DNA from: Halobacterium noricense
Lineage (GTDB): Archaea; Halobacteriota; Halobacteria; Halobacteriales; Halobacteriaceae
Length of the DNA: 64,000 bases
NCBI RefSeq assembly: GCF_021233435.1
Contig: NZ_CP089468.1
Location: 1,550,001-1,614,000, forward strand
Reading direction: 5' to 3'
In this document: in pieces, positions 1 through 64,000 of the stretch
How positions within the stretch are numbered: position 1 is the first letter of the stretch
How the letters are laid out: the number at the start of each line of letters is the position of its first letter
The notes under the pieces: model-generated
Databases searched by the model: none
The model's input: the letters and a program-made list of their open reading frames with translations, nothing else
What the model was told of the DNA's origin: nothing
Made by a program: the position numbers and the translations under genes

Positions 1-808
1 CCGCGTAATCGACGGCGCTCTCGAACGCGGCATCGGCAATACCAGTCCCAATAGCACCCAAACCGGTACGTGCCTTGTCGATGGTGCCCATAGCGATCCG
101 GAACCCTTCTCCGACGCTCCCGAGGATCGCGTCGTCGTCAATAACAACGTCATCGAAGGTTGAATCTCCAGTGACGTGCCCGTGCATACCGAGGTACTCG
201 CCGCGCTCGAAGGTGAAGCCGTCTACTTCGTCAGGACTTGGCACGATGAAGACACTGACCCCGTGACCATTCTCGGGCACCGGTCGCTTACGTGCAACGA
301 CGAGATGAATATCTGCGACGCCGGCATTCGTACCGAACGTCTTCTCGCCGTTAATCCGATAGCCATTCTCCATCGTTTCCGCGACGGTCTCAAGTTCTGT
401 CGGGGAAGATCCAGCGTTAGGTTCCGTGAGGAGCATCGATGCGACCCGTTCCCCATTTACCATATCCGCGAGAAGCCGCTCACGCTGGGCTTCAGTTCCG
501 AAGTTCAAGACCGGTAACGCCGCGAAGGTATGTCCCTGAATCGTCTCGGCGACGGCACCACTCTCCGCGGCGATTCGCTCGATAGCAAGACAGTACGCCA
601 CGAAATCGGAACCGAGACCCCCGTATTCCTCAGGCACAAGGATTCCCAGCAGTCCGCGATCGCCCGCCTCCTCAATCACGTCGCGGGGGAAGTCACCGGT
701 TTGCTCGATTTCTTCGGCGCGCTCGGCGACAACTTCGGTCGCGAATTTCTCGGCGCGTTCACGGACTGCGCGCTGTTCGGCAGATACGGCCTGCTCGATG
801 AGTGCCAT
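1..808 (-). CDS. Acyl-CoA dehydrogenase, 3' end beyond the window
   Basis: This is the first 269 residues of an acyl-CoA dehydrogenase, a flavoenzyme that introduces an alpha,beta double bond into an acyl-CoA. Visible family motifs are PEEYGGLGSD near residue 62, the FAD/substrate segment MLLTEPNAGSSP, the strand TFGTNAGVADIHLVV, and RTGLGAIGTGIADAA near the cut end. The C-terminal helical domain with the catalytic base lies outside the window. The ATG at 808 gives the standard start MALIEQAVSAEQ. It is the last visible gene of a minus-strand run after the MBL hydrolase (72 bp gap) and two UbiD-type proteins, so it probably acts in the same acid catabolism. The exact substrate cannot be read from sequence. 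Confidence 0.93.
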   Translation of the reverse strand, partial: MALIEQAVSAEQRAVRERAEKFATEVVAERAEEIEQTGDFPRDVIEEAGDRGLLGILVPEEYGGLGSDFVAYCLAIERIAAESGAVAETIQGHTFAALPVLNFGTEAQRERLLADMVNGERVASMLLTEPNAGSSPTELETVAETMENGYRINGEKTFGTNAGVADIHLVVARKRPVPENGHGVSVFIVPSPDEVDGFTFERGEYLGMHGHVTGDSTFDDVVIDDDAILGSVGEGFRIAMGTIDKARTGLGAIGTGIADAAFESAVDYA

Positions 809-880
809 GGCTTCAACTCCAGTAGCCTGCCCCTTAGATTTAACGTGCTTCAGTTCACGTCAGCGAGTAGGCGAGGTAGA

Positions 881-1804
881 TCACGTCGCTCGGACGTATC
901 GTACGGGGTGAAGACCGACGCGCTGTACGTCATCATTCGCTTCTGCGTAGGCAAGATGAGCGGCTGCTTCGCCTGCGCCCATCTTCGCGTGGATGCCGGA
1001 TATCTCCCCGAAGCACGCGCAGGCGACGCCCCAGGGCGTTTTCGCTACCTCTTCGTCAAGTGTGGCCACCATCGTTTCGACGCGATCATCGTGGTGTTGG
1101 CGTATCTCGTCGAGTCGACTGGGGATAGCGACACTGATTCCATGCCCTGGCTGAGTCGTCTGGTGTTCTTCGAGGATTGTCTCGAGCTGTTCGAGCGTCT
1201 CGAAGTAGGTGGCTAGAGCGTTGTCTAGCCGGGTGTCACTCCCACCAACGTTAGGAGTGTACGTCGGGAGTACCGCGTCACCTACGAAGCAATAGGTGCC
1301 GTTCGCGATAACGAGGTGCCCCTTCGTGTGGCCAGGTGCCGAATAAACAGTGTAGTCTGCAATTCGGTCCCCCGACGTGTGGGTCACGACAAGATATTCC
1401 GCGGGCATCGGCGACGTTGTATCGTTTTCACGAATCGCCGCCACGACGTCGTCAGGTACTCCCCATTTACGAAGGTGATCGGCGTCCCGGCTAAGCCGCG
1501 TCTCGCGTGCGTTGTCGTAGTCCGCAACGAGTGGTGCATCGTCTTCATGCATGTGTATTTGTGCACCCGCAACATCCGCGAGTCGTGGCGCAAGTCCTGC
1601 GTGGTCGACGTGCCAGTGGGTGACAACAATATGGTCGACATCAGTGATAGAGAACTCAGTAGCTTCGATCCCATCTATGAGTGTGTGCCACGACCCCTCG
1701 GTCGGCGGCCCAGGATCAACGATGAGCCTGGACTCCGGGACGAAATACGTGCTATTCGATCCTTCGGGACTACTGTCGTCGTGACTGATGTGATGTACTG
1801 CCAT
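881..1804 (-). CDS. MBL-fold metallo-hydrolase
   Basis: A 307-residue metallo-beta-lactamase-fold hydrolase. The metal-binding motif HWHVDH (H63, H65, D67, H68) is complete. Further expected ligands are seen at APGHTKGH (near residue 158), FVGDAV and the C-terminal GHG. Proteins of this kind hydrolyse thioesters, lactones or similar bonds. Beside an acyl-CoA dehydrogenase and UbiD decarboxylases, a CoA-thioester hydrolase role is plausible but not proven. The ATG at 1804 overlaps the stop of the upstream UbiD-like gene by one base (TGATG), which indicates translational coupling within one operon. Confidence 0.9.
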   Translation of the reverse strand: MAVHHISHDDSSPEGSNSTYFVPESRLIVDPGPPTEGSWHTLIDGIEATEFSITDVDHIVVTHWHVDHAGLAPRLADVAGAQIHMHEDDAPLVADYDNARETRLSRDADHLRKWGVPDDVVAAIRENDTTSPMPAEYLVVTHTSGDRIADYTVYSAPGHTKGHLVIANGTYCFVGDAVLPTYTPNVGGSDTRLDNALATYFETLEQLETILEEHQTTQPGHGISVAIPSRLDEIRQHHDDRVETMVATLDEEVAKTPWGVACACFGEISGIHAKMGAGEAAAHLAYAEANDDVQRVGLHPVRYVRAT

Positions 1805-3270
1805 CAGCTCTCCGGCTCGTTCTCCGGTCCGTGATCAAAACCCATCTCTTCCCACGTCGTTTCGACGACGCGTCGAAGCTCTTCGGGGTACATATTTTCG
1901 AATGTTACCCGTGGCGCGATGTACTCTGTATCCCACCGCGGATCCCACGTTGCATCCACGTAGAGGTTCGACCCAGTCGCACCATCATCTCGGTAGTAGG
2001 GGACGCTCGCTGCGGATGCATTCGGTTCGGAGAATTCCCAGTCATTCGCTGGGTTCGCTTTCACCCACATGTCGTCAAACGCGCGAGCGAGGTCTACCGG
2101 CTTTGTTTCACTTTCCAGAACGATCACCTTGTCGAATAGCGAGGAAAATGAAAAGAGCGTATTCGCGAGCTGCCATTCGAAGCCCGCGTAAAGAATCTCC
2201 GAGGCAATCAAACAAATACCGAGGCCTGCTTCTGCCGGGAGAGCGATCCATTCGACAGGAGTTACCCCCCAGTAGTTGTCGAGTCGATTGAACAGATGGG
2301 CACTCTCGATAGTGCCCGTGAGTTGAATCCCATCTGCCATCGGTGCTCCCGTCGGAGAGAACGGGACCGTGGGGTCGTTTCTGAGTGCGAGTTCGGTCGC
2401 GGATACAGACACACCGACGGTATCAATAAATCCCTCCCACGGGGTCGGCGGTCCAGCTGGGATCACATCTGTGGTGACTGTATCAACAGTGGTCTCGATG
2501 AGCACCTCGCTCGACGAAGGAATCGGGCCTGCAACACTCTCGGCGACCTCGAGGTCCGCAAACGCTGCAGCGATGGCCATCGCGTCACTCGTTCTCGCTC
2601 CACCCCGCCAATCGATCAGCGTCCCGATAAGTGCTGCCGGGGGAACTCCAAGTGCGATGGTTACTGGCGATCCGGGCTTGAGACTGGTAGCGACTTCACG
2701 AGGAAGACTCAATCGGAGCTGATCACCACCGTGTACAGAACCCCGCACTGGCGCCCAGCACGCGGGCTCCGATACGGCCTCACCCCTCATGTCAGCGGAC
2801 TGTATTCTCCCAGGGATGTCTGGGGTATCCGGTACTGCTGCAATACCCAACGTAAATGTTGGAATTCCGTCCGAGTGCACGGCCGGGAGGCCCAGAGAGG
2901 GTAGATCGACAACATCCTCGGCGGTTGCTAACGTGTTGGTCCATTCGATATTCCCCGGCTCACCCGACGTAGCGGCGATAAGCTCAGTGATGACGTCTTG
3001 ATAGGAGCTGTCCTGGCTCAAACCGAGAGCAGACGTAATGCGCGACCACGGTTCGCGTTCCCGGATTGCCAAGCGGTCCGGCCCCCCGTACGCCCCGCTA
3101 ACGAGGTTAACGATTCCACCGGTATCGGTGAGCTGGACTGCCGGGCCATTCGCGTGTAGTACCTCCGCACCTACGGCAGTCGCTTCGTTAGCCCAATGTA
3201 CGTGTTCTTCGATGGTGATACAGTCATTTTTCTCGCGTAGCCCGTCGAGGTGGCTGCGGAACGAACTCAT
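1804..3270 (-). CDS. UbiD-family protein lacking the catalytic motif
   Basis: A 488-residue member of the UbiD (prenylated-FMN decarboxylase) family, recognised from overall length, from EREPWSRITSALGL near the N-terminus (compare ERPWDHIAVALGL in the neighbour) and from the linked full-length paralogue. The active-site segment EGPFG[DE] is replaced by AGPPTPWEG, so the catalytic glutamate is not seen, and the N-terminal prFMN-binding stretch is poorly conserved. The likely role is a non-catalytic partner of the neighbour or a strongly altered decarboxylase; this is inference. Its start overlaps the stop of the upstream UbiD gene by four bases (ATGA). No ubiX for cofactor synthesis lies in this window. 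Confidence 0.78.
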   Translation of the reverse strand: MSSFRSHLDGLREKNDCITIEEHVHWANEATAVGAEVLHANGPAVQLTDTGGIVNLVSGAYGGPDRLAIREREPWSRITSALGLSQDSSYQDVITELIAATSGEPGNIEWTNTLATAEDVVDLPSLGLPAVHSDGIPTFTLGIAAVPDTPDIPGRIQSADMRGEAVSEPACWAPVRGSVHGGDQLRLSLPREVATSLKPGSPVTIALGVPPAALIGTLIDWRGGARTSDAMAIAAAFADLEVAESVAGPIPSSSEVLIETTVDTVTTDVIPAGPPTPWEGFIDTVGVSVSATELALRNDPTVPFSPTGAPMADGIQLTGTIESAHLFNRLDNYWGVTPVEWIALPAEAGLGICLIASEILYAGFEWQLANTLFSFSSLFDKVIVLESETKPVDLARAFDDMWVKANPANDWEFSEPNASAASVPYYRDDGATGSNLYVDATWDPRWDTEYIAPRVTFENMYPEELRRVVETTWEEMGFDHGPENEPES

Positions 3271-4772
3271 GCTTCGGTCTCCGTGATATCAAAGTCAACG
3301 TCTGCTCGGCGGAGAATGTCTCTGGCCTCTTCACGTATTTTTTCACCCTCCCAATCTGGCCGGCTTTCGCCCTCGCTCGTTGCATCGATGTATGCCTTCG
3401 ATGTCTTCGCCTTCGACGTCCCCGTTTCTGCGTTCCCTTTTTCCTCTGGGGTCTGGTAGATGTTGAGTGGCACTTTTGGCATCGTCTCCACTCCGAATTG
3501 GTGGAAATCTTGGTCCGGATCGGCGTGGAGCGCGACGGACTCTAAGACAGCTCTAGTGTCGAGGGCATCCACTTCCTCGTCGACGAAGATGAACGCGTCA
3601 ATATGGAGCATTCCCCACGTCGTGAAGATGAAATTGGCAAGTTCGTGGAGGTGTCCAGAGTGAGAGATGTCCGTCGAAATGACGTATACTGTTCGAGGAG
3701 TGAAACGCCACGGCACACACTTCTCGACATCGTATCCTGCTTTACGTAGGCCAAGCGTTGCGTCCGGCCCAACGCACGCGACCTCGGTCGATGCACTGGT
3801 GTTGAGTGTGTGTCCGACACCTGACCCTTCGACGCAAAACGGTATGTAGGGCTGTTTTCGATGTGTGATTGCGTCGACTTGGAGCGCCGGCATCGAGCGT
3901 CGAGGGCCGTGCATATAACCGAAGTAGTCGCCGAATGGACCTTCATCGAGTCGCTCATCTGGTTTAATCCGTCCTTCGATAACGACTTCAGCAGTCGCGG
4001 GCACTTTGAGGTCGTTCGTCTCACACTCGACGAGCTCAACTGGGTCGCCTTTGAGGCCTCCAGCGAACGCTGCTTCGTCGCGGCCGGTCGGGATCCACAT
4101 CGACGACGTCATCTGCGTCACCGGTTCCCCTCCGACGACGAGGGCGACCGGCATCGGTTCGTTCCTGCGCTCGTATTTGTAGTAGTAAATATTCGGAGTT
4201 TGTTCACCTGCTAGTAGGAGGAGACTCGCGCGGTCGCCGTCGTGGATCATCGCCCGATGGGCCGACCAGTCCGTCCACGTCGAATCCGGATCATCAACCA
4301 CCATCGTATGCAAATTTGAATACCGGCCGCCATCGCCAGCATGGATGTATGGCCACGGTAATGTGAGCAAATCGGCGTCGTCTCCGCGATGTACGACCGA
4401 TTTACAGGCCGCCTCGTCACGATCCACAACTTTCGATTCGATCGGATGTTGTAATCGGTCGATGATCTCCTCGTAGTAGTCGTCTGCGGAAAGGTCAGCG
4501 GGAAGTCCAAGCGCAACTGCGATGTGGTCCCATGGACGCTCCCGGCTACCCCGGTATGGGTCTCCAACGAGCCGGGCGTCGACTTCCGAACCTTCGACAG
4601 TTTCAAACACGGGGATCTTGTCATCCCGACGGTTCGCGAGCATCGTGACTGCGCTTGCCTCCAAGTCCCACGAGATAGGTGTTTGAATGCGGTTCAGAAC
4701 TTCGTAGTCGTCGAGGCGGTCCAAATACTCTCGGAACCCACTGACAGGTTTTGATACCGACATATCAGTCAT
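3267..4772 (-). CDS. UbiD-family decarboxylase
   Basis: A 501-residue UbiD-family (de)carboxylase using prenylated FMN. The family triad is visible: R173 in AHRAMIHDGDR, E277 and D282 in DEGPFGDYFGY. The segment FCVEGSGVGHTLN and the C-terminal part with HADPDQDFHQFGVET also fit the family. Enzymes of this group remove or add carboxyl groups on aromatic or unsaturated acids, and the sequence does not give the substrate. The ORF begins at ATG 4772, two bases before the stop of the 166-residue gene; a second ATG at 4763 is possible. Tight spacing to the flanking genes marks an operon with the degenerate paralogue, the MBL hydrolase and the acyl-CoA dehydrogenase. Confidence 0.9.
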   Translation of the reverse strand: MTDMSVSKPVSGFREYLDRLDDYEVLNRIQTPISWDLEASAVTMLANRRDDKIPVFETVEGSEVDARLVGDPYRGSRERPWDHIAVALGLPADLSADDYYEEIIDRLQHPIESKVVDRDEAACKSVVHRGDDADLLTLPWPYIHAGDGGRYSNLHTMVVDDPDSTWTDWSAHRAMIHDGDRASLLLLAGEQTPNIYYYKYERRNEPMPVALVVGGEPVTQMTSSMWIPTGRDEAAFAGGLKGDPVELVECETNDLKVPATAEVVIEGRIKPDERLDEGPFGDYFGYMHGPRRSMPALQVDAITHRKQPYIPFCVEGSGVGHTLNTSASTEVACVGPDATLGLRKAGYDVEKCVPWRFTPRTVYVISTDISHSGHLHELANFIFTTWGMLHIDAFIFVDEEVDALDTRAVLESVALHADPDQDFHQFGVETMPKVPLNIYQTPEEKGNAETGTSKAKTSKAYIDATSEGESRPDWEGEKIREEARDILRRADVDFDITETEA

Positions 4773-5273
4773 TTATTCATCATCTCCGACGAGCCGTTGT
4801 GACATTTGTTCGTGCTTGAGATCCATTCGCTGGCTAACATACTGATCAAGCAGGTCTGACTGTGTCTCCGAGAGGTGGTTCAGAAATACCGTACGGACAA
4901 CTTCCGAGACGGAGTCGTATTCACCAACTTCTACGAGATACGTCGCGAGCGCCCTCACTTCTTCACTGCGAACTGTGACCACATTAGATTTCGACTGACT
5001 CTCCCTGATACACTTACGGAGCACAGCTTCGTCGATCGGACGCGTGCTCGGCTCCGTTTCGATGACCTCGATGTACCACTGTTCTTCAGTGTTCTCGTGG
5101 GGGCCACGCATAATTGTCAGCATATCTGGGTCATCAAGCTCGTCCGCCTGACGAGACAAACGAGCACGCGTCTGGAAAATCTCTTTTGTCTCCTGATCTG
5201 TGACCTGGATCGTGACCTCACCATCTGTGTCCTCAGGGACGTGATCCTCCGAAGTAATGTACGTCGTACTCAT
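4773..5273 (-). CDS. Uncharacterised protein with ribbon-helix-helix-like C-terminal half
   Basis: A 166-residue acidic protein with no certain family. Residues 97-135 (VVTVRSEEVRALATYLVEVG followed by EYDSVSEVVRTVFLNHL) have the strand-helix-helix pattern of CopG/ParD-type ribbon-helix-helix proteins, including the EYxSxSE turn. The N-terminal half contains VTIQVTDQETKEIFQTRARL, which could be a beta-rich domain. It is the first gene of the UbiD operon and may regulate it; this is inference from position. A TATA-like box on the minus strand at 5327-5337 would give a leader of about 30 nt. Confidence 0.7.
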   Translation of the reverse strand: MSTTYITSEDHVPEDTDGEVTIQVTDQETKEIFQTRARLSRQADELDDPDMLTIMRGPHENTEEQWYIEVIETEPSTRPIDEAVLRKCIRESQSKSNVVTVRSEEVRALATYLVEVGEYDSVSEVVRTVFLNHLSETQSDLLDQYVSQRMDLKHEQMSQRLVGDDE

Positions 5274-5326
5274 TTTCCACCACCACGGTGTGAGACTATT
5301 CCTGACATACCCATACCTTACTTTCC

Positions 5327-5338
5327 TGCTAGTATAAA
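5327..5338 (-). promoter_or_regulatory. TATA box of the UbiD operon
   Basis: Minus-strand GATTTATACTAG lies about 60 nt above the ATG at 5273 in an otherwise empty stretch. It is the only good TATA match upstream of the operon. Confidence 0.5.
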
Positions 5339-5492
5339 TCTACGGTAGTGGTAGTAGCCATTCCGAATCTGCTCCACGGTCTCCACTGACCGGCATCGAC
5401 CGGGGTTGACTGTCCGGTAAGCTAGTTCGTGGGCAGGAAAGTCGCCAAGACAGGGAGATCAGATGATTGTAGAGTGACCTAATGAGAACCGT

Positions 5493-5960
5493 GGCACGGG
5501 CTGGTTTAGCACTCTTGAGCGGGCGCTCTTCCATCGAGCGATTGATGCGGTCTCTGATGGTTGTAGTAATGTACGAACTGTTCAAGTCATTTGCATGCGC
5601 TCGCCCGACTGCCCACCCACGAGTTATGGAAACTGTCGAGCCGCATTTTGGGGGAGTGAAACCATTTTTCGGCGAGGGTTCGGTCGGGATAGTCTACTCG
5701 ACCGTTCAATCCTAATCAAGGGATGATAGTTCGATAGATGGGCTGATCAACGACAAGCACAGCATCAGAGCTATCGTGTTCCTCGCCGAATCCAGCCAAG
5801 AATGCAGCCACTGGATTACTGCCATGTCGTCCGAACAACTGGACATCGGGGGTCAACTTTGCATCGGGTTATATTGCATTATATTATCAAGACCATTCAT
5901 CATTAATCTTGATAGTAGTTTCGTCAACGGCGACCCGCTTCGGCTGCGCCTCAGCGGGCG
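5493..5960 (-). pseudogene. Decayed IS6-type transposase relic
   Basis: On the minus strand this stretch aligns by eye with the IS6-type element at 58080-58707. The C-terminal HYYNHQRPHQSL segment lies near 5525-5575, the central part around 5640-5720, and PKRVAVDET-like sequence at 5920-5945. Frame changes and deletions are many. The right end GGCACGGGCTGGTTTAG at 5493-5509 is a worn version of GGCACTGTCTAGTTTAG. It lies directly downstream of the M20 gene. The 5340-5492 stretch holds nothing I can identify. Confidence 0.75.
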
Positions 5961-5966
5961 GGAGGT

Positions 5967-7250
5967 TCACGACAAGAGGTCGAGGATGGCTCCTGAGAGA
6001 ACCGAAACACCGATCAACAGACAATCTTCGTCAATATCAAACGTTGGGGTGTGGTGTCCACTAGGATTACCGCCACCAATTCCGACATACGTTGCTTTCC
6101 CGCCGTTCTCTTTAACGGCTCGCATAAGGTAGGTCACATCCTCGCTAGCACCTGTACTACCGCGTCGATGTACTGAAGAGACCTCGTCGACATCGCCTGC
6201 AATCCCGTCGACGAGATCAACCAGCTCTTCGTCGCTGTCTTCACGGATCGCTTCTCCAATAAGCGAGGTCTCGGCCTCACAGCCCTGCGCTTCCGCCGCT
6301 GAATCGATGTGCCGGAGAACTGAATCGCGCATATACTCCATCAATTCATCCGAATCCCCGCGCACTTCTACCGTTGCAGTCGCTTTGCTGGCGATTACAT
6401 TAGCGGCGTTGTCGGAATTTATCTCCCCGACGTTTACCCGAGTGGCTCCATCTCTGTGACGCGGAATGCCGTAGATATTGCTCGTGGCATCCACAAGTGC
6501 TTGGACCGCATTCTGGCCCTGATTCGGGGCTAACCCGGCGTGGGCAGATTCGCCAGTGAACGTGACATCGAAGCGCGAGAAGGCAAGTACTTCGTCGAGG
6601 CCCGCAACCACGGTTCCGGTCGGGTGGTCGAGTCCGACGTGTGTACCGACCAGGTAGTCCACATCATCGATGTGCGACCCGGCAGCCATCGCTTTGCCGC
6701 CCCCGAGGAGCTCCTCCGAAGGTTGGAAAAAGACCTTGAACGTCCCGCTGAAATCGCTTTCGAGGACTGTTTGAAGCGTTCCCAAGCCGAACGTGATGTG
6801 TGCGTCATGGCCGCATGCGTGCATAAACCCCTCATTCTCGGAGCGGTAGCCAGCGCCGGTCGGCTTATGGCTCTCGTTGGCCGACTCGGTGATCGGGAGA
6901 GCATCGATATCAACGCGAAGCCCTACCGTCGGACCGTCACCGCGATCGACAACTGCGACAACCCCAGTATGCCCGCCTGCAACCTGTTCGAGGATGTCGT
7001 CTCGGTCCGTCCGAGCTGCCGCTCGTTCGAGCCATTCGGATTGTGCCTGTTCGTCTGGAACCCCTAATCGCTCGTCGGGATCGAGCGCTTCAGCCCCGAT
7101 GTGAATCTGGTCAACATCCAGGCTTTCGAGTTCTTCGACGATTCGGGTCGTTGTCCAGAACTCACGCCACCCGGGTTCCGGGAATTCGTGGAATTCACGC
7201 CGGAGAGCGATGAGTTCCTGCTCCGTTGGTAGGTTCATGTTCGTTGTCAT
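5967..7250 (-). CDS. M20-family amidohydrolase (AbgA-like)
   Basis: A 427-residue metal-dependent amidohydrolase/carboxypeptidase of the M20 family. Zinc-ligand motifs are visible as HACGHDAH and FFQPSEELLGGG, followed by the dimerisation lid with ESAHAGLAPNQGQNAVQAL and the C-terminal GIGGGNPSGHHTP. The closest functional type I recognise is AbgA-like aminobenzoyl-glutamate hydrolase or an N-acyl amino-acid hydrolase. It is the last gene of a three-gene minus-strand run with two membrane proteins, 43 bp after the second, suggesting uptake and hydrolysis of an amidated compound. The ATG at 7250 is used; ATG 7238 (MNLPTEQ) is also possible. Confidence 0.9.
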   Translation of the reverse strand: MTTNMNLPTEQELIALRREFHEFPEPGWREFWTTTRIVEELESLDVDQIHIGAEALDPDERLGVPDEQAQSEWLERAAARTDRDDILEQVAGGHTGVVAVVDRGDGPTVGLRVDIDALPITESANESHKPTGAGYRSENEGFMHACGHDAHITFGLGTLQTVLESDFSGTFKVFFQPSEELLGGGKAMAAGSHIDDVDYLVGTHVGLDHPTGTVVAGLDEVLAFSRFDVTFTGESAHAGLAPNQGQNAVQALVDATSNIYGIPRHRDGATRVNVGEINSDNAANVIASKATATVEVRGDSDELMEYMRDSVLRHIDSAAEAQGCEAETSLIGEAIREDSDEELVDLVDGIAGDVDEVSSVHRRGSTGASEDVTYLMRAVKENGGKATYVGIGGGNPSGHHTPTFDIDEDCLLIGVSVLSGAILDLLS

Positions 7251-7293
7251 GGGTGCTTGTAATGTGTGATCGTTCGTAGTGCAAATATCTTTG

Positions 7294-8052
7294 TTACTCG
7301 CTTGCCTCGTCGGGCGGTGATATCATATCGCGTTGCCACATCCAGCGAGCGATAAGCGTTGTACCGAATACAGAGACGATTATCACTGCATACAGGGGAT
7401 AGCTCGGCAGGAAAGCTAAGTAACCAAGTTCCAATAACAGCGTCATGGTCAACGCGATCGTGAACCCGATACCCGCAACCTTCGGGTAGTCTCTCCCGAA
7501 CTGTGCGAAGATCGCACCGAAGACTGCGGGTACTAGGTACGATTCGAGCGCGCTTCTCCAGATTTCGGGGAGTGCCTGGAACGCTGATACGAGTGCGACC
7601 GCACCAATTCCCAAGACCACCGTGTTAACGAAAATCGAAGCAGCGATTGCTACCGTCGAGATGATACTCGCCTGCGGCGTTCCTGCCTCGACGTCTGACG
7701 CTTCCTGGGCCGCTGCGGCACAGGGTAGTCGAAGATTTGAGATATTCCCCGACAGGAACGCCATATACGTCCCAGGAATCCCCAACACCGGATAATACGA
7801 CAGCGGTTCGATAACCCAAGCCCAACCGAACGTGATCGCGACCGATGTGAACGCTCCGACAATCGCCGCTGAGGGGGGAAGGATACCGAAGACGGCCAGC
7901 AGAGTGACTCCTGGCCCCAACGAGAGTACGACCGCAAGCAGGTTGGTCCTCCTCCCCCATTTATTGATATACGGAACGAAATTATCCTGATAAATGTCAC
8001 TACTGTCTGTCGTTTGAGACTTGTTGACTTGTTCGCTCTGACCTTTAGACAT
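7294..8052 (-). CDS. Membrane protein, partner of the DUF5058-like protein
   Basis: A 252-residue integral membrane protein with about six hydrophobic segments (starting near residues 35, 62, 85, 129, 165 and 199) and short polar ends. Similar proteins that I recall beside DUF5058 and M20 genes in bacteria carry the loose label small-conductance mechanosensitive channel; I do not see a true MscS domain here. It starts one base after the stop of the upstream membrane gene and precedes the M20 hydrolase. The two membrane proteins may form one transporter feeding the hydrolase; this is inference. Confidence 0.75.
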   Translation of the reverse strand: MSKGQSEQVNKSQTTDSSDIYQDNFVPYINKWGRRTNLLAVVLSLGPGVTLLAVFGILPPSAAIVGAFTSVAITFGWAWVIEPLSYYPVLGIPGTYMAFLSGNISNLRLPCAAAAQEASDVEAGTPQASIISTVAIAASIFVNTVVLGIGAVALVSAFQALPEIWRSALESYLVPAVFGAIFAQFGRDYPKVAGIGFTIALTMTLLLELGYLAFLPSYPLYAVIIVSVFGTTLIARWMWQRDMISPPDEASE

Positions 8053-8053
8053 C

Positions 8054-8803
8054 TTACCACCAACCCCCGACGGTCACTTGGATTGCGACACCGACTAGGA
8101 GGCCAACGAACATCGCCGCCCCTAGTGCCCACTCTCTGAGCCACTGAATGCCTCGTCTTTCGGCGAGTTCCAACAGCATGAGCATCACAAGACCCCCGGC
8201 CGCGATGGAACCAGTCTCCGGAGTCCCAGCAGTGACTTCACCACTCAGAAAGTACGCGAACGCCCCAAGCATCGCTGCGGCGCTGATGATCGGTATGAGT
8301 TTTTCGTCGCCGTTGCTGATCTTCGTTCTGACTGCCTCCATATGCCGCGTGCCAAAGGCTGAAACGAGTAACCAACCAGTCCCACCGAGTGTCATCGACC
8401 AGACAGCCGTTGCGTACGCCGTCTCAGTGATGTCCCCATCACCAAGGCTGTATCCGAACTGGCTGACGCCTAGCTCAGCAGCTGGGAGCTCAAACGCCAC
8501 CGATCCGATCACTGAAAGACGCATCCATGCAACAGGACCACCGACAGTCGCAATCAGGGCCAACATCCCAGCTAACACCGCGACGGAAGGGCCGATAGAC
8601 GATATCACCCCCGTCTTAAATCCCGTCTTCAGTTTCTCTTCTGATAGCCCCATCTCTTTCCCGTCATGCCACGCACGACGGAGGAAGATGACAGCTTGCA
8701 ACAGTACGACTGAAACAACTGGTAGCGTCGACAGCCACAACCAACGACTATTGGCAATATCCATATACGCTGGTGCTATCGGTGCTAATGTATGCCATAC
8801 CAT
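8054..8803 (-). CDS. DUF5058-like membrane protein
   Basis: A membrane protein with about seven hydrophobic stretches. The segment ANSRWLWLSTLPVVSVVLLQ followed by IFLRRAW, and GPSVAVLAGMLALIATVGGP followed by VAWMRLS, resemble the DUF5058 family. I start it at ATG 8803 (249 residues, MVWHTLAPIAP) because a strong TATA box lies 27 nt upstream, which gives a leaderless message. A longer frame to 8911 would run through the promoter. It is the first gene of the three-gene unit with 7294-8052 and the M20 amidohydrolase. Confidence 0.78.
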   Translation of the reverse strand: MVWHTLAPIAPAYMDIANSRWLWLSTLPVVSVVLLQAVIFLRRAWHDGKEMGLSEEKLKTGFKTGVISSIGPSVAVLAGMLALIATVGGPVAWMRLSVIGSVAFELPAAELGVSQFGYSLGDGDITETAYATAVWSMTLGGTGWLLVSAFGTRHMEAVRTKISNGDEKLIPIISAAAMLGAFAYFLSGEVTAGTPETGSIAAGGLVMLMLLELAERRGIQWLREWALGAAMFVGLLVGVAIQVTVGGWW

Positions 8804-8825
8804 GGCATATCCCCAATATACGAAC

Positions 8826-8838
8826 AAATATATAAAAC
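8826..8838 (-). promoter_or_regulatory. TATA box for the DUF5058/M20 operon
   Basis: Minus-strand GGTTTTATATATT lies about 27 nt above ATG 8803, the normal distance for leaderless haloarchaeal transcription. Confidence 0.65.
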
Positions 8839-8907
8839 CAGTGGTGACCTTAGAAGGCCGTGACCGTATAGACGTAACCAGGTGAATAGAAGGTTCGAGG
8901 CGAAAAT

Positions 8908-8925
8908 CCACGGCTTCAGCCGTGG
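8908..8925. repeat. Hairpin of IS200/IS605 right-end type
   Basis: Arms CCACGGC and GCCGTGG enclose a TTCA loop. This hairpin is typical of ends of haloarchaeal IS200/IS605/IS1341 elements and may be a solitary relic. It could also serve as a terminator for the broken lipA, since it lies just after it. No transposase is nearby. Confidence 0.55.
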
Positions 8926-8962
8926 GTCGTTCGACCTCGTATCCGGCTTCTGCGTCTGTTTA

Positions 8963-9362
8963 CTACTTGGTCCGTACTCGCTCGCGTGCCCGTTCGATAT
9001 CTTCGCCGTCGAGTACTGCGTCGACGAACAGTTCACCGGCACGGTAGGAGGACCGAACCATCGGGCCGGCGGCACAGTAGCGGAAGTTCAGTTCCTCTTC
9101 GGCGACGCGCTGCCAGGTATCGAAGGCGTTGGGGGTGGACGTACTCGGTAACATCGAGGTGCGATCGGGAGGGCTGAAGGTACTGTCCCAACGTCACGAT
9201 GTCAACCCCGACCTCCCGGAGATCCGACAGCGTCTGATAGATCTCGTGAGCGTACTCGCCGACCCCCAACATCAGACTCGTTTTCGTGTAGATATCCGAC
9301 TCCCGGTTCACCTGATAGAGCGCGGAGAGTGACTGTTCGTAGCCGGCGCGCCACTCCCTCAC
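8963..9362 (-). pseudogene. lipA: Lipoyl synthase, truncated and frameshifted
   Basis: Two overlapping minus-strand frames carry the C-terminal third of lipoyl synthase. One (to about 9130) has YEQSLSALYQVNRESDIYTK and TLGQYLQPSRSHLDVTEYVH. The other (from about 9135) has FDTWQRVAEEELNFRYCAAG and PMVRSSYRAGELFVDA. A single frameshift at about 9130 separates them. The radical-SAM domain with its iron-sulphur cysteines is missing: the remnant begins where gcvPB ends. The gene once followed gcvPB and would have made the lipoyl group for GcvH. A working lipA or lipoate ligase must lie elsewhere. Confidence 0.85.
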
Positions 9363-10783
9363 TCCAGCGCGTGCCAGGAGAGACGGGGATTTCGAGCCGC
9401 GCTCGTCTGGTCGATGCGACGGGCCGCCGTCGATGTCGGTGCCGTCGACAGCGACTCTTCATCCTCTCCGGCCACCGCATTAAACGCCTCGGCGAGCTGG
9501 TCGAGGGTCGCTTTCCCTTCGATTTCCGTCGGTTCGGTCATGAGGGCCTCGGATACGATCTCGGGCCACTTCGTCGTTGGCGGGTGGACGCCGTAGTCGA
9601 GCATCCGCTTCGCGAAGTCGGCGGCGTCACGGTCGCCGGCGCTGGCGACGAACTCGTGATGGAACGGACCGAACGGAATGTCGAGGTCGATCTGCGATCC
9701 GAGATAGTTCGCGTTCAGTACCGCCTTCGCGCTCGTGTCCGCCAGTCCCTCGTCACCGAGCCGTTCGATGTAGGCGTAGGCTTTCAGAAGGACGAGCCAG
9801 TTCCCCATCGCGCCGTGAACCTTGCCGATGGAGTGTTCTGGCTCGTACAGTTCGTACTCGTCGCTGTCGGCTCGCACCTGTGGTGAAGGGAGGAATTCCG
9901 CGAGGTCCTCGGTGACGCCGATCGGGCCGGCTCCGGGGCCACCGCCGCCGTGGGGCGTCGCGAACGTCTTGTGGAGGTTGAAGTGCATGATGTCGAACCC
10001 CATGTCGCCCGGTCGGGCCTGACCCAGTAAGGCGTTGAGGTTCGCGCCGTCGTAGTAGAGCAGGCCGCCCGCGTCGTGGACAATTTCGGCGATCTCCTCG
10101 ATGTCGCGCTCGAAGAGCCCGAGCGTGTTCGGGTTCGTGAGCATCAACGCCGCCGTGTCGTCGCTGACAGCCCCTTCCAGCGCGTCGAGGTCGACGCGGC
10201 CGTCCTCGCCTGGCGGGAGTTCGACGACCTCGTAGCCCGCCATCACCGCGCTCGCGAAGTTCGTTCCATGCGCGCTCGACGGAACAATCACCTCGCTACG
10301 GTCGCCCTCGCCGTTGTGCTCGTGGTACGCTCTGGCGACGAGGATACCGGTGAACTCGCCGGACGCGCCGGCGGGCGGCTGGAGCGTCACCGCGTCCATC
10401 CCGCCGATGCGCGCGAGGTAATCCTGCAGGCGTGCATAGACCGCGAGCGTGCCCTGCGTGCTCTCGGCCGACCGGTCCGGATGAACGGCCGCGTCGGCGA
10501 GCGCGGCGACCTCCTCGGTGAACTTGGGATTATACTTCATCGTGCAGGACCCCAGCGGGAATGGGCCGCTCTCGACCCCGTAGTTCATCTGGGAGAGGCG
10601 CGTATAGTGTCGCGCAATTTCGGGTTCCGAGAGCTCCGGAAGCGTCACCGATTCGCGAGTCAAATCGTCGGGGAGCGCAGTCCGTTCCTCGACGTTGACT
10701 GTCCGTTCGTTCTTTTCCGCGAGTAGGGGCTCGTACCGAGGGCCATCGGTCTCGCTCCAGACGGCCTGATCGTACTGCTGCAT
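9359..10783 (-). CDS. gcvPB: Glycine dehydrogenase (decarboxylating) subunit 2
   Basis: A 474-residue C-terminal half of the P-protein of glycine cleavage. It carries the PLP-lysine segment NLHKTFATPHGGGGPGAGP, the glycine-rich AHGTNFASA and LTNPNTLGLFE, all typical of GcvPB. With GcvPA it decarboxylates glycine and passes aminomethyl to lipoyl-GcvH. It starts at ATG 10783, overlapping the gcvPA stop. The last 20 residues (from RRIDQTSAARNPRLSWHALE) look unlike the family end and run into the lipA remnant, so the C-terminus may have been altered by the same rearrangement. Confidence 0.95.
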   Translation of the reverse strand: MQQYDQAVWSETDGPRYEPLLAEKNERTVNVEERTALPDDLTRESVTLPELSEPEIARHYTRLSQMNYGVESGPFPLGSCTMKYNPKFTEEVAALADAAVHPDRSAESTQGTLAVYARLQDYLARIGGMDAVTLQPPAGASGEFTGILVARAYHEHNGEGDRSEVIVPSSAHGTNFASAVMAGYEVVELPPGEDGRVDLDALEGAVSDDTAALMLTNPNTLGLFERDIEEIAEIVHDAGGLLYYDGANLNALLGQARPGDMGFDIMHFNLHKTFATPHGGGGPGAGPIGVTEDLAEFLPSPQVRADSDEYELYEPEHSIGKVHGAMGNWLVLLKAYAYIERLGDEGLADTSAKAVLNANYLGSQIDLDIPFGPFHHEFVASAGDRDAADFAKRMLDYGVHPPTTKWPEIVSEALMTEPTEIEGKATLDQLAEAFNAVAGEDEESLSTAPTSTAARRIDQTSAARNPRLSWHALE

Positions 10784-12144
10784 CAGGCCACCACCTCAGT
10801 AACTGCCTGGACGAACTCGTCCCGTTCGGAGCGGTTCGCGTCAGTAATGCAGACCTGGATTCGGTGGTCATCGACGGCATGAACCGCGAACCCGGCACTC
10901 TCGAGGTCAGCGACAACCCGCTCGGCATCCTGGCGAGTCTCTGCGAGGAACTCGCGGAGATGGTGCTGATCGTGGACCGGTGCCGTAACCCCCTCGATGT
11001 CATCGAGGTCAGCCGCCAGTTCCCGGGGGAGTTCAACGCACTCTTCGGCCAGGTCGACCAGCCCGGTCGCGCCGAGCCAGGTGACGTGGATCGCGGTCCG
11101 CAAAGCGACCCACGCCTGATTCGTGCAGATATTGGAGGTGGCTCGCTCTCGGCGGATGTGCTGTTCACGGGTCTGCAGTGTCAGTGTGTAGGCGCGGTTG
11201 TCGTTTGCGTCCTCGCTCACGCCGACGAGCCGTCCCGGTACTTGCCGGAGGTAGTCCTCACGGCAGGCGAAGAGACCGAGGCCCAGCCCATAGGCCGGTG
11301 ACAATCCGAGGACGCTCGCATCGCCGACGACGACGTCCGCGCCGACGGTGGCCGGTTCCTCGAGCAGCGCGAGCGCGACAGGGTCGGTCCCCAAGCAGAA
11401 GGTGGCGTCGTGCTCGTCGGCGACATCGCCGGCCGCCGAGAGGTCCCCCTCAACAGTGCCGACCGACGTGGGATTCTCGACGTACACCATCACCGTCTCG
11501 TCGGTGACGTGGTCAGCGAGCGCTGTCGGATCAGTTGTCCCGCCCGCAGTCGGATACGTCTCGATCGTCAGCTCGGTACCGGTAAGGTAGTTCTCGAGGA
11601 CCGACAGCCGTTCTTCGCGGACGAGATCCGAGACCAGCACCTGCGACCCGCTGGTTCCGCGGACGCGATCGGCCAACAGCGCTGCCTCGCCCAGCGCCGT
11701 CGCCGCATCGTACATCGAACAGTTTGCGACTTCGAGGCCGGTGAGTTCGACCAGCATCGACTGATACTCGAACAACGCCTGCAGGAACCCTTGAGCGATC
11801 TCAGGCTGGTACTGTGTGTAACTCGTCAGGAATTCCGAGCGCAACGAGAGAGTATCGATGAGCGAGGGCACGTAGTGGTCGTACCGGCCGCGTCCGAGGA
11901 ACTCCGTAAGCTGGTCGTTCCGCGCAAGCGTGTCCGATACGTCTCGGACGACCGCCTGTTCCGACGCGGACTCAATCCCGAACGATCCGTCGAACTGAAC
12001 GGACCGCGGAACGTCAAATAGAGCCTCGATAGACTCGGTGTTGATGGCGTCGAGCATCGCCTCGACGTCTGCTTCGGTGTGCGGTGCGAAGGGGGTTCCC
12101 TCGGATCGATGCTCGCGTCTCGTGTCCTGTATTTGCTGTGTCAT
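10783..12144 (-). CDS. gcvPA: Glycine dehydrogenase (decarboxylating) subunit 1
   Basis: A 453-residue N-terminal half of the P-protein, recognised from [16 protein letters not shown] at the start, [40 protein letters not shown] and [16 protein letters not shown] choose ATG 12144 ([10 protein letters not shown]) rather than the longer frame to 12225, because the extra residues are unlike the family and would overlap gcvH by 62 bases. GC-rich purines (GGGGCGAG) precede this ATG. It lies between gcvH and gcvPB in the operon. Confidence 0.95.
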
Positions 12145-12163
12145 TATTGCTCGCCCCGCATGA

Positions 12164-12547
12164 TTATTCGATCTGCTCTCGATACTCGTCGGCGGACAGG
12201 AGCGATTCCGTATCGAGATCGCCATCGAGCTCCAGTTCGATCAGCCAGCCGTCACCAAAGGGGTCCTCGTTGACGAGTTCGGGCTCGGACTCCACAGCCT
12301 CGTTAGCGTCTCCGACGACGCCAGCAGCGGGGACGTAGACGTCGGAAACGGCCTTGATACTCTCGATGACGGCGAGCTCGTCGCCGCCGTCGAGTTCGGT
12401 TCCGGTCGCCGGCAATTCCACGAAGACGATGTCGCCGAGTTCGTCCTGGGCGAAGTCGGTGATCCCGATCTTCGCCGTGTCTCCGTTCGGGTCGATCCAC
12501 TCGTGCGATTCGGTGTAGTACGGTCCGTCGGGTACGTCAAATTCCAT
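12164..12547 (-). CDS. gcvH: Glycine cleavage system H protein
   Basis: A 127-residue lipoyl carrier of glycine cleavage. The lipoylation motif is [13 protein letters not shown] with the modified lysine at about residue 65. The start [18 protein letters not shown] and the C-terminal [20 protein letters not shown] fit the family. It shuttles aminomethyl from GcvPA/PB to GcvT. Its ATG is 27 bp after the gcvT stop, within the same operon. Confidence 0.96.
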
Positions 12548-12574
12548 TAGTGGTATTCCTCGTTCGCTGGTAGT

Positions 12575-13666
12575 TCAATCACGATGCTCCTGGAGGAAGC
12601 GGTGGTTCGCGACTGTCGCCGCTACCGTCTGGTTCCGTACCTCGACGCCCAGTGAGGTCCCCTCATCAACGTGCGCGGCATCGACGTAGCCGAGCGCGAT
12701 CGGCACCTCGAGCGTCGGGCTCATCGTCCCGCTGGTCACGTGGCCGACCTGCTCGCCGTCGCGTAGGATCGGATACCCGTGGCGTGGGACGGCCCGTTCG
12801 TCCAACTCCAGTCCGACGAGCAGTTCGTTCGGATGGTCAGCATCTCGGAGCGACTCCTGTCCGACGAAGACGGGCTTCGAACTGTCGACGACGAAGCTCA
12901 GCCGCGCCTCGTAGGGTGTGCGCGGTTCGTCATCCGGGTGGAAGTCCTGCCCGGAGAGCAGCAGTCCAGCTTCGAGCCGGAGTGTGTCGCGTGCCCCGAG
13001 CCCGCAGGATTGCACACCGTCGAACGCATCCCAGACTGTCTCGGAGTCGTCGGCGTCGAAGATCAGTTCGAAACCGTCCTCGCCGGTGTAGCCAGTCCGA
13101 GCGGCGAGGCAGTCGGCGCCGTCGATTGTCGTCTCGCGGGCGCTGAACGGAGCCATATCCTCGAGGGGATCGGCCGCAGCCGCCTGGACGTTCTCGACCG
13201 CGTTTGGGCCCTGCACGGCGAACATTCCGAGAGCCGCGGTCCGATTTGAAACAGTTGCGTCGAGGTCGTGTGCCGCCGCGTGGTCGATCCAGCGGTCGGT
13301 CATCATCTCGTCGTTCCCGGCGTTGGGAACGAAGAGATATTCATCGCCGCCGGGCTGGAAGTAGACGACGGTGTCGTCGATGATCGTTCCGTCCGCTGCT
13401 AGGATGCAGGCGTACTGAGCGTCGCCCGGGTCGAGCTCGGTCACGTCGTTGGTCGTGAGCCGATTCATCAGATCTGTCGCATCCGGACCGCCTACGGTGA
13501 CTTCACCCATATGACTGACGTCGAAGATGCCGGCTGAGTTGCGGACCGCCGCGTGCTCAGCCGTAATCGAGTCGAACGAGACCGGCATGTCCCAGCCGCC
13601 AAAATCGGTGAAGTCGGCCCCGGACTGCAAATGCTTCTCGTGGAGTGGTGGCCTTCTGATCGACAC
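12575..13666 (-). CDS. gcvT: Glycine cleavage aminomethyltransferase
   Basis: The T protein of glycine cleavage, moving the one-carbon unit to tetrahydropteridine. Motifs include FGGWDMPVSF, FDVSHMGEVTV, NRLTTNDVTELDPGDAQY, RTGYTGEDGFEL and LGARDTLRLEAGL. I place the start at GTG 13666 (363 residues, VSIRRPPLHEKH) because the minus-strand TATA box at 13690-13698 lies 25-28 nt above it, giving a leaderless transcript, and family members start just before PPLH. A longer frame to 13711 would run through that promoter. It is the first gene of the gcv operon. Confidence 0.95.
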   Translation of the reverse strand: MSIRRPPLHEKHLQSGADFTDFGGWDMPVSFDSITAEHAAVRNSAGIFDVSHMGEVTVGGPDATDLMNRLTTNDVTELDPGDAQYACILAADGTIIDDTVVYFQPGGDEYLFVPNAGNDEMMTDRWIDHAAAHDLDATVSNRTAALGMFAVQGPNAVENVQAAAADPLEDMAPFSARETTIDGADCLAARTGYTGEDGFELIFDADDSETVWDAFDGVQSCGLGARDTLRLEAGLLLSGQDFHPDDEPRTPYEARLSFVVDSSKPVFVGQESLRDADHPNELLVGLELDERAVPRHGYPILRDGEQVGHVTSGTMSPTLEVPIALGYVDAAHVDEGTSLGVEVRNQTVAATVANHRFLQEHRD

Positions 13667-13688
13667 GCTTTGGTTGCTTTCCTGCAAC

Positions 13689-13699
13689 AGTATATAGCT
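13689..13699 (-). promoter_or_regulatory. TATA box of the gcv operon
   Basis: Minus-strand AGCTATATACT is centred about 27 nt above the GTG at 13666. Confidence 0.65.
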
Positions 13700-13762
13700 T
13701 ACCGTGGGCACAATCCCGGTTGTGTGACACTATCGTTCAGTCGCGAGACTGCGTGCCGCACA

Positions 13763-14983
13763 TCAGTTGAGGCGGGTGATTTCGTAGCCCGCGTCTTCGA
13801 TTGCTCGGCTGATTTGGCGGGTGTGTCGGTCGCCACTGGTTTCGATCCGAATGTCGAGGTACGCCTCGCCGACTTTCAGTTCGTCGACGGCTCGTTCGTG
13901 ATTGACGGTTCGGATGTTGGCGTTCTGGTCGGCGATGATGTTCGAGATGTCCCCCATTTTTCCGGGTTCGTCGATGATTCGAACCCGGAGCTGGACAAGT
14001 TGCTGTCGGTAGGTGAGTTCGTGCGTGAGTGTCCGTTGGAGCATCGTCGCGCTGAGATTCCCGCCGCTGAGAACTGGAACGACCGTCTCGTCGGTGACGT
14101 CGAGTTGGTCGTTTAAGAGCCCCGCGACAGTGGCAGCTCCGGCTCCCTCGACCATCTGTTTGGTCCGTTCGAGGAGATAGCGGATGCTATGCGCGATCTC
14201 TGTGTCCGAGACCGTCACAACCTCGTCGACGTACCGGTCGATGAGGTCGTACGTGAGTTCCGAGATGCCGCCTGTCGCGATTCCGTCGGCGATCGTCTGG
14301 ACCGAATCGATAGTCTGTGGGGCGCCCTTCTGGAGGCTTTGTGGAACGGTCGCTGCGTCTTCAGCTTGGACGCCGATGACACGGACGGATGGAGCCAGTT
14401 CTGCGACGGCCGTCGCGACACCACCGATGAGCCCGCCTCCGCCAACCGGCACCACGATCGTATCGACATCCGGGACTTGGTCGAGAACTTCGAGGCCGAG
14501 TGTCCCCTGCCCAGCAACGATGTCTGGGTCATCGTACGCATGCACGAAGACAGTGTTCTCGTCAACTAATGACTGAGCGTAGTCCATCGCCGTCTGGAAA
14601 TTCTTTCCGTGGAGTTCAACATCGGCACCGTAGCCCCGCGTCGCGTCAACCTTTGACTGCGGCGCGTTCGTCGGCATGACGATGGTTGCTTCGAGGCCGG
14701 TTTTCGCAGCAGCGAGCGCGACGCCCTGCGCGTGATTGCCAGCGCTGGCGGCAATCGCCCTGTCGATCGACCGTTGGTCGTCATCTTCGACTTGGGTAAG
14801 TTTGTTGTACGCTCCCCGTGTCTTGAACGAGCCCGTTCGCTGCAGGTGTTCCATCTTCAGGAAGACCTGAGCGTCGGTGTCGGAGTCTAACGTGCGACTC
14901 GTCTCAACCGGTGTTTCTCTGGCAACCGATTCGCTATCAAGGCGGCCTTGCGCTCGCTGAATGTCATCAAGTTCTATGGCCAT
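13763..14983 (-). CDS. ilvA: Threonine ammonia-lyase (threonine dehydratase) with ACT domain
   Basis: A 406-residue PLP enzyme converting threonine to 2-oxobutanoate. The PLP lysine is in RTGSFKTRGAYNKL. SAGNHAQGVAL, the phosphate-binding VPVGGGGLIGGVA and VPVLSGGN follow. Residues from about 330 (QLRVRIIDEPGKMGDISNII) form a single ACT domain, pointing to amino-acid-responsive control. I start at ATG 14983 (MAIELDDIQ), which has an AGGAG element 5 nt upstream. The longer frame to 15124 adds residues unlike the family. A TATA-like box near 15075-15085 fits a leader of about 70 nt. Confidence 0.92.
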   Translation of the reverse strand: MAIELDDIQRAQGRLDSESVARETPVETSRTLDSDTDAQVFLKMEHLQRTGSFKTRGAYNKLTQVEDDDQRSIDRAIAASAGNHAQGVALAAAKTGLEATIVMPTNAPQSKVDATRGYGADVELHGKNFQTAMDYAQSLVDENTVFVHAYDDPDIVAGQGTLGLEVLDQVPDVDTIVVPVGGGGLIGGVATAVAELAPSVRVIGVQAEDAATVPQSLQKGAPQTIDSVQTIADGIATGGISELTYDLIDRYVDEVVTVSDTEIAHSIRYLLERTKQMVEGAGAATVAGLLNDQLDVTDETVVPVLSGGNLSATMLQRTLTHELTYRQQLVQLRVRIIDEPGKMGDISNIIADQNANIRTVNHERAVDELKVGEAYLDIRIETSGDRHTRQISRAIEDAGYEITRLN

Positions 14984-15290
14984 GGTTCTCCTGGACCGGT
15001 GGTTGGCTTCCGGGTGGGTCCCATCAGCGAACCGGACGGTAGCGTACCGATCATCCGTATTAATCGCGTGACCCGATTTATAGATACTGGTGGCCGGAAC
15101 TTGGGTCCATGTGTCCTTTGGCATCCTTCGAGATTCAGGATATGGGTAACTGTACCCTGCTACGCCGGTCTAAGAGAGGGATCAGAGTCTATCGACGGGT
15201 GAATCGGCGGAGATATTAATCGAGAGTTATGATTCCAAACGTTAGGTGCGAGACCAGATTGCAATACAATAGATTCTGTCTGAATAGCAT

Positions 15291-15316
15291 GGTATATAGT
15301 TCCCCATATTGGGGAA
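15291..15316 (+). promoter_or_regulatory. TATA box and palindromic operator of the IclR gene at 15367
   Basis: GGTATATAG (15291-15299) is followed at once by a palindrome with arms TTCCCC and GGGGAA around ATATT (15300-15316). Its position between the TATA box and the expected transcription start fits an operator for autorepression by the IclR protein. The assignment is inference. Confidence 0.6.
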
Positions 15317-15366
15317 AGATGTCGGGGGAACCCAGATTTAACACCCTTCCCCGACAGTGATGAAGT

Positions 15367-16122
15367 ATGACACGGACCAACGACGGAGAATGGCGGAAGA
15401 CTACAGCGACGTCGCTGCGCATCGTTGATGCCATCGAGGAGCTCGACGGTGCGACCCTCTCGGAAATTTCGGAACACATGAGGCTTTCCTCAAGCACGCT
15501 GTACACGCACCTCAACACCTTGGAGGAGCTCGGGTACGTCACGAAGATCGGTGAAAGGTACTGTCTCGGATTGAAGCTTTTCCACCTTGGGGAAATATCT
15601 CGTTATCGGGATGATCGGTACAGGTTAGCGAAGGAGAAGGCCTTCGAACTCGCGAATATGACGAACGAGGAGGTCAGCTTCGCAGTCGAGGAAAACGGTC
15701 GCAGCATCATCCTCTTCGACGAAACCAACGCCCCTTCGAGGGAGGGGTACCAGGTAGGTCGGTATTTTTATATGCACAACTCCGCCAGCGGCAAGGCTAT
15801 GCTCGCTGAATTCGATGCGGAGTACCGTGAAGAGGTCCTAGATCGATGGGGAATGCCACGGGAGACGGAGAACACCATCGTCGACCGGGACGAACTCCAC
15901 ACTGAGCTCGAACGTGTTCGAAAGCGCGGCTATGCCGTCAACGATCAGGAGGCCCTGGAAGGACTCCGTTCGGTGGGTGTCGCGGTCAAAAGTCCGGACG
16001 GAGACGTATTCGGATCGCTGGACGTCTCCGGACCGCCATACCGACTTCCTCCCGACGAGGAATTGGCCGGCCTACTCCAGAACGCGGTTGGTGAACTTGA
16101 GGCTTCGATAGGAACGAAGTAA
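15367..16122 (+). CDS. IclR-family transcriptional regulator
   Basis: A 251-residue IclR regulator. Residues 15-75 form the winged helix-turn-helix (VDAIEELDGATLSEISEHMR, then SSSTLYTHLNTLEELGYV). The effector-binding domain follows, with HNSASGKAMLAEF and GLRSVGVAVKSPDGDVFGSL. The palindrome at 15300-15316 just below its TATA box suggests self-regulation. It is divergent from the threonine ammonia-lyase, with about 380 bp between the two starts, so the target could be that gene or the gcv operon beyond; this is unproven. Confidence 0.93.
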   Translation: MTRTNDGEWRKTTATSLRIVDAIEELDGATLSEISEHMRLSSSTLYTHLNTLEELGYVTKIGERYCLGLKLFHLGEISRYRDDRYRLAKEKAFELANMTNEEVSFAVEENGRSIILFDETNAPSREGYQVGRYFYMHNSASGKAMLAEFDAEYREEVLDRWGMPRETENTIVDRDELHTELERVRKRGYAVNDQEALEGLRSVGVAVKSPDGDVFGSLDVSGPPYRLPPDEELAGLLQNAVGELEASIGTK

Positions 16123-16139
16123 TTCGTCGGCCGGTACCT

Positions 16140-16345
16140 TCGCCATTCATCATACTGCGCCCCCGAATCGTGACAGCTGTCTCGTCAACGATGACCTGCT
16201 TCGGTTTTAACTCAGGCGCGTCGTATTGGCTGTCGGTAAACCGATGAAACCTGTCCCAGATACGCCATGAGAACGTTTAAACCCAGATATGAGGGGGCTT
16301 TTGTTGTCGCCTGAATCGAACAACCGGCTGGTGCAGGTGGATAGT
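16140..16345 (-). pseudogene. IS6-type transposase relic
   Basis: Minus-strand reading gives APELKPKQVIVDETAVTI around 16160-16220, preceded by residues like GVSGTGFIGLPT that match the WQWVHRLSDS region of the IS6-type element at 58080 with many changes. Only the middle part with the first catalytic Asp survives. The rest of the 16123-16545 gap holds nothing I can identify. Confidence 0.6.
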
Positions 16346-16545
16346 GATGTCCGTCGAAGCATTCTGATCCAGTCATTTGCCCGAGGGCCTTCTAAACCAG
16401 TGCCATATCCCTTACAAAGCAAGCTTTCAATATTACCCTAAACCAATTCCACGGTATATCACACACTAAAACTTACTCAGACAGGTAGCTCCTCCGGAGA
16501 TATACGAGCGCGATTCACGCGATAGGCAGCCACCATAAGATTACA

Positions 16546-16556
16546 CCGATATATTT
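16546..16556 (+). promoter_or_regulatory. TATA box of rdfA
   Basis: CCGATATATTT lies about 28-30 nt above the ATG at 16584 and supports a leaderless start there rather than at the earlier in-frame ATG 16560, which is too close to it. Confidence 0.55.
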
Positions 16557-16583
16557 GTAATGATGGAGCGAGTAGCTGACGAC

Positions 16584-17192
16584 ATGAGTGAGTCTCCGTC
16601 GCGACCAAACAGCAAGGTCGCACGCGTCATCGAGAAGTACGACCTTAGTGGTATGGGCGAACAACTCGAAGTCGCTTGGACGGGCGAACACGGCGATCGA
16701 ACGAGCCTGCGAGACCTCGCCGACGAGTTCAACCGCGCGGTACTGGACGCAGCCATCCGGCGCTCGGACGGCGGCATCTCCGAGACCGACCTCCAGAGCG
16801 CCTACCAGACGCTCACCGGCGACGACGTCTCCAGCGCCGATCGCATGCGCAAGCAGCGCGAACTCGAAGCGATGGGCGTCGACGCCGATGCCGTCCAGTC
16901 CGACTTCGTCACACACCAGGCAATCCACACGTACCTCACGGAGTACCGCGAGGCCGAACTCCCCGACCAGTCCGGCGACCCCGACCAGAAAGCCGAGATG
17001 CTCGAACGCCTCCAGGGCCGCACCTCCGCCGTCACCGACTCGACCATCGAAGGCTTGGTGTCCAGCGGCGAACTCAGCGAGCGCGACTACGACGTCATCG
17101 TCGACGTGCGCGTAATCTGTGGGGACTGTGGAACCGACTACGCCGCCGGCGAACTGCTCCGGCAGGGCGGCTGCGACTGTAGCGAGGCGTGA
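16584..17192 (+). CDS. rdfA: RdfA-family rod-determining factor
   Basis: A 202-residue haloarchaeal protein of the RdfA (rod-determining factor) type, recognised from SKVARVIEKYDLSGMGEQLE at the N-terminus, the central NRAVLDAAIR segment, and the C-terminal cysteine pairs CGDCGTDY and GGCDC that resemble a small zinc ribbon. RdfA was named for a role in rod cell shape in Haloferax volcanii, where an SMC-like gene is its neighbour, as here (recalled, not checked). The molecular activity is not established by the sequence. I choose ATG 16584 from the TATA position. A decayed second copy of its 5' end lies at 37230-37350. Confidence 0.85.
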   Translation: MSESPSRPNSKVARVIEKYDLSGMGEQLEVAWTGEHGDRTSLRDLADEFNRAVLDAAIRRSDGGISETDLQSAYQTLTGDDVSSADRMRKQRELEAMGVDADAVQSDFVTHQAIHTYLTEYREAELPDQSGDPDQKAEMLERLQGRTSAVTDSTIEGLVSSGELSERDYDVIVDVRVICGDCGTDYAAGELLRQGGCDCSEA

Positions 17193-17210
17193 GGAAAACA
17201 GAGGGTGACA

Positions 17211-17220
17211 ACATTTAAGC
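17211..17220 (+). promoter_or_regulatory. TATA box of the SMC-related gene
   Basis: ACATTTAAGC is centred about 29 nt above ATG 17246, so this gene can be transcribed separately from rdfA as a leaderless message. Confidence 0.6.
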
Positions 17221-17245
17221 CGTAGCCCCTCGTCAAACGTAACTA

Positions 17246-19198
17246 ATGGCATCACAGCAGCCTGTCGAACGTGACGTGCGTGTTCACGCTCAAAACGTCG
17301 GCGGCATCGACGAGGCCGAAGTCTCGCTCCCCCCGGGCGTGACCGTGCTCACCGGCCGGAACGCCACCAACCGAACGTCGTTCCTGCAAGCGATTATGGC
17401 GGGCCTGGGGAGCGAGCGCGCCTCGCTGAAAGGCGACGCCGACGAGGGCGAAGTCGAACTCCAAGTTGGCGACGAAACCTACACCCGCACACTCACCCGA
17501 AGCGGCGACACCGTCGTCTACGGCGGCGACCCCTACCTCGACGACCCCCTCCTCGCCGACCAGTTCGCGTTCCTCCTCGAAAACACCGAAGTCCGGCGCG
17601 CCGTCGCGCGCGGCGACGACCTCCGGGAAATCATCATGGACCCGGTCGACACCGAGGAAATCGAGTCCCAGATTCGCCAACTCGAAAACGAGAAACGCGA
17701 CCTCGACAATCAGATCAAGGAGCTCGAGCGAATCGAGCACGAGCTCCCGGAACTCGAAGCCGAAAAACAAACCCTCGAAGACGACCTCGAGGCCGCCCGC
17801 GAGGAGCTCGCCGAGGTCGAAGCCGAAATCGAGGAAAAAGACGTTAGCCTCGAACAGAGCCGCTCCCAGAAGGAGGCCATCGAGGACGCCTTCGAGGCGC
17901 TGCGGGACGCCCAATCCGACCTCGAAGACGTCGAGTTCGAACTCGAAACCGAACAGCAGACCCTCGAAGACCTCCGCGACGAGCGCGACCAGCTCGAAGC
18001 CGAACTCGACGACGTCGACGAGCACGACGAGAACCCGGACCGGCTTGCCGGCCGCATCGACGAACTCCGCGAGCGCAAGCGCGCACTCGACGACACGATT
18101 AGCCAGCTCGGCAGCGTCATCAGCTTCAACGAGGAAATGCTTGAGGGCGAAGGCCTGGACCTCGACGAGTTCGGTGACGACACCGACACCGATGCCGACC
18201 CGACCCAACAGCTCCTCGGCGAGGCCGAGGACGTCGTCTGCTGGACGTGTGGCTCCGAGGTCGAGCGCGACCACATCGAGGGGACTGTCGACCACCTCCG
18301 CGACCTCCGTGCGGAGAAACTCGACGAGCGCAGCGACCTCGACAACCAGATCGACGAGCTCTCGTCGACCCGCTCGGAGATTCAGCGACAGCAGCGCGAG
18401 CGCGAGCGCACGGAACGACGCCTCTCGGAGGTCGAGAACGAAATCGAGGCCACCGAGCAGCGCATCGACTCCCTCGAGGACTCCCTCGAAGAGCAGCGCG
18501 AAGAAGTCCAGCGTCTCGAAGCCGAGACCGAGGACGCCGGTACGGGCGGCGACTACGACGAAGTGCTGGAACTCCACCGCAAGTCCAACGAAGTCGAACT
18601 CCGCGTCGAGCGCCTGGAGAGCGACCTCGAGGACGTCGAAGCCGATATCAAAGAGCACGAGGAGACGCTCGGCGAGCGCGACGAACTGGCCGAGCGCCGC
18701 GACGAAATCGACGACGAACTCACCGACCTCCGGACGAAAGTCGACCGCATCGAGGCCGAAGCCGTCGAGGAGTTCAACGACCACATGGAGTCCGTGCTCG
18801 CAGTGCTGGAGTACGACAACATCGAACGCATCTGGGTGGAACGCCGCGAGCGCGAGGTTCGCGAGGGCCGCCGCAAGGTCGAGAAGACCACCTTCGACCT
18901 CCACATCATCCGCGCGACTGACGACGGCACGTCCTACCGGGACACCATCGACCACCTCTCCGAAAGCGAGCGCGAAGTGACCGGACTCGTGTTCGCGCTG
19001 GCGGGCTACCTCGTCCACGAAGTGTACGAGGACGTCCCGTTCATGGTGCTGGACTCCCTGGAAGCCATCGACTCTGACCGCATCGCGCGCGTCGTAGAGT
19101 ACTTCAGCGACTACGCTGACTATCTCACCGTCGCCCTGCTCCCCGAGGACGCCCAGGCGCTCGACGACGACTACGCCTACGTCGAGCAGATCGACTGA
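17246..19198 (+). CDS. Archaea-specific SMC-related protein
   Basis: A 650-residue SMC/Rad50-like protein. The N-terminal head has LTGRNATNRTSFLQAI in the Walker A position, but the usual GK[ST] is replaced by NRT. Residues about 130-530 are nearly continuous coiled coil rich in Glu/Arg/Leu, broken by a hook-like CWTCGSEVERD near residue 332. The C-terminal head has DTIDHLSESEREVTGLVFAL (signature-like) and VPFMVLDSLEAID in the Walker B position. This fits the haloarchaeal SMC-related (Sph/ASRP) group. The altered nucleotide-binding motif is typical of that group as I recall it. Adjacency to rdfA suggests a joint role in cell architecture or chromosome organisation. Confidence 0.87.
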   Translation: MASQQPVERDVRVHAQNVGGIDEAEVSLPPGVTVLTGRNATNRTSFLQAIMAGLGSERASLKGDADEGEVELQVGDETYTRTLTRSGDTVVYGGDPYLDDPLLADQFAFLLENTEVRRAVARGDDLREIIMDPVDTEEIESQIRQLENEKRDLDNQIKELERIEHELPELEAEKQTLEDDLEAAREELAEVEAEIEEKDVSLEQSRSQKEAIEDAFEALRDAQSDLEDVEFELETEQQTLEDLRDERDQLEAELDDVDEHDENPDRLAGRIDELRERKRALDDTISQLGSVISFNEEMLEGEGLDLDEFGDDTDTDADPTQQLLGEAEDVVCWTCGSEVERDHIEGTVDHLRDLRAEKLDERSDLDNQIDELSSTRSEIQRQQRERERTERRLSEVENEIEATEQRIDSLEDSLEEQREEVQRLEAETEDAGTGGDYDEVLELHRKSNEVELRVERLESDLEDVEADIKEHEETLGERDELAERRDEIDDELTDLRTKVDRIEAEAVEEFNDHMESVLAVLEYDNIERIWVERREREVREGRRKVEKTTFDLHIIRATDDGTSYRDTIDHLSESEREVTGLVFALAGYLVHEVYEDVPFMVLDSLEAIDSDRIARVVEYFSDYADYLTVALLPEDAQALDDDYAYVEQID

Positions 19199-19694
19199 CG
19201 GTCGCGTCCCCGTTCGACGGCTTTGCTATCAGGACGGTGAATCTGCTGCCGTCGCCCGTTCGAACGTCACTATTTGAACTGGCCAAAGAGATTCGAGAAT
19301 CTGATATTTTTCTTCCCCTATCCGATTTATTATCTTCTCGACTTCGGATTATACCCCCATATTCTAGACGATAGTTCGGGAATGCGGTTGGAGTTGCCGG
19401 CAGAGCAGTATCGTGCGAGAAGACGGTATAACGGACCGTTAAGCCAGTACTTCAACAGTCTTGGTTTCGTCGTGAGTTCGTGATAGCGTTCGATACCGAG
19501 AGCAAGTGAATTCCCCAATATTTACCTGAAATACATCTATAGGCCCTCAAAGCCTCTTTTCTAATTTCTTCTCGGGTGAGAAACCACCCCTCGCCGACAA
19601 ATAACGGAAAGAATTCATAAATTTCAATCTCGGCTCCATACACCATAGAAAAATCAGGAAAAGAGAATATACATAAATCTGGTATTTCTTTTCC
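19199..19694. other. AT-rich gap without a recognisable gene
   Basis: About 500 bp, clearly more AT-rich than the neighbours. Short frames exist on the minus strand (64 residues at 19452-19646, 62 residues at 19330-19518), but neither shows a known motif or good codon bias. It may hold decayed foreign DNA. Confidence 0.5.
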
Positions 19695-20381
19695 TTAAGA
19701 CTGCCCGTCGGGCCGTGCGAACAACGCGAGCGCCATCAGCACGGACCCGGCGACGATAGTGGCGCTGGACCAGACGAGTAGTTGTCGCGTCGTGCCGGGA
19801 GCAGTGGCGGCGAGGTCGACGAACACTCGGACGTCGAGCGCCACGACGAGCGCCGCGCCCACGACGTCGAAGACGAGGTCGTAGGCAGTATCCTGCCAGC
19901 CGTAGTACACCAGCACGGGGTCGACGTCGTAATGCTCGCCGACGGCGCGCGCGACCAGCTCGCCGAATTCCCAGCACACGCCGGCAACGACGGTGTAGCT
20001 GACAGCGGCGACCGCGACGACAGTAATGGAAACCGAGCTACCGACTGTGACGAGGAGGCCGGCGTACACGAGTGCGGTCAAGAGCGCCGCGGAGAGCGTG
20101 TGGGTCAGGTGATCCCACCACCAAATCGAGTCGTAGGGACCGAGCATCCCGATAGAGTGAATGAGCCCAGCAACTGCCGTCCAGAACGCGAGTTCCGGGG
20201 CGACGAAGCCACGCTGGCCGAACTCGAATCCGGCAGCAGCCGCGACCGCGACCCCGGCGATGCCGAGCGAGACGACGGCGTTGACGGCCGCTGCGACGTT
20301 CCTGCGACGCACGGCGAGCGCGAGCACGAACGCAATCGCGCCGAGCAGTGCGGTCAGGAGGGCTATCGCAACGTTGTTCAT
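19695..20381 (-). CDS. Integral membrane protein of YjdF/DUF2238-like type
   Basis: A 228-residue membrane protein with about seven hydrophobic segments. The central WWWDHLTHTLSAALLTALVY, later CWEFGEL, and WQDTAYDLVFDVVGAALVVA match the pattern of YjdF/DUF2238 proteins (paired histidines in DHLTH, WE in one helix, DT-xx-DL in another). No function is assigned to the family. I start at ATG 20381 (MNNVAIALL) because the upstream extension to 20447 is not hydrophobic and is unlike a signal. It is monocistronic, with no obvious partner. Confidence 0.75.
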   Translation of the reverse strand: MNNVAIALLTALLGAIAFVLALAVRRRNVAAAVNAVVSLGIAGVAVAAAAGFEFGQRGFVAPELAFWTAVAGLIHSIGMLGPYDSIWWWDHLTHTLSAALLTALVYAGLLVTVGSSVSITVVAVAAVSYTVVAGVCWEFGELVARAVGEHYDVDPVLVYYGWQDTAYDLVFDVVGAALVVALDVRVFVDLAATAPGTTRQLLVWSSATIVAGSVLMALALFARPDGQS

Positions 20382-20666
20382 GGAATTCGGAACACCGATG
20401 CGCGGAAGATGGCGACAGTCCGATAAGACTCTTTGGACCGCGTGCATCCACCCGTCGACGCCGCGCGTATATGTGGCTGCGGCACCTCAGACGACGTATC
20501 TTGCACTCGGACTCCGCCAGCCTCCACAAGGCCCCCCGCACTCACGGCAGAAACCGACGCAGTCCTCGTCGCGTTCCTCGTCGACCCCGACGCCCCCGTC
20601 ACGCGACAGGGGACGGTCGGTCGCTGAGAAGGGGCAGCACTACTCGAACGCTGGCGCGTTTGGCGT

Positions 20667-21137
20667 TCAGTTGACGTCGACGATTTCGACGTCGAACTCC
20701 AGCGTCTTGCCGGCGAGTTCGTGGTTGAAATCCACGCGAATCTCCTCCTCGTCGGCGTGAACGATTTCGCCAACCTGGCCGTTCTGGGCTTCCAGATACG
20801 CGCCCTCTTCGGGCGTCTGTCCGCCGAGCATCTCGCGGAGTTCGGCCGTCTCGAAGGACTGGACGTTCTCCTCGTCCCACTCGCCGTACCCCTTCTCGGG
20901 CGGGATTTCGATGGTCGTCGACTCGCCCTGCTCGAGGCCGACGAGGCCTTCTTCCATCCCCTCGATGACTTGCTGTTCGCCGACGTCGAGCGTCAGCGGC
21001 GCGTACTCGCGCTCGCCCTCGGCCTCGGTCAGGCCAGCGTCCTCGGCGACGGCTTCACGCGAGGTGTCGAAGACTGTGCCGTCGTCCATTCGGCCAGTGT
21101 ACTCCAGGGTCACAGAATCGCCGGTAGCGATTGTCAT
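20667..21137 (-). CDS. FKBP-type peptidyl-prolyl isomerase (SlyD-like)
   Basis: A 156-residue FKBP of the SlyD type, catalysing proline cis-trans isomerisation and acting as a chaperone. It starts with DSVTLEYTGRMDDGTVFDTS, and has QQVIEGMEEGLVGLEQGEST (FKBP core), then the insert-in-flap domain with ENVQSFETAEL, and ends in VDFNHELAGKTLEFDVEIVD. There is no histidine-rich metal tail. It is cytoplasmic, without a signal sequence. It lies downstream of the M24-like gene on the same strand with a 52 bp gap, and its own weak TATA-like GATTATC sits upstream. Confidence 0.93.
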   Translation of the reverse strand: MTIATGDSVTLEYTGRMDDGTVFDTSREAVAEDAGLTEAEGEREYAPLTLDVGEQQVIEGMEEGLVGLEQGESTTIEIPPEKGYGEWDEENVQSFETAELREMLGGQTPEEGAYLEAQNGQVGEIVHADEEEIRVDFNHELAGKTLEFDVEIVDVN

Positions 21138-21189
21138 ACTCGAAAAAGTATCGACGCACCGATAATCCCTTTCATCGACGGACGAGTGA

Positions 21190-22275
21190 CTACCGTTCGA
21201 GGACTGCGTGGCGTTCGAGCGTCATCGAGGAGTCGACGGCCGAAACCGTCGTCGTCGGCCAGTCACCCGTGACGGTCAACGGGTCTATCTCCTCGGCCGT
21301 CACGAGGTAGAGGTCTTCGCTCTTCGCGCCCTGCACCGTCGGGTTCCAAGCGTACGCCATCGGCAGCTCGACCGGTTCACGGCTCTCCGGCGTCGCAATC
21401 CACTCGCGGCCGGCGAACCCAGCGGCACCTCCTTGGTGGTGGTGTTCCCACTCGCCGTCCCAGCCGAGCGCCGCATACGCGTCCTGAATCGCCTCGAAGA
21501 CGTCGCCGGCCGTGCCACCCACGCGGCCCACTTCCTGGGTCGCGGCGAGCGCACTGGCTTCCACGCGCATCGCGTCGTGGGTGCGTTCCGTGAGCCACGC
21601 CGGCGCGTCGTCGAACGCGACGGTTCGCGTGCAGCTACTGAACAGGCCGTCGCGGTGAGCAGTGACCGAGACGAGCGCGTAGCCGCCGAGTGGTTCGTCC
21701 TTCGGGGTGTAGTGCCGGTAGGCCTGCGCGCGCTCGCTGCCCCCGACGAGGACCACCGGAGCCGCGAGACCCTGCGATTCGAGTCGGGTCCGTAGCGTCG
21801 TTGCCGCGCCGCGCTCGGTCGTCTCCGGCGAGAGGGAGCGAGCGACCGATTCGACCGCGTCCGCCACGTCGCGAGCGAGGGCGCGGTACGTCTCGATTTG
21901 GTCGGCCGTCAGCGGCTGCCTGAGCGGCGACGCGTCGACGGCTGCGAACCCGTCGACGGGGAAGTCCGCGGCCGCCGGTGTCGGGCTGCCGGCGGCGACG
22001 GCGTCCGCGAGGTCGTCCTCGTACCACTGGTACGTCTGGATTGTAACGTCGTCCGAGAGTTCCTCAGCGCGCAGTCGCGGCGCTTCGATGTTGTTTGTGA
22101 TGACGGTCACCGCGTCGCCATCGTAGCCCACAGCCGCCTCGCCGACGTCCGCCGTTCGGTCGACGATGTTGTCTCCGCCCTCGGTGAGCCACGCGAACGA
22201 GTTCGGTCGCGCGAACCACACTGCTTCGTAGTCGTTCGACGCCAGATACGCGTCGAGACGCTGTTCGACCGTCAT
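21190..22275 (-). CDS. M24-fold peptidase-like protein with altered metal site
   Basis: A 361-residue protein of the pita-bread M24 fold (Xaa-Pro peptidase type). The N-terminal creatinase-like half has NDYEAVWFARPNSFAWLTEG. The C-terminal half has EHHHQGGAAGFAGREWIATP and YAWNPTVQGAKSEDLYLVT. The normal first Asp pair is not visible: the strand reads VSVTAHRDGLFSSCTRTVAF. It belongs to a subgroup in which HQGG, GREW and KSED are conserved but the two-metal site is incomplete, so peptidase activity is doubtful. Start at ATG 22275; no operon partner is evident apart from the FKBP gene behind it. Confidence 0.8.
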   Translation of the reverse strand: MTVEQRLDAYLASNDYEAVWFARPNSFAWLTEGGDNIVDRTADVGEAAVGYDGDAVTVITNNIEAPRLRAEELSDDVTIQTYQWYEDDLADAVAAGSPTPAAADFPVDGFAAVDASPLRQPLTADQIETYRALARDVADAVESVARSLSPETTERGAATTLRTRLESQGLAAPVVLVGGSERAQAYRHYTPKDEPLGGYALVSVTAHRDGLFSSCTRTVAFDDAPAWLTERTHDAMRVEASALAATQEVGRVGGTAGDVFEAIQDAYAALGWDGEWEHHHQGGAAGFAGREWIATPESREPVELPMAYAWNPTVQGAKSEDLYLVTAEEIDPLTVTGDWPTTTVSAVDSSMTLERHAVLER

Positions 22276-22534
22276 CGGCAGTCAGCGCCGTCGTCAGAAC
22301 GTCGACCGTTCGTCGCCACCGTGCAGGTATGCAACGGAATTGAATAGACACCGGACATCAGTTGTCCGTAAGACCGCGCGCATCCTCTTAAATTTGGTCG
22401 GCCGAGGGTTACGCTCACCGCTGTGGTGTCGTTCCACACGACGTTCGTCGTACGAGATGTCTCCGAGTCGTATTGAGCGGTGTTACGACAAGGGAGAGGC
22501 GAGTCGGAGCGGTCGTTTGGGTGGTCAAGGCTTA

Positions 22535-22657
22535 AAATCAGCCGCTTCAACCGTGGTAACGACTACGTCGAGTTTGATTTTCTGGACCGTGAGGCGACAC
22601 CCAAGCCAGCGATGAAATTCGGTATCCAGCTCCATCTCGACTCACCATCACTTTTGG
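22535..22657 (+). pseudogene. Old IS6-type transposase, N-terminal piece
   Basis: Plus-strand reading gives RFNRGNDYVEFDFLDREATP and KPAMKFGIQLHL, the N-terminus of an IS6-type transposase like that at 34990. It stops where GGCACTGTCTAG begins. The C-terminal piece of what looks like the same element is at 24558-24846, so a 1.9 kb pile of younger elements split it. The stretch 22276-22534 before it holds nothing I can identify. Confidence 0.7.
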
Positions 22658-22669
22658 GGCACTGTCTAG
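22658..22669. repeat. Left terminal repeat of a second IS6-type element
   Basis: GGCACTGTCTAG is the exact complement of the right end at 24546-24557. It is all that remains here of the left end of the element whose body lies at 23877-24557. Confidence 0.7.
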
Positions 22670-22670
22670 T

Positions 22671-23366
22671 GGTAGTGTTCAGATAAGCTGATTCCATGCG
22701 AAGCTGAAGGATCTGAGCCAATCGTCGGCGGTGGCTGCGTCGGCGTTGCTGAAACAGTTTGAGAACGATGAGGTTCGTCGTTTTATCTCTCGAAAGACAC
22801 GTTCGACAGCATTCCGATTCCCATGTTTTTCATACTGGAATTGGAGGCCGTGTCGGTTGCAGGCGTCTTTCAGCGTGGGTGCGCCATCAACGAGAAACAC
22901 AGCAGTATCGACGTCGTGTTTCTCGCGGAGTTTGGCGAAAAACGAGCGAGCAATCACGTTCGTACGCGTCGGTTCAAGCTTTGTATGAAGTAATTCGTTC
23001 ATTTCGGGATCGACAGCAGCGTACAGCCAGTACTGCTCGTTATTGAGTCGGATCACGGTTTCGTCAACCGCAATCTGATCCGGACTGGTATCGCTGACCG
23101 GCTGTAGATCAGCTTTCTGCACCCAATCATGAACGGCTTTCCGAGAGCGCTGGACACCGAACTTCTCAAGTTCTTTGACTGTGTTCGAAAGTGAGAGTCC
23201 AGCCAAATGAAGTCGAATACCAAGCCGCATCCGCTCGCTCGGTGTCCGCTCTCGCTCCACAAACTCTAACTCAAGCCAGTCGCTACAGCCGCTGAGGCGA
23301 GTGATTTCAGCCATGGGCGGCAGAAATCACTCTCGCCTCACTTTTCAGCCTTAACTAAACACGACC
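22671..23366 (-). mobile_element. IS6-type insertion sequence, copy 1
   Basis: A 696 bp element with imperfect terminal repeats GGTAGTGTTCAGATAAGC (left) and GGTCGTGTTTAGTTAAGG (right end, minus strand), enclosing an intact transposase. No 8-bp target duplication remains: the left flank is TGTCTAGT and the right is CTGCTCAC, so recombination followed insertion. Confidence 0.85.
22679..23314 (-). CDS. IS6-family transposase
   Basis: A 211-residue DDE transposase, complete. Catalytic residues are the Asp in IAVDETVIRL, the Asp in VFLVDGAPTL and the Glu in NAVERVFREIKRRTSSF. An N-terminal helix-turn-helix around LSNTVKELEKFGVQRSRKAV binds the ends. The stop codon (ATC TGA) lies within the terminal repeat, as is usual for compact IS6 elements. 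It is related to the copy at 34990 but clearly diverged, so the two are not from a recent duplication. Confidence 0.92.
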   Translation of the reverse strand: MAEITRLSGCSDWLELEFVERERTPSERMRLGIRLHLAGLSLSNTVKELEKFGVQRSRKAVHDWVQKADLQPVSDTSPDQIAVDETVIRLNNEQYWLYAAVDPEMNELLHTKLEPTRTNVIARSFFAKLREKHDVDTAVFLVDGAPTLKDACNRHGLQFQYEKHGNRNAVERVFREIKRRTSSFSNCFSNADAATADDWLRSFSFAWNQLI

Positions 23367-23374
23367 CTGCTCAC

Positions 23375-23876
23375 GGTAGTGTTCAGATAAGGATTGGTCT
23401 GACTGCAGCTTCAGCCGTCGAATCAGCCGATTTCCTGGTGGTCGCCGGGAGAGCAACGCTCTCCCGAGGCCTCGGAAATCGGAGATTTCCGGCGGATTGA
23501 AAGGGCGAGGCGCGCGTGGCGGCGAAGCCGCCACGTTTTGCGGCGGTCGGCGTAGCCGACCGCCCACTCAACGAACCCCGGCGTTCGGAAGACGCGACGC
23601 GTCTCTCGTCGCAATTCGCGAGGGCGGCGAACGCTTTGCGTTCGCCTGCTCTCGAAAGAGCGCTGTGCGCTCTTTCGGCGACAGAGAGGGAGCAAGCTCC
23701 CTCAGGCAGCCGGCGGGTATGCCCGTCGGCGACAGCGAGCCGCGGGAGTGTCGTGAGTGCAACGAGCGAGACCACGGGAGACGAGCATAGCGAGTCTCCC
23801 GACGGTCGAGACTGCCGAGGGCGTTCAAAAGGCAACGTCGTCTCCGCTACTTTCGTCTGCTTATCTGAACACTGCC
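23375..23876. mobile_element. Hairpin-array MITE, copy A (502 bp)
   Basis: A non-coding element with ends GGTAGTGTTCAGATAAGG and (reverse) GGCAGTGTTCAGATAAGC. It carries at least eight near-perfect hairpins with 3-4 nt loops, e.g. arms GGCGGTCGGC/GCCGACCGCC, loop GTA (23542-23564), arms GTGGCGGC/GCCGCCAC, loop GAA, and arms GGCGAACGC/GCGTTCGCC, loop TTT. It is in the opposite orientation to the copies at 30959, 31832, 32271 and 57471. Flanks CTGCTCAC and GTGAGCGG are reverse complements rather than direct repeats, apart from one mismatch. Long spurious frames cross it on both strands. Confidence 0.85.
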
Positions 23877-24557
23877 GTGAGCGGACGGCGACGTGACGAG
23901 GCGCTCCGCGTCTCGTTCGCACATCAGAACCGTTGGGTTCTGAGGACGCCCGTCAGGGCGTTCGCCGTCCGCCTTCACGCGACCGGTTGTTCACTCAGAG
24001 AGACAACAACGATTCTCGCGGAATTGGGCGTGGAACGCTCTCACAAGCAGTTTGGCAGTGGGTACATCGGCTGTCTGATAGCGTTCCCGACCCGCCTGAG
24101 GCGCAGCCGAAGCGGGTCGCGGTTGACGAAACTGCTGTCAAAATTAACGGTGAGTAGTCTTGGTTGTACGCTGCAATATACCTCGACACAAAGCTCATTC
24201 TTGACGTTGCGTTGTTCGGACGCCATGGTACCGATCCGGCGGCTGCGTTCCTCGCTGGACTGGTGAAGAAACACGATCTCTCCGACGCAACGTTTCTCGT
24301 CTATCAGTTCGCTACCGGACTGCACTTGGACGATTAGGACTGAACGGTCGGGTTGACTACACCGACCGAAACCTCATCGAAAAATGGTTTCACACACTGA
24401 AAATGCGGCTCGACCGTTTCCATATCTCGTGGGTGGGCAGTCGGCGGAGCGTTCGCCAGTAGCTTGCGTTATTTGCGCATTACTACAACCGCCTCAGACC
24501 GCATCAATCGCTTGGTGATCGAACGCCAGCTGACGAGGTCCTAAACTAGACAGTGCC
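23877..24557 (+). pseudogene. IS6-type transposase, 5' truncated and frameshifted
   Basis: The body of a second IS6-type element (right end CTAGACAGTGCC at 24546-24557). It starts at ERTAT, about 23 codons into the transposase, abutting MITE copy A. It then has a 55-nt hairpin insert (23891-23945), a one-base deletion near 24045 compared with the copy at 58080, a catalytic Asp changed to Tyr (VDQF to VYQF at about 24300), another frameshift just after, and an in-frame TAG where the family has Trp before LALFAHYYN. It cannot make an active enzyme. Confidence 0.88.
23891..23945. repeat. 55-nt insert of two hairpin modules inside the IS6-type gene
   Basis: Compared with the uninterrupted copy at 58080, 55 extra bases sit between the codons for ERTA and P. 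They contain two hairpins: one built on ACGAGGCGC...GCGTCTCGT, one on CAGAACC...GGTTCTG. Both hairpin types occur side by side in the MITEs (57740-57830). The insert is flanked by ACG on both sides and brings a TGA in frame. Confidence 0.8.
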
Positions 24558-24846
24558 AATCAAGCAATCACCGGGACGTATCCTTTCTGAACTTCGCAAG
24601 AACTATGTCGTCGACGACGCGCTGATTGTCGTCGATTCTGTACCGTGACTGCAAATCGCACGTCACTGACACGACCTCCGATTCCAGTACGAACGCTACG
24701 GGTATTGGAACATCGTCAAACATGTTTTTCGAGTGTTAAAATATCAAACCAACCAGTTTACAAACTGTTTTAGCCACGCTGACGCAAACCCCGTCAGAAA
24801 TCACCTGCAAGCATACGCCTTCGCATGGGAACAGCTAATCTGAACA
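24558..24846 (+). pseudogene. Old IS6-type transposase, C-terminal piece
   Basis: Plus-strand frames give LRFQYERYGYWNIVKHVFRV, then FTNCFSHADANPVRNHLQAY and AFAWEQLI, the C-terminal third of an IS6-type transposase like 22679-23314, with in-frame stops. It ends in GCTAATCTGAACACC, a worn terminal repeat. Together with 22535-22657 it frames the nested insertions. Confidence 0.75.
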
Positions 24847-24937
24847 CCAGCGGCGTTCTTCCCAAAAGATTTTGACTAACTATCCAGTACGCTCGCACAC
24901 CAACGGGAATGAACGCCGGTTGATACGATGACCGAAC

Positions 24938-25047
24938 GGGCACTGTCTAGTTGAGTCAGTTTGAGAAGTGAGCAGGTCGTTGAGTAAGTTGGTAAAGATG
25001 CTCGCAGACCTGCTCGCTTCTCAAACTGACTCAACTAGACAGTGCCC
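24938..25047. mobile_element. 110-bp fold-back mini-element
   Basis: Two 41-bp arms (GGGCACTGTCTAGTTGAGTC onwards) are inverted with one mismatch around a 28-bp centre. The left arm plus centre equals the left end of the IS6-type element up to and past its start codon (compare 35650-35747, reverse strand). The right arm is a mirror copy beginning at GACCTGCTC. It codes for nothing, but both ends are proper terminal repeats, so it could be moved in trans. Confidence 0.85.
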
Positions 25048-25160
25048 TTTTAGTGATATTTCCAGGTTGCGTCGAGTCAGGCTACGAATCGTGGTTGAAA
25101 GTGGATCATAGCTAGCTCAAAACAATATCAAAGTTCATCGCGGAAGAGAAGGTTTGTCAG

Positions 25161-26642
25161 CTACCAGACATCCGAGAAGAGATCCTCGTACTCCTCGAGT
25201 GGGGCATCATCGGGCACAGACGTCGAGTACGTCGCCAGGACCATCACGACGAGCTGGCTGACAAGGACTGGGATGAACGGGAGGAAGCCGAACGTTAGGC
25301 TACCGGGGAGGTATCCGAGTTCGAACGCCCAGATACCAACAAAGCCCCAGATCAGTCCCGTGTACGCGGTATACTTGGTGGACCGTTTCCAATAGAAGGC
25401 GGTGATGATGGGGAAGAACATCAACGCATACCCGGAGAAGGCGAATGTTGCTGTGTCGATGATAGAATCTTTCGTCAGGAGTGCCCCGACGTATGCGGCG
25501 ATGAAGATGAGGATGAGGAAGGCACGCGTGAACCAGATCTCGTTCTGTTCGGTGGTGTCGAAGAACTCGCGCACGACGTCTTCAGAGAACATCGTGCTGA
25601 GTGTGAGTACTTGGCCGTCAAGGCTGGACATCAGTGCCGCGAGGATGCCGGCCAGTGCGAAGCCAATTGCCCACACGGGGAGTAGTTCGCCGACCATCGT
25701 CGGGAGGATGAAGTCGGGGTTAGCCAGATTGGGGAATTGCGCGATTCCCCAGAAGCCGAGGATAACGGCCGGAGTCCAAACGAGAAGCACTGCGACCGGA
25801 TAGAGGACGGACGTGTTCTTCAGAGTCTTGATGGAGTTGGCGGTCATGTACCGAATGAAGAGGTGTGGGTACACGAACGCGCCAAAGGCGACGATCAGTC
25901 CCTGCGAGAACCATGTTTTCGGACCGAAGGGCGGGATTCCTCCGCGGTTCAAGAACACGCCATTCTTGATTTCAGCGACGGCCTGAGTTGCTTCAGCGAA
26001 CCCGCCAAGTTTGAGTGGAATCCAGATGAAGATCGCGAGTAAGAACAGGATGAAGACGGCGCCTTGGAAGGTGTTCGTCCAGCCTGTTCCACGCATGCCA
26101 CCTTGGTACACATAGAATGCGACGACGGCTAACGTGACTAATGCGCCCGCCCAGTAGGGGACAAGGCCGTTGGTGATTGCTTCAAGCGTAATGCCTGCTC
26201 CCTGCACGCCGACAAGGACGTACGGAATTGTCCAGACGGTGAACAGCGCCAAGAGGACGAGGCCGAGATATTTTGCATCCCAGCGATGATTCATAATCTG
26301 GCCGGGGGTAATATGTTCGAATCGTTTTCCGACCAGCCAGATGCGGTAGCCGATGGTCATGATGAACACCGGGAAGAGGAACGCGAACAGGGACACGAAG
26401 AACCCATACGCTCCGGCACCGGCACCATATGCAAGTCCTGGTGCCCCGATCATGACGACTGCTGTCATGTTGGTCGCGAAGAGGGCGGCGAGCAGGACGA
26501 TGGTGTTGAACGATCGGTCCGCCATGAGGAAGTCCTCTCGGTCGGATCCGGTTACTCGTGACGCGAATTGTCCGATGCCGAGGACGATTAAGAGGTAGAC
26601 TCCCGTGATTCCGAGGATGATTAGGTTTGCTGTTGATACCAT
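25161..26642 (-). CDS. Sodium:solute symporter (SSS family)
   Basis: A 493-residue transporter of the SSS/SLC5 family with about 13 hydrophobic helices. Recognisable parts are GITGVYLLIVLGIGQFASRV (helix 1), NMTAVVMIGAPGLAYGAGAG, and the conserved FALAGILAALMSSLDGQVLT, which includes the family helix with paired serines near the sodium site. It probably imports an organic acid. It lies tail-to-head with a small membrane partner and close to the salicylyl-CoA genes, so an aromatic acid is a reasonable guess. Start at ATG 26642, three bases after the partner gene. Confidence 0.92.
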   Translation of the reverse strand: MVSTANLIILGITGVYLLIVLGIGQFASRVTGSDREDFLMADRSFNTIVLLAALFATNMTAVVMIGAPGLAYGAGAGAYGFFVSLFAFLFPVFIMTIGYRIWLVGKRFEHITPGQIMNHRWDAKYLGLVLLALFTVWTIPYVLVGVQGAGITLEAITNGLVPYWAGALVTLAVVAFYVYQGGMRGTGWTNTFQGAVFILFLLAIFIWIPLKLGGFAEATQAVAEIKNGVFLNRGGIPPFGPKTWFSQGLIVAFGAFVYPHLFIRYMTANSIKTLKNTSVLYPVAVLLVWTPAVILGFWGIAQFPNLANPDFILPTMVGELLPVWAIGFALAGILAALMSSLDGQVLTLSTMFSEDVVREFFDTTEQNEIWFTRAFLILIFIAAYVGALLTKDSIIDTATFAFSGYALMFFPIITAFYWKRSTKYTAYTGLIWGFVGIWAFELGYLPGSLTFGFLPFIPVLVSQLVVMVLATYSTSVPDDAPLEEYEDLFSDVW

Positions 26643-26645
26643 GTG

Positions 26646-26900
26646 TTATCCCTCCTTGTTGGTGTCAAGGGTTTCTGGGGGTTCTGGCGCTGCACGGTAC
26701 AGAACGTAGAGGATCGCGATTCCGATGACGTTGAATAATGCATCGTATGCGATTTGCATCGGTAACCAGCCGAAGACCAGTGTTGTTGAATCCACCAGGC
26801 CGAGGAATTGGCTTTGATGGACGCCGATCATGAGTACGATCACTCCGAGGAACGAGATACCCCGAAGTGAGTTTGGGTACCATATGCTACCACGGAACAT
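26646..26900 (-). CDS. Small two-helix membrane partner of the SSS transporter (DUF3311/YhdT-like)
   Basis: An 84-residue protein with two hydrophobic helices (FLGVIVLMIGVHQSQFLGLV and AYDALFNVIGIAILYVLY), preceded by WYPNSLRG. Small proteins of this plan (DUF3311, YhdT) are encoded beside SSS transporters and are thought to assist them. I start at ATG 26900 because a TATA box at 26927-26938 lies about 30 nt upstream; a longer frame to 27113 would overlap the divergent flavoprotein gene. It forms a two-gene unit with the symporter. Confidence 0.75.
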   Translation of the reverse strand: MFRGSIWYPNSLRGISFLGVIVLMIGVHQSQFLGLVDSTTLVFGWLPMQIAYDALFNVIGIAILYVLYRAAPEPPETLDTNKEG

Positions 26901-26926
26901 GTGCACCTGCCAGGTTATCGCCCCCT

Positions 26927-26938
26927 TCCATAAATGTT
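26927..26938 (-). promoter_or_regulatory. TATA box of the SSS transporter unit
   Basis: Minus-strand GAACATTTATGG lies about 30 nt above ATG 26900. A second TATA-like ATAAATATTC follows at 26943-26953. Confidence 0.5.
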
Positions 26939-27099
26939 CCGTATGAATATTTATTGATAGGTGTGTGTGGCGAGTTGAACGTCGGTGAGGGTAACCGTTA
27001 TTAGGACCGGGAATAAGTTTGTGATGTGATGGCAGAGACCGCGCTAGCAGCCAGTAGCTACCAGTACAACCCGCGCTCACGCCACGAGGTGGATGAATA

Positions 27100-29226
27100 A
27101 TGGACGTCACCACAATCGGTGGCGGTCCTGGCGGCCTCTACGCGAGCCTCCTCCTGAAAGAAGCAAACCCAGACTGGAACATCACCGTTTACGAACGAAA
27201 TCCTCGTGGGGTCACCTATGGGTGGGGGATCGTCCTTCCGAACCGCACGCTCTCCAAGCTCGAGGATACTGATGCCCCCTCCCACGAAGCGATTCAGGAG
27301 ACCGCAACCCGCTGGGATCCATTCGATCTCTACTACCAAGGCGAGCGCTACCGCTCGGAGGGTCATGGATTCATGAGTCTCCAACGAACGGACCTCCTGG
27401 ACCTCCTACAGAAGCGGTGTGACGAACTAGGAGTCGACCTCGTGTTCGACCACCCAATCGAGAATCCACGCGAGTTGACAGCCGAAGCCGACCTCGTCAT
27501 CGCCGCTGACGGGATTCACAGCAACACCCGACGCGAGTATGCAGACGAATTAGGCGCGGAAATGATTACGGGATCAACGCGATTCTCTTGGTTCGGTACC
27601 GATGCAGACTTCGATGCACTCAGCCACATCTTCGTCGAGAATGAGGACGGAATCTGGTGTGCGCACACATATCCTGGACCGACCAGTACCTTCATCGTTG
27701 ACTGCGACGCGGAAACGTGGGCGAACGCGCGTTTAGACGAACGCTCTGAATCGGAATACCTCGCCTACCTCGAGGACGTATTCGCCGAGCATCTCGACGG
27801 CCACGAACTGCTTTCGCAGACGGACAAGTGGCGAACGTTCACAACGGTCAAAAACGACCGCTGGCACCATGACAACCTCGTTCTCCTCGGAGACGCCGCC
27901 CACACCGCCCATTACTCCGTCGGGTCTGGGACGACCATGGCGCTTGAAGACGCCATCAGTCTCGCGAACGTCTTCGAAAACTACGATGGCGATCTCGAGG
28001 AAGCGCTCGCTACGTATGAGTCGAATCGTCGACCGAGCTCAGAATCGCTGCAGCGAGCGGCGGAACGGAGTCGACTGCACTTCGAACACATCCGTCGCTT
28101 CTATGGGTTTGAGGGCGTCCAGTTCGCGCTCCACCACCTGACGCGTTCAGGGCGACTCTCCTACGACAGCATGCAGCGCCGTGACCCGGAACTAGTCGCG
28201 GAGTTCGAAGACTGGTTCCAGAGTAAAACAGCAGGGGGAGGAGACTACTCGTCACCGAGCCTGCAGTCACTCGACTTGGATGGGCTTGAGCTCAACCAGC
28301 GGACGGTTCGCGCAAGCGAACCAACGGTGTCTGCATCCGATGGCCAGCTCCCCAGTCACAAGGCGACAGCGTACCGTGAACTCGCAACCTCCCACGATGG
28401 ACTTACGCTCACCGAACCGCTCGCCGTCTCCCAAGATGGCCGGCCAACAGCGGGAAGCCCGGGACTCTACACAGACGAACATCGTGGCACTTGGGAACGG
28501 ATCGTCTCGGAGAGCGATACGCCCGTCGGGACCCAACTCGTGCATGCGGGCAGCCGTGGTGCTGGACAGCCACGCGCGTTCGCGCTCGATCGGCCAACGT
28601 CACGAAACGAGGCCTGGGCCCCACGGTTGACCGATCAGTATCCGACACGGCCGGAAGCGTTTGCCCCAGAATCGATGGACGAGGAGCTCCGTGCGCGCGT
28701 TCGCGACGATTTCGAAGCCGCGACTGAGCGGGCAGTAGCTGCAGGATTCGATTATCTCCAGCTTCACCTTGGGAATGGATATCTGCTCGGCTCCTACTTG
28801 TCGCCGGTGACGAATTCCCGTGAGGATCAGTTTGGGGGAAGTCTTACGGATCGCTTGCGGTTCCCATTAAGTGTCGTTGAAGCTGTGAGTGAGGTCTGGC
28901 CGGCCGATCGGACACTCGGCGTGGCGATTCAGGCAGACGATTGGGCAGCCGATGGATTCACGCTGAGCGACGCGATCGAAGTCGGGGAAGAGCTGGTCGA
29001 TGCTGGTGTTGATGTCCTCGCGCCAGTTGCAGGTGGGGTCGTTGCCGATGAGAGCCCAGACCAGGTTGAAGGCCTAGCAAACTACAGTGACCATCTGCGG
29101 AATGAACTTGATGTATCGACAATTGCGACGGTTCATGCCACTACTCAGGACGAAGTGGACACACTTGTCGCAACTGGACGCGCGGATCTCTGTACGTACT
29201 ACGGCCCGTCGATAGAAACGGAGTAA
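27100..29226 (+). CDS. Bifunctional salicylyl-CoA 5-hydroxylase-like flavoprotein
   Basis: A 708-residue fusion of two flavin domains. Residues 1-390 are an aromatic monooxygenase: FAD motif GGGPGGLYASLLLKEANP, AADGIHSNTRR, and GDAAHTAHYSVGSGTTMALE. Residues from about 405 are an Old-Yellow-Enzyme domain: LYTDEHRGTWERIV, HAGSRGAGQP, the active-site LQLHLGNGYLLGSYLSPVTN and REDQFGGSLTDRLRFPL. This layout is that of salicylyl-CoA 5-hydroxylases (Streptomyces SdgC type), which make gentisyl-CoA. It is somewhat shorter than the approximately 770 residues I recall. The ligase behind it on the opposite strand would supply salicylyl-CoA or its adenylate. Gentisate dioxygenase is not in the window. 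Confidence 0.87.
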   Translation: MDVTTIGGGPGGLYASLLLKEANPDWNITVYERNPRGVTYGWGIVLPNRTLSKLEDTDAPSHEAIQETATRWDPFDLYYQGERYRSEGHGFMSLQRTDLLDLLQKRCDELGVDLVFDHPIENPRELTAEADLVIAADGIHSNTRREYADELGAEMITGSTRFSWFGTDADFDALSHIFVENEDGIWCAHTYPGPTSTFIVDCDAETWANARLDERSESEYLAYLEDVFAEHLDGHELLSQTDKWRTFTTVKNDRWHHDNLVLLGDAAHTAHYSVGSGTTMALEDAISLANVFENYDGDLEEALATYESNRRPSSESLQRAAERSRLHFEHIRRFYGFEGVQFALHHLTRSGRLSYDSMQRRDPELVAEFEDWFQSKTAGGGDYSSPSLQSLDLDGLELNQRTVRASEPTVSASDGQLPSHKATAYRELATSHDGLTLTEPLAVSQDGRPTAGSPGLYTDEHRGTWERIVSESDTPVGTQLVHAGSRGAGQPRAFALDRPTSRNEAWAPRLTDQYPTRPEAFAPESMDEELRARVRDDFEAATERAVAAGFDYLQLHLGNGYLLGSYLSPVTNSREDQFGGSLTDRLRFPLSVVEAVSEVWPADRTLGVAIQADDWAADGFTLSDAIEVGEELVDAGVDVLAPVAGGVVADESPDQVEGLANYSDHLRNELDVSTIATVHATTQDEVDTLVATGRADLCTYYGPSIETE

Positions 29227-29232
29227 GCGGCG

Positions 29233-30903
29233 TTAGTTTGCGTTCTCTGCAGCCAATTCTTCCAGGCGCTTCTTGTCTAACTTGCCGACTTCAGTACGCG
29301 GGAGGTCTCGCATCACTTCCAGTCGTTCCGGGCGTTTGAACACGGCAACCCCACGCTCTTCGAGGAACTCGGTGAGGTCATCTAAGGTGAGGGGTGTTGC
29401 GTCTTCAGTAAGTTCGACGAATGCACACGGCCGTTCCCCGAGGCGTTCGTCCGGCATCGCTACAATCGCCACGTTCGCGATATCGGGGTGTTCAGCCACG
29501 ATGTCCTCCACTCCTGGTGCGTAGATGTTCTCGCCGCCACGGATGATCGTATTCTTGATTCGCCCGAAGACAGCGTAGTTCCCGTCTTCTCGATGGGAGA
29601 GCACGTCTTCGGTGTAGAGCCACCCGTCGTCATCGAAATTATCGGCATTCTCTTCGTCATTCCGGAAGTACCCAGTGAAGTATCCCGGACCGCGAACAGA
29701 GAGTTCTCCTGTCTCCCCCTGTGGGACGGTTTCCTCGCGGTCGAAACCAACGATTCGAACCTCAGCACCGTCGGAAATTGGACGGCCAACTGTTTCGGCT
29801 TGGATATCTACGTCGTCTTCGGGGCGGGTACAAATGAGTGGGCCTTCTGCCATCCCGAAGATGTTGCAGAATCCGACGTCCCATGCGTCCACGCTATCGC
29901 GAACGACGTGTGGTAGGACTTTCTGGCCGCCGCTAATAATGACTTCGAGGCTGGAGAGGTCGTATTCGTCTAGGTCGGGGTGTTCGAGAATGTCGATGAG
30001 TTGGGTGGGGATGAACAGCGAGTACATCCCGCCCTCCCGTTCGATGAGATCCATCAAGGCTTCGGGTTTGAGCGTCGGCTCGACTGCGACAGTCGCGCCT
30101 TCCCAAATAGCGGCGCCGACAATACAGTTTAGGGAGGCATTGTGACCAATCGGAACGCTAGGGAAGGCGACCCAGTCGCTGTCGACACCAGCGACGTCAG
30201 CCATGTGCTCCCACTGGTACAGATAATCATTATGGGTGCGCGGGATTCCTTTCGGCATTCCGGTAGTCCCACCAGAAAGCAGCATCACTCCGGGTTCAGT
30301 TGGTGAGATTTCGAGGGAATCGAGTCGCTCGTCGTCCGGCGTGGTTTCGCACAGTGAGTCGAAGTCCTCCCAGCCTCCTGGGAGTGAATTAGCATCGTCG
30401 GCGACGCCGATGAGTGTCTCGAGGTGGGGGTATTCCGACTCGATATTGTCGACGAGCGAAACAAAGTCGAATCCCATCTCGTACCGATCGCCGGCAGTAA
30501 GGTAGGCCGTTGTATCGAAGTTATCTAGGAGATGCCGGACTTCGGCTTCACGATGGCGAGGAAGTGCTTGTACAGGGATTGCGCCGACTCGGGAGCAGCC
30601 GAAGAACGCTTCAAGGAACTCGACTGAGTTCGGCAATTGGAAGATAACTCGTTCGCCGGCGGTGACGTCGTTTGCGTTGAGGGCAGTGGCTAGGCTCCGG
30701 GAGCGTTTTGCAAGTTCAGCGTAAGTTAGTTCCCGGTTTGGGCCTGTGACGGCGACCTTCTCTGGTGTTTCGTCTGCGCGTTGGTCAAGCAGCTCGTGGA
30801 ACGTCAAATCGCGCCAGTAACCTGCGTCACGGTAGCGGTCGATGCGTTCCTGTGGGAAGGGAACGTACCCCTCTAGGGATGCGGGTGAGAGATCGTCACT
30901 CAT
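29233..30903 (-). CDS. Aryl-acid AMP ligase (DhbE/salicylyl-AMP ligase-like)
   Basis: A 556-residue ANL-superfamily adenylating enzyme. The phosphate loop LLSGGTTGMPKGIPRTHNDY, the A5 motif NIFGMAEG, the A7 segment WLYTEDV and the A10 lysine region PRTEVGKLDKK are all present. Overall it resembles 2,3-dihydroxybenzoate/salicylate-AMP ligases (DhbE, SdgA). It would activate salicylate for the hydroxylase. It converges on that gene with a 6 bp gap. I start at ATG 30903 (MSDDLSPAS), with a TATA box at 30933-30943; the GTG at 30918 is less likely. Confidence 0.87.
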   Translation of the reverse strand: MSDDLSPASLEGYVPFPQERIDRYRDAGYWRDLTFHELLDQRADETPEKVAVTGPNRELTYAELAKRSRSLATALNANDVTAGERVIFQLPNSVEFLEAFFGCSRVGAIPVQALPRHREAEVRHLLDNFDTTAYLTAGDRYEMGFDFVSLVDNIESEYPHLETLIGVADDANSLPGGWEDFDSLCETTPDDERLDSLEISPTEPGVMLLSGGTTGMPKGIPRTHNDYLYQWEHMADVAGVDSDWVAFPSVPIGHNASLNCIVGAAIWEGATVAVEPTLKPEALMDLIEREGGMYSLFIPTQLIDILEHPDLDEYDLSSLEVIISGGQKVLPHVVRDSVDAWDVGFCNIFGMAEGPLICTRPEDDVDIQAETVGRPISDGAEVRIVGFDREETVPQGETGELSVRGPGYFTGYFRNDEENADNFDDDGWLYTEDVLSHREDGNYAVFGRIKNTIIRGGENIYAPGVEDIVAEHPDIANVAIVAMPDERLGERPCAFVELTEDATPLTLDDLTEFLEERGVAVFKRPERLEVMRDLPRTEVGKLDKKRLEELAAENAN

Positions 30904-30932
30904 GGGCTTCAATACCACAATAGGGAACGGCT

Positions 30933-30943
30933 CTCATAAATCA
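30933..30943 (-). promoter_or_regulatory. TATA box of the aryl-AMP ligase
   Basis: Minus-strand GATTTATGAGA, about 30 nt above ATG 30903. The MITE at 30959 begins only 15 bp further upstream, so any upstream operator has been displaced. Confidence 0.55.
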
Positions 30944-30958
30944 TCGGTGTCCTGATTG

Positions 30959-31514
30959 GGGCAGTGTTCAGATAAGCAGACGAAAGTAGCGGAGATGCCG
31001 TTGCGTAATGAAAGCCCTCGGCAGTCTCGACCGTCGGGAGACTCGCTATGCTCGTCTCCCGTGGTCTCGTTCGTTGCACTCACGACACTCCCGCGGCTCG
31101 CTGTCGCCGACGGGCTATGCCCGCCGGCTGCCTGAGAGAGCTTGCTCCCTCTCTGTCGCCGAAAGAGCGCACAGCGCTCTTTCGAGAGCAGGCGAACGCA
31201 AAGCGTTCGCCGCCCTCGCGAATCTTCGATTCGCTCAGTGACGAGAGAGCTCTGCTCTCTCGGACCACGCGCGTTCGCTCCCGGTGGTCGCTCACGTGCT
31301 TGCGTTGCCGGGGTTCGTCGAGTGGGCGGTCGGCTGCGCCGACCGCCGCAAAACGTGGCGGCTTCGCCGCCACGCGCGCCTCGCGCTTTCAATCCGCCGG
31401 AAATCTCCGATTTCCGAGGCCTCGGGAGCGCGTTGCTCTCCCGGCGACCACCAGGATTACCGGCTGTATCGGCGAGCACATCAAGCCAGTTTCAGTCCTT
31501 ATCTGAACACCGCC
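30959..31514. mobile_element. Hairpin-array MITE, copy B (556 bp)
   Basis: The element is flanked by a perfect 8-bp duplication CCTGATTG (30951-30958 and 31515-31522), the size made by IS6-type transposases. Ends are GGCAGTGTTCAGATAAGC and (reverse) GGCGGTGTTCAG. Internal hairpins include arms CGAGAGAGC/GCTCTCTCG, loop TCT (31242-31262), arms GGCGGTCGGC/GCCGACCGCC, loop TGC (31325-31347), and arms GAAAGAGCGC/GCGCTCTTTC. It has no transposase gene and must be moved in trans. Confidence 0.88.
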
Positions 31515-31522
31515 CCTGATTG

Positions 31523-31823
31523 ACTGTATTTGATGCCTGGATTATACTTTGTACGTCGTTTGATAGTGGTGCATGAATATTAATGCGGAATGAGATTTCG
31601 AACTGTATAAGTATTTTATGCAAAATATGTTCGCCCAAATGAACCATATTATCTGATTATGTCCGAACTTGTTCGCGTTGTCCGCGTATATCGTGGTCAA
31701 TTCACAACCTAATTGGAGTTATCAGTTTGGTTCCGCATAACGAAAAATCAATTCAAACCTCCGGAAGACCACTTATAATAGACGGGGATTTTTTCCGTAT
31801 TACGGAATTGGAACCGATATAGG
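31523..31823. promoter_or_regulatory. AT-rich gap with a palindromic operator candidate
   Basis: This is non-coding. At 31793-31807 there is a perfect 15-nt palindrome, arms TTCCGTA and TACGGAA around T. It would lie about 64 bp above the ATG of the IclR gene at 33960 if the MITEs between were removed. Similar sequences lie upstream of the IclR gene at 39622. Confidence 0.55.
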
Positions 31824-31831
31824 GTATGAGG

Positions 31832-32262
31832 GGCAGTGTTCAGATAAGCAGACGAAAGTAGCGGAGACGACGTTGCCTTTTGAAAGCCCTCGGTGGTCTC
31901 GACCGTCGGGAGACTCGCTATGCTCGTCTCCCGTGGTCTCGCTCGTTGCACTCACGAGACTCCCGCTGGTCGCTCACGTGCTTACTTCGTCCTCAGAACC
32001 CGTCGGGTTCTGATGGGTGGTTCGAGAGGACGAAGTCCTCTCGTCATCCCGAGAGACGCCGTCGGCGTCTCTCGGTCGACTGCGGAAGACGCGTCGCGTC
32101 TTCCGAACGCCGGGGTTCGTTGAGTGGGCGGTCGGCTGTGCCGACCGCCGCAAAACGTGGCGGCTTCGCCGCCACGCGCGCCTCGCCCTTTCAATCCACC
32201 AGGAAATCGGCTGATTCGCCGGCTGAAGCTGCAGTCAGACCAATCCTTATCTGAACACCACC
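31832..32262. mobile_element. Hairpin-array MITE, copy C (431 bp)
   Basis: It is flanked by GTATGAGG at 31824-31831 and 32263-32270. It carries five hairpins, among them arms CAGAACCC/GGGTTCTG, loop GTC (31994-32012), arms CCGAGAGACGCC/GGCGTCTCTCGG, loop GTC (32049-32075), and arms GGAAGACGC/GCGTCTTCC. Compared with copy E it lacks a block that holds four other hairpins. Confidence 0.88.
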
Positions 32263-32329
32263 GTATGAGGGGTAGTGTTCAGATAAGCAGACGAAAGTAG
32301 CGGAGACGACGTTGCCCATTCGTCTTTAG

Positions 32330-33634
32330 CTAAGCCTCACACCTCGGTTGCGTAGCGGTAGCGAGCGTCTCTTGCAGTATCGGTCGTTGCTGGTGGATCT
32401 TCTGTGCGTCTTCGATCAGCCGCTCCAACAGCGGCGGTGGTGAGTAGCCGAGGAACTCACCGAGTTCGTGAAGAATGAGCTGGGCGTGCGACCGGAAGGT
32501 CGCCGCCCAGCGTTCCGGTGGAAACACGATCTCGTCGTCAGCCTGCTCGGTGACCAGATCCAACAACTCACGGCTCACTAGCAGCGACAGCAACGCCGCA
32601 TACAGCAAAATCTCCACCACAACAGGGTTGCTCGTGTCGAACTCATCTAGTTCGTATTGCGTCTTCAACTCACGAAACAGCGTTTCTACCTCCCATCGAC
32701 ACCGATACAGCGTCCCTAGATCTGCCGGGAGAAACTCTTCTCTCGGTAGATTTGTGATGTACAGATGGTAGTCGTCGGCGTCCTCGTCCCGGACGCCGAC
32801 GACGCGGAACCGCTTCGTGTCTAGCGACCGTGTTCCCTCGTACTGACCCCGCTTGAACTCCGCTTCGACCTCTACGTCAATGTACTCCCGCGAGAGATCA
32901 CCGACTACGTCGTGGATCTTCTCCTCTTCCAAGGGAATGGCGCGCCCGCGCCATTCCCGTAACTCCTCTGTTATCACCGGATTCGCGTTCTGCTTCAACC
33001 GGCTCACAAAGTAGCCGTCGTTCTCGTCGATCAGCGCAAAGCGGCGGTACTTGAAGTACGCTAGGTCAAACAAAACCAGCCGTCCATGCAGCCACGACCC
33101 CGTCTTGAACAACGTGCTGTCGTGCGCTTTTTCATCGGTCACGTCAATCCGTTCAATCGTCTGGTCGGTGGCATTGTGGAGCAGGTGGAGCTTCGCTCCA
33201 GCCTGCTCCTCGTGGCGAGCTTGGAACTCGTCGGAAAGGAACTCGTGCAACCGCAGCACCGTTCCATCAGCGATCATCACGTCTCTAAATCGGTCGATAT
33301 CAGCGTCAACAGCGTCGGGAACAGCGACCTCGTCGAGACCACGCTCGACGAGGTCGCGGAGATACTCTGCAAGTGACGGCGTCAGCCGGTGATAGAAGCC
33401 ACCGGGAGAGATCGTCTCATCGGCTGTGGAGTTGTAGCTACGTCTGAACCCAGCGAGTGTTCGGCTCTCTCCTGTGGCGAAGCCGAACACGAGCGCCCAT
33501 ACGAGGACGGGAATCTGAAGCTTGCCCTCGCGTTCGACCACGCCGAGTTCCTCGGCGTGCTCTTCGAGGAACTCAGAAGGAAACAGTGTAGTAAGACGAC
33601 GCATGATTCTCGATGAGGAGGCGTCTTGGTGCAC
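32330..33634 (-). CDS. IS4-family (ISH8-type) transposase
   Basis: A 434-residue DDE transposase, complete. First Asp in VMIADGTVLRLH, second in LVLFDLAYFKYRR, and the Y-2-R-3-E-6-K signature as YRCRWEVETLFRELK. The coding sequence contains an unusual number of long inverted repeats (e.g. 33324-33357, 32771-32803, 33178-33209). It is preceded by a short 5' region up to the terminal repeat. It looks functional. Confidence 0.95.
   Translation of the reverse strand: MHQDASSSRIMRRLTTLFPSEFLEEHAEELGVVEREGKLQIPVLVWALVFGFATGESRTLAGFRRSYNSTADETISPGGFYHRLTPSLAEYLRDLVERGLDEVAVPDAVDADIDRFRDVMIADGTVLRLHEFLSDEFQARHEEQAGAKLHLLHNATDQTIERIDVTDEKAHDSTLFKTGSWLHGRLVLFDLAYFKYRRFALIDENDGYFVSRLKQNANPVITEELREWRGRAIPLEEEKIHDVVGDLSREYIDVEVEAEFKRGQYEGTRSLDTKRFRVVGVRDEDADDYHLYITNLPREEFLPADLGTLYRCRWEVETLFRELKTQYELDEFDTSNPVVVEILLYAALLSLLVSRELLDLVTEQADDEIVFPPERWAATFRSHAQLILHELGEFLGYSPPPLLERLIEDAQKIHQQRPILQETLATATQPRCEA
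32771..32803. repeat. Inverted repeat inside the ISH8-type transposase gene
   Basis: Arms GTCGTCGGCGTCC and GGACGCCGACGAC, 13 bp perfect, loop TCGTCCC. Confidence 0.9.
33178..33209. repeat. Hairpin with triloop inside the ISH8-type gene
   Basis: Arms GGAGCAGGTGGAGC and GCTCCAGCCTGCTCC (14 bp with one bulged base), loop TTC. Confidence 0.9.
33324..33357. repeat. Inverted repeat inside the ISH8-type gene
   Basis: Arms GCGACCTCGTCGAG and CTCGACGAGGTCGC, 14 bp perfect, loop ACCACG. Confidence 0.9.
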
Positions 33635-33959
33635 ACTTGCCGCCTCCTCGTTCCTCTCAAAAAGTATCCTCGATAAGCCGCTGCTGTCACGCGGTTCCTC
33701 GCTTAGCTAAAGACGAATGCGACGTTGCCTTTTGAAAGCCCTCGGCAGTCTCGACTCCCGCGGCTCGCTGCGCGCGTTCGCTCCCGCTGGTCGCTCACGT
33801 GCTTACTTCGCCGGGGTTCGTCGAGACCACCTCGCCCTTTCAATCCACCAGGAAATCGGCTGATTCGCCGGCTGAAGCTGCAGTCAGACCAATCCTTATC
33901 TGAACACCACCGTATGAGGAGGGGAAACCACTATGATACCAACCACGCATTATGGATGT

Positions 33960-34724
33960 ATGAACAACGATCAGACCAAACGAGTGCAGGCCGACGATAC
34001 CCTGGTCTCAATTCTGGAAGCGATTCAGGATACAAGAGGTGCAACAGCCTCCGAGATAGCAGATATTGTGGGGGTATCCAAAAGCACAGCCTACAGACAC
34101 CTTACGACACTCCACGATCATCGGTTAGTCACGAAGCAGAACGGCACCTACGATCTTAGCCTTCGATTCCTGGACTTAGGTGGCTACGCTAGAGAGCAGA
34201 ATACAGTGTTCGGGGACATCAAACCCACCCTCAAAAATATCGCAGAAGAGACGGGCGAATTCGTGGGGTTTCTCGTCGAAGAAGACGGTCTGGGTGTCTA
34301 CTTACATGGTGAGATGGGGAACAAGGGAGTGCAAAACGATGTCCGAATTGGCCGTCATGTCCACCTTCACCAATCCGCCGCCGGCAAGGCGATTCTTGGT
34401 TCACTCCCGGAACAACGCGTCGAGGAAATCATCGACGAACATGGACTTCCAGCCAAAACTCCAGAAACAATCACTGACAGAGACCATCTCAAAGAGGAAT
34501 TAGCAACCATCCGTAACCGCCGATACGCGTATGCACGCGATGAACATACAGATGGACTCTGGGCAGTTGGCGTCCCAGTTCACGACCGAACAGATCAGGT
34601 CGCAGGCGCCATCCTCGTTGCCGGCCCAACACATCGCATGCATGGAGAGTGGTTCGAACAAGGCCTTCCCGAATATCTCAAAGGGACCGTCAAGGAGTTT
34701 GAGCTCAATCACTCCTTCTCGTGA
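33960..34724 (+). CDS. IclR-family transcriptional regulator
   Basis: A 254-residue IclR regulator. The winged helix-turn-helix spans about residues 15-75 (ILEAIQDTRGATASEIADIV, SKSTAYRHLTTLHDHRLV). The effector domain carries LHQSAAGKAILGSL and DGLWAVGVPVHDRTDQVAGA. I use ATG 33960 (MNNDQTKRVQ); the frame is open to 33933. The tandem MITEs C and D end 41 bp above this ATG, cutting the gene off from the palindrome at 31793-31807. Its likely target is the salicylyl-CoA module next to it, by position only. Confidence 0.92.
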   Translation: MNNDQTKRVQADDTLVSILEAIQDTRGATASEIADIVGVSKSTAYRHLTTLHDHRLVTKQNGTYDLSLRFLDLGGYAREQNTVFGDIKPTLKNIAEETGEFVGFLVEEDGLGVYLHGEMGNKGVQNDVRIGRHVHLHQSAAGKAILGSLPEQRVEEIIDEHGLPAKTPETITDRDHLKEELATIRNRRYAYARDEHTDGLWAVGVPVHDRTDQVAGAILVAGPTHRMHGEWFEQGLPEYLKGTVKEFELNHSFS

Positions 34725-34936
34725 TATTGGGTATTACAGAGTTATGCTTGTAATGGTGTCGATGTGACACCATCCATATAGTCCTCCTATGTGAACCGCT
34801 TCGGGGTAAAACCCCGAGGCACTCGGCCTGTTGCTCCTGTATACCTCCTTACCAACGCGAGAGAACACTCCTAACAAATTATATATTAAATCTGGATCAG
34901 GGGCTTTCGGCCATTCATTAGCAGGTCAGATTCAAG

Positions 34937-35633
34937 GGCGGTGTTTAGTTAAGCGTGAAAAGTGAGGCGGGAAAATTTCTCGGTGATCTATGCCAGAAAT
35001 CGCCCGCCTCACCGGTCATAGAGACTGGATTGATTTGGATTTTGTGGAGCGCGAACGGACACCCGAGCCCGCGATGGCGCTGGGTATTCAATCGCATATT
35101 GCCGGGCTGTCGTTGGCGAATACCGTCGAATTGCTCGATGCGCTGGGTGTCCACCGGAGCCGCAAAGCAATCCACGATTGGGTGCGGAAAGCTGATCTAC
35201 AGCCCGAATCTGGGAAATCACCGAATCAGATCGCGCTGGACGAAACAGTGATTCGAATCAACGATCAGCAATTCTGGCTGTACGCCGCCGCTGATCCAGC
35301 GACGAACGAACTGCTTCACGTCCGACTATTTTCAACGACTACGACCGCTCTAACGGAAATTTTCCTGCGTGAACTGCGACAAAAACACGATGTTGAAACG
35401 GCCGAATTTCTCGTCGATGGCGCGAAACACCTCCAAACTGCACTCTCCCGAGCTGGCCTCCGATTTCAGATGCGTCGCCACGGAAATCGGAACGCAATCG
35501 AGCGCATTTTTCGAGAGCTGAAGCGCCGAACCTCCTCATTTTCGACCTGCTTCAGCCACGTCGAACCGGAAACAGCCGAGAATTGGTTGCAGAGCTTCGC
35601 TCGCTGGCACAATACTCCAAACTAAACACTACC
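34937..35633 (+). mobile_element. IS6-type insertion sequence, copy 2 (697 bp)
   Basis: Ends GGCGGTGTTTAGTTAAGC and (reverse) GGTAGTGTTTAG enclose an intact transposase. The left flank GATTCAAG and right flank CCGCTCAC do not match, so one side was rearranged. The right side abuts the left end of another IS6-type element (35634-35747). The 34725-34936 gap before it holds no gene I can identify. Confidence 0.85.
34990..35625 (+). CDS. IS6-family transposase
   Basis: A 211-residue DDE transposase, complete: Asp in IALDETVIRI, Asp in EFLVDGAKHL, Glu in NAIERIFRELKRRTSSF, with helix-turn-helix around LANTVELLDALGVHRSRKAI. It differs from the copy at 22679 at many residues. The last residues (FARWHNTPN) differ from the FAWNQLI end of that copy. 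It could mobilise the MITEs, whose ends differ from its own only at a few positions (GTGTTCAG versus GTGTTTAG). Confidence 0.92.
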   Translation: MPEIARLTGHRDWIDLDFVERERTPEPAMALGIQSHIAGLSLANTVELLDALGVHRSRKAIHDWVRKADLQPESGKSPNQIALDETVIRINDQQFWLYAAADPATNELLHVRLFSTTTTALTEIFLRELRQKHDVETAEFLVDGAKHLQTALSRAGLRFQMRRHGNRNAIERIFRELKRRTSSFSTCFSHVEPETAENWLQSFARWHNTPN

Positions 35634-35747
35634 CCGCTCACGCTCCCAAGTTTCTTCTAAATCCGGTTCATACCTCTCGCTGAGCAGGTCTGCGAGCATC
35701 TTGACCAACTTACTCAACGACCTGCTCACTTCTCAAACTAACTCAAC
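35634..35747 (-). pseudogene. Left end and first codons of an IS6-type element
   Basis: On the minus strand this reads from TAGTTGAGTTAGTTTGAGAA to an ATG at about 35701, giving MLADLLSERYEPDLEETWER and then ER, which joins in frame to ERTATP of the bodies at 23877 and 58080. It therefore supplies the N-terminus missing from both of those. IS6 copy 2 cuts it at CCGCTCAC, and the IS630 element cuts its terminal repeat. Confidence 0.82.
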
Positions 35748-35794
35748 TATAGTAGTCGGTAGAATTATTTGCAATAAGGTTGTTGCAATAGGTA

Positions 35795-36795
35795 GTGGAG
35801 CACCTCGACGAAATCTCCATCGAAGAGCTGCAAGATGCTCTCGAGAACGTGGAGGGAAAGAAGCCAACAGAGCGGTTGTTAGCCGCGATCGCGTACAAAA
35901 ACGGTGTCACGAAAGCCGAGCTAGCCCAGTGGTACGACGTTCACCGGAAAACAATCTACAACTGGCTCAACCGACTCGACACCGACGACTCGCTTGAGCA
36001 CGCTGTCTCTAACACTCACTGTTCTGGAAGAAATCGAAAACTCTCAGAAACACAGCAACAACAGTTCGAAGCAACGGTCCACGACTCACCCGAGGAGGTC
36101 GGGTTGGATGCGCCGGCGTGGACGCCGGCGCTCGCTCAACAGCATCTCGAAGACACGTACGGCGTCGAGTATTCAATCCCGAGCTGTCGGCGGCTGTTGA
36201 AAGAAGCGGGATTGAGCTATCAAAAACCACGCCGTACAGCCGCTGAAGCCGACGAAGATGAACAAGAACAGTTCCACGAAGAGTTCAAAAAAAGCACCGG
36301 GAGCTGGACGCCACCGTAGTCTGCATCGATCAAACGAAGAAATCTGTGCAAGTTGAGCCGCGTGCCGCATGGTTTCCGCGCGGCACGCGGCCCTCCGTGG
36401 AACTCTCTGGCCAACGCAAGTGGACGTGTTTGCTGGGCGCGATCACCGAGGACGGTGATTGCTTCTTCTCCCGCTTCGAAGAGTACGTCACCGCCGAACA
36501 TGCGAAACATTTCATTCTTGCATTATGTGAAGAGTTCGAAGATGACTTGCTCGTGGTGCTAGATGGGGCGCCGTATTTTCAGGCGTCGGCCGTCACAGAC
36601 CTGGCGGCCCGTGACGACCTCGCCTTCGTGACGCTTCCATCGTATTCGCCGGAGTTGAATCCGGTCGAGGAATGCTGGCGACAGCTACAAGCCGCTCTGA
36701 GCAATCGCTTTTTCGACTCACTCGACGAGCTGACAACGGTGATCGACACCGCTCTCGACCAACTTTCAACCCCTAAAGTAAGCAATTACTTCTAA
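35795..36795 (+). CDS. IS630-family transposase in two frames (-1 shift at an A-tract)
   Basis: The first frame (35795-36319) holds an N-terminal helix-turn-helix (KAELAQWYDVHRKTIYNWL) and a second HTH-like part (SIPSCRRLLKEAGLSYQKPR). The second frame, entered by a -1 shift near 36285-36292 at seven consecutive A, continues RELDATVVCIDQTKK (first Asp), VVLDGAPYFQ (second Asp) and SPELNPVEECW (Glu). All catalytic residues are present. The slip site suggests programmed frameshifting; a plain mutation cannot be excluded. Confidence 0.85.
36110..36131. repeat. Inverted repeat inside the IS630 gene
   Basis: Arms GCGCCGGCG and CGCCGGCGC around TGGA, within the first frame. Confidence 0.85.
36357..36391. 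repeat. Inverted repeat inside the IS630 gene
   Basis: Arms GCCGCGTGCCGC and GCGGCACGCGGC, 12 bp perfect, loop of 11 nt, within the second frame. Confidence 0.9.
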
Positions 36796-36809
36796 CGGCT
36801 ACTATAGAC

Positions 36810-37230
36810 AACTGCAGTATCGGACGTTCTCCGAGAACGCACAATCGCAACAGTCAGTATCGCACGAACGGTCGCAAAGGCACACGATACCGTCGTTGAG
36901 GTGGATTTCGAGTGTGTCATCGCTGAATACGACTTGCAGGAGGGGACAGGTATCGAGTTGGTTGAGACAATTTGCGAGACGAACGCGACTTTGCCCGTTC
37001 TGTTGGGGTCTGCGAACGGGATCGAAACGATTGTGAGCGAGGCTATCAGAGCAAGTATCACCGATCATCTTGCTGTTCGGATCCGGTTGACGAAATTCTC
37101 GATGATATCGTGGACGCATCGAACGGGCAATTCGGATGGCCCAACGAACGGCGACACAACGCGAACGCACCCGCCAGTTTGACGCTATCTTCCACGACAC
37201 CCGCGCCGCTACCTGGGTTCTCAACCCTGA
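36810..37230 (+). pseudogene. Fragment of a receiver/PAS sensory protein
   Basis: A plus-strand frame gives DFECVIAEYDLQEGTGIELV and LPVLLGSANGIETIVSEAIR, the middle of a response-regulator receiver domain of haloarchaeal type, then a frame change. Near 37150-37230 another frame gives RQFDAIFHDTRAATWVLNPD, the start of a PAS domain. Such receiver-PAS proteins are common haloarchaeal sensor kinases. The kinase part is missing and the fragment runs straight into an rdfA fragment on the other strand. Confidence 0.72.
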
Positions 37231-37350
37231 CGGGTCGCTCGCCGTGTTCGTCAGTTCACGCGACTTCGAGTTGTTCGCCCATGCCACCCAGATCGTACTC
37301 CTCGATCACGGTGCAACTTTACTGCTCGATTGCGACGTAGTGCCAGTCAT
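37230..37350 (-). pseudogene. rdfA: 5' fragment of a second rdfA
   Basis: The minus strand starts at ATG 37350 and reads MTGTTSQSSSKVA, then after a one-base deletion VIEEYDLGGMGEQLEVA, a TGA where the intact gene has TGG (Trp), and TDEHGERP. This parallels SKVARVIEKYDLSGMGEQLE and VAWTGEHGD of the intact rdfA at 16584. Only the first 45 or so codons remain, joined to the PAS fragment. ISH3 sits about 30 bp above its ATG. Confidence 0.82.
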
Positions 37351-37493
37351 AGTGCTCACACCCACATTAAGATTACATCAGTATCAGTACCTCACAAAGC
37401 ATCCACAGCTAGCTGTTTCTGCGGCCTAAGTTCTGTCTCGAAGCGGTTGTACTGATGGTCTCGATGAGATGATTACGGACGGATCGACGGAGA

Positions 37494-37533
37494 GCTGTCG
37501 CTGTCGGCGGCGGTCAGCCGCCGACGCGACAGC
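37494..37533. repeat. Long hairpin near the left end of ISH3
   Basis: Arms GCTGTCGCTGTCGGCGGC and GCCGCCGACGCGACAGC (17 bp with one bulged T), loop GGTCA, between the terminal repeat and the transposase stop. It could act as a transcription block. Confidence 0.9.
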
Positions 37534-37569
37534 GTTGCCACTCACTTTGCTGGCTTGCTCGGTCGGTGG

Positions 37570-38736
37570 TTAGCGGTGGAACCGGTCGTCAGGTGGCCGA
37601 TTCGCGGGGACGGCCCGACGCACCGCGAGGGCCGTCCACGCAGCTCGTCGAACCATATTGACGAACTCCTTGTACGGCCACCACCAGAGGCGACGCCCGC
37701 CTCGGCGGGGCGTCGCCACATACTCGTAGTGAAGGTACCGCCAGACGTTCTGTAATAGCAGACTCACCACGACGTACAGCAGCCGTACCGTTGGATCTCG
37801 TGTGGTTGTTGTCGCTATCGCTTGTTCAAACAATCGATAGCTCGACTCGATACCGAACCGCTTGGTGTAGTGGTATCGAGCGTCGCGTGGTGAGTCGATG
37901 AACGGCGCGTCAGCGGCGTAGCCGTGACGCGCCACACCGTTCTCGTCATACTTCCCGTTTAGGTACGTACAGTCGATGTAGACGGGAAACTCGACGGTCC
38001 AGCTGTGGCCGTCGAGTTTCCCTGTCAGATCGTGCTGAATGACACGACTCCACCCTTCCGAGAGCTCTTGCTGAATCGTCTCACCCCACCGGATGATTGG
38101 GATCACGTACGCGTAGTCGTGCGTCTGAAGCAGCGTGAGGCACTTGCTGTCGTAGAATCCGCGATCAAGGTAGACGGCCTTGATCTCGGTGTCAAGGCCG
38201 TCGAGAATACCGAGGAACTCAGCGAGGACGCTGCTGGCGGTGTCGCCGTCTTCGAGACGGCGCACCGCCAGCGTGTAGCGTTTGTTCGTCACACGCGCGT
38301 AGAGTGTGGCGTAGGCGTGGAACGCGGTGGTTCCACGCTTCGCTACCGAGTGATAGAGACCGTCTGTGTCGGCTTTGTCACCGTAGTAGGGTCGCAGGTG
38401 GAGGTCTGCGCAGACCTCCACCTGCTTGGGGAGCAGTTCATCGATATCCTTCCGAAGGAGCGTGTTAGCGACTCGTTCGAGCCGTTCCGGCTCGAACTTC
38501 GTCCGAAGATGGTAGAGGATCGTGTTCGCAGTGGGTGTATTCTGGCTCGACGCACAGAGCGTAGAGACAGAGGTCCCGTCGGCGCAAGCGCCGACGAGGA
38601 CCTCATAGATGTCCTCAGCAGCGATTTCAGCGTTATTTGCTAAAGAGATTGGAACTTCCTCGTCAAGGCGGTTGACGAGAAAGTTAAGAAGTTGGTCCTC
38701 GTGAATCTCACCGTCTGCTTGCTTGTTGGAGTACAC
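37570..38736 (-). CDS. ISH3-family transposase
   Basis: A 388-residue transposase, complete, starting at GTG 38736. Recognised by CADLHLRPYYGDKADTDGLY, AVYLDRGFYDSKCLTLLQ (second Asp) and RFGIESSYRLFEQA (Glu region). The C-terminus is rich in Arg and ends VPANRPPDDRFHR. The gene contains many long palindromes (38394-38425, 38233-38272, 38173-38202, 37904-37933, 37689-37717), far more than host genes nearby. Confidence 0.93.
   Translation of the reverse strand: MYSNKQADGEIHEDQLLNFLVNRLDEEVPISLANNAEIAAEDIYEVLVGACADGTSVSTLCASSQNTPTANTILYHLRTKFEPERLERVANTLLRKDIDELLPKQVEVCADLHLRPYYGDKADTDGLYHSVAKRGTTAFHAYATLYARVTNKRYTLAVRRLEDGDTASSVLAEFLGILDGLDTEIKAVYLDRGFYDSKCLTLLQTHDYAYVIPIIRWGETIQQELSEGWSRVIQHDLTGKLDGHSWTVEFPVYIDCTYLNGKYDENGVARHGYAADAPFIDSPRDARYHYTKRFGIESSYRLFEQAIATTTTRDPTVRLLYVVVSLLLQNVWRYLHYEYVATPRRGGRRLWWWPYKEFVNMVRRAAWTALAVRRAVPANRPPDDRFHR
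38233..38272. repeat. Long hairpin inside the ISH3 transposase gene
   Basis: Arms GCTGGCGGTGTCGCCGTC and GACGGCGCACCGCCAGC (17 bp with one bulged T), loop TTCGA. Confidence 0.9.
38394..38425. repeat. Perfect 32-bp palindrome inside the ISH3 transposase gene
   Basis: Each half is GCAGGTGGAGGTCTGC or its complement, with no spacer, inside the codons for KQVEVCADLHL. Confidence 0.93.
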
Positions 38737-38857
38737 ATCCTCAGCAAGCAGACGTTCTAACTAACCGGCTTTGTGAAGTACTGAGTATAGGTGTAACGAC
38801 ACAAATAGATGGGATTGTACAGATGTGTGTTTTCAAACTCAATAGATTCTGACGGCC

Positions 38858-39622
38858 CTATTCGAATTGGATTTTCAATTCCAGTTCATTTGCAGATGCA
38901 AGGATCAAATCTGGAAGTTCCTGCCGAAATTTCTCTCCTTTGAACCGGCGCGCTGGTCCCGAGATGCTAAGAGCGCCAACCGGGAGACCATCGTTTCCAC
39001 ACACTGCCGTACCGACAGCGCGTAAACCGACAGTTGATTCCTCTTCGTTAAACGCAACTCCGGATTCACGTATGTCTTCAAGCTCGTCGAAGAGTGACTC
39101 CTGGTCCGTAATCGTATTGGGGGTTGACGCCGATAACCCATATTCATCGATAATTTCGTGCACACGGTCGTCCGGTAGCGCGGCTAGGATTGCTTTCCCG
39201 GACGCACTAGAATGAAGATGACCCTGTTTTCCAAGATTTGCGTCAGTCTGCACTGCGTTCTCCCCTGTCTGAGTGTAGAGGTAGTACCGGCGTCCGTGTT
39301 CTTCAACGATAAACTGTACGCGCTCTTCGGTCTCTGCTGCCAGTTGGTCGACTTTTTGTTTGGCGAGATCGTATCCGTGATGATTGTTTTGGACGTGCCC
39401 GCCGAGGGTGAGAAAGCGCATGCCAAGTTGATATTCTTGATTCTTCACAATATAGCCCTGTTTACGAAGCGTGAGGAGGTGGCGATGTACCGTACTTGGC
39501 GCAAGGTCAAGTTCCTCCGCGAGTTCATCAATAGACGCAGTCTCCTTTTCTTCGAGAGAGTGGACGATTGCCAGAGTTGTGTCGAGTGTCGATACCGTTG
39601 ATTTGCTTGTGGCCCAGTTCAT
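38858..39622 (-). CDS. IclR-family transcriptional regulator
   Basis: A 254-residue IclR regulator: winged helix-turn-helix at residues 13-70 (SIDELAEELDLAPSTVHRHL), effector domain with LHSSASGKAILAAL and VGLRAVGTAVCGNDGLPVGA. I use ATG 39622 (MNWATSKS), since the TATA box at 39643-39651 is 25 nt above it; ATG 39628 is the alternative. A palindrome-like ATCCCGTATTATCGGAT (39652-39668) overlaps the upstream edge of the TATA box and may be its own operator. It probably controls the neighbouring carboxylate cluster. Confidence 0.93.
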   Translation of the reverse strand: MNWATSKSTVSTLDTTLAIVHSLEEKETASIDELAEELDLAPSTVHRHLLTLRKQGYIVKNQEYQLGMRFLTLGGHVQNNHHGYDLAKQKVDQLAAETEERVQFIVEEHGRRYYLYTQTGENAVQTDANLGKQGHLHSSASGKAILAALPDDRVHEIIDEYGLSASTPNTITDQESLFDELEDIRESGVAFNEEESTVGLRAVGTAVCGNDGLPVGALSISGPARRFKGEKFRQELPDLILASANELELKIQFE

Positions 39623-39628
39623 ACTCAT

Positions 39629-40114
39629 ACAACATTCCAGTGTTATTTAAAATCCCGTATTATCGGATCCGCGCATATGGCCTCCAGTGTGGACTGCATA
39701 ATAGTTGAATCGTTAATGTAGTATATATCGTAGCAGAAGAGTATCCATGAGTTCGGGGGGAAAATCACACCTAAAACGTCACCTGAAAGCAGATCGTTTA
39801 GTAATATCCCCTATAATCTCGTATACCACAATATATAACCGAATTTTCCACCTGTAGATAGCTTAACTCCCATATTTGGGGGAGTGTTTCCCATTTCCGA
39901 ATATACGGGATTTCTAGAAAACGGTAAAATATTCTTACTATATCCATAGTTAGTGGGCTATCTTACTGATCGCCTGTCGGACTCCGCTTGAGGGGGTTTT
40001 CCGTATCTGACACCATCCCCGTGGTCCCTACGTAGTACCCGGCCTTCCAGGAGTCTCCTTCTCAAAAATACGCTTCCCGAATATCTGGGTGACGTCCAAG
40101 AGCAAACTGAGGGC
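39629..40114. promoter_or_regulatory. AT-rich control region with three operator candidates
   Basis: A non-coding 486 bp stretch. It contains the TATA box of the IclR gene (39643-39651), ATCCCGTATTATCGGAT (39652-39668), a palindrome with arms ACTCCC and GGGAGT (39866-39885) similar to that at 15300-15316, and TTCCGAATATACGGGA (39895-39910) similar to the first. The TATA-like GTATACCACAATATATAACC lies at 39819-39838. No small gene was recognised. Confidence 0.55.
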
Positions 40115-41101
40115 CTATTCGAGCAGTTCCCGGCGGAGTGAACCGTTTTCGACTACAACTGTATCATCAAGTTTGACTGTCGGTTGCCGAAGAACACCAT
40201 CAAGGTGGATGTCGCTCTTCGTTGTTCCACCAAGGGACTCGTTATCGCCGACAGCGAAATGAACGGTTCCCTCTTGTTTCTTGTCTTCCGCGAGGTTTCC
40301 GATCAGTTTTGCTTTGGGGTTAGTGCCCATTGCGAACTCCGCGAGGTTCCGTGCACTCTTACCGTGCTGCTCGAAAATTTCCTCTAGTTCCTCAGCCTGC
40401 GCACCTCCAGAAACCTCTGTGACGAACCCGTCGTTGAGCGTGAGTTCAATAGGTTCGTCAAGTTGACCAAGGTTGTCCATCGACACATCGATGACGATCG
40501 TTCCATTTGCTGTTCCCTCTTTCGGGTGGGTGGGTGCCTCACCAGGTGGGAGCGTCGCGAAGCCATACTCTTCGTGGAAGTAACCGTCGAGCGAGAAGGA
40601 CTGGCAACCCTCAATACTAAACTCAACGTCCGTCCCCTGCTCTGAGGTGACGTGTGCACGATCAGCCTCTGTAACGAGTTCTGCGAGTGCTTCTGTGCGC
40701 CGTCGAAGCACTTCGAAGTCCACAGTCATCGCGCCCTCAATCATCATATCTTCAGTGACGCCGCGGAGGACGCCGATTCGGGTTCCTTCCTCAGCGGCGC
40801 GAAGGCGTGCGCGTGTGTGGGTAATTGCGTGCGTAGTGCACGTGAATGCGACATCTGCTGTCGCCATTCCATCTGCAATAATGTCGAGTGGTTCGTTACC
40901 GTGGCTCTCGAGTAGCGGCATGACTGACGTCACGACATCTGCTCCGATCCCGTTCGCTGCTGTCGCGATGCTACGACCGACAGCGAACGTTTTCGGATCA
41001 GCGATCACTAGAACTTCTTCATCTGGCTCAACACTGAGGCATTTCTCCACGATGGCCTGCGAGGCGCTGGCCATCTCTAGATCGACTAAATCTTGTGCCA
41101 T
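40115..41101 (-). CDS. M29 aminopeptidase/NicX-like metalloprotein, paralogue 1
   Basis: A 328-residue protein related to M29 aminopeptidases and to 2,5-dihydroxypyridine 5,6-dioxygenase (NicX). The C-terminal part has EGTVHFAVGDNESLGG and DIHLDG. The His, and the H-x-D 18 residues on, could form a two-His-one-carboxylate iron site as in NicX. EGTANGTIVIDV and FVTEVSGGAQAEEL are also typical of the fold. It follows PrpF and the TcuA-like gene on the same strand but has its own TATA box (AGATATATACC at 41121-41131) and a GGAGG element. A ring-opening dioxygenase or an amidase/peptidase are the alternatives. Confidence 0.8.
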   Translation of the reverse strand: MAQDLVDLEMASASQAIVEKCLSVEPDEEVLVIADPKTFAVGRSIATAANGIGADVVTSVMPLLESHGNEPLDIIADGMATADVAFTCTTHAITHTRARLRAAEEGTRIGVLRGVTEDMMIEGAMTVDFEVLRRRTEALAELVTEADRAHVTSEQGTDVEFSIEGCQSFSLDGYFHEEYGFATLPPGEAPTHPKEGTANGTIVIDVSMDNLGQLDEPIELTLNDGFVTEVSGGAQAEELEEIFEQHGKSARNLAEFAMGTNPKAKLIGNLAEDKKQEGTVHFAVGDNESLGGTTKSDIHLDGVLRQPTVKLDDTVVVENGSLRRELLE

Positions 41102-41171
41102 CGTACCACTGTCTTACCTCCTGTGGTATATATCTTCAGTAATCGATACTGATAAATGAGGCGTGGCTACT

Positions 41172-42335
41172 CTAGAGCGTGTAGTAGCCAGTTCCATCCA
41201 TCAGACGACGCTGTGTCCGATAAACCGTGACAGCAGAGACATACTCTTCGTCTGGATCTACATCCGCTGTTGCGGACATCGTCCCCTTGGGATGGCCGAG
41301 TGTCACAGTATCTCCATCCAATTCAGCAACTTCATTTGGAATCGTTCCTGGCAGAAGGGCAGCTGCAGACGTACACGAGACACCGGTAACCGCATAGACC
41401 GGATGAAGCTTTTGCATACTCATGTACCGTGCAACAAGATTCACTTCGTTTGCGGAAACATCGCCTCCCTCAGGCGTCGTATAATCTGTTGGCGGTGCAA
41501 CAAAGACAAGCTTCGGGTAACCTGGTGATTCGACAGACGCCTGGTCAGGGTCATCAACAAGCCCAAGTTCCGCACAGACAGTACCGCGGATACGCTCAAG
41601 ACGTTCGAGGAGTTCCGGGTTGCTATCAATCTCTTCTCTTCCTTCAGTTGCCGTTAGACCGAGATCAGATGCCCGAACGAATGCAATTGGTGTTGTAACG
41701 TCGAGTACCGTCATTTCGACGAGCTCACCATCAACTTCTATCTCGGTAGTTGGCCCACCTAATGGATAGAGTTCACCTGTTACGGATCCCGCTGGATCAC
41801 GGAACGTTGTGTCGACACGCGCTCCCGTTCCCGGGACACCATGAATTTTGAAGTCGCCCTTGGTCGCGGATTTCTCTCCGTGGAGAGGGACACGTTGATC
41901 GATGACCGAATCGGTATTAGTGTTATAGAGACGAAGATCGACTGAATCAGCACCCGTGGGTATATCTACCATTTCCTCGTCGACGGCAAATGAGCCGATT
42001 GCACACGTGAGATTTCCACAGTTACCACCGTAGTCAATAACGGGTTCGTCGATGGCCACCTGACCGAACGTGTATGAAATGTCAACGTCATCCGGGATAT
42101 CGGCTGTCTCAACCTCATCAGGGACTGACTCCTGATCTGGCGTACCGATAATCATGAGCTTCGATGTCGTGGACGTCGCACCGCCAAGACCATCGATTTG
42201 GCGATCATCAGGACTACCGAATAATGATAGAATCGCCGCATCAGTATCTTCTTCGGGGACTTCCGAACGAGGGAGAAATACGCCCTTACTCGTCCCACCA
42301 CGGACGATAGCGCATCGAAGCGTCTGCTGGTCCAT
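41172..42335 (-). CDS. PrpF/4-oxalomesaconate tautomerase-family isomerase
   Basis: A 387-residue double-domain isomerase of the PrpF family (2-methylaconitate isomerase, GalD-type 4-oxalomesaconate tautomerase). The N-terminal [34 protein letters not shown], the substrate loop [15 protein letters not shown] and the late HPKGTM are characteristic. It shifts the double bond or geometry of an unsaturated tricarboxylate. Its start overlaps the stop of the TcuA-like gene (TAATG), so the two are co-translated. The pairing suggests that the dehydrogenase product is an aconitate-like acid. Confidence 0.9.
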
Positions 42336-43744
42336 TATTTCTCCCCCAGATATTCGTTAGTGTGTTCAGCCGCCAACTTCCCGTACACTGCGGCATTCTG
42401 GAGGCCAGTCCCACCGGGGTAATTCTCGTAGAACAAGCCACCGGTTGTGTTGCCTGCAACATATAGGCCAGGGATGGGACGGCCGACCGTATCAATAGCA
42501 CGTCCGTTGGTATCGGTTTCGATGCCACCGAAGCCAAACGTGATACCGCCAGTGACGCTGTAGCCATAGTACGGCGGTTCGTCGATCGGAAGAGCCCAAT
42601 TCGACTTGTTGAGATCAAGCCCTTCCGTACTATTCCCATCAAGGCTATCAGGATCGAACTCACCCGGGTCACAGGCTTTATTGAACTCTGTGACCGTCTC
42701 TTCTCCTTGTTCGGGATTTTCACAGCCTAGTTTATTGAGGAGTTCCTCGACGCTGTCAGCCTCTGCTCGCTCACCCGGGCCGGTGGCACGCATGAGATCC
42801 TTCAACGGTTCGTCCACGACGATGTATGCTGTATGCCCGGGTTGTTCAAAGATAATACGTCCGAGTTTTGCGTACGTATGCGCGCGAGCGTCCTCCCCCT
42901 CGTCGAAGAACCGTTCGCCGTTATTGTTAATCAGGAGTCCGTATTGATACCCGTCGACACGGTTTGCACCACCTTCGACATCAGGTGATTCACTATCAAT
43001 AAGTGCCATGTGTGCACCGCCCCACTGGCCAACGGGATTACCGCCCGCATCCTCGACCATTTCGATGGCTTCACCAGTATTATATCGACTACCACGGACC
43101 TTCATCGCGTCGTAGTCACTACCATAATACTTCGTACGCTTCTCCGGGCTGGATTCGTAGCCGCCAGCACCAACGATAACGGCATCAGCCTGGTATTCAA
43201 CAGGACCGTCATCAGTCCGGGCCCGCACACCGGAAACTTGACCATCGTCGTCGAAGATGAGTTCGCGGGCCTCGTTCTTGTAATAGAACGTTGCGCCGTC
43301 CTCCTCGGCAGCCTCAACGAGATCAGCAACGAGTTCCTCCCCTTCGAAGAATGTCCGGGCAACAGTGTATCCGACGTTCAGGGGTTCCATATCCCACGAG
43401 ACGCCACGCTCGGTGAGCCACTCAACGGTTTGACCTGCATTATCTACGAGCGTGCGTACGAGGTCGGGGTCAGCCCGCCCCTCCGTCTGCTTCATGATGT
43501 CGTCATAAAACTCATCCGCAGTGTAGTCCGAAATTGCGAATTCGTAACCGTATTCCTCCAGATCAGCATCTGCGGATGGAACACGGAACGACTCGCTGAA
43601 TCGTGTGTGGCCACCACGACGCTCTTTCGGGGATTTCTCCAATACCCCGACATCGAACCCTAATTGCGCAGCACGGTTTGATGCAGAGAGACCAGCCATT
43701 CCACAACCCACGACAATTACATCGTGATTGTTGATGATTCGCAT
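42335..43744 (-). CDS. TcuA-like FAD-dependent dehydrogenase
   Basis: A 469-residue flavoprotein of the succinate-dehydrogenase/fumarate-reductase superfamily. FAD-binding [20 protein letters not shown] and [14 protein letters not shown] at the start, [13 protein letters not shown] in the middle, and [20 protein letters not shown] with [11 protein letters not shown] at the end match the tricarballylate dehydrogenase (TcuA) plan. It would oxidise a saturated tri- or dicarboxylate to the enoate used by PrpF. It is the first gene of a minus-strand pair, divergent from the transporter operon. Confidence 0.87.
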
Positions 43745-43859
43745 TGCTCAATTGTACCAGACTAACTTGGTGCACATATTTGTTTCGTAGCTCACTCAAG
43801 CTTGCGGGAACCTAACCTGTCGAAGTGTGCCTGTAATAAAGAGGAAGGGAATGATCCGC

Positions 43860-44185
43860 ACGCTCAGGCGTTTCCGTAAATGTTGTACGATGCGCGAATA
43901 CGCGTGTCCAACATATCGGGCTCGTGGCTGATCGGGACGTGAACTCCGCTGCGAACGTACTCAAGCGTGATCAGAACAACTATGAGTAGTTCACTCCGAA
44001 GCAGCGCCTGCGTCGACTGCGATCGCTACGTCCGTCACCGAAGGACGTCCTTCGCTGTGGTGGAAGCAAGTTGCGTCGTTGAGTCAGGAAGCCGCACCCT
44101 TAACGAACCCATAGTGAGTCGGGTGCCGTAGTTTACAGTGGTACTAGCGAAGCCCCCTGGCTTTAGCTGTGGGTAGCTGGCGTGC
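43860..44185 (+). pseudogene. TnpB (IS1341-type) C-terminal relic with right end
   Basis: A plus-strand frame around 43925-43985 reads GLVADRDVNSAANVLKRDQN NYE then stops, the conserved end of haloarchaeal TnpB proteins; the zinc-finger part before it is broken. Further on, GAAGCCCCCTGGCTTTAGCT (44143-44162) is a hairpin of IS200/IS605 right-end type. The relic fills the divergent promoter space between the TcuA-like gene and the M29-like paralogue 2. Confidence 0.72.
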
Positions 44186-44298
44186 GGTATCGGGTGAAGT
44201 GGCGATTTCCGTGGTTGTAGACCTGCAACTGTTTGGGGGTTGCGTGAACGTGGAGGAGGGCATCAATAATGATGGTGAATCTTGGCACGGTAAGTAAT

Positions 44299-44308
44299 GT
44301 ATAAATGT
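44299..44308 (+). promoter_or_regulatory. TATA box of the M29-like/Tct unit
   Basis: GTATAAATGT lies about 30 nt above ATG 44333. Confidence 0.55.
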
Positions 44309-44332
44309 ATGTGACGATTCGACGAATACGAT

Positions 44333-45310
44333 ATGGACTCTGTTCAAGAGATGAAGGGTGCCAGTATCGTTGTGGAAACCTGTGCTGCCGTTGAACCTGG
44401 CGAGGATGTACTCGTCGTTACGGACTGGAAGGTTGCGGACGTGGCTGAGCGTGTCGCCGCCGCTGCTAATGAACGTGACGCGAACGTCACAATGACGATG
44501 ATGGACCCACGGGAGTATGACGGTAATGAGCCGGAGGAAACTGTTGCCGCTGCAATGATGGAAGCAGACGTCATCATCACGCCGGTCCACCGGTCAATTA
44601 CACACTCCAGTGCCGTCGCCGCTGCGAAAGACGAGGGTGCTCGCGTCGTTAGCATGGTGAAGTTCACCGGTGAACAGCTCGTCCGTGGTGGACTGTATGC
44701 TGACTACGAAGGAATGCGTCCGTATTGTGAAGAGATGGCGGAAAAGTTTTCTGAGGCCAGTGAAGCTCGAATTACCTCCCCCCAGGGAACAGACGTCACT
44801 GTCGGTCTTGAAGGTCGAGACGGAAATGCGCACCCTGGCATCGCTGATGAGCCCGGTGAATTCACCGCACTCGTTCATATTGAGGCAAATATCGCGCCAG
44901 TTGAGGGTACGACAAACGGGACGGTCGTGTTCGACGGCGCAATCCCGAACCTCGATATTGGCGTCTTAGAGTCTCCGGTAGAAATGGAAATCGAGGATGG
45001 ATCGGTCACTTCGGTTGAAGGTGGAGCCGAAGCACAGCGTATCGCTGATGTTTGGGAAGAACATGATGACCCGGCAGTTTACAACATCGCGCAACTTGCA
45101 GTCGGCATGAATCCTGAGTGCCCTGAATTCAACGGATGGTTCTCGAATGATCATGGCCGGTATGGAAACGTTCATTTCGGAATCGGAACGAGCAGCAACC
45201 TCGGTGGGACGACTCGTGCCCCCGTTCACTTCGACGCGATGATGGCTGAACCTACACTTGAACTTGATGGTGAAGTCGTCCTTGATGACGGCGAATTCAC
45301 GTTTTTCTAG
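44333..45310 (+). CDS. M29 aminopeptidase/NicX-like metalloprotein, paralogue 2
   Basis: A 325-residue paralogue of 40115-41101. It keeps the same putative metal residues, GNVHFGIGTSSNLGGTT followed by VHFDAM with the same 18-residue His-to-His spacing, and EGTTNGTVVFDG and GSVTSVEGGAEAQR. The two copies flank the TcuA/PrpF and Tct genes, one on each strand, so both likely work in the same pathway, perhaps as two subunits or on successive substrates. Transcribed towards the Tct transporter genes. Confidence 0.8.
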   Translation: MDSVQEMKGASIVVETCAAVEPGEDVLVVTDWKVADVAERVAAAANERDANVTMTMMDPREYDGNEPEETVAAAMMEADVIITPVHRSITHSSAVAAAKDEGARVVSMVKFTGEQLVRGGLYADYEGMRPYCEEMAEKFSEASEARITSPQGTDVTVGLEGRDGNAHPGIADEPGEFTALVHIEANIAPVEGTTNGTVVFDGAIPNLDIGVLESPVEMEIEDGSVTSVEGGAEAQRIADVWEEHDDPAVYNIAQLAVGMNPECPEFNGWFSNDHGRYGNVHFGIGTSSNLGGTTRAPVHFDAMMAEPTLELDGEVVLDDGEFTFF

Positions 45311-45435
45311 GGCCCTTATTGCCTTCCCCCCGCATTTTCTTTCCTCCAACAGCTATAAATAGTACCTTGTTTCGGGCTGAAACATCATCCACATTCCATA
45401 ACATTCATAGTTAATCACTGTCAGGGTGCAGTTGC

Positions 45436-46470
45436 ATGCCAAGTGAAGGCAATAGGCACTCGGTAGATCGGCGATCGTTCCTTAAATACTCCGGAGCAGC
45501 ATCGGTAGCTGCTCTGTCCGGCCTAGCCGGCTGTTCTGGCGGGGGCGACTCTGGGGATGACTCCTATCCATCTGGTGACCTCCGATATATCGTCCCGTTC
45601 TCGGAAGGTGGGGGTACGGACACCTACGCCCGTCAGATCATCCCTGAGATGGGTAACGAACTCGGCGTTAATATCGCAATCGAGAACCTTCCCGGGGCAG
45701 CGTCCCTTCGTGGCACCGGCCAGCTCTACAACTCCGACTCGGACGGCAGTACGTTCGGCGGATTCAATCCGCCATCAACGCCAGTCTCTGCGATGGTCAA
45801 CCCACCAGAGTTCGACCTCCAAGATCTGGTTGGTGTTGGCGCGTACGCACGTACACCCTTCGTCATCGTCTCGAACCCCAAATACGAAATTGAGAACATG
45901 AATGACCTGCTCAGCCGCTACCAGAGCGGGGAACTCACCACCTTCGGCGGGAAAGAGCGAGGTGGCGTGGACCACGTTCTCGCTCTCTTGATGAAGGGGA
46001 ACTCCGAGTACAACCTTTCCTTTGAGCAGTACGTCGGATATGCAGGGTCTGGGCCTGCAGTGCAGGCAGTTATCTCCGATGAAATCCCGGCATCGATTAG
46101 TACGGACACCGCCGCCGCAGCCGCTGCTTCTGACAACAGTGTCAACACTGTTGCGTGTCTTTCCAGCGAGGGTACCAGTGTCTTCCCGGACCTCCAGTCC
46201 GTCACTGACGAGGGCCTCCCGAACATCGACTACCTTGGTCAACTTCGTCGGGGAATGTTCCTGCCTCCCGAGACGCCAGATAATGTTGTTGAGACGCTCA
46301 GTGGCGCGCTCGAGACGGCTCTCCAGACCGACCGCGTTCAAGAGTGGTCCGAAAACACCGGGAACGTTATCGAGTACGGCCCGCCTGAGGCGGCTGAGAA
46401 CGCTGTTGCGAACGCCTTCGAAAAAGTCCCGAAAAACGTCGATCTTGAGGCCATCCGAAACTCCAACTAA
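45436..46470 (+). CDS. tctC: Tripartite tricarboxylate transporter substrate-binding protein (TctC)
   Basis: A 344-residue extracytoplasmic binding protein. The Tat signal RRSFLKYSGAASVAALSGLA ends in the lipobox LAGC, so it is exported folded and anchored by lipid. The mature part has RYIVPFSEGGGTDTYARQI and the GRGT-like loop of the TctC/BugD family (LPGAASLRGTGQLYN), then PDNVVETLSGALE. It captures a carboxylate for TctAB. A TATA-like CTATAAATAG (45352-45361) lies upstream with a leader of about 50 nt. Confidence 0.93.
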   Translation: MPSEGNRHSVDRRSFLKYSGAASVAALSGLAGCSGGGDSGDDSYPSGDLRYIVPFSEGGGTDTYARQIIPEMGNELGVNIAIENLPGAASLRGTGQLYNSDSDGSTFGGFNPPSTPVSAMVNPPEFDLQDLVGVGAYARTPFVIVSNPKYEIENMNDLLSRYQSGELTTFGGKERGGVDHVLALLMKGNSEYNLSFEQYVGYAGSGPAVQAVISDEIPASISTDTAAAAAASDNSVNTVACLSSEGTSVFPDLQSVTDEGLPNIDYLGQLRRGMFLPPETPDNVVETLSGALETALQTDRVQEWSENTGNVIEYGPPEAAENAVANAFEKVPKNVDLEAIRNSN

Positions 46471-46579
46471 ACCCAGGTCCTCCCCCTACTAGGAACGCCC
46501 TCGTAGGTACTGGGGGAAGCATAATGTTTAGTACGTAGTTTCATAAAATACACTTACACCCGATGTATTGGTGTCCATA

Positions 46580-47170
46580 ATGACCGTACAAGAATTGTAT
46601 CAGCACCTCGTCGAAGACGTTATAGATCCTGAAAAGGCACTGCTAACCGTAATGACAATCATGTCAGGATACATGCTCTGGGGAACTACGCAGTTCGACA
46701 TTACTAGCGCCGCTCGATTCCCCAGACTTACCGCATCAGTGGTTTTTATTGGGTCAATCCTTCTCCTGGCCCGAGAATACCTCCCGGACCCAATTGAGCA
46801 AGCAATTGTTAGCGAGGGAGCAGCGTTCGAAGCAGACGAAGAGTTCACCGAGCGCAAAGAAGAAATGGAGGAGGAAATTGCCGCTGAAGCCGAAGGCGGG
46901 GTCTCTGCGGTCGACAGGCCCATACATGACTCGATGTTCACAGCGCTCGCGGTCATCGGCTATGCGCTAATGGGCTACGCAATTGGGCTCCTCTGGGCTA
47001 CACCGCTGTTCGTTATCACCTACGCGCGTTGGTTCCGTATTGACCCACTTCGGACAGTTGTCTTGGCAGTAATCGGTTTCGCCATCGCGTACAGCTTCAT
47101 GGTCGTCCTCAACGTGCCAATAGATGCTGGTAAAGTCGTCCTTACCGGAGGTGCACCATGGCTGCCATAG
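46580..47170 (+). CDS. tctB: TctB small membrane subunit
   Basis: A 196-residue membrane protein with four hydrophobic segments, two before and two after a charged stretch (EEFTERKEEMEEEIAAEAEG). This is the TctB plan, somewhat longer than usual because of that loop. I begin at ATG 46580 (MTVQELYQHL); an in-frame TTG at 46568 is less likely. Its 3' end overlaps tctA by 13 bases. Confidence 0.88.
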   Translation: MTVQELYQHLVEDVIDPEKALLTVMTIMSGYMLWGTTQFDITSAARFPRLTASVVFIGSILLLAREYLPDPIEQAIVSEGAAFEADEEFTERKEEMEEEIAAEAEGGVSAVDRPIHDSMFTALAVIGYALMGYAIGLLWATPLFVITYARWFRIDPLRTVVLAVIGFAIAYSFMVVLNVPIDAGKVVLTGGAPWLP

Positions 47171-48651
47171 TCGGTCCACTTACAGAGGCTGCTTCCACGC
47201 TCCTCTCGTGGCCAACGCCGCTCTGGGTAGTCGTGGGGCTTATCCTCGGCATGATCGCCGGGGCCCTCCCTGGTGTCGGTTCCTCACTTGGGATGGCGAT
47301 TGTCCTCCCTCTCACGCTCCCACTTAGTCCAATAAGTGCTCTCGTCCTTCTCGTGAGTATGTACAGCGGGGCGATGTACGGCGGCAGTATCGCTGCCATT
47401 CTCGTGAATGTTCCGGGGACAGGTGCTGCAGCCGCAACAACGTTCGACGGTTATCCGATGTCGAAGGATGGACGGGCAGTAGAGGCTCTAACAATCTCTG
47501 CGACGTCCTCCGCACTCGGTGGGTTCCTTACTGTACTCACGCTTATTGCAATTTCACCGATCCTCATCGAGGCCGTCCTCTTGTTTGGGACGCCCGAGTA
47601 TTTCTTGATGGCTGTCCTGGGCCTCTCGATGATCGGCGTTGTTGCTCGCGGGTCGGTCATCAAGGCAATTGTTGCTGGCGCATTCGGCATGCTGCTGACT
47701 ACAATCGGTATTGCACCGAATTCTCCTGAGCTCCGATACACGTTCGGCTCCCTGTCACTATATGACGGGATCGACTTCATCGCAGCACTTATCGGTATGT
47801 TCGCAATCGCCGAGATGATCAAACTATCCGCCCAACGGGGCGGTATTGCCGAGACTGGCATCGAGCTTGGCGGGAACGTTCTTGACGGCGTTCGAACGGT
47901 GCTCAGTCGTCCGGTTACGATGATTAAGTCCAGCTTTATCGGGATGTTTATTGGTGCCGTCCCTGGTTCGGGTGCTACCGTCTCGAACTTCATCTCGTAC
48001 GGTGAAGCCATGCGGAGTTCCGATAATCCGGATGACTTCGGCAGCGGTGAACCGGACGGCGTGATTGCCGCGGAAGCTTCCAACAACGGGACAGTCGGTG
48101 GCTCTCTCATCCCGACAATCTCATTCGGAATCCCTGGAAGCGGCTCGACTGCGGTTCTCCTGGGTGGCCTACTGATGCACGGTCTGCGTCCCGGTCCGCA
48201 GCTGTTCGAAGCTGAGCTTGCGACGACCTACACCTTCATGCTCGCACTTCTGGTTGGAAACCTCTTCATCCTGTTCGTGGGTGTAACTCTCGTCACTCGT
48301 CTCGGCGTACTCACGCAGATTGACACGCACTACATCGTCCCGACTGTCATCGTGCTGTCGATGATTGGTGGATACACCCTCCGTACGAATTGGATGGACG
48401 TCGCGACGGTTGTCGGTCTCGGCGTATTTGGCTACCTCATGGTCAAGTACAACTACTCAGTTATCGCATTTGTTCTCGGGGTTGTACTCGGGCCAATCGC
48501 AGAAGAGAATCTCATCCGGTCACTGCAGCTATCCGGTGGCTCCTATTCGATCTTCGTGACGAAGCCACTTTCGTTGCTCATCGTGGCCGCGATTCTCGTC
48601 ATCCTGTTCGGGCCGGTTGTCAAGCCACGCCTAGAACGGCTAATATCTTAA
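47158..48651 (+). CDS. tctA: TctA large membrane subunit
   Basis: A 497-residue protein with about 11-12 helices. Family motifs GALPGVGSSLGMAIVLPLTL, YGGSIAAILVNVPGTGAAAA, GAVPGSGATVSNFISYGEA and GIPGSGSTAVLLGGLLMHGL are complete. It forms the sodium- or proton-driven pore of the tripartite tricarboxylate transporter with TctB. Overlap with tctB indicates coupled translation. Confidence 0.95.
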   Translation: MAAIVGPLTEAASTLLSWPTPLWVVVGLILGMIAGALPGVGSSLGMAIVLPLTLPLSPISALVLLVSMYSGAMYGGSIAAILVNVPGTGAAAATTFDGYPMSKDGRAVEALTISATSSALGGFLTVLTLIAISPILIEAVLLFGTPEYFLMAVLGLSMIGVVARGSVIKAIVAGAFGMLLTTIGIAPNSPELRYTFGSLSLYDGIDFIAALIGMFAIAEMIKLSAQRGGIAETGIELGGNVLDGVRTVLSRPVTMIKSSFIGMFIGAVPGSGATVSNFISYGEAMRSSDNPDDFGSGEPDGVIAAEASNNGTVGGSLIPTISFGIPGSGSTAVLLGGLLMHGLRPGPQLFEAELATTYTFMLALLVGNLFILFVGVTLVTRLGVLTQIDTHYIVPTVIVLSMIGGYTLRTNWMDVATVVGLGVFGYLMVKYNYSVIAFVLGVVLGPIAEENLIRSLQLSGGSYSIFVTKPLSLLIVAAILVILFGPVVKPRLERLIS

Positions 48652-48704
48652 CACCCCGTCATAGTCCTCCACGTAATTTTCATCGGAACATACAACGAAC
48701 ATTC

Positions 48705-50153
48705 ATGGAAAATAGCACTAACGGTAGCGACGGAGAACGCCTCGATGCTCTTATCCAGATTAGTGGAGTGGCAACTGCCATCGCAGTTATTCTCTGGAGC
48801 CACTTCACACAGCCGCCGATGGGACTCACTCCCGAAATGCAAAGTGTTCTCGCAGTCTTCGCATTTTCACTCGTTCTCTGGCTCAGTAAGGCGGTCCCTT
48901 ACGTTGTCTCGGCAGTTGTTTCGGTCGTTCTCTTAGTTGCGTTAGGTGGTGTTGAGAGTTTTCAAGCGGCGACGATCGGGTTCGCTTCTTCACTCGTCTT
49001 TTTCCTCTTGTTGTTGTTACTCCTCGGGCAGGCTATCGCTAAGGTGGAACTCGACGCGTGGTTTGCGGCCCGCCTTCTCTCAGCGGGAACGCGGTCTTCG
49101 CGTCCGATTCGATCTCTGTCCAGGCACATGCTTGCCCTCTCGTTCGTTATGCCGTCGGCTGTCGCTCGTGCAGTCACGTTCATCCCAGTTGTTCGACAGA
49201 TAACGGATTCCTACGGACTTGGACACGACAGTGACTTCGAACGAACGTCGTTCCTCGTTCTTGGGCACATAAATCCAATCGCGTCAATGTCACTTATGAC
49301 TGGGGGCGGGATGGCGATCATCACGTCCGAACTCATCCAAAGCGAGATTCGACCAATTACGTGGGTCGAATGGGCGGTTTTGATGATTCCACCAGTTGTG
49401 ATTCTATACAGCCTGGCTGCGTTTACTGCTGAGCGGTTTTATGGCGCCCAGTCTGAACTCGACTTAGCTATCGACGAGGCGGACGACGAACTGCTGCTTT
49501 CCGACGACTCGGAGGCAGCCGCGGACTTCGAATTCACTCGAGACCAGGCTATTGTTGGAGCGGTAATGGTTGCTTCCGTCGGGCTGTGGGTCGTTGGTTC
49601 GTTTATCGGGGTGCCAACGATAGTTCCAGCGGCACTCGCGGTCGGATTCCTATCGCTTCCTGGGATTGACATCATTACAGCCGAGGATATAACCGAAGTG
49701 AGTTGGGGGATCCTCTTCGTCATCGGGACGATGTTTTCCATCCTCGATGCGATGGAAACTTCCGGAACTCTCACCTACATCGTGGATTCGATAACCGCTA
49801 TCATCCCATTTGCGTCCCTTACTCACTGGCAAATAATCGCAGTCCTTCTCGCGCTCGCTGTCTTCATCCGGATATTCTTCTCAACCGCATCAGCAGCTAT
49901 CATCGTCGTTCTTCCGATCATTCTACAGTTCGGCGAATCACTCGGTGTAAACCAGCTCTATCTCGCATTTTCAGTGCTATTGATTGTTGGCTCGACAACA
50001 ATACTCCCGTTCAACACAACGTCAGTTCTACTCTCATTCGACCGCGGCCCCCTCTCAAACAGTGACGTTGCCGCGTTTGGACTGGTGACGATGGTTTATG
50101 CTGTCTTCGTCATCATCTTCGCGTGGACCGTTTACTGGCCTCTGTTTATCTGA
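48705..50153 (+). CDS. DASS/SLC13-family anion symporter
   Basis: A 482-residue membrane protein of the divalent-anion:sodium symporter family, with about 11 helices. Recognisable parts are LTPEMQSVLAVFAFSLVLWL, HINPIASMSLMTGGGMAIIT (substrate/sodium hairpin region), and the late second hairpin GSTTILPFNTTSVLLSFDRG. It probably carries di- or tricarboxylates and may take the same substrate as Tct with different affinity. I start at ATG 48705 (MENSTNGSDG), 53 bp after tctA; the upstream frame is the antisense-like tail of tctA. Confidence 0.87.
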   Translation: MENSTNGSDGERLDALIQISGVATAIAVILWSHFTQPPMGLTPEMQSVLAVFAFSLVLWLSKAVPYVVSAVVSVVLLVALGGVESFQAATIGFASSLVFFLLLLLLLGQAIAKVELDAWFAARLLSAGTRSSRPIRSLSRHMLALSFVMPSAVARAVTFIPVVRQITDSYGLGHDSDFERTSFLVLGHINPIASMSLMTGGGMAIITSELIQSEIRPITWVEWAVLMIPPVVILYSLAAFTAERFYGAQSELDLAIDEADDELLLSDDSEAAADFEFTRDQAIVGAVMVASVGLWVVGSFIGVPTIVPAALAVGFLSLPGIDIITAEDITEVSWGILFVIGTMFSILDAMETSGTLTYIVDSITAIIPFASLTHWQIIAVLLALAVFIRIFFSTASAAIIVVLPIILQFGESLGVNQLYLAFSVLLIVGSTTILPFNTTSVLLSFDRGPLSNSDVAAFGLVTMVYAVFVIIFAWTVYWPLFI

Positions 50154-50197
50154 TTTGGGCCATATACTTATTATCTCATGGCCCATCGTACTGAACG

Positions 50198-50626
50198 ATG
50201 CCAGTTATTGTAGCTGTTGACAGAGATCAATCTGTGACAGAACTCGTCACGGAGGGCGCAAAGTTAGCTAATGCTTTCGACGAAGAACTGGAGGTTGTTC
50301 ACGTGATGAAACGCGAAACATTCCGTGAGCTCGAAGAGGAGAGCGTCGAAGAGACCGGGAAAACCGTGAGTTTGGACAACGTTCGTGCCATGGCGCGCGA
50401 AATTTCCTCGGACGCCATCGAGGACGCAGATGTCGATGGAACCGCAGTCGGCCTCGTTGGCAAACCTGCGGATGAAATAGTGAAGTACGCTACAAAACAC
50501 GACGCGTCCTACCTGGTAGTCGGTGGACGAAAGCGATCTGCCGTCGGGAAGGCAATCTTCGGGAGTGTTACGCAATCGATACTGCTTGACGCCGAAAGTC
50601 CGGTCGTTGCAGTCATGGGTGACTAA
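50198..50626 (+). CDS. Universal stress protein (UspA family)
   Basis: A 142-residue UspA-fold protein. The ATP-binding pattern is present at VGGRKRSAVGKAIFGSVTQS (G-2x-G-9x-G-S type). The start MPVIVAVDRDQSVTEL is typical. Haloarchaea often place such genes behind transporters, where they may modulate them. A TATA-like CATATACTTATT at 50161-50172 suggests its own leaderless promoter in addition to readthrough. Confidence 0.93.
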   Translation: MPVIVAVDRDQSVTELVTEGAKLANAFDEELEVVHVMKRETFRELEEESVEETGKTVSLDNVRAMAREISSDAIEDADVDGTAVGLVGKPADEIVKYATKHDASYLVVGGRKRSAVGKAIFGSVTQSILLDAESPVVAVMGD

Positions 50627-50838
50627 TCACCCCTCTGTTCAATCTGTGCAAGCGGTAATCCCTTGATTTATCGCCGCCGTATCCCGCTGCAATCCCGCTC
50701 GTAGAACGTTGGTTTCTCAGTGAAGATGGAAAAAATACGATGGTTGATGCTTCTATTCGTGTTACTGTCCGATAGTCCCGGAACGGTTTACCTGAAAGGC
50801 TGCTATTTTACTGCGTTCGCCGTGACGTTGATACGATT

Positions 50839-52098
<1,260 letters not shown>

Positions 52099-52228
52099 GA
52101 CGAGGTCTTCGAACCCTCGGCTCGCACCGAGGACGTCGAGGATGACACAGTGGTAACAGCGCGGAAACCCACTCCTTTAGCGGTAGGAGGAAGCGCGTAT
52201 GCTCGGTGACTAACGCTGCTCAAGTGGC

Positions 52229-53026
52229 TTAGAAAGCATGGCGATGCCAGCCGCCGTCAATTGGAATTACTGCACCGGTGAGGTAGTCTGCGGCGGGTGA
52301 TGCCACGTACACTGCTGTTCGGGCGAACTCCTCGGGCTGTCCGAGTTCGTCAAGTGCCAGTTCGTCAGTCCGGCGTTCCAACGCTTGTGTCTCCGTAATC
52401 CCTTCACGTTCGGCGAGTGCTTCGATTTTCTCCTCAATACGATTGGACGTCACGCCACGAGGAGCAACACAGTTGACTCGGATGCCATCGTCTCCGTATT
52501 CTTCAGCGAGGACCTTCGAGAGGCCGTATATGCCGGGGCGGAAGACGTTCCCGATGACACCGCTGGCGGACGGTTCGAGCGCAGATGCCGCGACGAGATT
52601 CGTGATCGTCCCTTCTGCTTTTTGGAGTTCTGGAAGGCACTCTTCACACGCGATGATCGTGCTGCGGAGGACGCTCTGATAGCCATTATCGAACTCTTCG
52701 ATTGAAAGGTCAGGAAAGCGCGACGTTTGGGGTCCACCGTGATTCGTGACCAGAATATCAAGGCCGCCAAGTTGATCGATTGCTTCGCGTGAGGCGGTTC
52801 GAATCCCGTCCTCGTCATCAAGATCACAGACGACGTAATCGATGGCGTCTGCTTCACAACCCGTCTCTTGTCGAATCTCCTTGACAGCAGTTGTAAGTCG
52901 GTCCGTATTTCGTGAGGCGATGATAACGGAAGCGCCATCGCGTACGAGTTCTGTCGCAACTGCCTTCCCGAGACCCTGACTTGCTGCTAGGACAAATGCA
53001 CGCTTCTCGGAGAGACCTAAGTCCAT
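52229..53026 (-). CDS. Short-chain dehydrogenase/reductase
   Basis: A 265-residue SDR. NAD(P)-binding LAASQGLGKAVATELVRDGA, the NHGG motif in VTNHGGPQTS, catalytic Ser in NLVAASALEPSAS and the YGLSK Tyr/Lys pair are visible. The end LTGAVIPIDGGWHRHAF is typical. Resembles 3-oxoacyl-ACP reductase-type enzymes; the substrate is not known. It is divergent from the D-2-hydroxyacid dehydrogenase, so the two may share control and act on related hydroxy acids. Confidence 0.92.
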   Translation of the reverse strand: MDLGLSEKRAFVLAASQGLGKAVATELVRDGASVIIASRNTDRLTTAVKEIRQETGCEADAIDYVVCDLDDEDGIRTASREAIDQLGGLDILVTNHGGPQTSRFPDLSIEEFDNGYQSVLRSTIIACEECLPELQKAEGTITNLVAASALEPSASGVIGNVFRPGIYGLSKVLAEEYGDDGIRVNCVAPRGVTSNRIEEKIEALAEREGITETQALERRTDELALDELGQPEEFARTAVYVASPAADYLTGAVIPIDGGWHRHAF

Positions 53027-53194
53027 ACACAGCGTAGAATCCGTGTGTTCAAAAGGCTATGTGGATCTTCGGCCAGATCTCACATGCACACCGACTGTGC
53101 AGGTGAGTGTTCTACCATTTGGACATCGGGATCGTCGTCGTTCACGCTAGGCGAGATATCGTGACGGAATACGTAGAATCGCCGGAAAGAGTTC

Positions 53195-53205
53195 CTATAT
53201 ATGCC
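53195..53205 (+). promoter_or_regulatory. TATA box of the D-2-hydroxyacid dehydrogenase
   Basis: CTATATATGCC lies about 27 nt above ATG 53227, supporting that start. Confidence 0.6.
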
Positions 53206-53226
53206 TCTCCGAAGACGGTTCTGATC

Positions 53227-54189
53227 ATGACACGACAGTGGAATGTGTTGCTCCCGCCGACAATCGATCCAACCGGTCCGGATTCCCTTTCCGACATCGC
53301 GGACTCCAAAAGCCGCGCGGAATACGAGGACGAAGATGCGCTCCTCGCAGAGATCAATCAGTACGATGCAATCATCACTCGGACGCAGCCAGTGACTGCT
53401 GAACTGATCGCAGCTTCAGACCGTCTTAAAGTGATAACGAAACACGGTGCAGGCGTCGACAACATCGACATTGAGGCTGCGACTGAACACGGTGTCATCG
53501 TGTCGAACACTCCCGGTGAGAATACGACATCGGTTGCGGAACACGCAGTGATGTTGTTGCTCGCGGCGAAGCGGAAGGTCGTTCGGGCAGACCGCGCAAC
53601 CAGGAATGCCGACTGGCGACGGCAGGACTTTCGCGGTCACCAGCTAAGCGACCGCACTCTGGGGTTATTCGGTGCGGGGAACGCTGGTCAGCGAGTGGCC
53701 GAATTCCTTTCCGGGTTCGATGTGTCGTGCGTGGCATACGATCCATACGTGGACCCTGAAGTCCTCCCGGAGAACGTCTCGCTCGTCGAGACCACGCCTG
53801 AGCTATTCGAGTGTGTCGATGACGTGAGCGTCCACACCCCACTTACCGACGAGACACATCATGCCGTCGGCAAGGAACAGCTTGAATCCCTGCCGGAAGA
53901 CGCCGTCGTCGTGAACACAGCACGTGGTGGTGTCATCGACGAAGAAGCGCTCGCAGTTGTGCTTCGAGAAGGAACAATTGCAGGCGCAGGAATTGACGTA
54001 TTCGAGTCTGAGCCACCCAATCCTGATAATCCACTCCTCGATTGTGAGACAGCGATTTTCACCCAACACACTGCAGGTGTGGCGGTCGAAGCCCTCGAAA
54101 ACGTGAGCCAGGCGGTTGCAGCAAACGTACGGACAGTTTATGAGGGTGGGGTTCCAGAGACCGTGCTGAATCCCGAAGCTCTCGAGTGA
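53227..54189 (+). CDS. D-2-hydroxyacid dehydrogenase
   Basis: A 320-residue NAD-dependent dehydrogenase of the phosphoglycerate-dehydrogenase type. The Rossmann motif is LGLFGAGNAGQRVA. The catalytic triad is seen as Arg in NTARGGVIDEEAL, Glu in GIDVFESEPP and His in FTQHTAGV. No C-terminal ACT domain, so it is unlikely to be the serine-pathway SerA. I use ATG 53227 (MTRQWNVLLPP), placed leaderless below a TATA box; the frame is open to 53107. It ends 11 bp before the convergent MmgE/PrpD gene. Confidence 0.93.
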   Translation: MTRQWNVLLPPTIDPTGPDSLSDIADSKSRAEYEDEDALLAEINQYDAIITRTQPVTAELIAASDRLKVITKHGAGVDNIDIEAATEHGVIVSNTPGENTTSVAEHAVMLLLAAKRKVVRADRATRNADWRRQDFRGHQLSDRTLGLFGAGNAGQRVAEFLSGFDVSCVAYDPYVDPEVLPENVSLVETTPELFECVDDVSVHTPLTDETHHAVGKEQLESLPEDAVVVNTARGGVIDEEALAVVLREGTIAGAGIDVFESEPPNPDNPLLDCETAIFTQHTAGVAVEALENVSQAVAANVRTVYEGGVPETVLNPEALE

Positions 54190-54200
54190 ACTACCCCACC

Positions 54201-55634
54201 CTACCGCTCGCCTGACGGCTCGCGCTTGAGGCTGGGGCTTCCTGATACAATACTGTCAATTAGTTCCGTGATGTCCTCGACCTCCTCGAGACGGTCGAGC
54301 ACGTCTGCTGATTCATCGGCCCGGTCAGCCGAAAGCAAGCGAGTCGCACAGCGATGATACTTGCGCTTGAGTTCGGCGCTACTCATGGGGTTCTCTGCAG
54401 AACCTTTCGGGCAAGCGACTCTCGCAGATTCTTCGATACCGTCGCCCAGCGTGACCGTTACCCGCGCACCCCATTCGTCCTCGGCAAACTCCCCGGCGCG
54501 TTCCTGAACAGTAACGCCGCTCAAACAAGCCCGTCGCTGGTCGTCCTCAACAGCATCCATGGCGAAGTCGTCGAACCAAATGTCGCCATCCTGAAGGGCT
54601 GCGATGACACAGTATTGGACGCTGAATTTGGCGTCAAGCTGTGTTTGTGGATCTGGCCGATTCGTATGGCCGAGACGCCGTGGATGTTCTTCGATTTCGA
54701 TAGATGCGATATCTTGGACGCTAACATTATCATTCAAGTTTTTGCGAACTTCGAGCGCGGCGTCAATCGCCCCATGTGTACTCCCACAGCATGGATAGGG
54801 CTTGAAACCGACCCGTGGGGTGACGATCTTCCAAGGATCGCCAAGTGTCTCGAAATGATCCGCGAACTCGTACTCGGAGGTTCCCCGGAATAGATCGCAG
54901 AACCCACCAAATTCGGCCTCGAGAGCGTCAGGGTTCGACGTGAATCCTTCAGCAGCGAGGCGTGCCGCCTCAATCGCTGAGGATGCGGCACGGCCGACGT
55001 GGTAGGATTTCGTCATCGTTCCGAAGTTCGCCTTGATACCACTTGCTTGGGATGATGCGATGCCGACTGTCTGTTGGAGGGTTTCGCTATCGTGGTCGTA
55101 TAGAGCGCTAACAGCGACCGCAGCACCAACCGTTCCGAGGATTGCAGTCGGATGCCAACCGCGCTCGTAGTGGCCGGGATTGAGCACGTCTGCGAGCGAG
55201 ATTTCGGCCTCAGTTCCGAGTACGAACGCTCGGAGAAACTCCTTTCCGGACGCGTTCAGGTATTCTGCAGTCGGCAGTAACGCGCTGAGTACCGGTGATG
55301 ATGGATGTCCTCCCATATCTGGATGAACGTCATCAAAGTCGAGGGCGTGTGCAAGGATGCCGTCAAGCAGTCCAACGTCGCCGAGCGTTCCTTCGATCGA
55401 TGTTCCGGGTACTCGAGCAACGCCGTGTTCTGATTCAGGTTCCCTGACCTTCGCCGCTCGTGCGCGTTCGAAGGGCTCGGTCTCCGTCGCAGCGAGCGAG
55501 ACGCCGATGGCGTCGCGAATCATCAGCTTCGCGTGTGCGACAACGTCATCTGGGATGTCGTCGTACTCGGTATCCGCGACAAACTCACAGAGCTGTTCGG
55601 TCGGTCCGGACGTCCGTTGGACAGACGATTCCAT
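54201..55634 (-). CDS. MmgE/PrpD-family protein
   Basis: A 477-residue member of the MmgE/PrpD family (2-methylcitrate dehydratase, cis-aconitate decarboxylase and relatives). Landmarks are HALDFDDVHPDMGGHPSSPV (active-site region), KEFLRAFVLGTEAEISLAD, GWHPTAILGTVGAAVAVSAL and KANFGTMTKSYHVGRAA, with FKPYPCCGSTHGAIDAAL later. With an aconitate-type pathway close by, a tricarboxylate substrate is plausible. It converges with the hydroxyacid dehydrogenase and lies downstream of the MFS gene (157 bp gap). Confidence 0.92.
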   Translation of the reverse strand: MESSVQRTSGPTEQLCEFVADTEYDDIPDDVVAHAKLMIRDAIGVSLAATETEPFERARAAKVREPESEHGVARVPGTSIEGTLGDVGLLDGILAHALDFDDVHPDMGGHPSSPVLSALLPTAEYLNASGKEFLRAFVLGTEAEISLADVLNPGHYERGWHPTAILGTVGAAVAVSALYDHDSETLQQTVGIASSQASGIKANFGTMTKSYHVGRAASSAIEAARLAAEGFTSNPDALEAEFGGFCDLFRGTSEYEFADHFETLGDPWKIVTPRVGFKPYPCCGSTHGAIDAALEVRKNLNDNVSVQDIASIEIEEHPRRLGHTNRPDPQTQLDAKFSVQYCVIAALQDGDIWFDDFAMDAVEDDQRRACLSGVTVQERAGEFAEDEWGARVTVTLGDGIEESARVACPKGSAENPMSSAELKRKYHRCATRLLSADRADESADVLDRLEEVEDITELIDSIVSGSPSLKREPSGER

Positions 55635-55791
55635 GCGAACAAACGACGAATTTCGCTGTGATAAGGGTCACTATTTCCCGGATTGTGTATTGGCCCGGGT
55701 ATTTTCGCACATTTTCTAGAGGAACCTGGAGGTTCCGCGACGACTAAGTTCGGTAGGAATGATACAAACTCCGTAAAAACGGAACTGAATC

Positions 55792-56976
55792 TCAGTGATT
55801 TCCGCCGGGATCTGTGACGAGTAACCAGACCGCGATGAGGGTAGCAACAGTGTTGGCAGCTACAAGGAGACCGAACGCCGCCCGAAAGTCTGCATACTCG
55901 GAGACGTACCCGACGACTGCGGGGGCGACAGCACCTGCTCCCATCAGAACTGTCCGTGCGACGCCGAGCCCACCACCCGCCAGTGAGTCTGGAATCAAGT
56001 TGACGAGATGGATGCCGCGGATGGGACGGAATCCATGGCTCCCGAGCCCGATCACGACGACAGCGGCGCCGAGCACGAACGGTGAGCTACCGACGAGCAA
56101 GCCGAACAAGCCGATTGTCGCGAGCGCAAGCGTGCCGACGACGACTGCGAGCAGGCTGAACCGATCGCTCAACTCGCCGGTGATTAGCTGGACGAGACTT
56201 ACTGCGAACAGCACGCTGTACAGCAGGCTCGCGGTAGCACTACTGAGGCCCGCAGCACTAGTGAGGTATAGGGGAAGGAACGCAGTAAGGCCGTTATATG
56301 CGAAGGAGAACCCAACCGTGACGAGGAGGAATGCGTCAAATCGATAGTCACCGAGGAGGCCGCGATAGTCGTCGAGGGATGGATTGTCACCTACTGTCGT
56401 CTGCCCAGTCGAGACAACGTCGGGCGTTCGCATCCAGAATACACTCGCGAGAACGACCGCAACAACGCCGCTACCAAAGAAGAGTGTGCGCCATCCGGAT
56501 CCGCTCATAACTGCAACGACGACGGCGGGGGCGACGACGCCGCCAAAAGCGCCGAATGTATCGTGGACGCCCAGTGCGCGGCCGCGGCGTTCCGGGTAGA
56601 GTGTCGAGAGCAAATCAACTGCAACAGTCTTGTGGACACCCGTACCGAAGCCCATGAGCATCATGCCGCCGATGAGTACGGCTAGCGGGACCGGCATCGC
56701 TAGTGTCAGTGATGCGACTCCCGTGACGATGACACCGGACGTAACGACGCGTGCTGTCCCAAAACGGTCAGCAACGACACCAGCGGGGAACTGCAACAGC
56801 GCGTACACTAACATCATAGCAGTGAACGCACCACCGAGCACGCTATTCGAGACGCCGTAGAGAACCTGAAACTGGGGGAACAGCGGTGGGAACGCGTAGC
56901 GTAGAAACTTTGCGAGAAACCAGATGCTTGACGTTAGAAGCAACACGTCGGGGCCGGTATCGTTCCGACCTCTCAT
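55792..56976 (-). CDS. Major facilitator superfamily transporter
   Basis: A 394-residue MFS carrier with 12 predicted helices. The loop 2-3 motif appears as GVVADRFGTARVVTSG and its half-repeat as GELSDRFSLLAVVVGTLA. It begins MRGRNDTGPDVLLLTSSIWF and ends in a short polar tail. The similarity is to general sugar-phosphate/organic-acid carriers. It is on the same strand as the PrpD-like gene and may import its substrate. Confidence 0.92.
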   Translation of the reverse strand: MRGRNDTGPDVLLLTSSIWFLAKFLRYAFPPLFPQFQVLYGVSNSVLGGAFTAMMLVYALLQFPAGVVADRFGTARVVTSGVIVTGVASLTLAMPVPLAVLIGGMMLMGFGTGVHKTVAVDLLSTLYPERRGRALGVHDTFGAFGGVVAPAVVVAVMSGSGWRTLFFGSGVVAVVLASVFWMRTPDVVSTGQTTVGDNPSLDDYRGLLGDYRFDAFLLVTVGFSFAYNGLTAFLPLYLTSAAGLSSATASLLYSVLFAVSLVQLITGELSDRFSLLAVVVGTLALATIGLFGLLVGSSPFVLGAAVVVIGLGSHGFRPIRGIHLVNLIPDSLAGGGLGVARTVLMGAGAVAPAVVGYVSEYADFRAAFGLLVAANTVATLIAVWLLVTDPGGNH

Positions 56977-57132
56977 TATGTACGTTCGCTGCTTGCGTAG
57001 CTAAAATAGTTCCCTCTACCGCAAGATGCTCTCGCTGCGCTGCAGGTCGCAGAACCCAGCACGAGGCCGCGGACTGCTTCCACGTCTTCGGCGTACCCCA
57101 CTGTCCAAGCCAAAATTGGAATGTCGCGGATA

Positions 57133-57470
57133 TCAGTAGGTGGCGTCGACGATGTCGTCGTCGAGGTCGTCGAACTGATCGAGGTAGGTCAGGCGTTCTT
57201 CGCGGAGCGCGGCGTCGAAGTCGTCGACGCGATCGGGGACGCTGAACTGCTCGGCGTCGATGCCCGGCACGTTGCTGGGCACAGTGAGGCCGAGTTCGTC
57301 GTCGTGTTGCCAGTCGATGCTGTCGCGGGCGACGCCTTCGAGGATGGCGACGGTTTCCTCGACGCCGACGGCGGCGGGGTTGTCGGTGCCGACAGCGCCC
57401 GTGTTGATGACGTAACACTCGACGTCGAGCTCGGCGATGAGGTCGCGGAAGCGATTGCCCTCCTCGCCTT
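57133..57470 (-). pseudogene. pckA: Phosphoenolpyruvate carboxykinase (ATP), C-terminal fragment
   Basis: A minus-strand frame of about 112 codons: RFRDLIAELDVECYVINTGA, VEETVAILEGVARDSIDWQH and PGIDAEQFSVPDRVDDFDAA, the end of the ATP-type PEP carboxykinase. The N-terminal four fifths with the kinase loops are gone: the frame is cut exactly at the MITE end (57471), and beyond the MITE and IS relic a different gene remnant follows. The cell would need another gluconeogenic enzyme or gene copy. Confidence 0.8.
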
Positions 57471-58079
57471 GGCAGTGTTCAGATAAGCAGACGAAAGTAG
57501 GAGAGATGCCGTTGCGTTTTGAACGCCCTCGGTGGTCTCGACCGTCGGGAGACTCGCAGTGCTCGTCTCCCGTGGTCTCGTTCGTTGCACTCACGACACT
57601 CCCGCGGCTCGCTGTCGCCGACGGGCTATGCCCGCCGGCTGCCTGAGGGAGCTTGCTCCCTCTCTGTCGCCGAAAGAGCGCACAGCGCTCTTTCGAGAGC
57701 AGGCGAACGCGAAGCGTTCGCCGCCCTCGCGAATTGCGACGAGAGACGCTCCGCGTCTCTCGGACCACGCGCGTTCGCTCCCGGTGGTCGCTCACGTGCT
57801 TACTTCGTCCTCAGAACGCTGCGCGTTCTGATGGGTGGTTCGAGAGGACGAAGTCCTCTCGTCATCCCGAGAGACGCCGATGGCGTCTCTCGGTCGACTG
57901 CGGAAGACGCGTCGCGTCTTCCGAACGCCGGGGTTCGTCGAGTGGGCGGTCGGCGCAGCCGACCGCCGCAAAACGTGGCGGCTTCGCCGCCACGCGCGCC
58001 TCGCCCTTTCAATCCGCCGGAAATCGGCTGGTTCGCCGGCTGAAGCTGTGTTCAGACCAATCCTTATCTGAACACCACC
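57471..58079. mobile_element. Hairpin-array MITE, copy E (609 bp)
   Basis: The longest copy, with all blocks present. Ends GGCAGTGTTCAGATAAGC and (reverse) GGTGGTGTTCAGATAAGG. Hairpins include arms CGAGAGACGC/GCGTCTCTCG, loop TCC (57740-57762), arms CAGAACGC/GCGTTCTG, loop TGC (57812-57830), arms CCGAGAGACGCC/GGCGTCTCTCGG, loop GAT (57867-57893), and arms GGCGGTCGGC/GCCGACCGCC, loop GCA (57945-57967). Flanks CTCGCCTT and GTGAGCGG do not match, so one side was lost by recombination. Confidence 0.88.
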
Positions 58080-58707
58080 GTGAGCGGACAGCAACGCCCG
58101 TCAGGGCGTTCGCCGTCCGCCTTCACGCGACCGGTTGTTCGCTCAGGGAGACAACAACAATTTTAGCTGAATTAGGTGTGGAACGCTCTCACCAAGCAGT
58201 TTGGCAGTGGGTACATCGGCTGTCTGATAGCGTTCCCGACCCGCCTGAGGCGCAGCCGAAGCGGGTCGCGGTTGACGAGACCGCTGTCAAAATTAACGGT
58301 GAGTGGTCTTGTCTATATGCTGCAATAGATCTCGACTCAAAGTTGATTCTTGACGTCGCGTTGTTTGGGCGGCATGGTACTGATCCAGCGGCTGCGTTCC
58401 TGTCTGGACTAGCGAAGAAACACGATCTCTCAGACACCACGTTTCTCGTCGATCAGTTCGGCTATCGGACTGCCCTTAAACGATTAGGACTGAACGGTCG
58501 GGTTGACTACACCGACCGAAACCTCATCGAAAAATGGTTTCACACACTGAAAATGTGGCTCGACCGTTTCCATATCTCGTGGGTGAGCAGTCGGCGGAGC
58601 GTTCGCTAGTGTCTTGCGTTATTTGCACATTACTACAACCGCCTCAGACCGCATCAATCGCTTGGTGATCGAACGCCAGCTGACGAGGTCCTAAACTAGA
58701 CAGTGCC
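58080..58707 (+). pseudogene. IS6-type transposase, 5' truncated, with amber codon
   Basis: The frame begins ERTATPVRAFAVRLHATGCS at the MITE end and continues with VDETAVKINGEWSCLYAAID (first Asp), TTFLVDQFGYR (second Asp) and DRNLIEKWFHTLKMWLDRF (Glu). A TAG at 58607-58609 interrupts it before LALFAHYYNRLRPHQSLGDR. The first 23 codons are missing and are preserved at 35634-35747 in another copy. The right end is CTAGACAGTGCC at 58696-58707. Confidence 0.9.
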
Positions 58708-59265
58708 ACCGAACGCTCGCCCTCCGAACGCCGAACTGAACTCGACCGCCGTCTCGGAGCGATACTGGCGTCCACGGACGCGAGTAGCCTGTCGCTGGCG
58801 CGGTCGACCGTACTGGAATACCCCGACCGGTGGTTTGGCAACTCGCTGCGCTTTCCTACAACACAGACGCAGACACACCCGACTCGGATGCAGTCCTGCC
58901 CGCAGCGACGGCCGTCGAATTGCTCCGTGGATACTGCCGCCTGCGGACCGACCTCCTAACCGACCGCAGCGAGGACGTGGCGGTCGTCGGCGCGACGCTC
59001 GCGGACGCAGACGGCTCCCACCACGAGCAGTTCGCGGACTTTGGCCGTGGATACAGCGCCGCACGCTACGTCCAGCACGTCCTCAACTCGTCCGGAACGG
59101 TATTCGCTTATCCCCCTCGACATCGACGAGCAGGAACTCCGTCGGTACGGTGCACAACGGTTGGGAGACGCAGAGAGCGAACTCGACTGGCTCGCGTCGA
59201 TCACCGATGTGTCGTCGCTACGGGCGTTCGTTGCGGAGCGGACACCGAACGCAATTCGGTGTTGA
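58708..59265 (+). pseudogene. Broken gene, possibly prenyl-synthase-like
   Basis: High-GC sequence with coding character in three changing frames. One frame gives WQLAALSYNTDADTPDSDAV and LPAATAVELLRGYCRLRTDL, another ends LDIDEQELRRYGAQRLGDAE and SELDWLASITDVSSLRAFVA. The middle part (AAAVELLRGY pattern) recalls haloarchaeal polyprenyl-synthetase paralogues, but no Asp-rich motif is visible. At least two frameshifts separate the parts. The beginning is cut by the IS relic. Confidence 0.5.
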
Positions 59266-59280
59266 GCGGCGCCGAGCGGA

Positions 59281-60438
59281 CTACCGATTGTCGGCGACGA
59301 ACGTCTCGAAGCGGTCCAGGCCTTCTTCGAGGTTCTCGAGGCTGTTGGCGAACGAGAGCCGGAGCTTGCCCGCGCCACCCGGGCCGAAGCCGCTGCCGGG
59401 CGTGAGGACGACGCCGTAGTCGTCACAGAGCTCTTTGGCGATTTCGAAGTCGTCGCCGAGCTCGGAGACGTCGATGAACGCGTAGAACGCGCCGTCGGGC
59501 GTAGGCGCGGTGACGCCGTCGATGTCGGCGATGCGGTCGGCGACGTAGTTGCGGCGTTCGAGGAACGCGTCGTACATCTCCTCGATCGGTTCTTGGTTGC
59601 CGGTGAGCGCTTCCCTGGCTGCCGCCTGCCCGACGCTGGACGGCGAAGCGGTCGTCGCCTCGTGAATCTTCGTCGTCTCCGAAATCAGGCCTTCGGGGCC
59701 AGCGAGCCAGCCGACGCGCCACCCGGTCATCGCGTACTGCTTGGAGACGGAGTCGACGACGAGCACGTTGTCCGTCTCCGCGTCGGCAGCGAGACTGCAC
59801 GTCGGGCCGTCGTACGTCAGTCCCATGTAGACTTCGTCGGAGACGACCCACGCGTCGTGTTCGGCGGCAGCCTCGACGACCGCCAGCGCAGCGTCGCGGT
59901 CGAACACCTGGCTGGTCGGGTTCGCCGGCGAATTCAGCACGACCGCCGCGGTGTCCTCGGTGATGGCGTCGCGGACGACGTCCACGTCGAGCGCATATCC
60001 CGCTTCCTCGTCGAGCGGGACGTTGACCGGCGTCGCATCCGCCAGCTTCGCCTGCGCCTCGTAATTCGGGTAGACTGGCGACGGGATGACGACCTCCTCG
60101 CCGTCCTCCGCGGTCGCGAGCAGCGCCAGGTGCAGCGCCTCCATCCCGCCGACCGTCGCCATGATTTCGGACTCGGGGTCGAAGCTCACGCCGCGCTCGC
60201 GCTCGAATCTCTCCGCGACGGCCTCACGGAGTTTCAGCGTCCCCGCGTTCGGCGTGTAGTGCGTCTCGCCGCGCCGGGCTGCCTCGGCGGCCGCTTCGAC
60301 GATGTGCTCGGGCGTGTCGAAGTCCGGCTCGCCAACTTCCAGTCGGACGAGGTCGCCGTCGTGTTGCTCCGCGCGGTCGAACATCATGCGGATGCGCGAG
60401 CGTTCGACGCCCCGCACCCGCTCCGTGACGTCGGGCAT
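59281..60438 (-). CDS. PLP-dependent aminotransferase (class I/II)
   Basis: A 385-residue aminotransferase of the aspartate-aminotransferase fold. PLP lysine in VVDSVSKQYAMTGWRVGW, VVLNSPANPTSQVF and VVSDEVYMGLTYDG are canonical, as is the C-terminal Arg in GKLRLSFANS. Substrate could be aspartate or another amino acid. I start at ATG 60438 (MPDVTERVRG), because the upstream extension to 60684 overlaps the divergent oxidoreductase gene and is not family-like. A second aminotransferase lies 1.2 kb away on the same strand. Confidence 0.93.
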   Translation of the reverse strand: MPDVTERVRGVERSRIRMMFDRAEQHDGDLVRLEVGEPDFDTPEHIVEAAAEAARRGETHYTPNAGTLKLREAVAERFERERGVSFDPESEIMATVGGMEALHLALLATAEDGEEVVIPSPVYPNYEAQAKLADATPVNVPLDEEAGYALDVDVVRDAITEDTAAVVLNSPANPTSQVFDRDAALAVVEAAAEHDAWVVSDEVYMGLTYDGPTCSLAADAETDNVLVVDSVSKQYAMTGWRVGWLAGPEGLISETTKIHEATTASPSSVGQAAAREALTGNQEPIEEMYDAFLERRNYVADRIADIDGVTAPTPDGAFYAFIDVSELGDDFEIAKELCDDYGVVLTPGSGFGPGGAGKLRLSFANSLENLEEGLDRFETFVADNR

Positions 60439-60625
60439 GCTCGCACCGACACCACCCGACGGCTTACGGCTGGTGGTTGCGGCGACCTGTGACCGACGGA
60501 GACTCCGTGACGGCGGAGGCGGTGAATTCGTGTGCCCTGCGTGCGACGAGCCCGGAGCGAATCGCTGCACCGGAACGCCCTGCTGGAAGCGCAACCATCC
60601 TCCGGGGCGAGCGAGAAGACGGGGT

Positions 60626-61648
60626 ATGCGTGATTCGAACCGCGAGTGGGTGTTCGCCGAACGCCCCGAGGGCGAGCCGGACATGGACAGCTTCGAACTC
60701 CGCGAGCGCGACGTGCCGAATCCGAAGCACGGCGAACTGCTCGTGCGCGTCCACTACCTCTCCGTGGACCCCTACATGCGAGGCCGGATGCGTGACGCCG
60801 AATCGTACGCCGAGCCGTGGATCGTCGGCGACCCGATGGAGGGCGCTGTCGTCGGCGAAGTCGTCGAGAGCGAGAGCGACGCGTACGAGACCGGCGACCT
60901 CGTAACGGGCAACGGGACGTGGGCGGACTACAGCGTCCTCGACGCCGACAGCGTCGCCCCCGTCGACCCCTCGGTTGCGGATCTGCCGGCGTATCTGGGC
61001 GTCCTCGGGATGCCCGGCCGGACTGCCTACTTCGGACTGCTGGAAGTCGGCGAGCCCAAGCCCGGCGACACGGTCGTCGTCTCCGGAGCGGCGGGCGCGG
61101 TCGGCTCCGTCGTCGGTCAAATCGCGAAGCTCAACGGCTGTCGCGTCGTCGGGTTCGCGGGGACCGACGAGAAGGTCGCGTGGCTCACCGACGACCTCGG
61201 CTTCGACGCCGCAATCAACTACAAGGACGTCGACGACTACCGCGGTGCGCTCGACGACGCCGCACCCGGAGGTGTGGACGTCTACTTCGACAACGTCGGC
61301 GGCCCGATTACCGACGCCGTGTTCACGAAGCTGAACCTCGACGCACGCGTCGCCGTCTGCGGGCAGATTGCCCACTACAACGACGAGGACGTGCCGACCG
61401 GCCCGCGGAAGCTCCCACAGCTCATCGCGCCCCGCGCGAAGGTGCAGGGGCTGCTCGTCGGGGACTACGCCACGCGATTCGGTGAGGCCAGCGAGCAACT
61501 CGGCGAGTGGGTCGCGTCTGGCGACATCGCCCACCGGGAGACCGTCGTCGACGGCCTCGAAAACGCGCCCGACGCGTTCCTCGGCCTGTTCTCCGGGGAC
61601 AACGTCGGCAAGCAAGTCGTCGGCGTCGCCGACTCGGAATCCGAGTAG
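60626..61648 (+). CDS. NADP-dependent MDR oxidoreductase (CurA/leukotriene-reductase-like)
   Basis: A 340-residue zinc-independent medium-chain reductase. It starts MRDSNREWVFAERPEGEPDM and has LSVDPYMRGRMRD, then the Rossmann loop VVSGAAGAVGSVVGQIAKLN, and VDVYFDNVGGPITDAV, which mark the prostaglandin-reductase/CurA group reducing alpha,beta-unsaturated carbonyls with NADPH. No zinc-ligand cysteines are present. The start at ATG 60626 is chosen from family length; the frame extends upstream through the neighbouring promoter. Confidence 0.93.
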   Translation: MRDSNREWVFAERPEGEPDMDSFELRERDVPNPKHGELLVRVHYLSVDPYMRGRMRDAESYAEPWIVGDPMEGAVVGEVVESESDAYETGDLVTGNGTWADYSVLDADSVAPVDPSVADLPAYLGVLGMPGRTAYFGLLEVGEPKPGDTVVVSGAAGAVGSVVGQIAKLNGCRVVGFAGTDEKVAWLTDDLGFDAAINYKDVDDYRGALDDAAPGGVDVYFDNVGGPITDAVFTKLNLDARVAVCGQIAHYNDEDVPTGPRKLPQLIAPRAKVQGLLVGDYATRFGEASEQLGEWVASGDIAHRETVVDGLENAPDAFLGLFSGDNVGKQVVGVADSESE

Positions 61649-61672
61649 CGCGGCACGCGGCCCGCGTCCCGA

Positions 61673-62818
61673 TTAATCGATGAATTCTTCGATGCGCGCG
61701 AGCGCTTCCTTGAGGTCGCCCAGTCCCGTCGCGTACGTGACGCGCAGATGCCCTTCGCCGCCCGTGCCGAAGACGTCGCCCGGGACGACCGCGACGCCCT
61801 GTTCCTCGATGAGCGCTTCGGCGAACTCGCCGCTGTCGTCCCACGGGCACTCGGGGAAGACGTAGAACGCGCCCGACGCGGAGAAGCAGTCGATGCCCAT
61901 CTCCTCGAAGCGCGAGAGCACGAAGTTGCGGCGGCGGTCGTACTGCTCGCGCATCTCCACGACCTCGTCCTCGCAGTTGCGCAGCGCCTCGATGGCGGCG
62001 TGCTGGGCGGTCGTGGGCGCGGACAGCATCGTGTACTGGTGGATGCGGTTCATCGACTCGATGGCTTCCGGCGGCGCGAGCGCGTAGCCCAGCCGCAGCC
62101 CAGTCATCGCGTACGCCTTCGAGAAGCCGTTGAACACGACCGTGCGCTCGCGCATCCCGGGCAGCGTCGCGATGGACGTGTGGTCGTGCTCGTAGGACAG
62201 CGCGGCGTAGATTTCGTCGGCGAACACGCGCAGGTCGTGCTCGCGAACGAATTCGGCAACCGGTTCGAGTTCCTCACGGGTCATCGTTGCGCCGGTTGGA
62301 TTGTTCGGGTAGCACAGCACCAGCGTGTCCGCGTCGGCGGCACCCGACGCTTCGAGCACGTCGCGCGTGAGCTTGAATTCGTCCTCGCGGCGCGTCGGTA
62401 CGTCGAGGACGTCAGCGCCTGCAAGCCGGGCCGCCGGCACGTAGGAGAGATACGACGGCTGCGCGACCGCGACCGTGTCGCCGGGGTCGTGGAACGCACG
62501 GAACGCGAGGTCGACGGCTTCGCTCGCGCCGGCGGTGACCAGCACCTCCTCGTCGGCGTCGTAGTCGAGGTCGTAGTTGTCGTCGACGTGCTCGACGATT
62601 TCCTCGCGGAGTTCGCGCAGCCCGCGGTTCGGCGTGTACGAGGTCTGCCCGCGCTCCAGCGACGTGATGGCGGCGTCGCGGGCCGCCCACGGCGGCGCGA
62701 AGTCGGGTTCGCCGACGCCCAGCGAGATGATGTCGTCCTGTTCCTCGGCGAGTTCGAAGTACCGCCGGATGCCGCTGGGCGGGACGGTTTCGAGGCGTTC
62801 GGACTCCTCGAAGCTCAT
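61673..62818 (-). CDS. PLP-dependent aminotransferase (class I/II)
   Basis: A 381-residue aminotransferase. The PLP lysine lies in VVFNGFSKAYAMTGLRLGYA, with LCYPNNPTGATMTREEL and VFADEIYAALSYEHD. It starts MSFEESERLETVPPSGIRRY. It overlaps the Lrp/AsnC regulator by four bases (ATGA) and is thus co-transcribed with it, which points to regulation by an amino acid. Related to the aminotransferase at 59281 but not close. Confidence 0.94.
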   Translation of the reverse strand: MSFEESERLETVPPSGIRRYFELAEEQDDIISLGVGEPDFAPPWAARDAAITSLERGQTSYTPNRGLRELREEIVEHVDDNYDLDYDADEEVLVTAGASEAVDLAFRAFHDPGDTVAVAQPSYLSYVPAARLAGADVLDVPTRREDEFKLTRDVLEASGAADADTLVLCYPNNPTGATMTREELEPVAEFVREHDLRVFADEIYAALSYEHDHTSIATLPGMRERTVVFNGFSKAYAMTGLRLGYALAPPEAIESMNRIHQYTMLSAPTTAQHAAIEALRNCEDEVVEMREQYDRRRNFVLSRFEEMGIDCFSASGAFYVFPECPWDDSGEFAEALIEEQGVAVVPGDVFGTGGEGHLRVTYATGLGDLKEALARIEEFID

Positions 62819-63303
62819 GGCGAGACTGAGAGCCGGTCGTCGTCGTCGCCGTCCTCGAATTCCACGCCACCCTCCTTGTACGTCTCCATGATGTAGTGGG
62901 TGACCGTCTGCGTGATCTCGGGGACGGGCGCGACCTGCTCGCTGATGAAATTCGACACCTCGCTCATCGAGTCGCCCTCGACGTCCATCGCGAAGTCGTA
63001 ATCACCACTGACCAACCGCAATCCCTCCACTTCGGGGAACTTCGCGAGGCGCTCGGCGATGTCGTCGTAGCCCGTCTCGCGGTCGAGCGTGACGTTCAAC
63101 TCGACGGACGCACGCACGCGCTCGGGCTCGATTTGGTTCCGGTCGACGATGGCGCGATAGCCGCGCACGACGCCGTCGCTCTCTAACTCCCGGATGGTCG
63201 CTTCGACCTCCTCGACGTCGAGGCCGGTCTGCCGGGCCAGGTCTTCGGTAGAGTAGCGCGCGTTCTCGCGCAACAACGGGAGTATCTTCTCGCGATTGCT
63301 CAT
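62815..63303 (-). CDS. Lrp/AsnC-family regulator
   Basis: A 162-residue Lrp/AsnC regulator. The helix-turn-helix is at LRENARYSTEDLARQTGLDV (about residues 10-30), followed by the RAM (amino-acid-binding) domain (RASVELNVTLDRETGYDDIA, LRLVSGDYDFAMDVEGDS) and an acidic tail. I use ATG 63303 (MSNREKILP), since family members start there. It precedes the aminotransferase and probably controls it. Confidence 0.94.
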   Translation of the reverse strand: MSNREKILPLLRENARYSTEDLARQTGLDVEEVEATIRELESDGVVRGYRAIVDRNQIEPERVRASVELNVTLDRETGYDDIAERLAKFPEVEGLRLVSGDYDFAMDVEGDSMSEVSNFISEQVAPVPEITQTVTHYIMETYKEGGVEFEDGDDDDRLSVSP

Positions 63304-63541
63304 AGATACCTTCCACGGCATCACGACAAAAGGATTTCTCACCCTCGGCAGATACTGACACGCCGCCGGTTCGGAGGGCGGCCAACGAGGCAGGTGACGG
63401 AATCGACGACTACCCGGCGACTACAATAGGCACCTATTTTACCTAAGTCAACTATTGAATAGTGGGGCCCCTACCATCGTGAGCGCCTGCCCGGCAGTGT
63501 TCGAACCTAACTTATTGTGTGAGGGCGACGTATCGAGTGAC

Positions 63542-64000
63542 ATGGTATCTACTGGCGACTCCGCACCGCAGTTCGAAGCGACGTTCGGAACGAGCGATCA
63601 CGAGGACTTCGCGCTCGAAGACCAGCTCGGTGACGGCCCGGTCGTGTTGGCGTTCTTCCCGGGCGCGTTCACGCCGCCGTGCACGAACGAGATGGTCGCG
63701 CTGCAGGACCGCCTCGACGACTTCGAGGACGCGGGCGCGACCGTCTTCGGCGTGAGCGCGGACTCGCCGTTCTCGCAGGGCGCGTTCCGCGAGGAGCACG
63801 GCATCGAGTTCGACCTCGTTAGCGACATGGCCGGCGACGCGATTCGCGCGTACGACCTCGAAATGGACATCCCCGACCTCGGACTCTACGGCATCGCCAA
63901 CCGCGCGGTGTTCGTGCTTGATGACGAGGGCGATGTGGTGTACTCGTGGGTCGCAGACGACCCCACCAACGAACCCGACTACGAAGCAATCATCGACGCG
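63542..64000 (+). CDS. Peroxiredoxin (AhpC/TSA family), 3' end beyond the window
   Basis: The first 153 residues of a peroxiredoxin. The peroxidatic Cys is in FFPGAFTPPCTNEMVALQD (about residue 48), with GVSADSPFSQGAFREEHG and the later NRAVFVLDDEGDVVYSW. It reduces peroxides using a thiol partner. It starts at ATG 63542 (MVSTGDSAPQF) and runs off the window within its last part. The 63304-63541 gap before it contains only a weak TATA-like CTTATTG. Confidence 0.93.
   Translation, partial: MVSTGDSAPQFEATFGTSDHEDFALEDQLGDGPVVLAFFPGAFTPPCTNEMVALQDRLDDFEDAGATVFGVSADSPFSQGAFREEHGIEFDLVSDMAGDAIRAYDLEMDIPDLGLYGIANRAVFVLDDEGDVVYSWVADDPTNEPDYEAIIDA

Follow-up and report, generated by a model that had tools for sequence, protein, structure and literature searches.

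Rickettsia palindromic elements (RPEs; Ogata 2000, 2002, as summarised in PMC10969869 and PMC3733652) are, as far as these summaries describe them, small repeated palindromes lying in frame within unrelated housekeeping genes, to which they add a short peptide; those of the review are about 150 bp long, and their mobiliser is unknown. The CGTC-tagged REPs (Di Nocera et al. 2013, PMC3733652) have stems of 8-9 bp with a CGTC motif adjoining the first hairpin, and their intragenic copies encode 20-30 amino acids; they have no associated transposase, and only bacterial phyla appear in that survey. Among haloarchaea, the SMR-A repeats of Haloquadratum walsbyi, reported from this one species, are about 110 bp long, with terminal inverted repeats and commonly more than 95% identity within a type (PMC3119063). 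They have no transposase, generate no target duplication, are frequent in IS605-type elements, and their mobilisation was called enigmatic (PMC3119063).

The unit analysed here, two hairpins within 51-60 bp, was found inside an IS6-type transposase copy in a window of 64,000 nucleotides (the whole stretch analysed, C1:1550001-1614000) of a 3.3 Mb haloarchaeal genome, hereafter G000. As with RPEs, so far as the summaries allow the comparison, it lies in frame in genes whose reading frame is intact (nine insertions in seven genes, compared with empty orthologs), but it is archaeal, order-wide, 51-60 bp long and built of two separate triloop hairpins. It has in common with the CGTC-tagged REPs stems of 8-9 bp, a CGTC beside the first hairpin, peptide-encoding copies within genes and the lack of a transposase. 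It nevertheless does not meet the criteria of that class (CGTC tag, 4-5 nt loop, CCA tail), since its loops are of 3 nt closed by C-G, its tail is TGG or TGTGCG, the first C of the tag is part of the target junction, and its two hairpins form a fixed, asymmetric unit. Like SMR-A, it is haloarchaeal, frequent in IS605-type elements and devoid of target duplication (a 2-bp CG duplication is not excludable). It differs from SMR-A in its length of 51-60 bp, in its ends GTT... and ...GGAC, which are not inverted repeats, in its variable stem sequence, order-wide spread and in-frame presence in genes, and in not sharing the SMR-A preference for palindromic targets. REP/RAYT and REPIN systems also consist of short hairpin units kept by structure that spread non-autonomously, whereas the two-hairpin unit has neither a GTAG tag nor a consistently present transposase gene (PF01797 is absent from copy-rich genomes). 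MITEs are likewise non-autonomous and high-copy, but the unit lacks terminal inverted repeats and any target duplication above 2 bp, and its ends are asymmetric. In behaviour the element comes nearest to RPEs and CGTC-tagged REPs and, within the haloarchaea, to SMR-A; the likeness to RPEs is one of behaviour, and neither sequence relation nor membership is claimed. It falls short of each system in size, terminal repeats or tail. No literature on such elements in frame in archaeal genes was found among open-access papers, which does not prove its absence.

Alignment of two 5'-truncated IS6-type copies of the window, both on the plus strand, at 23876-24557 and 58079-58707, revealed a clean insertion of 55 nt in the first, at 23893-23947. 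The filled copy reads ...GGCGAC, then GTGACGAGGCGCTCCGCGTCTCGTTCGCACATCAGAACCGTTGGGTTCTGAGGAC, then GCCCGTCAGGG..., and the empty copy, at 58094, ...AGCAAC GCCCGTCAGGG...; the inserted bases are thus GTGACGAGGCGCTCCGCGTCTCGTTCGCACATCAGAACCGTTGGGTTCTGAGGAC, flanked by GGCGAC and GCCCGTC. The empty site of the second copy is AGCAACGCCCGTC, and the target in the IS6 element RAC^GCCCGTCAGGGCG. Because of GAC repeats at the ends, with GAC/ACG on both sides, the boundaries are uncertain by +/-3 nt and were placed by the junction rule of the element family (see below). The initial annotation had reported 55 extra nucleotides at 23891-23945, positions equivalent within the GAC/ACG repeat, and two types of hairpin inside them. 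The insertion is real, and both hairpins are present (ACGAGGCG/CGTCTCGT, with one G.T pair, and CAGAACC/GGTTCTG). On the plus strand, hairpin 2 (ACGAGGCG-CTCCG-CGTCTCGT) occupies 23896-23916, the conserved linker TCGCACA (TGTGCGA on the minus strand) 23917-23923, and hairpin 1 (TCAGAACC-GTTG-GGTTCTGA) 23924-23943. The element itself is on the minus strand, which reads GTCC-hairpin1-TGTGCG-hairpin2, the CGTCC orientation of the family. Besides the empty site and the junction rule, it is supported by its match to the family covariance model (E = 5e-21, this copy being itself among the training copies) and, independently of the model, by four occurrences in the genome, at 96-100% identity, of a 92-nt stretch containing the insert. 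The host was identified by copy alignments and by Pfam on an intact copy (DDE_Tnp_IS240). Its transposase frame is broken by the insert plus further indels: the 55-56 nt lie in phase 2 and cut the frame, with a stop after ERTAT. Twelve main IS6-type copies were counted in G000, 4 filled, in two sub-lineages, and 8 empty.

Judged from its sequence, the insert belongs to a family of tiny mobile elements, each of about 57 bases and two hairpins. A genome search with the insert gave related stretches having the same layout but other stems, and on six of them a first covariance model, R1, was built; its matches yielded many further copies, and a second model, R2, built on 20 copies, was then applied to other genomes. 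The unit consists of two triloop hairpins and a conserved linker, 51-60 nt overall, and reads in CGTCC orientation GTCC, hairpin 1, TGTGCG or TGGGCTGC, hairpin 2, and GTTAAC or GAAC. In hairpin 1 the outer CAGAA...TTCTG is conserved and the inner pairs vary and covary around a 3-nt loop. In hairpin 2, also with a 3-nt loop, every pair is variable; its arms are the most variable in the family, with compensatory changes in 10 of 10 pairs. The linker corresponds to invariant alignment columns. Across the 20 copies, 96.8% of cells were paired and 14 of 19 pairs had changed on both sides; 72 distinct rows from relatives gave 97.5% of cells paired, 17 of 19 compensatory pairs and 248 double-change cells, where shuffles gave 72 +/- 8 and slid controls no more than 24. 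Fitting the alignments to the structure biases them in its favour, but the margin is far larger than that bias. Structure, loop closure and ends remain constant under these compensatory changes of the stems, so it is the folded shape that is maintained. The fixed order, linker and ends of the unit exclude single hairpins moving independently.

Over 55 distinct sites, the left junction was RRC^G, with R at position -2 in 97% of them and C at position -1 in 82%, and the right one GGAC^G. As read from these junctions, the unit inserts precisely between the C and the G of an RRC^G target. Since C followed by G is present at both junctions, there is either no target duplication or a 2-bp CG duplication, and the few non-CG junctions do not discriminate between the two. 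Congeners have orthologous genes in which the site is empty, and unoccupied sites are also present in IS6 and IS200/605 copies and in MITEs. The initial annotation had suggested searching for empty sites with short duplications; precise empty sites exist in genes, IS and MITEs, but any duplication is at most 2 bp. Some IS sites lie in palindromes, which hinted at palindromes as the target choice, but this is unsupported over all 54 sites tested, where hairpin energy does not depart from the local RRC^G background (mean rank 0.507).

Matches to R2 at E<=1e-3 were obtained in 38 of 40 relatives and in 21 of the 23 genera of the order. A phylum-wide search at E<=1e-8 matched 49 genomes of the order, four others of the order being listed without a match, and none of about 240 genomes of the phylum outside it. 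Plasmid records with similar sequence were all haloarchaeal among the matches listed. The element is spread through nearly all haloarchaea and is specific to them. Copy numbers ranged from 0 to 78 per genome in the searched set, these counts being lower bounds, because the model searches scored only a limited set of candidates. Copies standing alone outside MITEs, another check that had been proposed at the outset, number about 20 in G000 and hundreds in relatives. One degenerate pattern scan of viral contigs gave no match, which is weak evidence against haloviral carriage given the strict pattern. One genome of only 1.9 Mb (G034) holds at least 78 units, many as tandem pairs or triples (e.g. 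L204-L208), and is a candidate for recent amplification.

Nine insertions, in seven G000 genes, were checked against empty orthologs of congeners. They lie in MenD (57 nt, at TGCGA(C)^GTGGAC), an M20 peptidase (57 nt), an amine-oxidase family flavoprotein (114 nt, two units in tandem), a gene without family (L067, 60 nt at each of two sites), glucosyl-3-phosphoglycerate synthase (GpgS, 60 nt), a Hel308-type helicase (57 nt) and fibrillarin (60 nt). Host genes were identified with Pfam and NCBIfam, the names GpgS and Hel308 resting on scores below the curated NCBIfam cut-off. As no examined congener has these insertions, each is recent in the G000 lineage. That in fibrillarin was missing from all 35 parsable of 80 named orthologs; the best matches of this fibrillarin among named genomes were Halobacterium species, Halobacterium sp. 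KA-4 being the closest.

All nine insertions are on one strand, in codon phase 0 and of a length multiple of 3 (57, 60 or 114 nt), and the unit reads as about 20 hydrophilic residues, VRKTTESSSAAHQNAxRSED. RRC^G sites available in genes are sense phase 0 in 29% of cases and antisense phase 0 in 25%, so that 9 out of 9 is not expected from site supply alone (0.294^9, about 2e-5). This figure is an overstatement, the nine having been chosen as in-frame candidates, and a test based on the flanks, with the element itself unused, is less biased. Ten sites had clear coding on both sides: all 10 were on the sense strand, and 8 combined sense phase 0 with a length multiple of 3. Of the two exceptions, one (L060/L071) is the second of the tandem units in the flavoprotein gene, with the first unit lying in its flank. 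Nor can the choice of frame be put down to stop codons alone, since four of the six frames of the unit are usually open; the chosen one is hydrophilic and of near-neutral charge, while the others that are mostly open give clearly basic peptides. The likeliest filter is purifying selection acting on the peptide. The same in-frame peptide was found in relative genomes, in NAD kinase (L172), archaeal MinD (L192), a methyltransferase (L179) and a PAS sensor (L191), and a near-identical in-frame insertion in DUF2797 of two species (L173 and L177, 1001-1062 in each), apparently inherited and not repeated. Frame-shifting copies exist as well, in a thioesterase (L059) and an enoyl-CoA hydratase (L064). 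The former insertion, in an acyl-CoA thioesterase-like gene (L059, 1501-1560), is apparently common to G000 and G010 (L157, 1001-1060), and the disrupted or re-started gene may therefore have survived speciation.

We conclude, with a probability of about 0.87, that the insert is a non-autonomous haloarchaeal mobile element of about 51-60 bp, which inserts at RRC^G, keeps its stems by structure and has in-frame copies in genes; no transposition was observed. Its precise insertion into genes, IS6, IS200/605 elements and MITEs is shown by the empty sites of each. Copies in coding sequence would be translated and tolerated, RRC matching Gly, Asp and Asn codons and the peptide being harmless, while other insertions would be removed by purifying selection; both steps are inferred, translation from reading-frame evidence only. 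We lean, with much more reserve, towards a wider view in which order-wide, still active mini-elements, recognised by shape and served in trans by an undescribed enzyme, continue to insert peptides of some 20 residues, in frame, into single-copy housekeeping proteins, RRC^G falling between codons after Gly, Asp or Asn, as an archaeal counterpart of the RPEs. To our knowledge, in-frame mobile palindromes have so far passed for a speciality of a few bacteria, Rickettsia among them. Insertions of an archaeal family in fibrillarin, MenD, Hel308 and other proteins show that the in-frame mode arose, or persists, in another domain, and haloarchaea are genetically tractable hosts in which both the movement of such elements and their tolerance by proteins can be studied. 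What the mobilising enzyme must recognise is delimited by the pairs of empty and filled sites, by the RRC^G target and by the covarying stems. For annotation, the element accounts for species-specific peptide insertions in conserved haloarchaeal proteins.

What moves the unit is less clear: no mobilising enzyme was identified, nor could any gene be named. The conserved structure, the precise junctions and the shortness of the target suggest an enzyme acting in trans on folded single strands; that its substrates are single-stranded hairpins and a short target, as in HUH and REP transposition, is a tentative proposal, made by analogy. A more specific version, in which the HUH transposase TnpA of IS200/IS605 mobilises the unit through its hairpins, as RAYT does with REPs, is unlikely but deserves consideration. 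Conservation by structure, the lack of target duplication and the short target would all fit, units cluster near IS200/605 TnpA and TnpB genes, and across 40 genomes the number of Y1_Tnp (PF01797) genes correlates with that of the units (Spearman 0.43, p=0.006, without correction for phylogeny). This correlation is confounded, however, by copies riding in IS200/605. Left ends of these elements with the unit (L244) and without it (L254, L251) indicate that it inserted at fixed IS200/605 sites and was then carried along by the IS, so that adjacency to Y1_Tnp is explained by insertion. Moreover, PF01797 was absent from G017, G012, G027 and G028, which carry at least 41, 11, 10 and 12 copies respectively, and the unit ends are unlike those of IS200/605 elements. 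TnpA was thus rejected as the owner. A serine recombinase (PF00239), suggested by the C and G at both junctions, was also rejected, being absent from G034 with its 78 copies or more. In several genomes the element lies near the C-terminus of IS200/605 TnpB, in frame and in opposite orientation (L047, L199, L201, L207), where the omega-RNA would overlap; an effect on the guide RNA is only a possibility. In G026, a unit is located inside the left-end hairpin of an IS200/605-type element (L248, 1764-2340).

The many copies in IS200/605 left ends, TnpB ends and IS6 could also mean that the unit spreads only by riding on IS elements and by homologous gene conversion, without transposition of its own. 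In line with this, the inserts of the two filled G000 sub-lineages are nearly identical while the IS bodies are only about 81% identical, and gene conversion may have copied one of them, instead of two insertions having occurred. As a general explanation it is nevertheless very improbable, because the unrelated single-gene insertions have no flanking homology and the same exact junctions, which gene conversion cannot produce.

Slightly less tenable again is the reading in which the long IS6 form is ancestral and the short forms are deletions. It could draw on the filling of the same nucleotide in several genera, and on a filled copy (L039, 1315-2114) whose DDE frame is open downstream of the insert. 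In the IS tree, however, filled copies do not form one clade: two G000 pairs, G004, G010 and G030 are separate, each with empty nearest neighbours, and empty copies such as L035 have intact transposase ORFs. Plasmid copies from Haloferax mediterranei, Haloferax larsenii, Haladaptatus, Haloterrigena and Natrononativus are filled at the same nucleotide, though the fraction of filled copies cannot be inferred, these records having been selected for matching the insert and its flanks. The elements at this one nucleotide belong to different subtypes in several genera, and the Haloferax larsenii copy has two different units in tandem there (L354, 1001-1113). An ancestral long form in intact IS copies, the finding that the initial annotation had named as refuting its own reading, is rejected on the basis of the IS trees. 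Repeated insertion of the mobile unit, or repeated exchange at a hot spot, would be the simplest reading of this site. In G030 and Haloterrigena, units occupy a second IS site too. In L039, a GTG at the element boundary is a possible new start codon.

Both hairpins are also present within the MITEs of the window, and the insert might accordingly be an immobile piece of a MITE that the IS acquired by copying or capture; we give this very little credit. When the MITE flanks of the unit were joined and searched in the genome, at least six MITE copies ran straight through without it; the empty L345 reads CTTACTTCGCTGGGG, and the filled L348 CTTACTTC, the unit, then GCCGGGG. MITE copies with and without the unit at the same site mean that it inserts into MITEs and did not originate from them. 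Most of the stand-alone copies closest to the insert have the TGTGCG type of linker, which is missing in MITEs, and exact-ended copies are found in genes and IS of many genera. Taken in its simplest form, with the MITE as the source of the modules, the picture of the initial annotation is therefore reversed. Its suggestion that modules move apart from the MITE survives in the stand-alone copies and precise empty sites, but what moves is the hairpin pair of about 57 nt with its conserved linker, not single hairpins. A structured regulatory RNA or transcript-processing signal, which the strong compensatory evolution of the two stems could reflect, is no more credible, as the unit had no Rfam match above the gathering score, its positions are species-specific within the genus, and it sits in coding sequences of unrelated function and in IS elements.

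Two copies of the mobile unit in the window's MITEs, both on the plus strand, are nested. The copy at 57807-57926 (L347) is split between hairpins 1 and 2 by a further hairpin pair; the other, at 31989-32108, was recognised by a match at 31987-32048 (E=1.2e-10, C1:1581987), its right end being inferred from the first. The additional two-hairpin block (TGGTTCGAGAGGACGAAGTCCTCTCGTCATCCCGAGAGACG...CGTCTCTCGGTCGA), at 57837-57897 and within 31989-32108, is possibly a second mobile hairpin family, and sister MITEs such as L348 carry the un-nested form of the element.

Follow-up and report, generated by a model that had tools for sequence, protein, structure and literature searches.

A 108-bp Fold-Back of Two IS6-Type Left Ends in Halobacterium noricense: A Probable Scar of Inverted IS Collapse

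Introduction

Nearly precise excision of Tn10 leaves a scar of about 50 bp. The reaction, cited in PMC5991714 and PMC12524634, acts on an inverted IS10 pair and consists of a deletion between short direct repeats within the inverted IS ends that leaves a palindromic scar. IS6-type ends without a transposase gene occur in the two known IS6-family MITEs, MITEHarch3 and MITEBth2, which are 227 and 336 bp long (PMC6807381, PMC7986276). The Haloquadratum SMR-A elements (PMC3119063) are about 110 bp long with prominent inverted ends and no target duplication; their ends are unrelated to known transposons, a genome may contain as many as 54 copies, and they target PATE palindromes. IS6 transposition itself is replicative, and its intramolecular events are described in PMC7986276 as producing an inverted second copy with loss of the flanking repeats. 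IS6/IS26 pseudo-compound transposons and cointegrates show IS6-bounded DNA with an outer 8-bp duplication.

Here we analyze a fold-back element of Halobacterium noricense within a window of 64,000 nucleotides (NZ_CP089468.1, positions 1,550,001 to 1,614,000). Like the Tn10 scar, it is palindromic and joined at a short direct repeat within inverted IS ends; it differs in being IS6-type and archaeal, in its 9-bp repeats, which come from a hairpin of the transposase leader, in its length of 108 bp and in the mixed subtypes found among its relatives, and it is known from sequence alone. It shares with MITEHarch3 and MITEBth2 the IS6-type ends and the lack of a transposase gene, and is set apart from them, as those elements are described, by its smaller size, its two left ends and its lack of a target duplication or dispersed copies. 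In size, prominent inverted ends and lack of duplication it recalls SMR-A, but its ends are IS6-type and its copies single, which places it outside that group. The DNA that it borders resembles an IS6/IS26 pseudo-compound transposon, except that one boundary IS is a fold-back and the other is truncated on its left. Within the terms searched, we found no earlier account of a two-left-end IS6 fold-back in the open PMC literature.

Results

Anatomy of the Fold-Back Element

A repeat search of the window found an inverted pair at 24928-24978 and 25007-25057, within which sequence comparison and fold prediction place the element, tip to tip, at 24939-25046 on the forward strand. An earlier note had described a 110-bp fold-back made from one IS end; the fold-back is confirmed, with a true length of 108 bp, the outer G and C being flanking sequence. 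The left arm (24939-24978, forward strand) corresponds to positions 1-40 of the IS6-type left end by its 99% match to the IS and by arm comparison, and terminates in the hairpin arm GAGCAGGTC (24970-24978). The loop of 28 nt (24979-25006, forward strand) is the parent transposase leader, with the parent ATG at 24998-25000, as judged from the sequence and from the predicted hairpin of the parent left end. The right arm (25007-25046, reverse strand) is a second IS6-type left end in reversed orientation, identified by repeat search and arm comparison, and its junction lies at GACCTGCTC (25007-25015). The switch that the earlier note had proposed at the internal inverted pair GAGCAGGTC/GACCTGCTC is thus located, and the two arms proper, of 40 nt each, differ at a single position.

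Left arm and centre, which the note had taken to equal the IS left end, are almost but not fully identical to it: the closest left end in the own genome (G000:C1:1513133) matches at 99% over query positions 1-78. Both tips match the tip of the local IS6-type family exactly, so that the two good ends claimed for the element are indeed present. The IS end motif occurs five times in the window at three or fewer mismatches, compared with 0.08 expected. The predicted fold, computed on the 110 bp of the earlier note rather than on the 108 bp from tip to tip, has an energy of -90.3 kcal/mol versus -30.4 +/- 3.4 in 200 shuffles (z -17.8). A search of the own genome found no other complete fold-back. 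The element is short and non-coding and carries the ends of a known IS, as a MITE does; two other MITE features, the target duplication of the helper IS (0/11 elements) and dispersed near-identical copies (one complete element in the own genome), were not found.

A different small element of 71 bp, which joins the right end of an IS to a left end, lies elsewhere in the own genome (G000:C1:1180933-1181003; L030 1034-1104); it is an internal-deletion derivative and lacks a clear target duplication.

The Parent IS6-Type Family

Complete copies of the parent family are 744-799 bp long. The transposase of one copy (L026), which is flanked by an exact 8-bp target duplication, scores 193.9 bits against NF033587.1 (transpos_IS6; cut-off 125) and is thereby an IS6 transposase in NCBIfam terms. 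An 8-bp target duplication, with 7-8 of 8 bases matching, flanks 11/43 complete parent copies, and the other 32 have none. The hairpin around the transposase start is a conserved feature of the parents: a perfect 9-bp stem is present in 47/59 parent left ends versus 0/59 shuffled controls.

A 33.8-kb Insertion Bounded by the Fold-Back

The eight bases before the fold-back, ACCGAACG (24931-24938, forward strand), recur at 58708-58715 on the same strand, immediately after a truncated IS6-type copy (58094-58707, forward strand) whose right tip (58694-58707) was identified by end-motif search and flank comparison. A comparison of 24 IS ends from the own genome by their outer 8 bases gave two exact pairs, one being the two ends of a single complete IS and the other the bases at 24931-24938 with those after the right tip at 58707, whereas chance alone would yield about 0.008 such pairs across all pairs compared. 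Since ACCGAACG is over-represented in the window (9 forward and 2 reverse occurrences), the 8-mer match on its own is weaker than it appears.

A strong and independent test of an insertion came from a relative (G002). With the sequence before 24939 joined to that after 58715, the flanks align continuously to G002:C1:1285606-1285964 at 77% identity, and at 82% in the 171 bases that span the junction; in G002 the joined flanks begin the open frame ATGACCGAAC. Furthermore, window segments 16540-21185 and 58708-63984 are consecutive in G002, the order of the chromosome being taken up again on either side. G002 is probably Halobacterium hubeiense, as one of its matches shares the coordinates of a match in a plasmid record of that species. 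Given this uninterrupted target and the shared duplication, positions 24939-58707 (33,769 bp, forward strand), from the left tip of the fold-back to the right tip of the IS, are best read as a single IS6-type insertion of which ACCGAACG forms the left and right copies of the target duplication. On this reading, the left arm of the fold-back would be the left terminus of the insertion, and the right arm would not belong to the two original boundaries, the right one being at 58707. The partner of the left-flank duplication thus sits next to an IS right end at a distance of 33.8 kb, which argues against the window copy having transposed as a unit.

Within the insertion there is also an IS left-end remnant in opposite orientation (35682-35749, reverse strand), found by its match to the fold-back query (97% to positions 11-78, tip lost). 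A match to the right flank in another genome (G010:C3, 87%) was considered as an empty site and rejected, as another IS end lies there and the site is not clean.

Relatives in Other Genomes

We searched 392 genomes of the order with a model of structure and sequence derived from four copies, inspected 21 places, and added a junction-blind pattern and a plasmid search. There are at least 15 fold-backs in total, mostly single per genome, at least 14 of them in at least 13/392 genomes, a count that leaves out the Natrinema zhouii element. Their hosts are the window genome, Halobacterium sp. KA-4 (G011), Natrinema versiforme (G337), N. zhouii, G087 with two (G087a and G087b), and G310, G293, G361, G160, G387, G133, G165, G166 and G317 with one each. 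The G160 element is 137 bp long with a different right half, the tips of the G133, G165 and N. zhouii elements are decayed, and the G317 element lacks the left hairpin arm. The inspected places, which exclude three full-length model matches of about 36 bits (G075, G066 and G284), comprised 14 fold-backs including the window copy, six ordinary IS left ends (G112, G019, G281, G305, G248 and G314) and one scaffold artefact, the second place in G293.

No near-identical dispersed copies within one genome were found among the matches listed for the 392 genomes. The sole genome with two fold-backs among these matches is G087, and its copies carry different, oppositely arranged arms. A pattern with exact ends, which proved too strict, retrieved the window copy only (1/392 genomes), and a pattern with shorter ends matched only Halobacterium sp. 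KA-4 among genome contigs and nothing among viral contigs; the fold-back had no match in phage records either.

In several draft genomes there are direct IS left-end doublets with a single N between them (loci L135, L136, L137 and L132), which are probably artefacts of scaffold joining that might be misread as biology. Left-end doublets about 90 bp apart in G238, G305, G370 and G293 have N inside, look like scaffold joins and were set aside.

The Junction

The junction-blind pattern, defined as two inverted left ends 43-103 nt apart, matched ten places in the 392 genomes: six canonical fold-backs, the G317 element and three unrelated sequences. All seven real places are joined at the 9-bp GACCTGCTC junction, and G317 is joined at the same ACCTGCTC as the canonical fold-backs. 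The position of the junction agrees with that in an excision scar, where the join falls on a short direct repeat found in both inverted IS copies. A corresponding pattern for two inverted right ends matched 0/392 genomes, with a motif that recovers 34/43 right ends versus 41/43 left ends.

The Two Arms and Their Parents

The arms of 11/15 elements (all except G160, G133, G165 and G317) were compared with 37 parental arm types pooled over genomes. No close parent in the set exists for G166 and G387, which leaves nine testable elements. For six of these, two parental subtypes fit 3-6 mismatches better than one, bearing in mind that a two-parent fit is by construction never worse than a one-parent fit: mismatches fall from 5 to 1 in N. 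versiforme, from 6 to 1 in G087a, from 6 to 3 in G087b, from 10 to 4 in G293, from 12 to 8 in G361 and from 10 to 6 in N. zhouii. There is little or no gain for the window copy (1 with either fit), G011 (3 with either) and G310 (8 to 7). In G166, a short-type and a long-type left end are joined, and the arms are unequal in length. Together, these comparisons support the contribution of two IS copies in 6/9 testable elements and in G166, while for the window copy an origin from a single IS is possible judging by the arms alone. The loop goes with the subtype of the left arm in G087a and N. versiforme, as judged by eye; in G087b it resembles the subtype of the right arm and not the left, so that an exchange of arms can also follow formation.

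Flanks and Target Duplications

An 8-bp target duplication is lacking in all 11 elements whose tips are readable (best 5 of 8), a weak contrast with the 11/43 parent copies that do (p = 0.06). Mirror-image flanks are likewise absent from these 11: when the left flank is reversed, the right flank agrees with it at 5 of 8 bases in the window copy and at 0-4 of 8 elsewhere. In G087b (G087:C68), the boundary with conserved chromosome falls exactly at one tip, foreign DNA adjoins the other, and about 75 bp of the chromosome are missing. No duplication partner turned up for the N. versiforme element in the 200 of 492 kb searched, and the flanks of the N. versiforme and N. zhouii elements retrieved no empty site.

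In G087:C68 (L204 11817-13727), a 1.9-kb foreign segment together with the fold-back stands in place of the approximately 75 bp of conserved chromosome.

Discussion

Origin of the Fold-Back

We favor the view, with a probability of about 0.62, that the fold-back is a rearrangement scar formed by a deletion that joined two IS copies of opposite orientation at the 9-bp hairpin arm. The process would start from two inverted archaeal IS6-type copies whose left ends lie on the outside, an arrangement in which inversion makes the 9-bp hairpin arm (GAGCAGGTC...GACCTGCTC) a direct repeat between the copies. Deletion between these repeats, presumably through slipped replication or else single-strand annealing across the inverted pair, would remove both transposase bodies and all intervening DNA, and the product would consist of the first left end, the loop and, in reverse, the second left end. 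In the window, the left arm would be the left terminus of the 33.8-kb IS6-bounded insertion and the right arm the leftover tip of a second, inverted copy. The precursor, an intact inverted IS pair, was not seen. Counting against this view are G087b, whose missing 75 bp or so a simple deletion does not explain alone, and the arms of the window copy and G011, which fit one parent equally well, and of G310, which nearly do. We class the element as a recurrent rearrangement scar, mobility of the element itself not being demonstrated.

The earlier note had instead proposed a strand switch in one IS, in which the nascent GACCTGCTC end anneals to GAGCAGGTC and recopies its own arm to the tip. For the window copy this agrees with arms that differ at 1/40 positions and with a junction exactly at the hairpin, and a single-parent fit as good as the two-parent one extends the agreement to G011. 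Such snap-back copying nevertheless predicts identical arms, as well as mirrored flanks beyond the tip unless copying ended at a cleaved end, and the flanks, which agree at 5 of 8 bases in the window copy and at 0-4 of 8 in its relatives, do not bear this out. Arms that differ in type or length, as they do in at least seven relatives, are impossible from a self-copied strand; a switch within a single IS therefore fails to explain the group, and it finds no support as the general mechanism. For the window copy it stays tenable as to the arms, and overall we judge the snap-back possible but on the unlikely side. A later exchange of arms, in which an old fold-back recombined with other IS left ends, would account for G087b, where the left arm is of one subtype and loop and right arm of another. 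Against it, the loops of G087a and N. versiforme, among others, match the subtype of the left arm by eye, and recombination over approximately 40 bp should be rare; we regard it as very improbable.

The element could also be a genuine miniature transposable element that an IS6 transposase mobilizes in trans and whose duplications were lost through intramolecular transposition or recombination. Two perfect tips, an apparently intact transposase gene in the own genome, the 32/43 parent copies that likewise lack a duplication, and the presence of fold-backs in at least 13/392 genomes are all compatible with this. Against it stand the lack of duplications in all 11 readable elements, the absence of any multi-copy set among the matches listed, the opposite arm order of the G087 pair, and the pairing of the window copy's left-flank duplication with an IS right end 33.8 kb off. 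The minimal transposable element that the earlier note envisaged is accordingly not borne out, and we consider it quite improbable. As for the alternative that the note allowed, a dead by-product recognizable as a single copy without duplication, duplications are indeed absent, but many single copies occur in other genomes.

Returning to deletion between inverted copies, it may be extended to a bolder proposal, which we think unlikely as it stands: the transposase-leader hairpin would act as a built-in collapse site that repeatedly condenses inverted IS pairs into a double-left-end transposase substrate, and the fold-back in the window would predate the 33.8-kb insertion and have served as its functional left end. 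If this were true, IS pairs would go on delimiting and mobilizing gene islands after their collapse had cost them their own transposase genes. The fold-backs also suggest a signature for inverted-IS collapse in archaea, namely two left ends, a hairpin-arm junction, mismatched arms and no duplication of their own, and imply that collapse scars can pass for mobile mini-elements. In addition, the analysis exposes a 33.8-kb IS6-bounded haloarchaeal insertion that carries apparently metabolic genes, is flanked by a target duplication and has its uninterrupted site in a relative.

Contents and Surroundings of the Insertion

Read from their sequences, open frames of the insertion look like transporters, IclR-type regulators, a CoA ligase, an FAD oxygenase and tricarboxylate-related enzymes, and the insertion is probably a catabolic island. 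Window positions 25159-34705 are about 87% identical to G010:C3:253468-260395 in another genome of the genus. There, this part of the island adjoins the same chromosomal block (window 5965-19196) in opposite relative orientation, which suggests an inversion.

A repeat of approximately 500 bp occurs in the window at 23375-23876, 30960-31466, 31832-32316, 33720-33913 (partial) and 57471-58085. Its copies are 90-98% alike across the aligned pieces and have ends like GGCAGTGTTCAGATAAG...CTTATCTGAACAC, which resemble those of the other local, ISH29-like IS6 type, making the repeat a candidate larger MITE. A copy of it precedes the right part of both ISs, those ending at 24557 and 58707.
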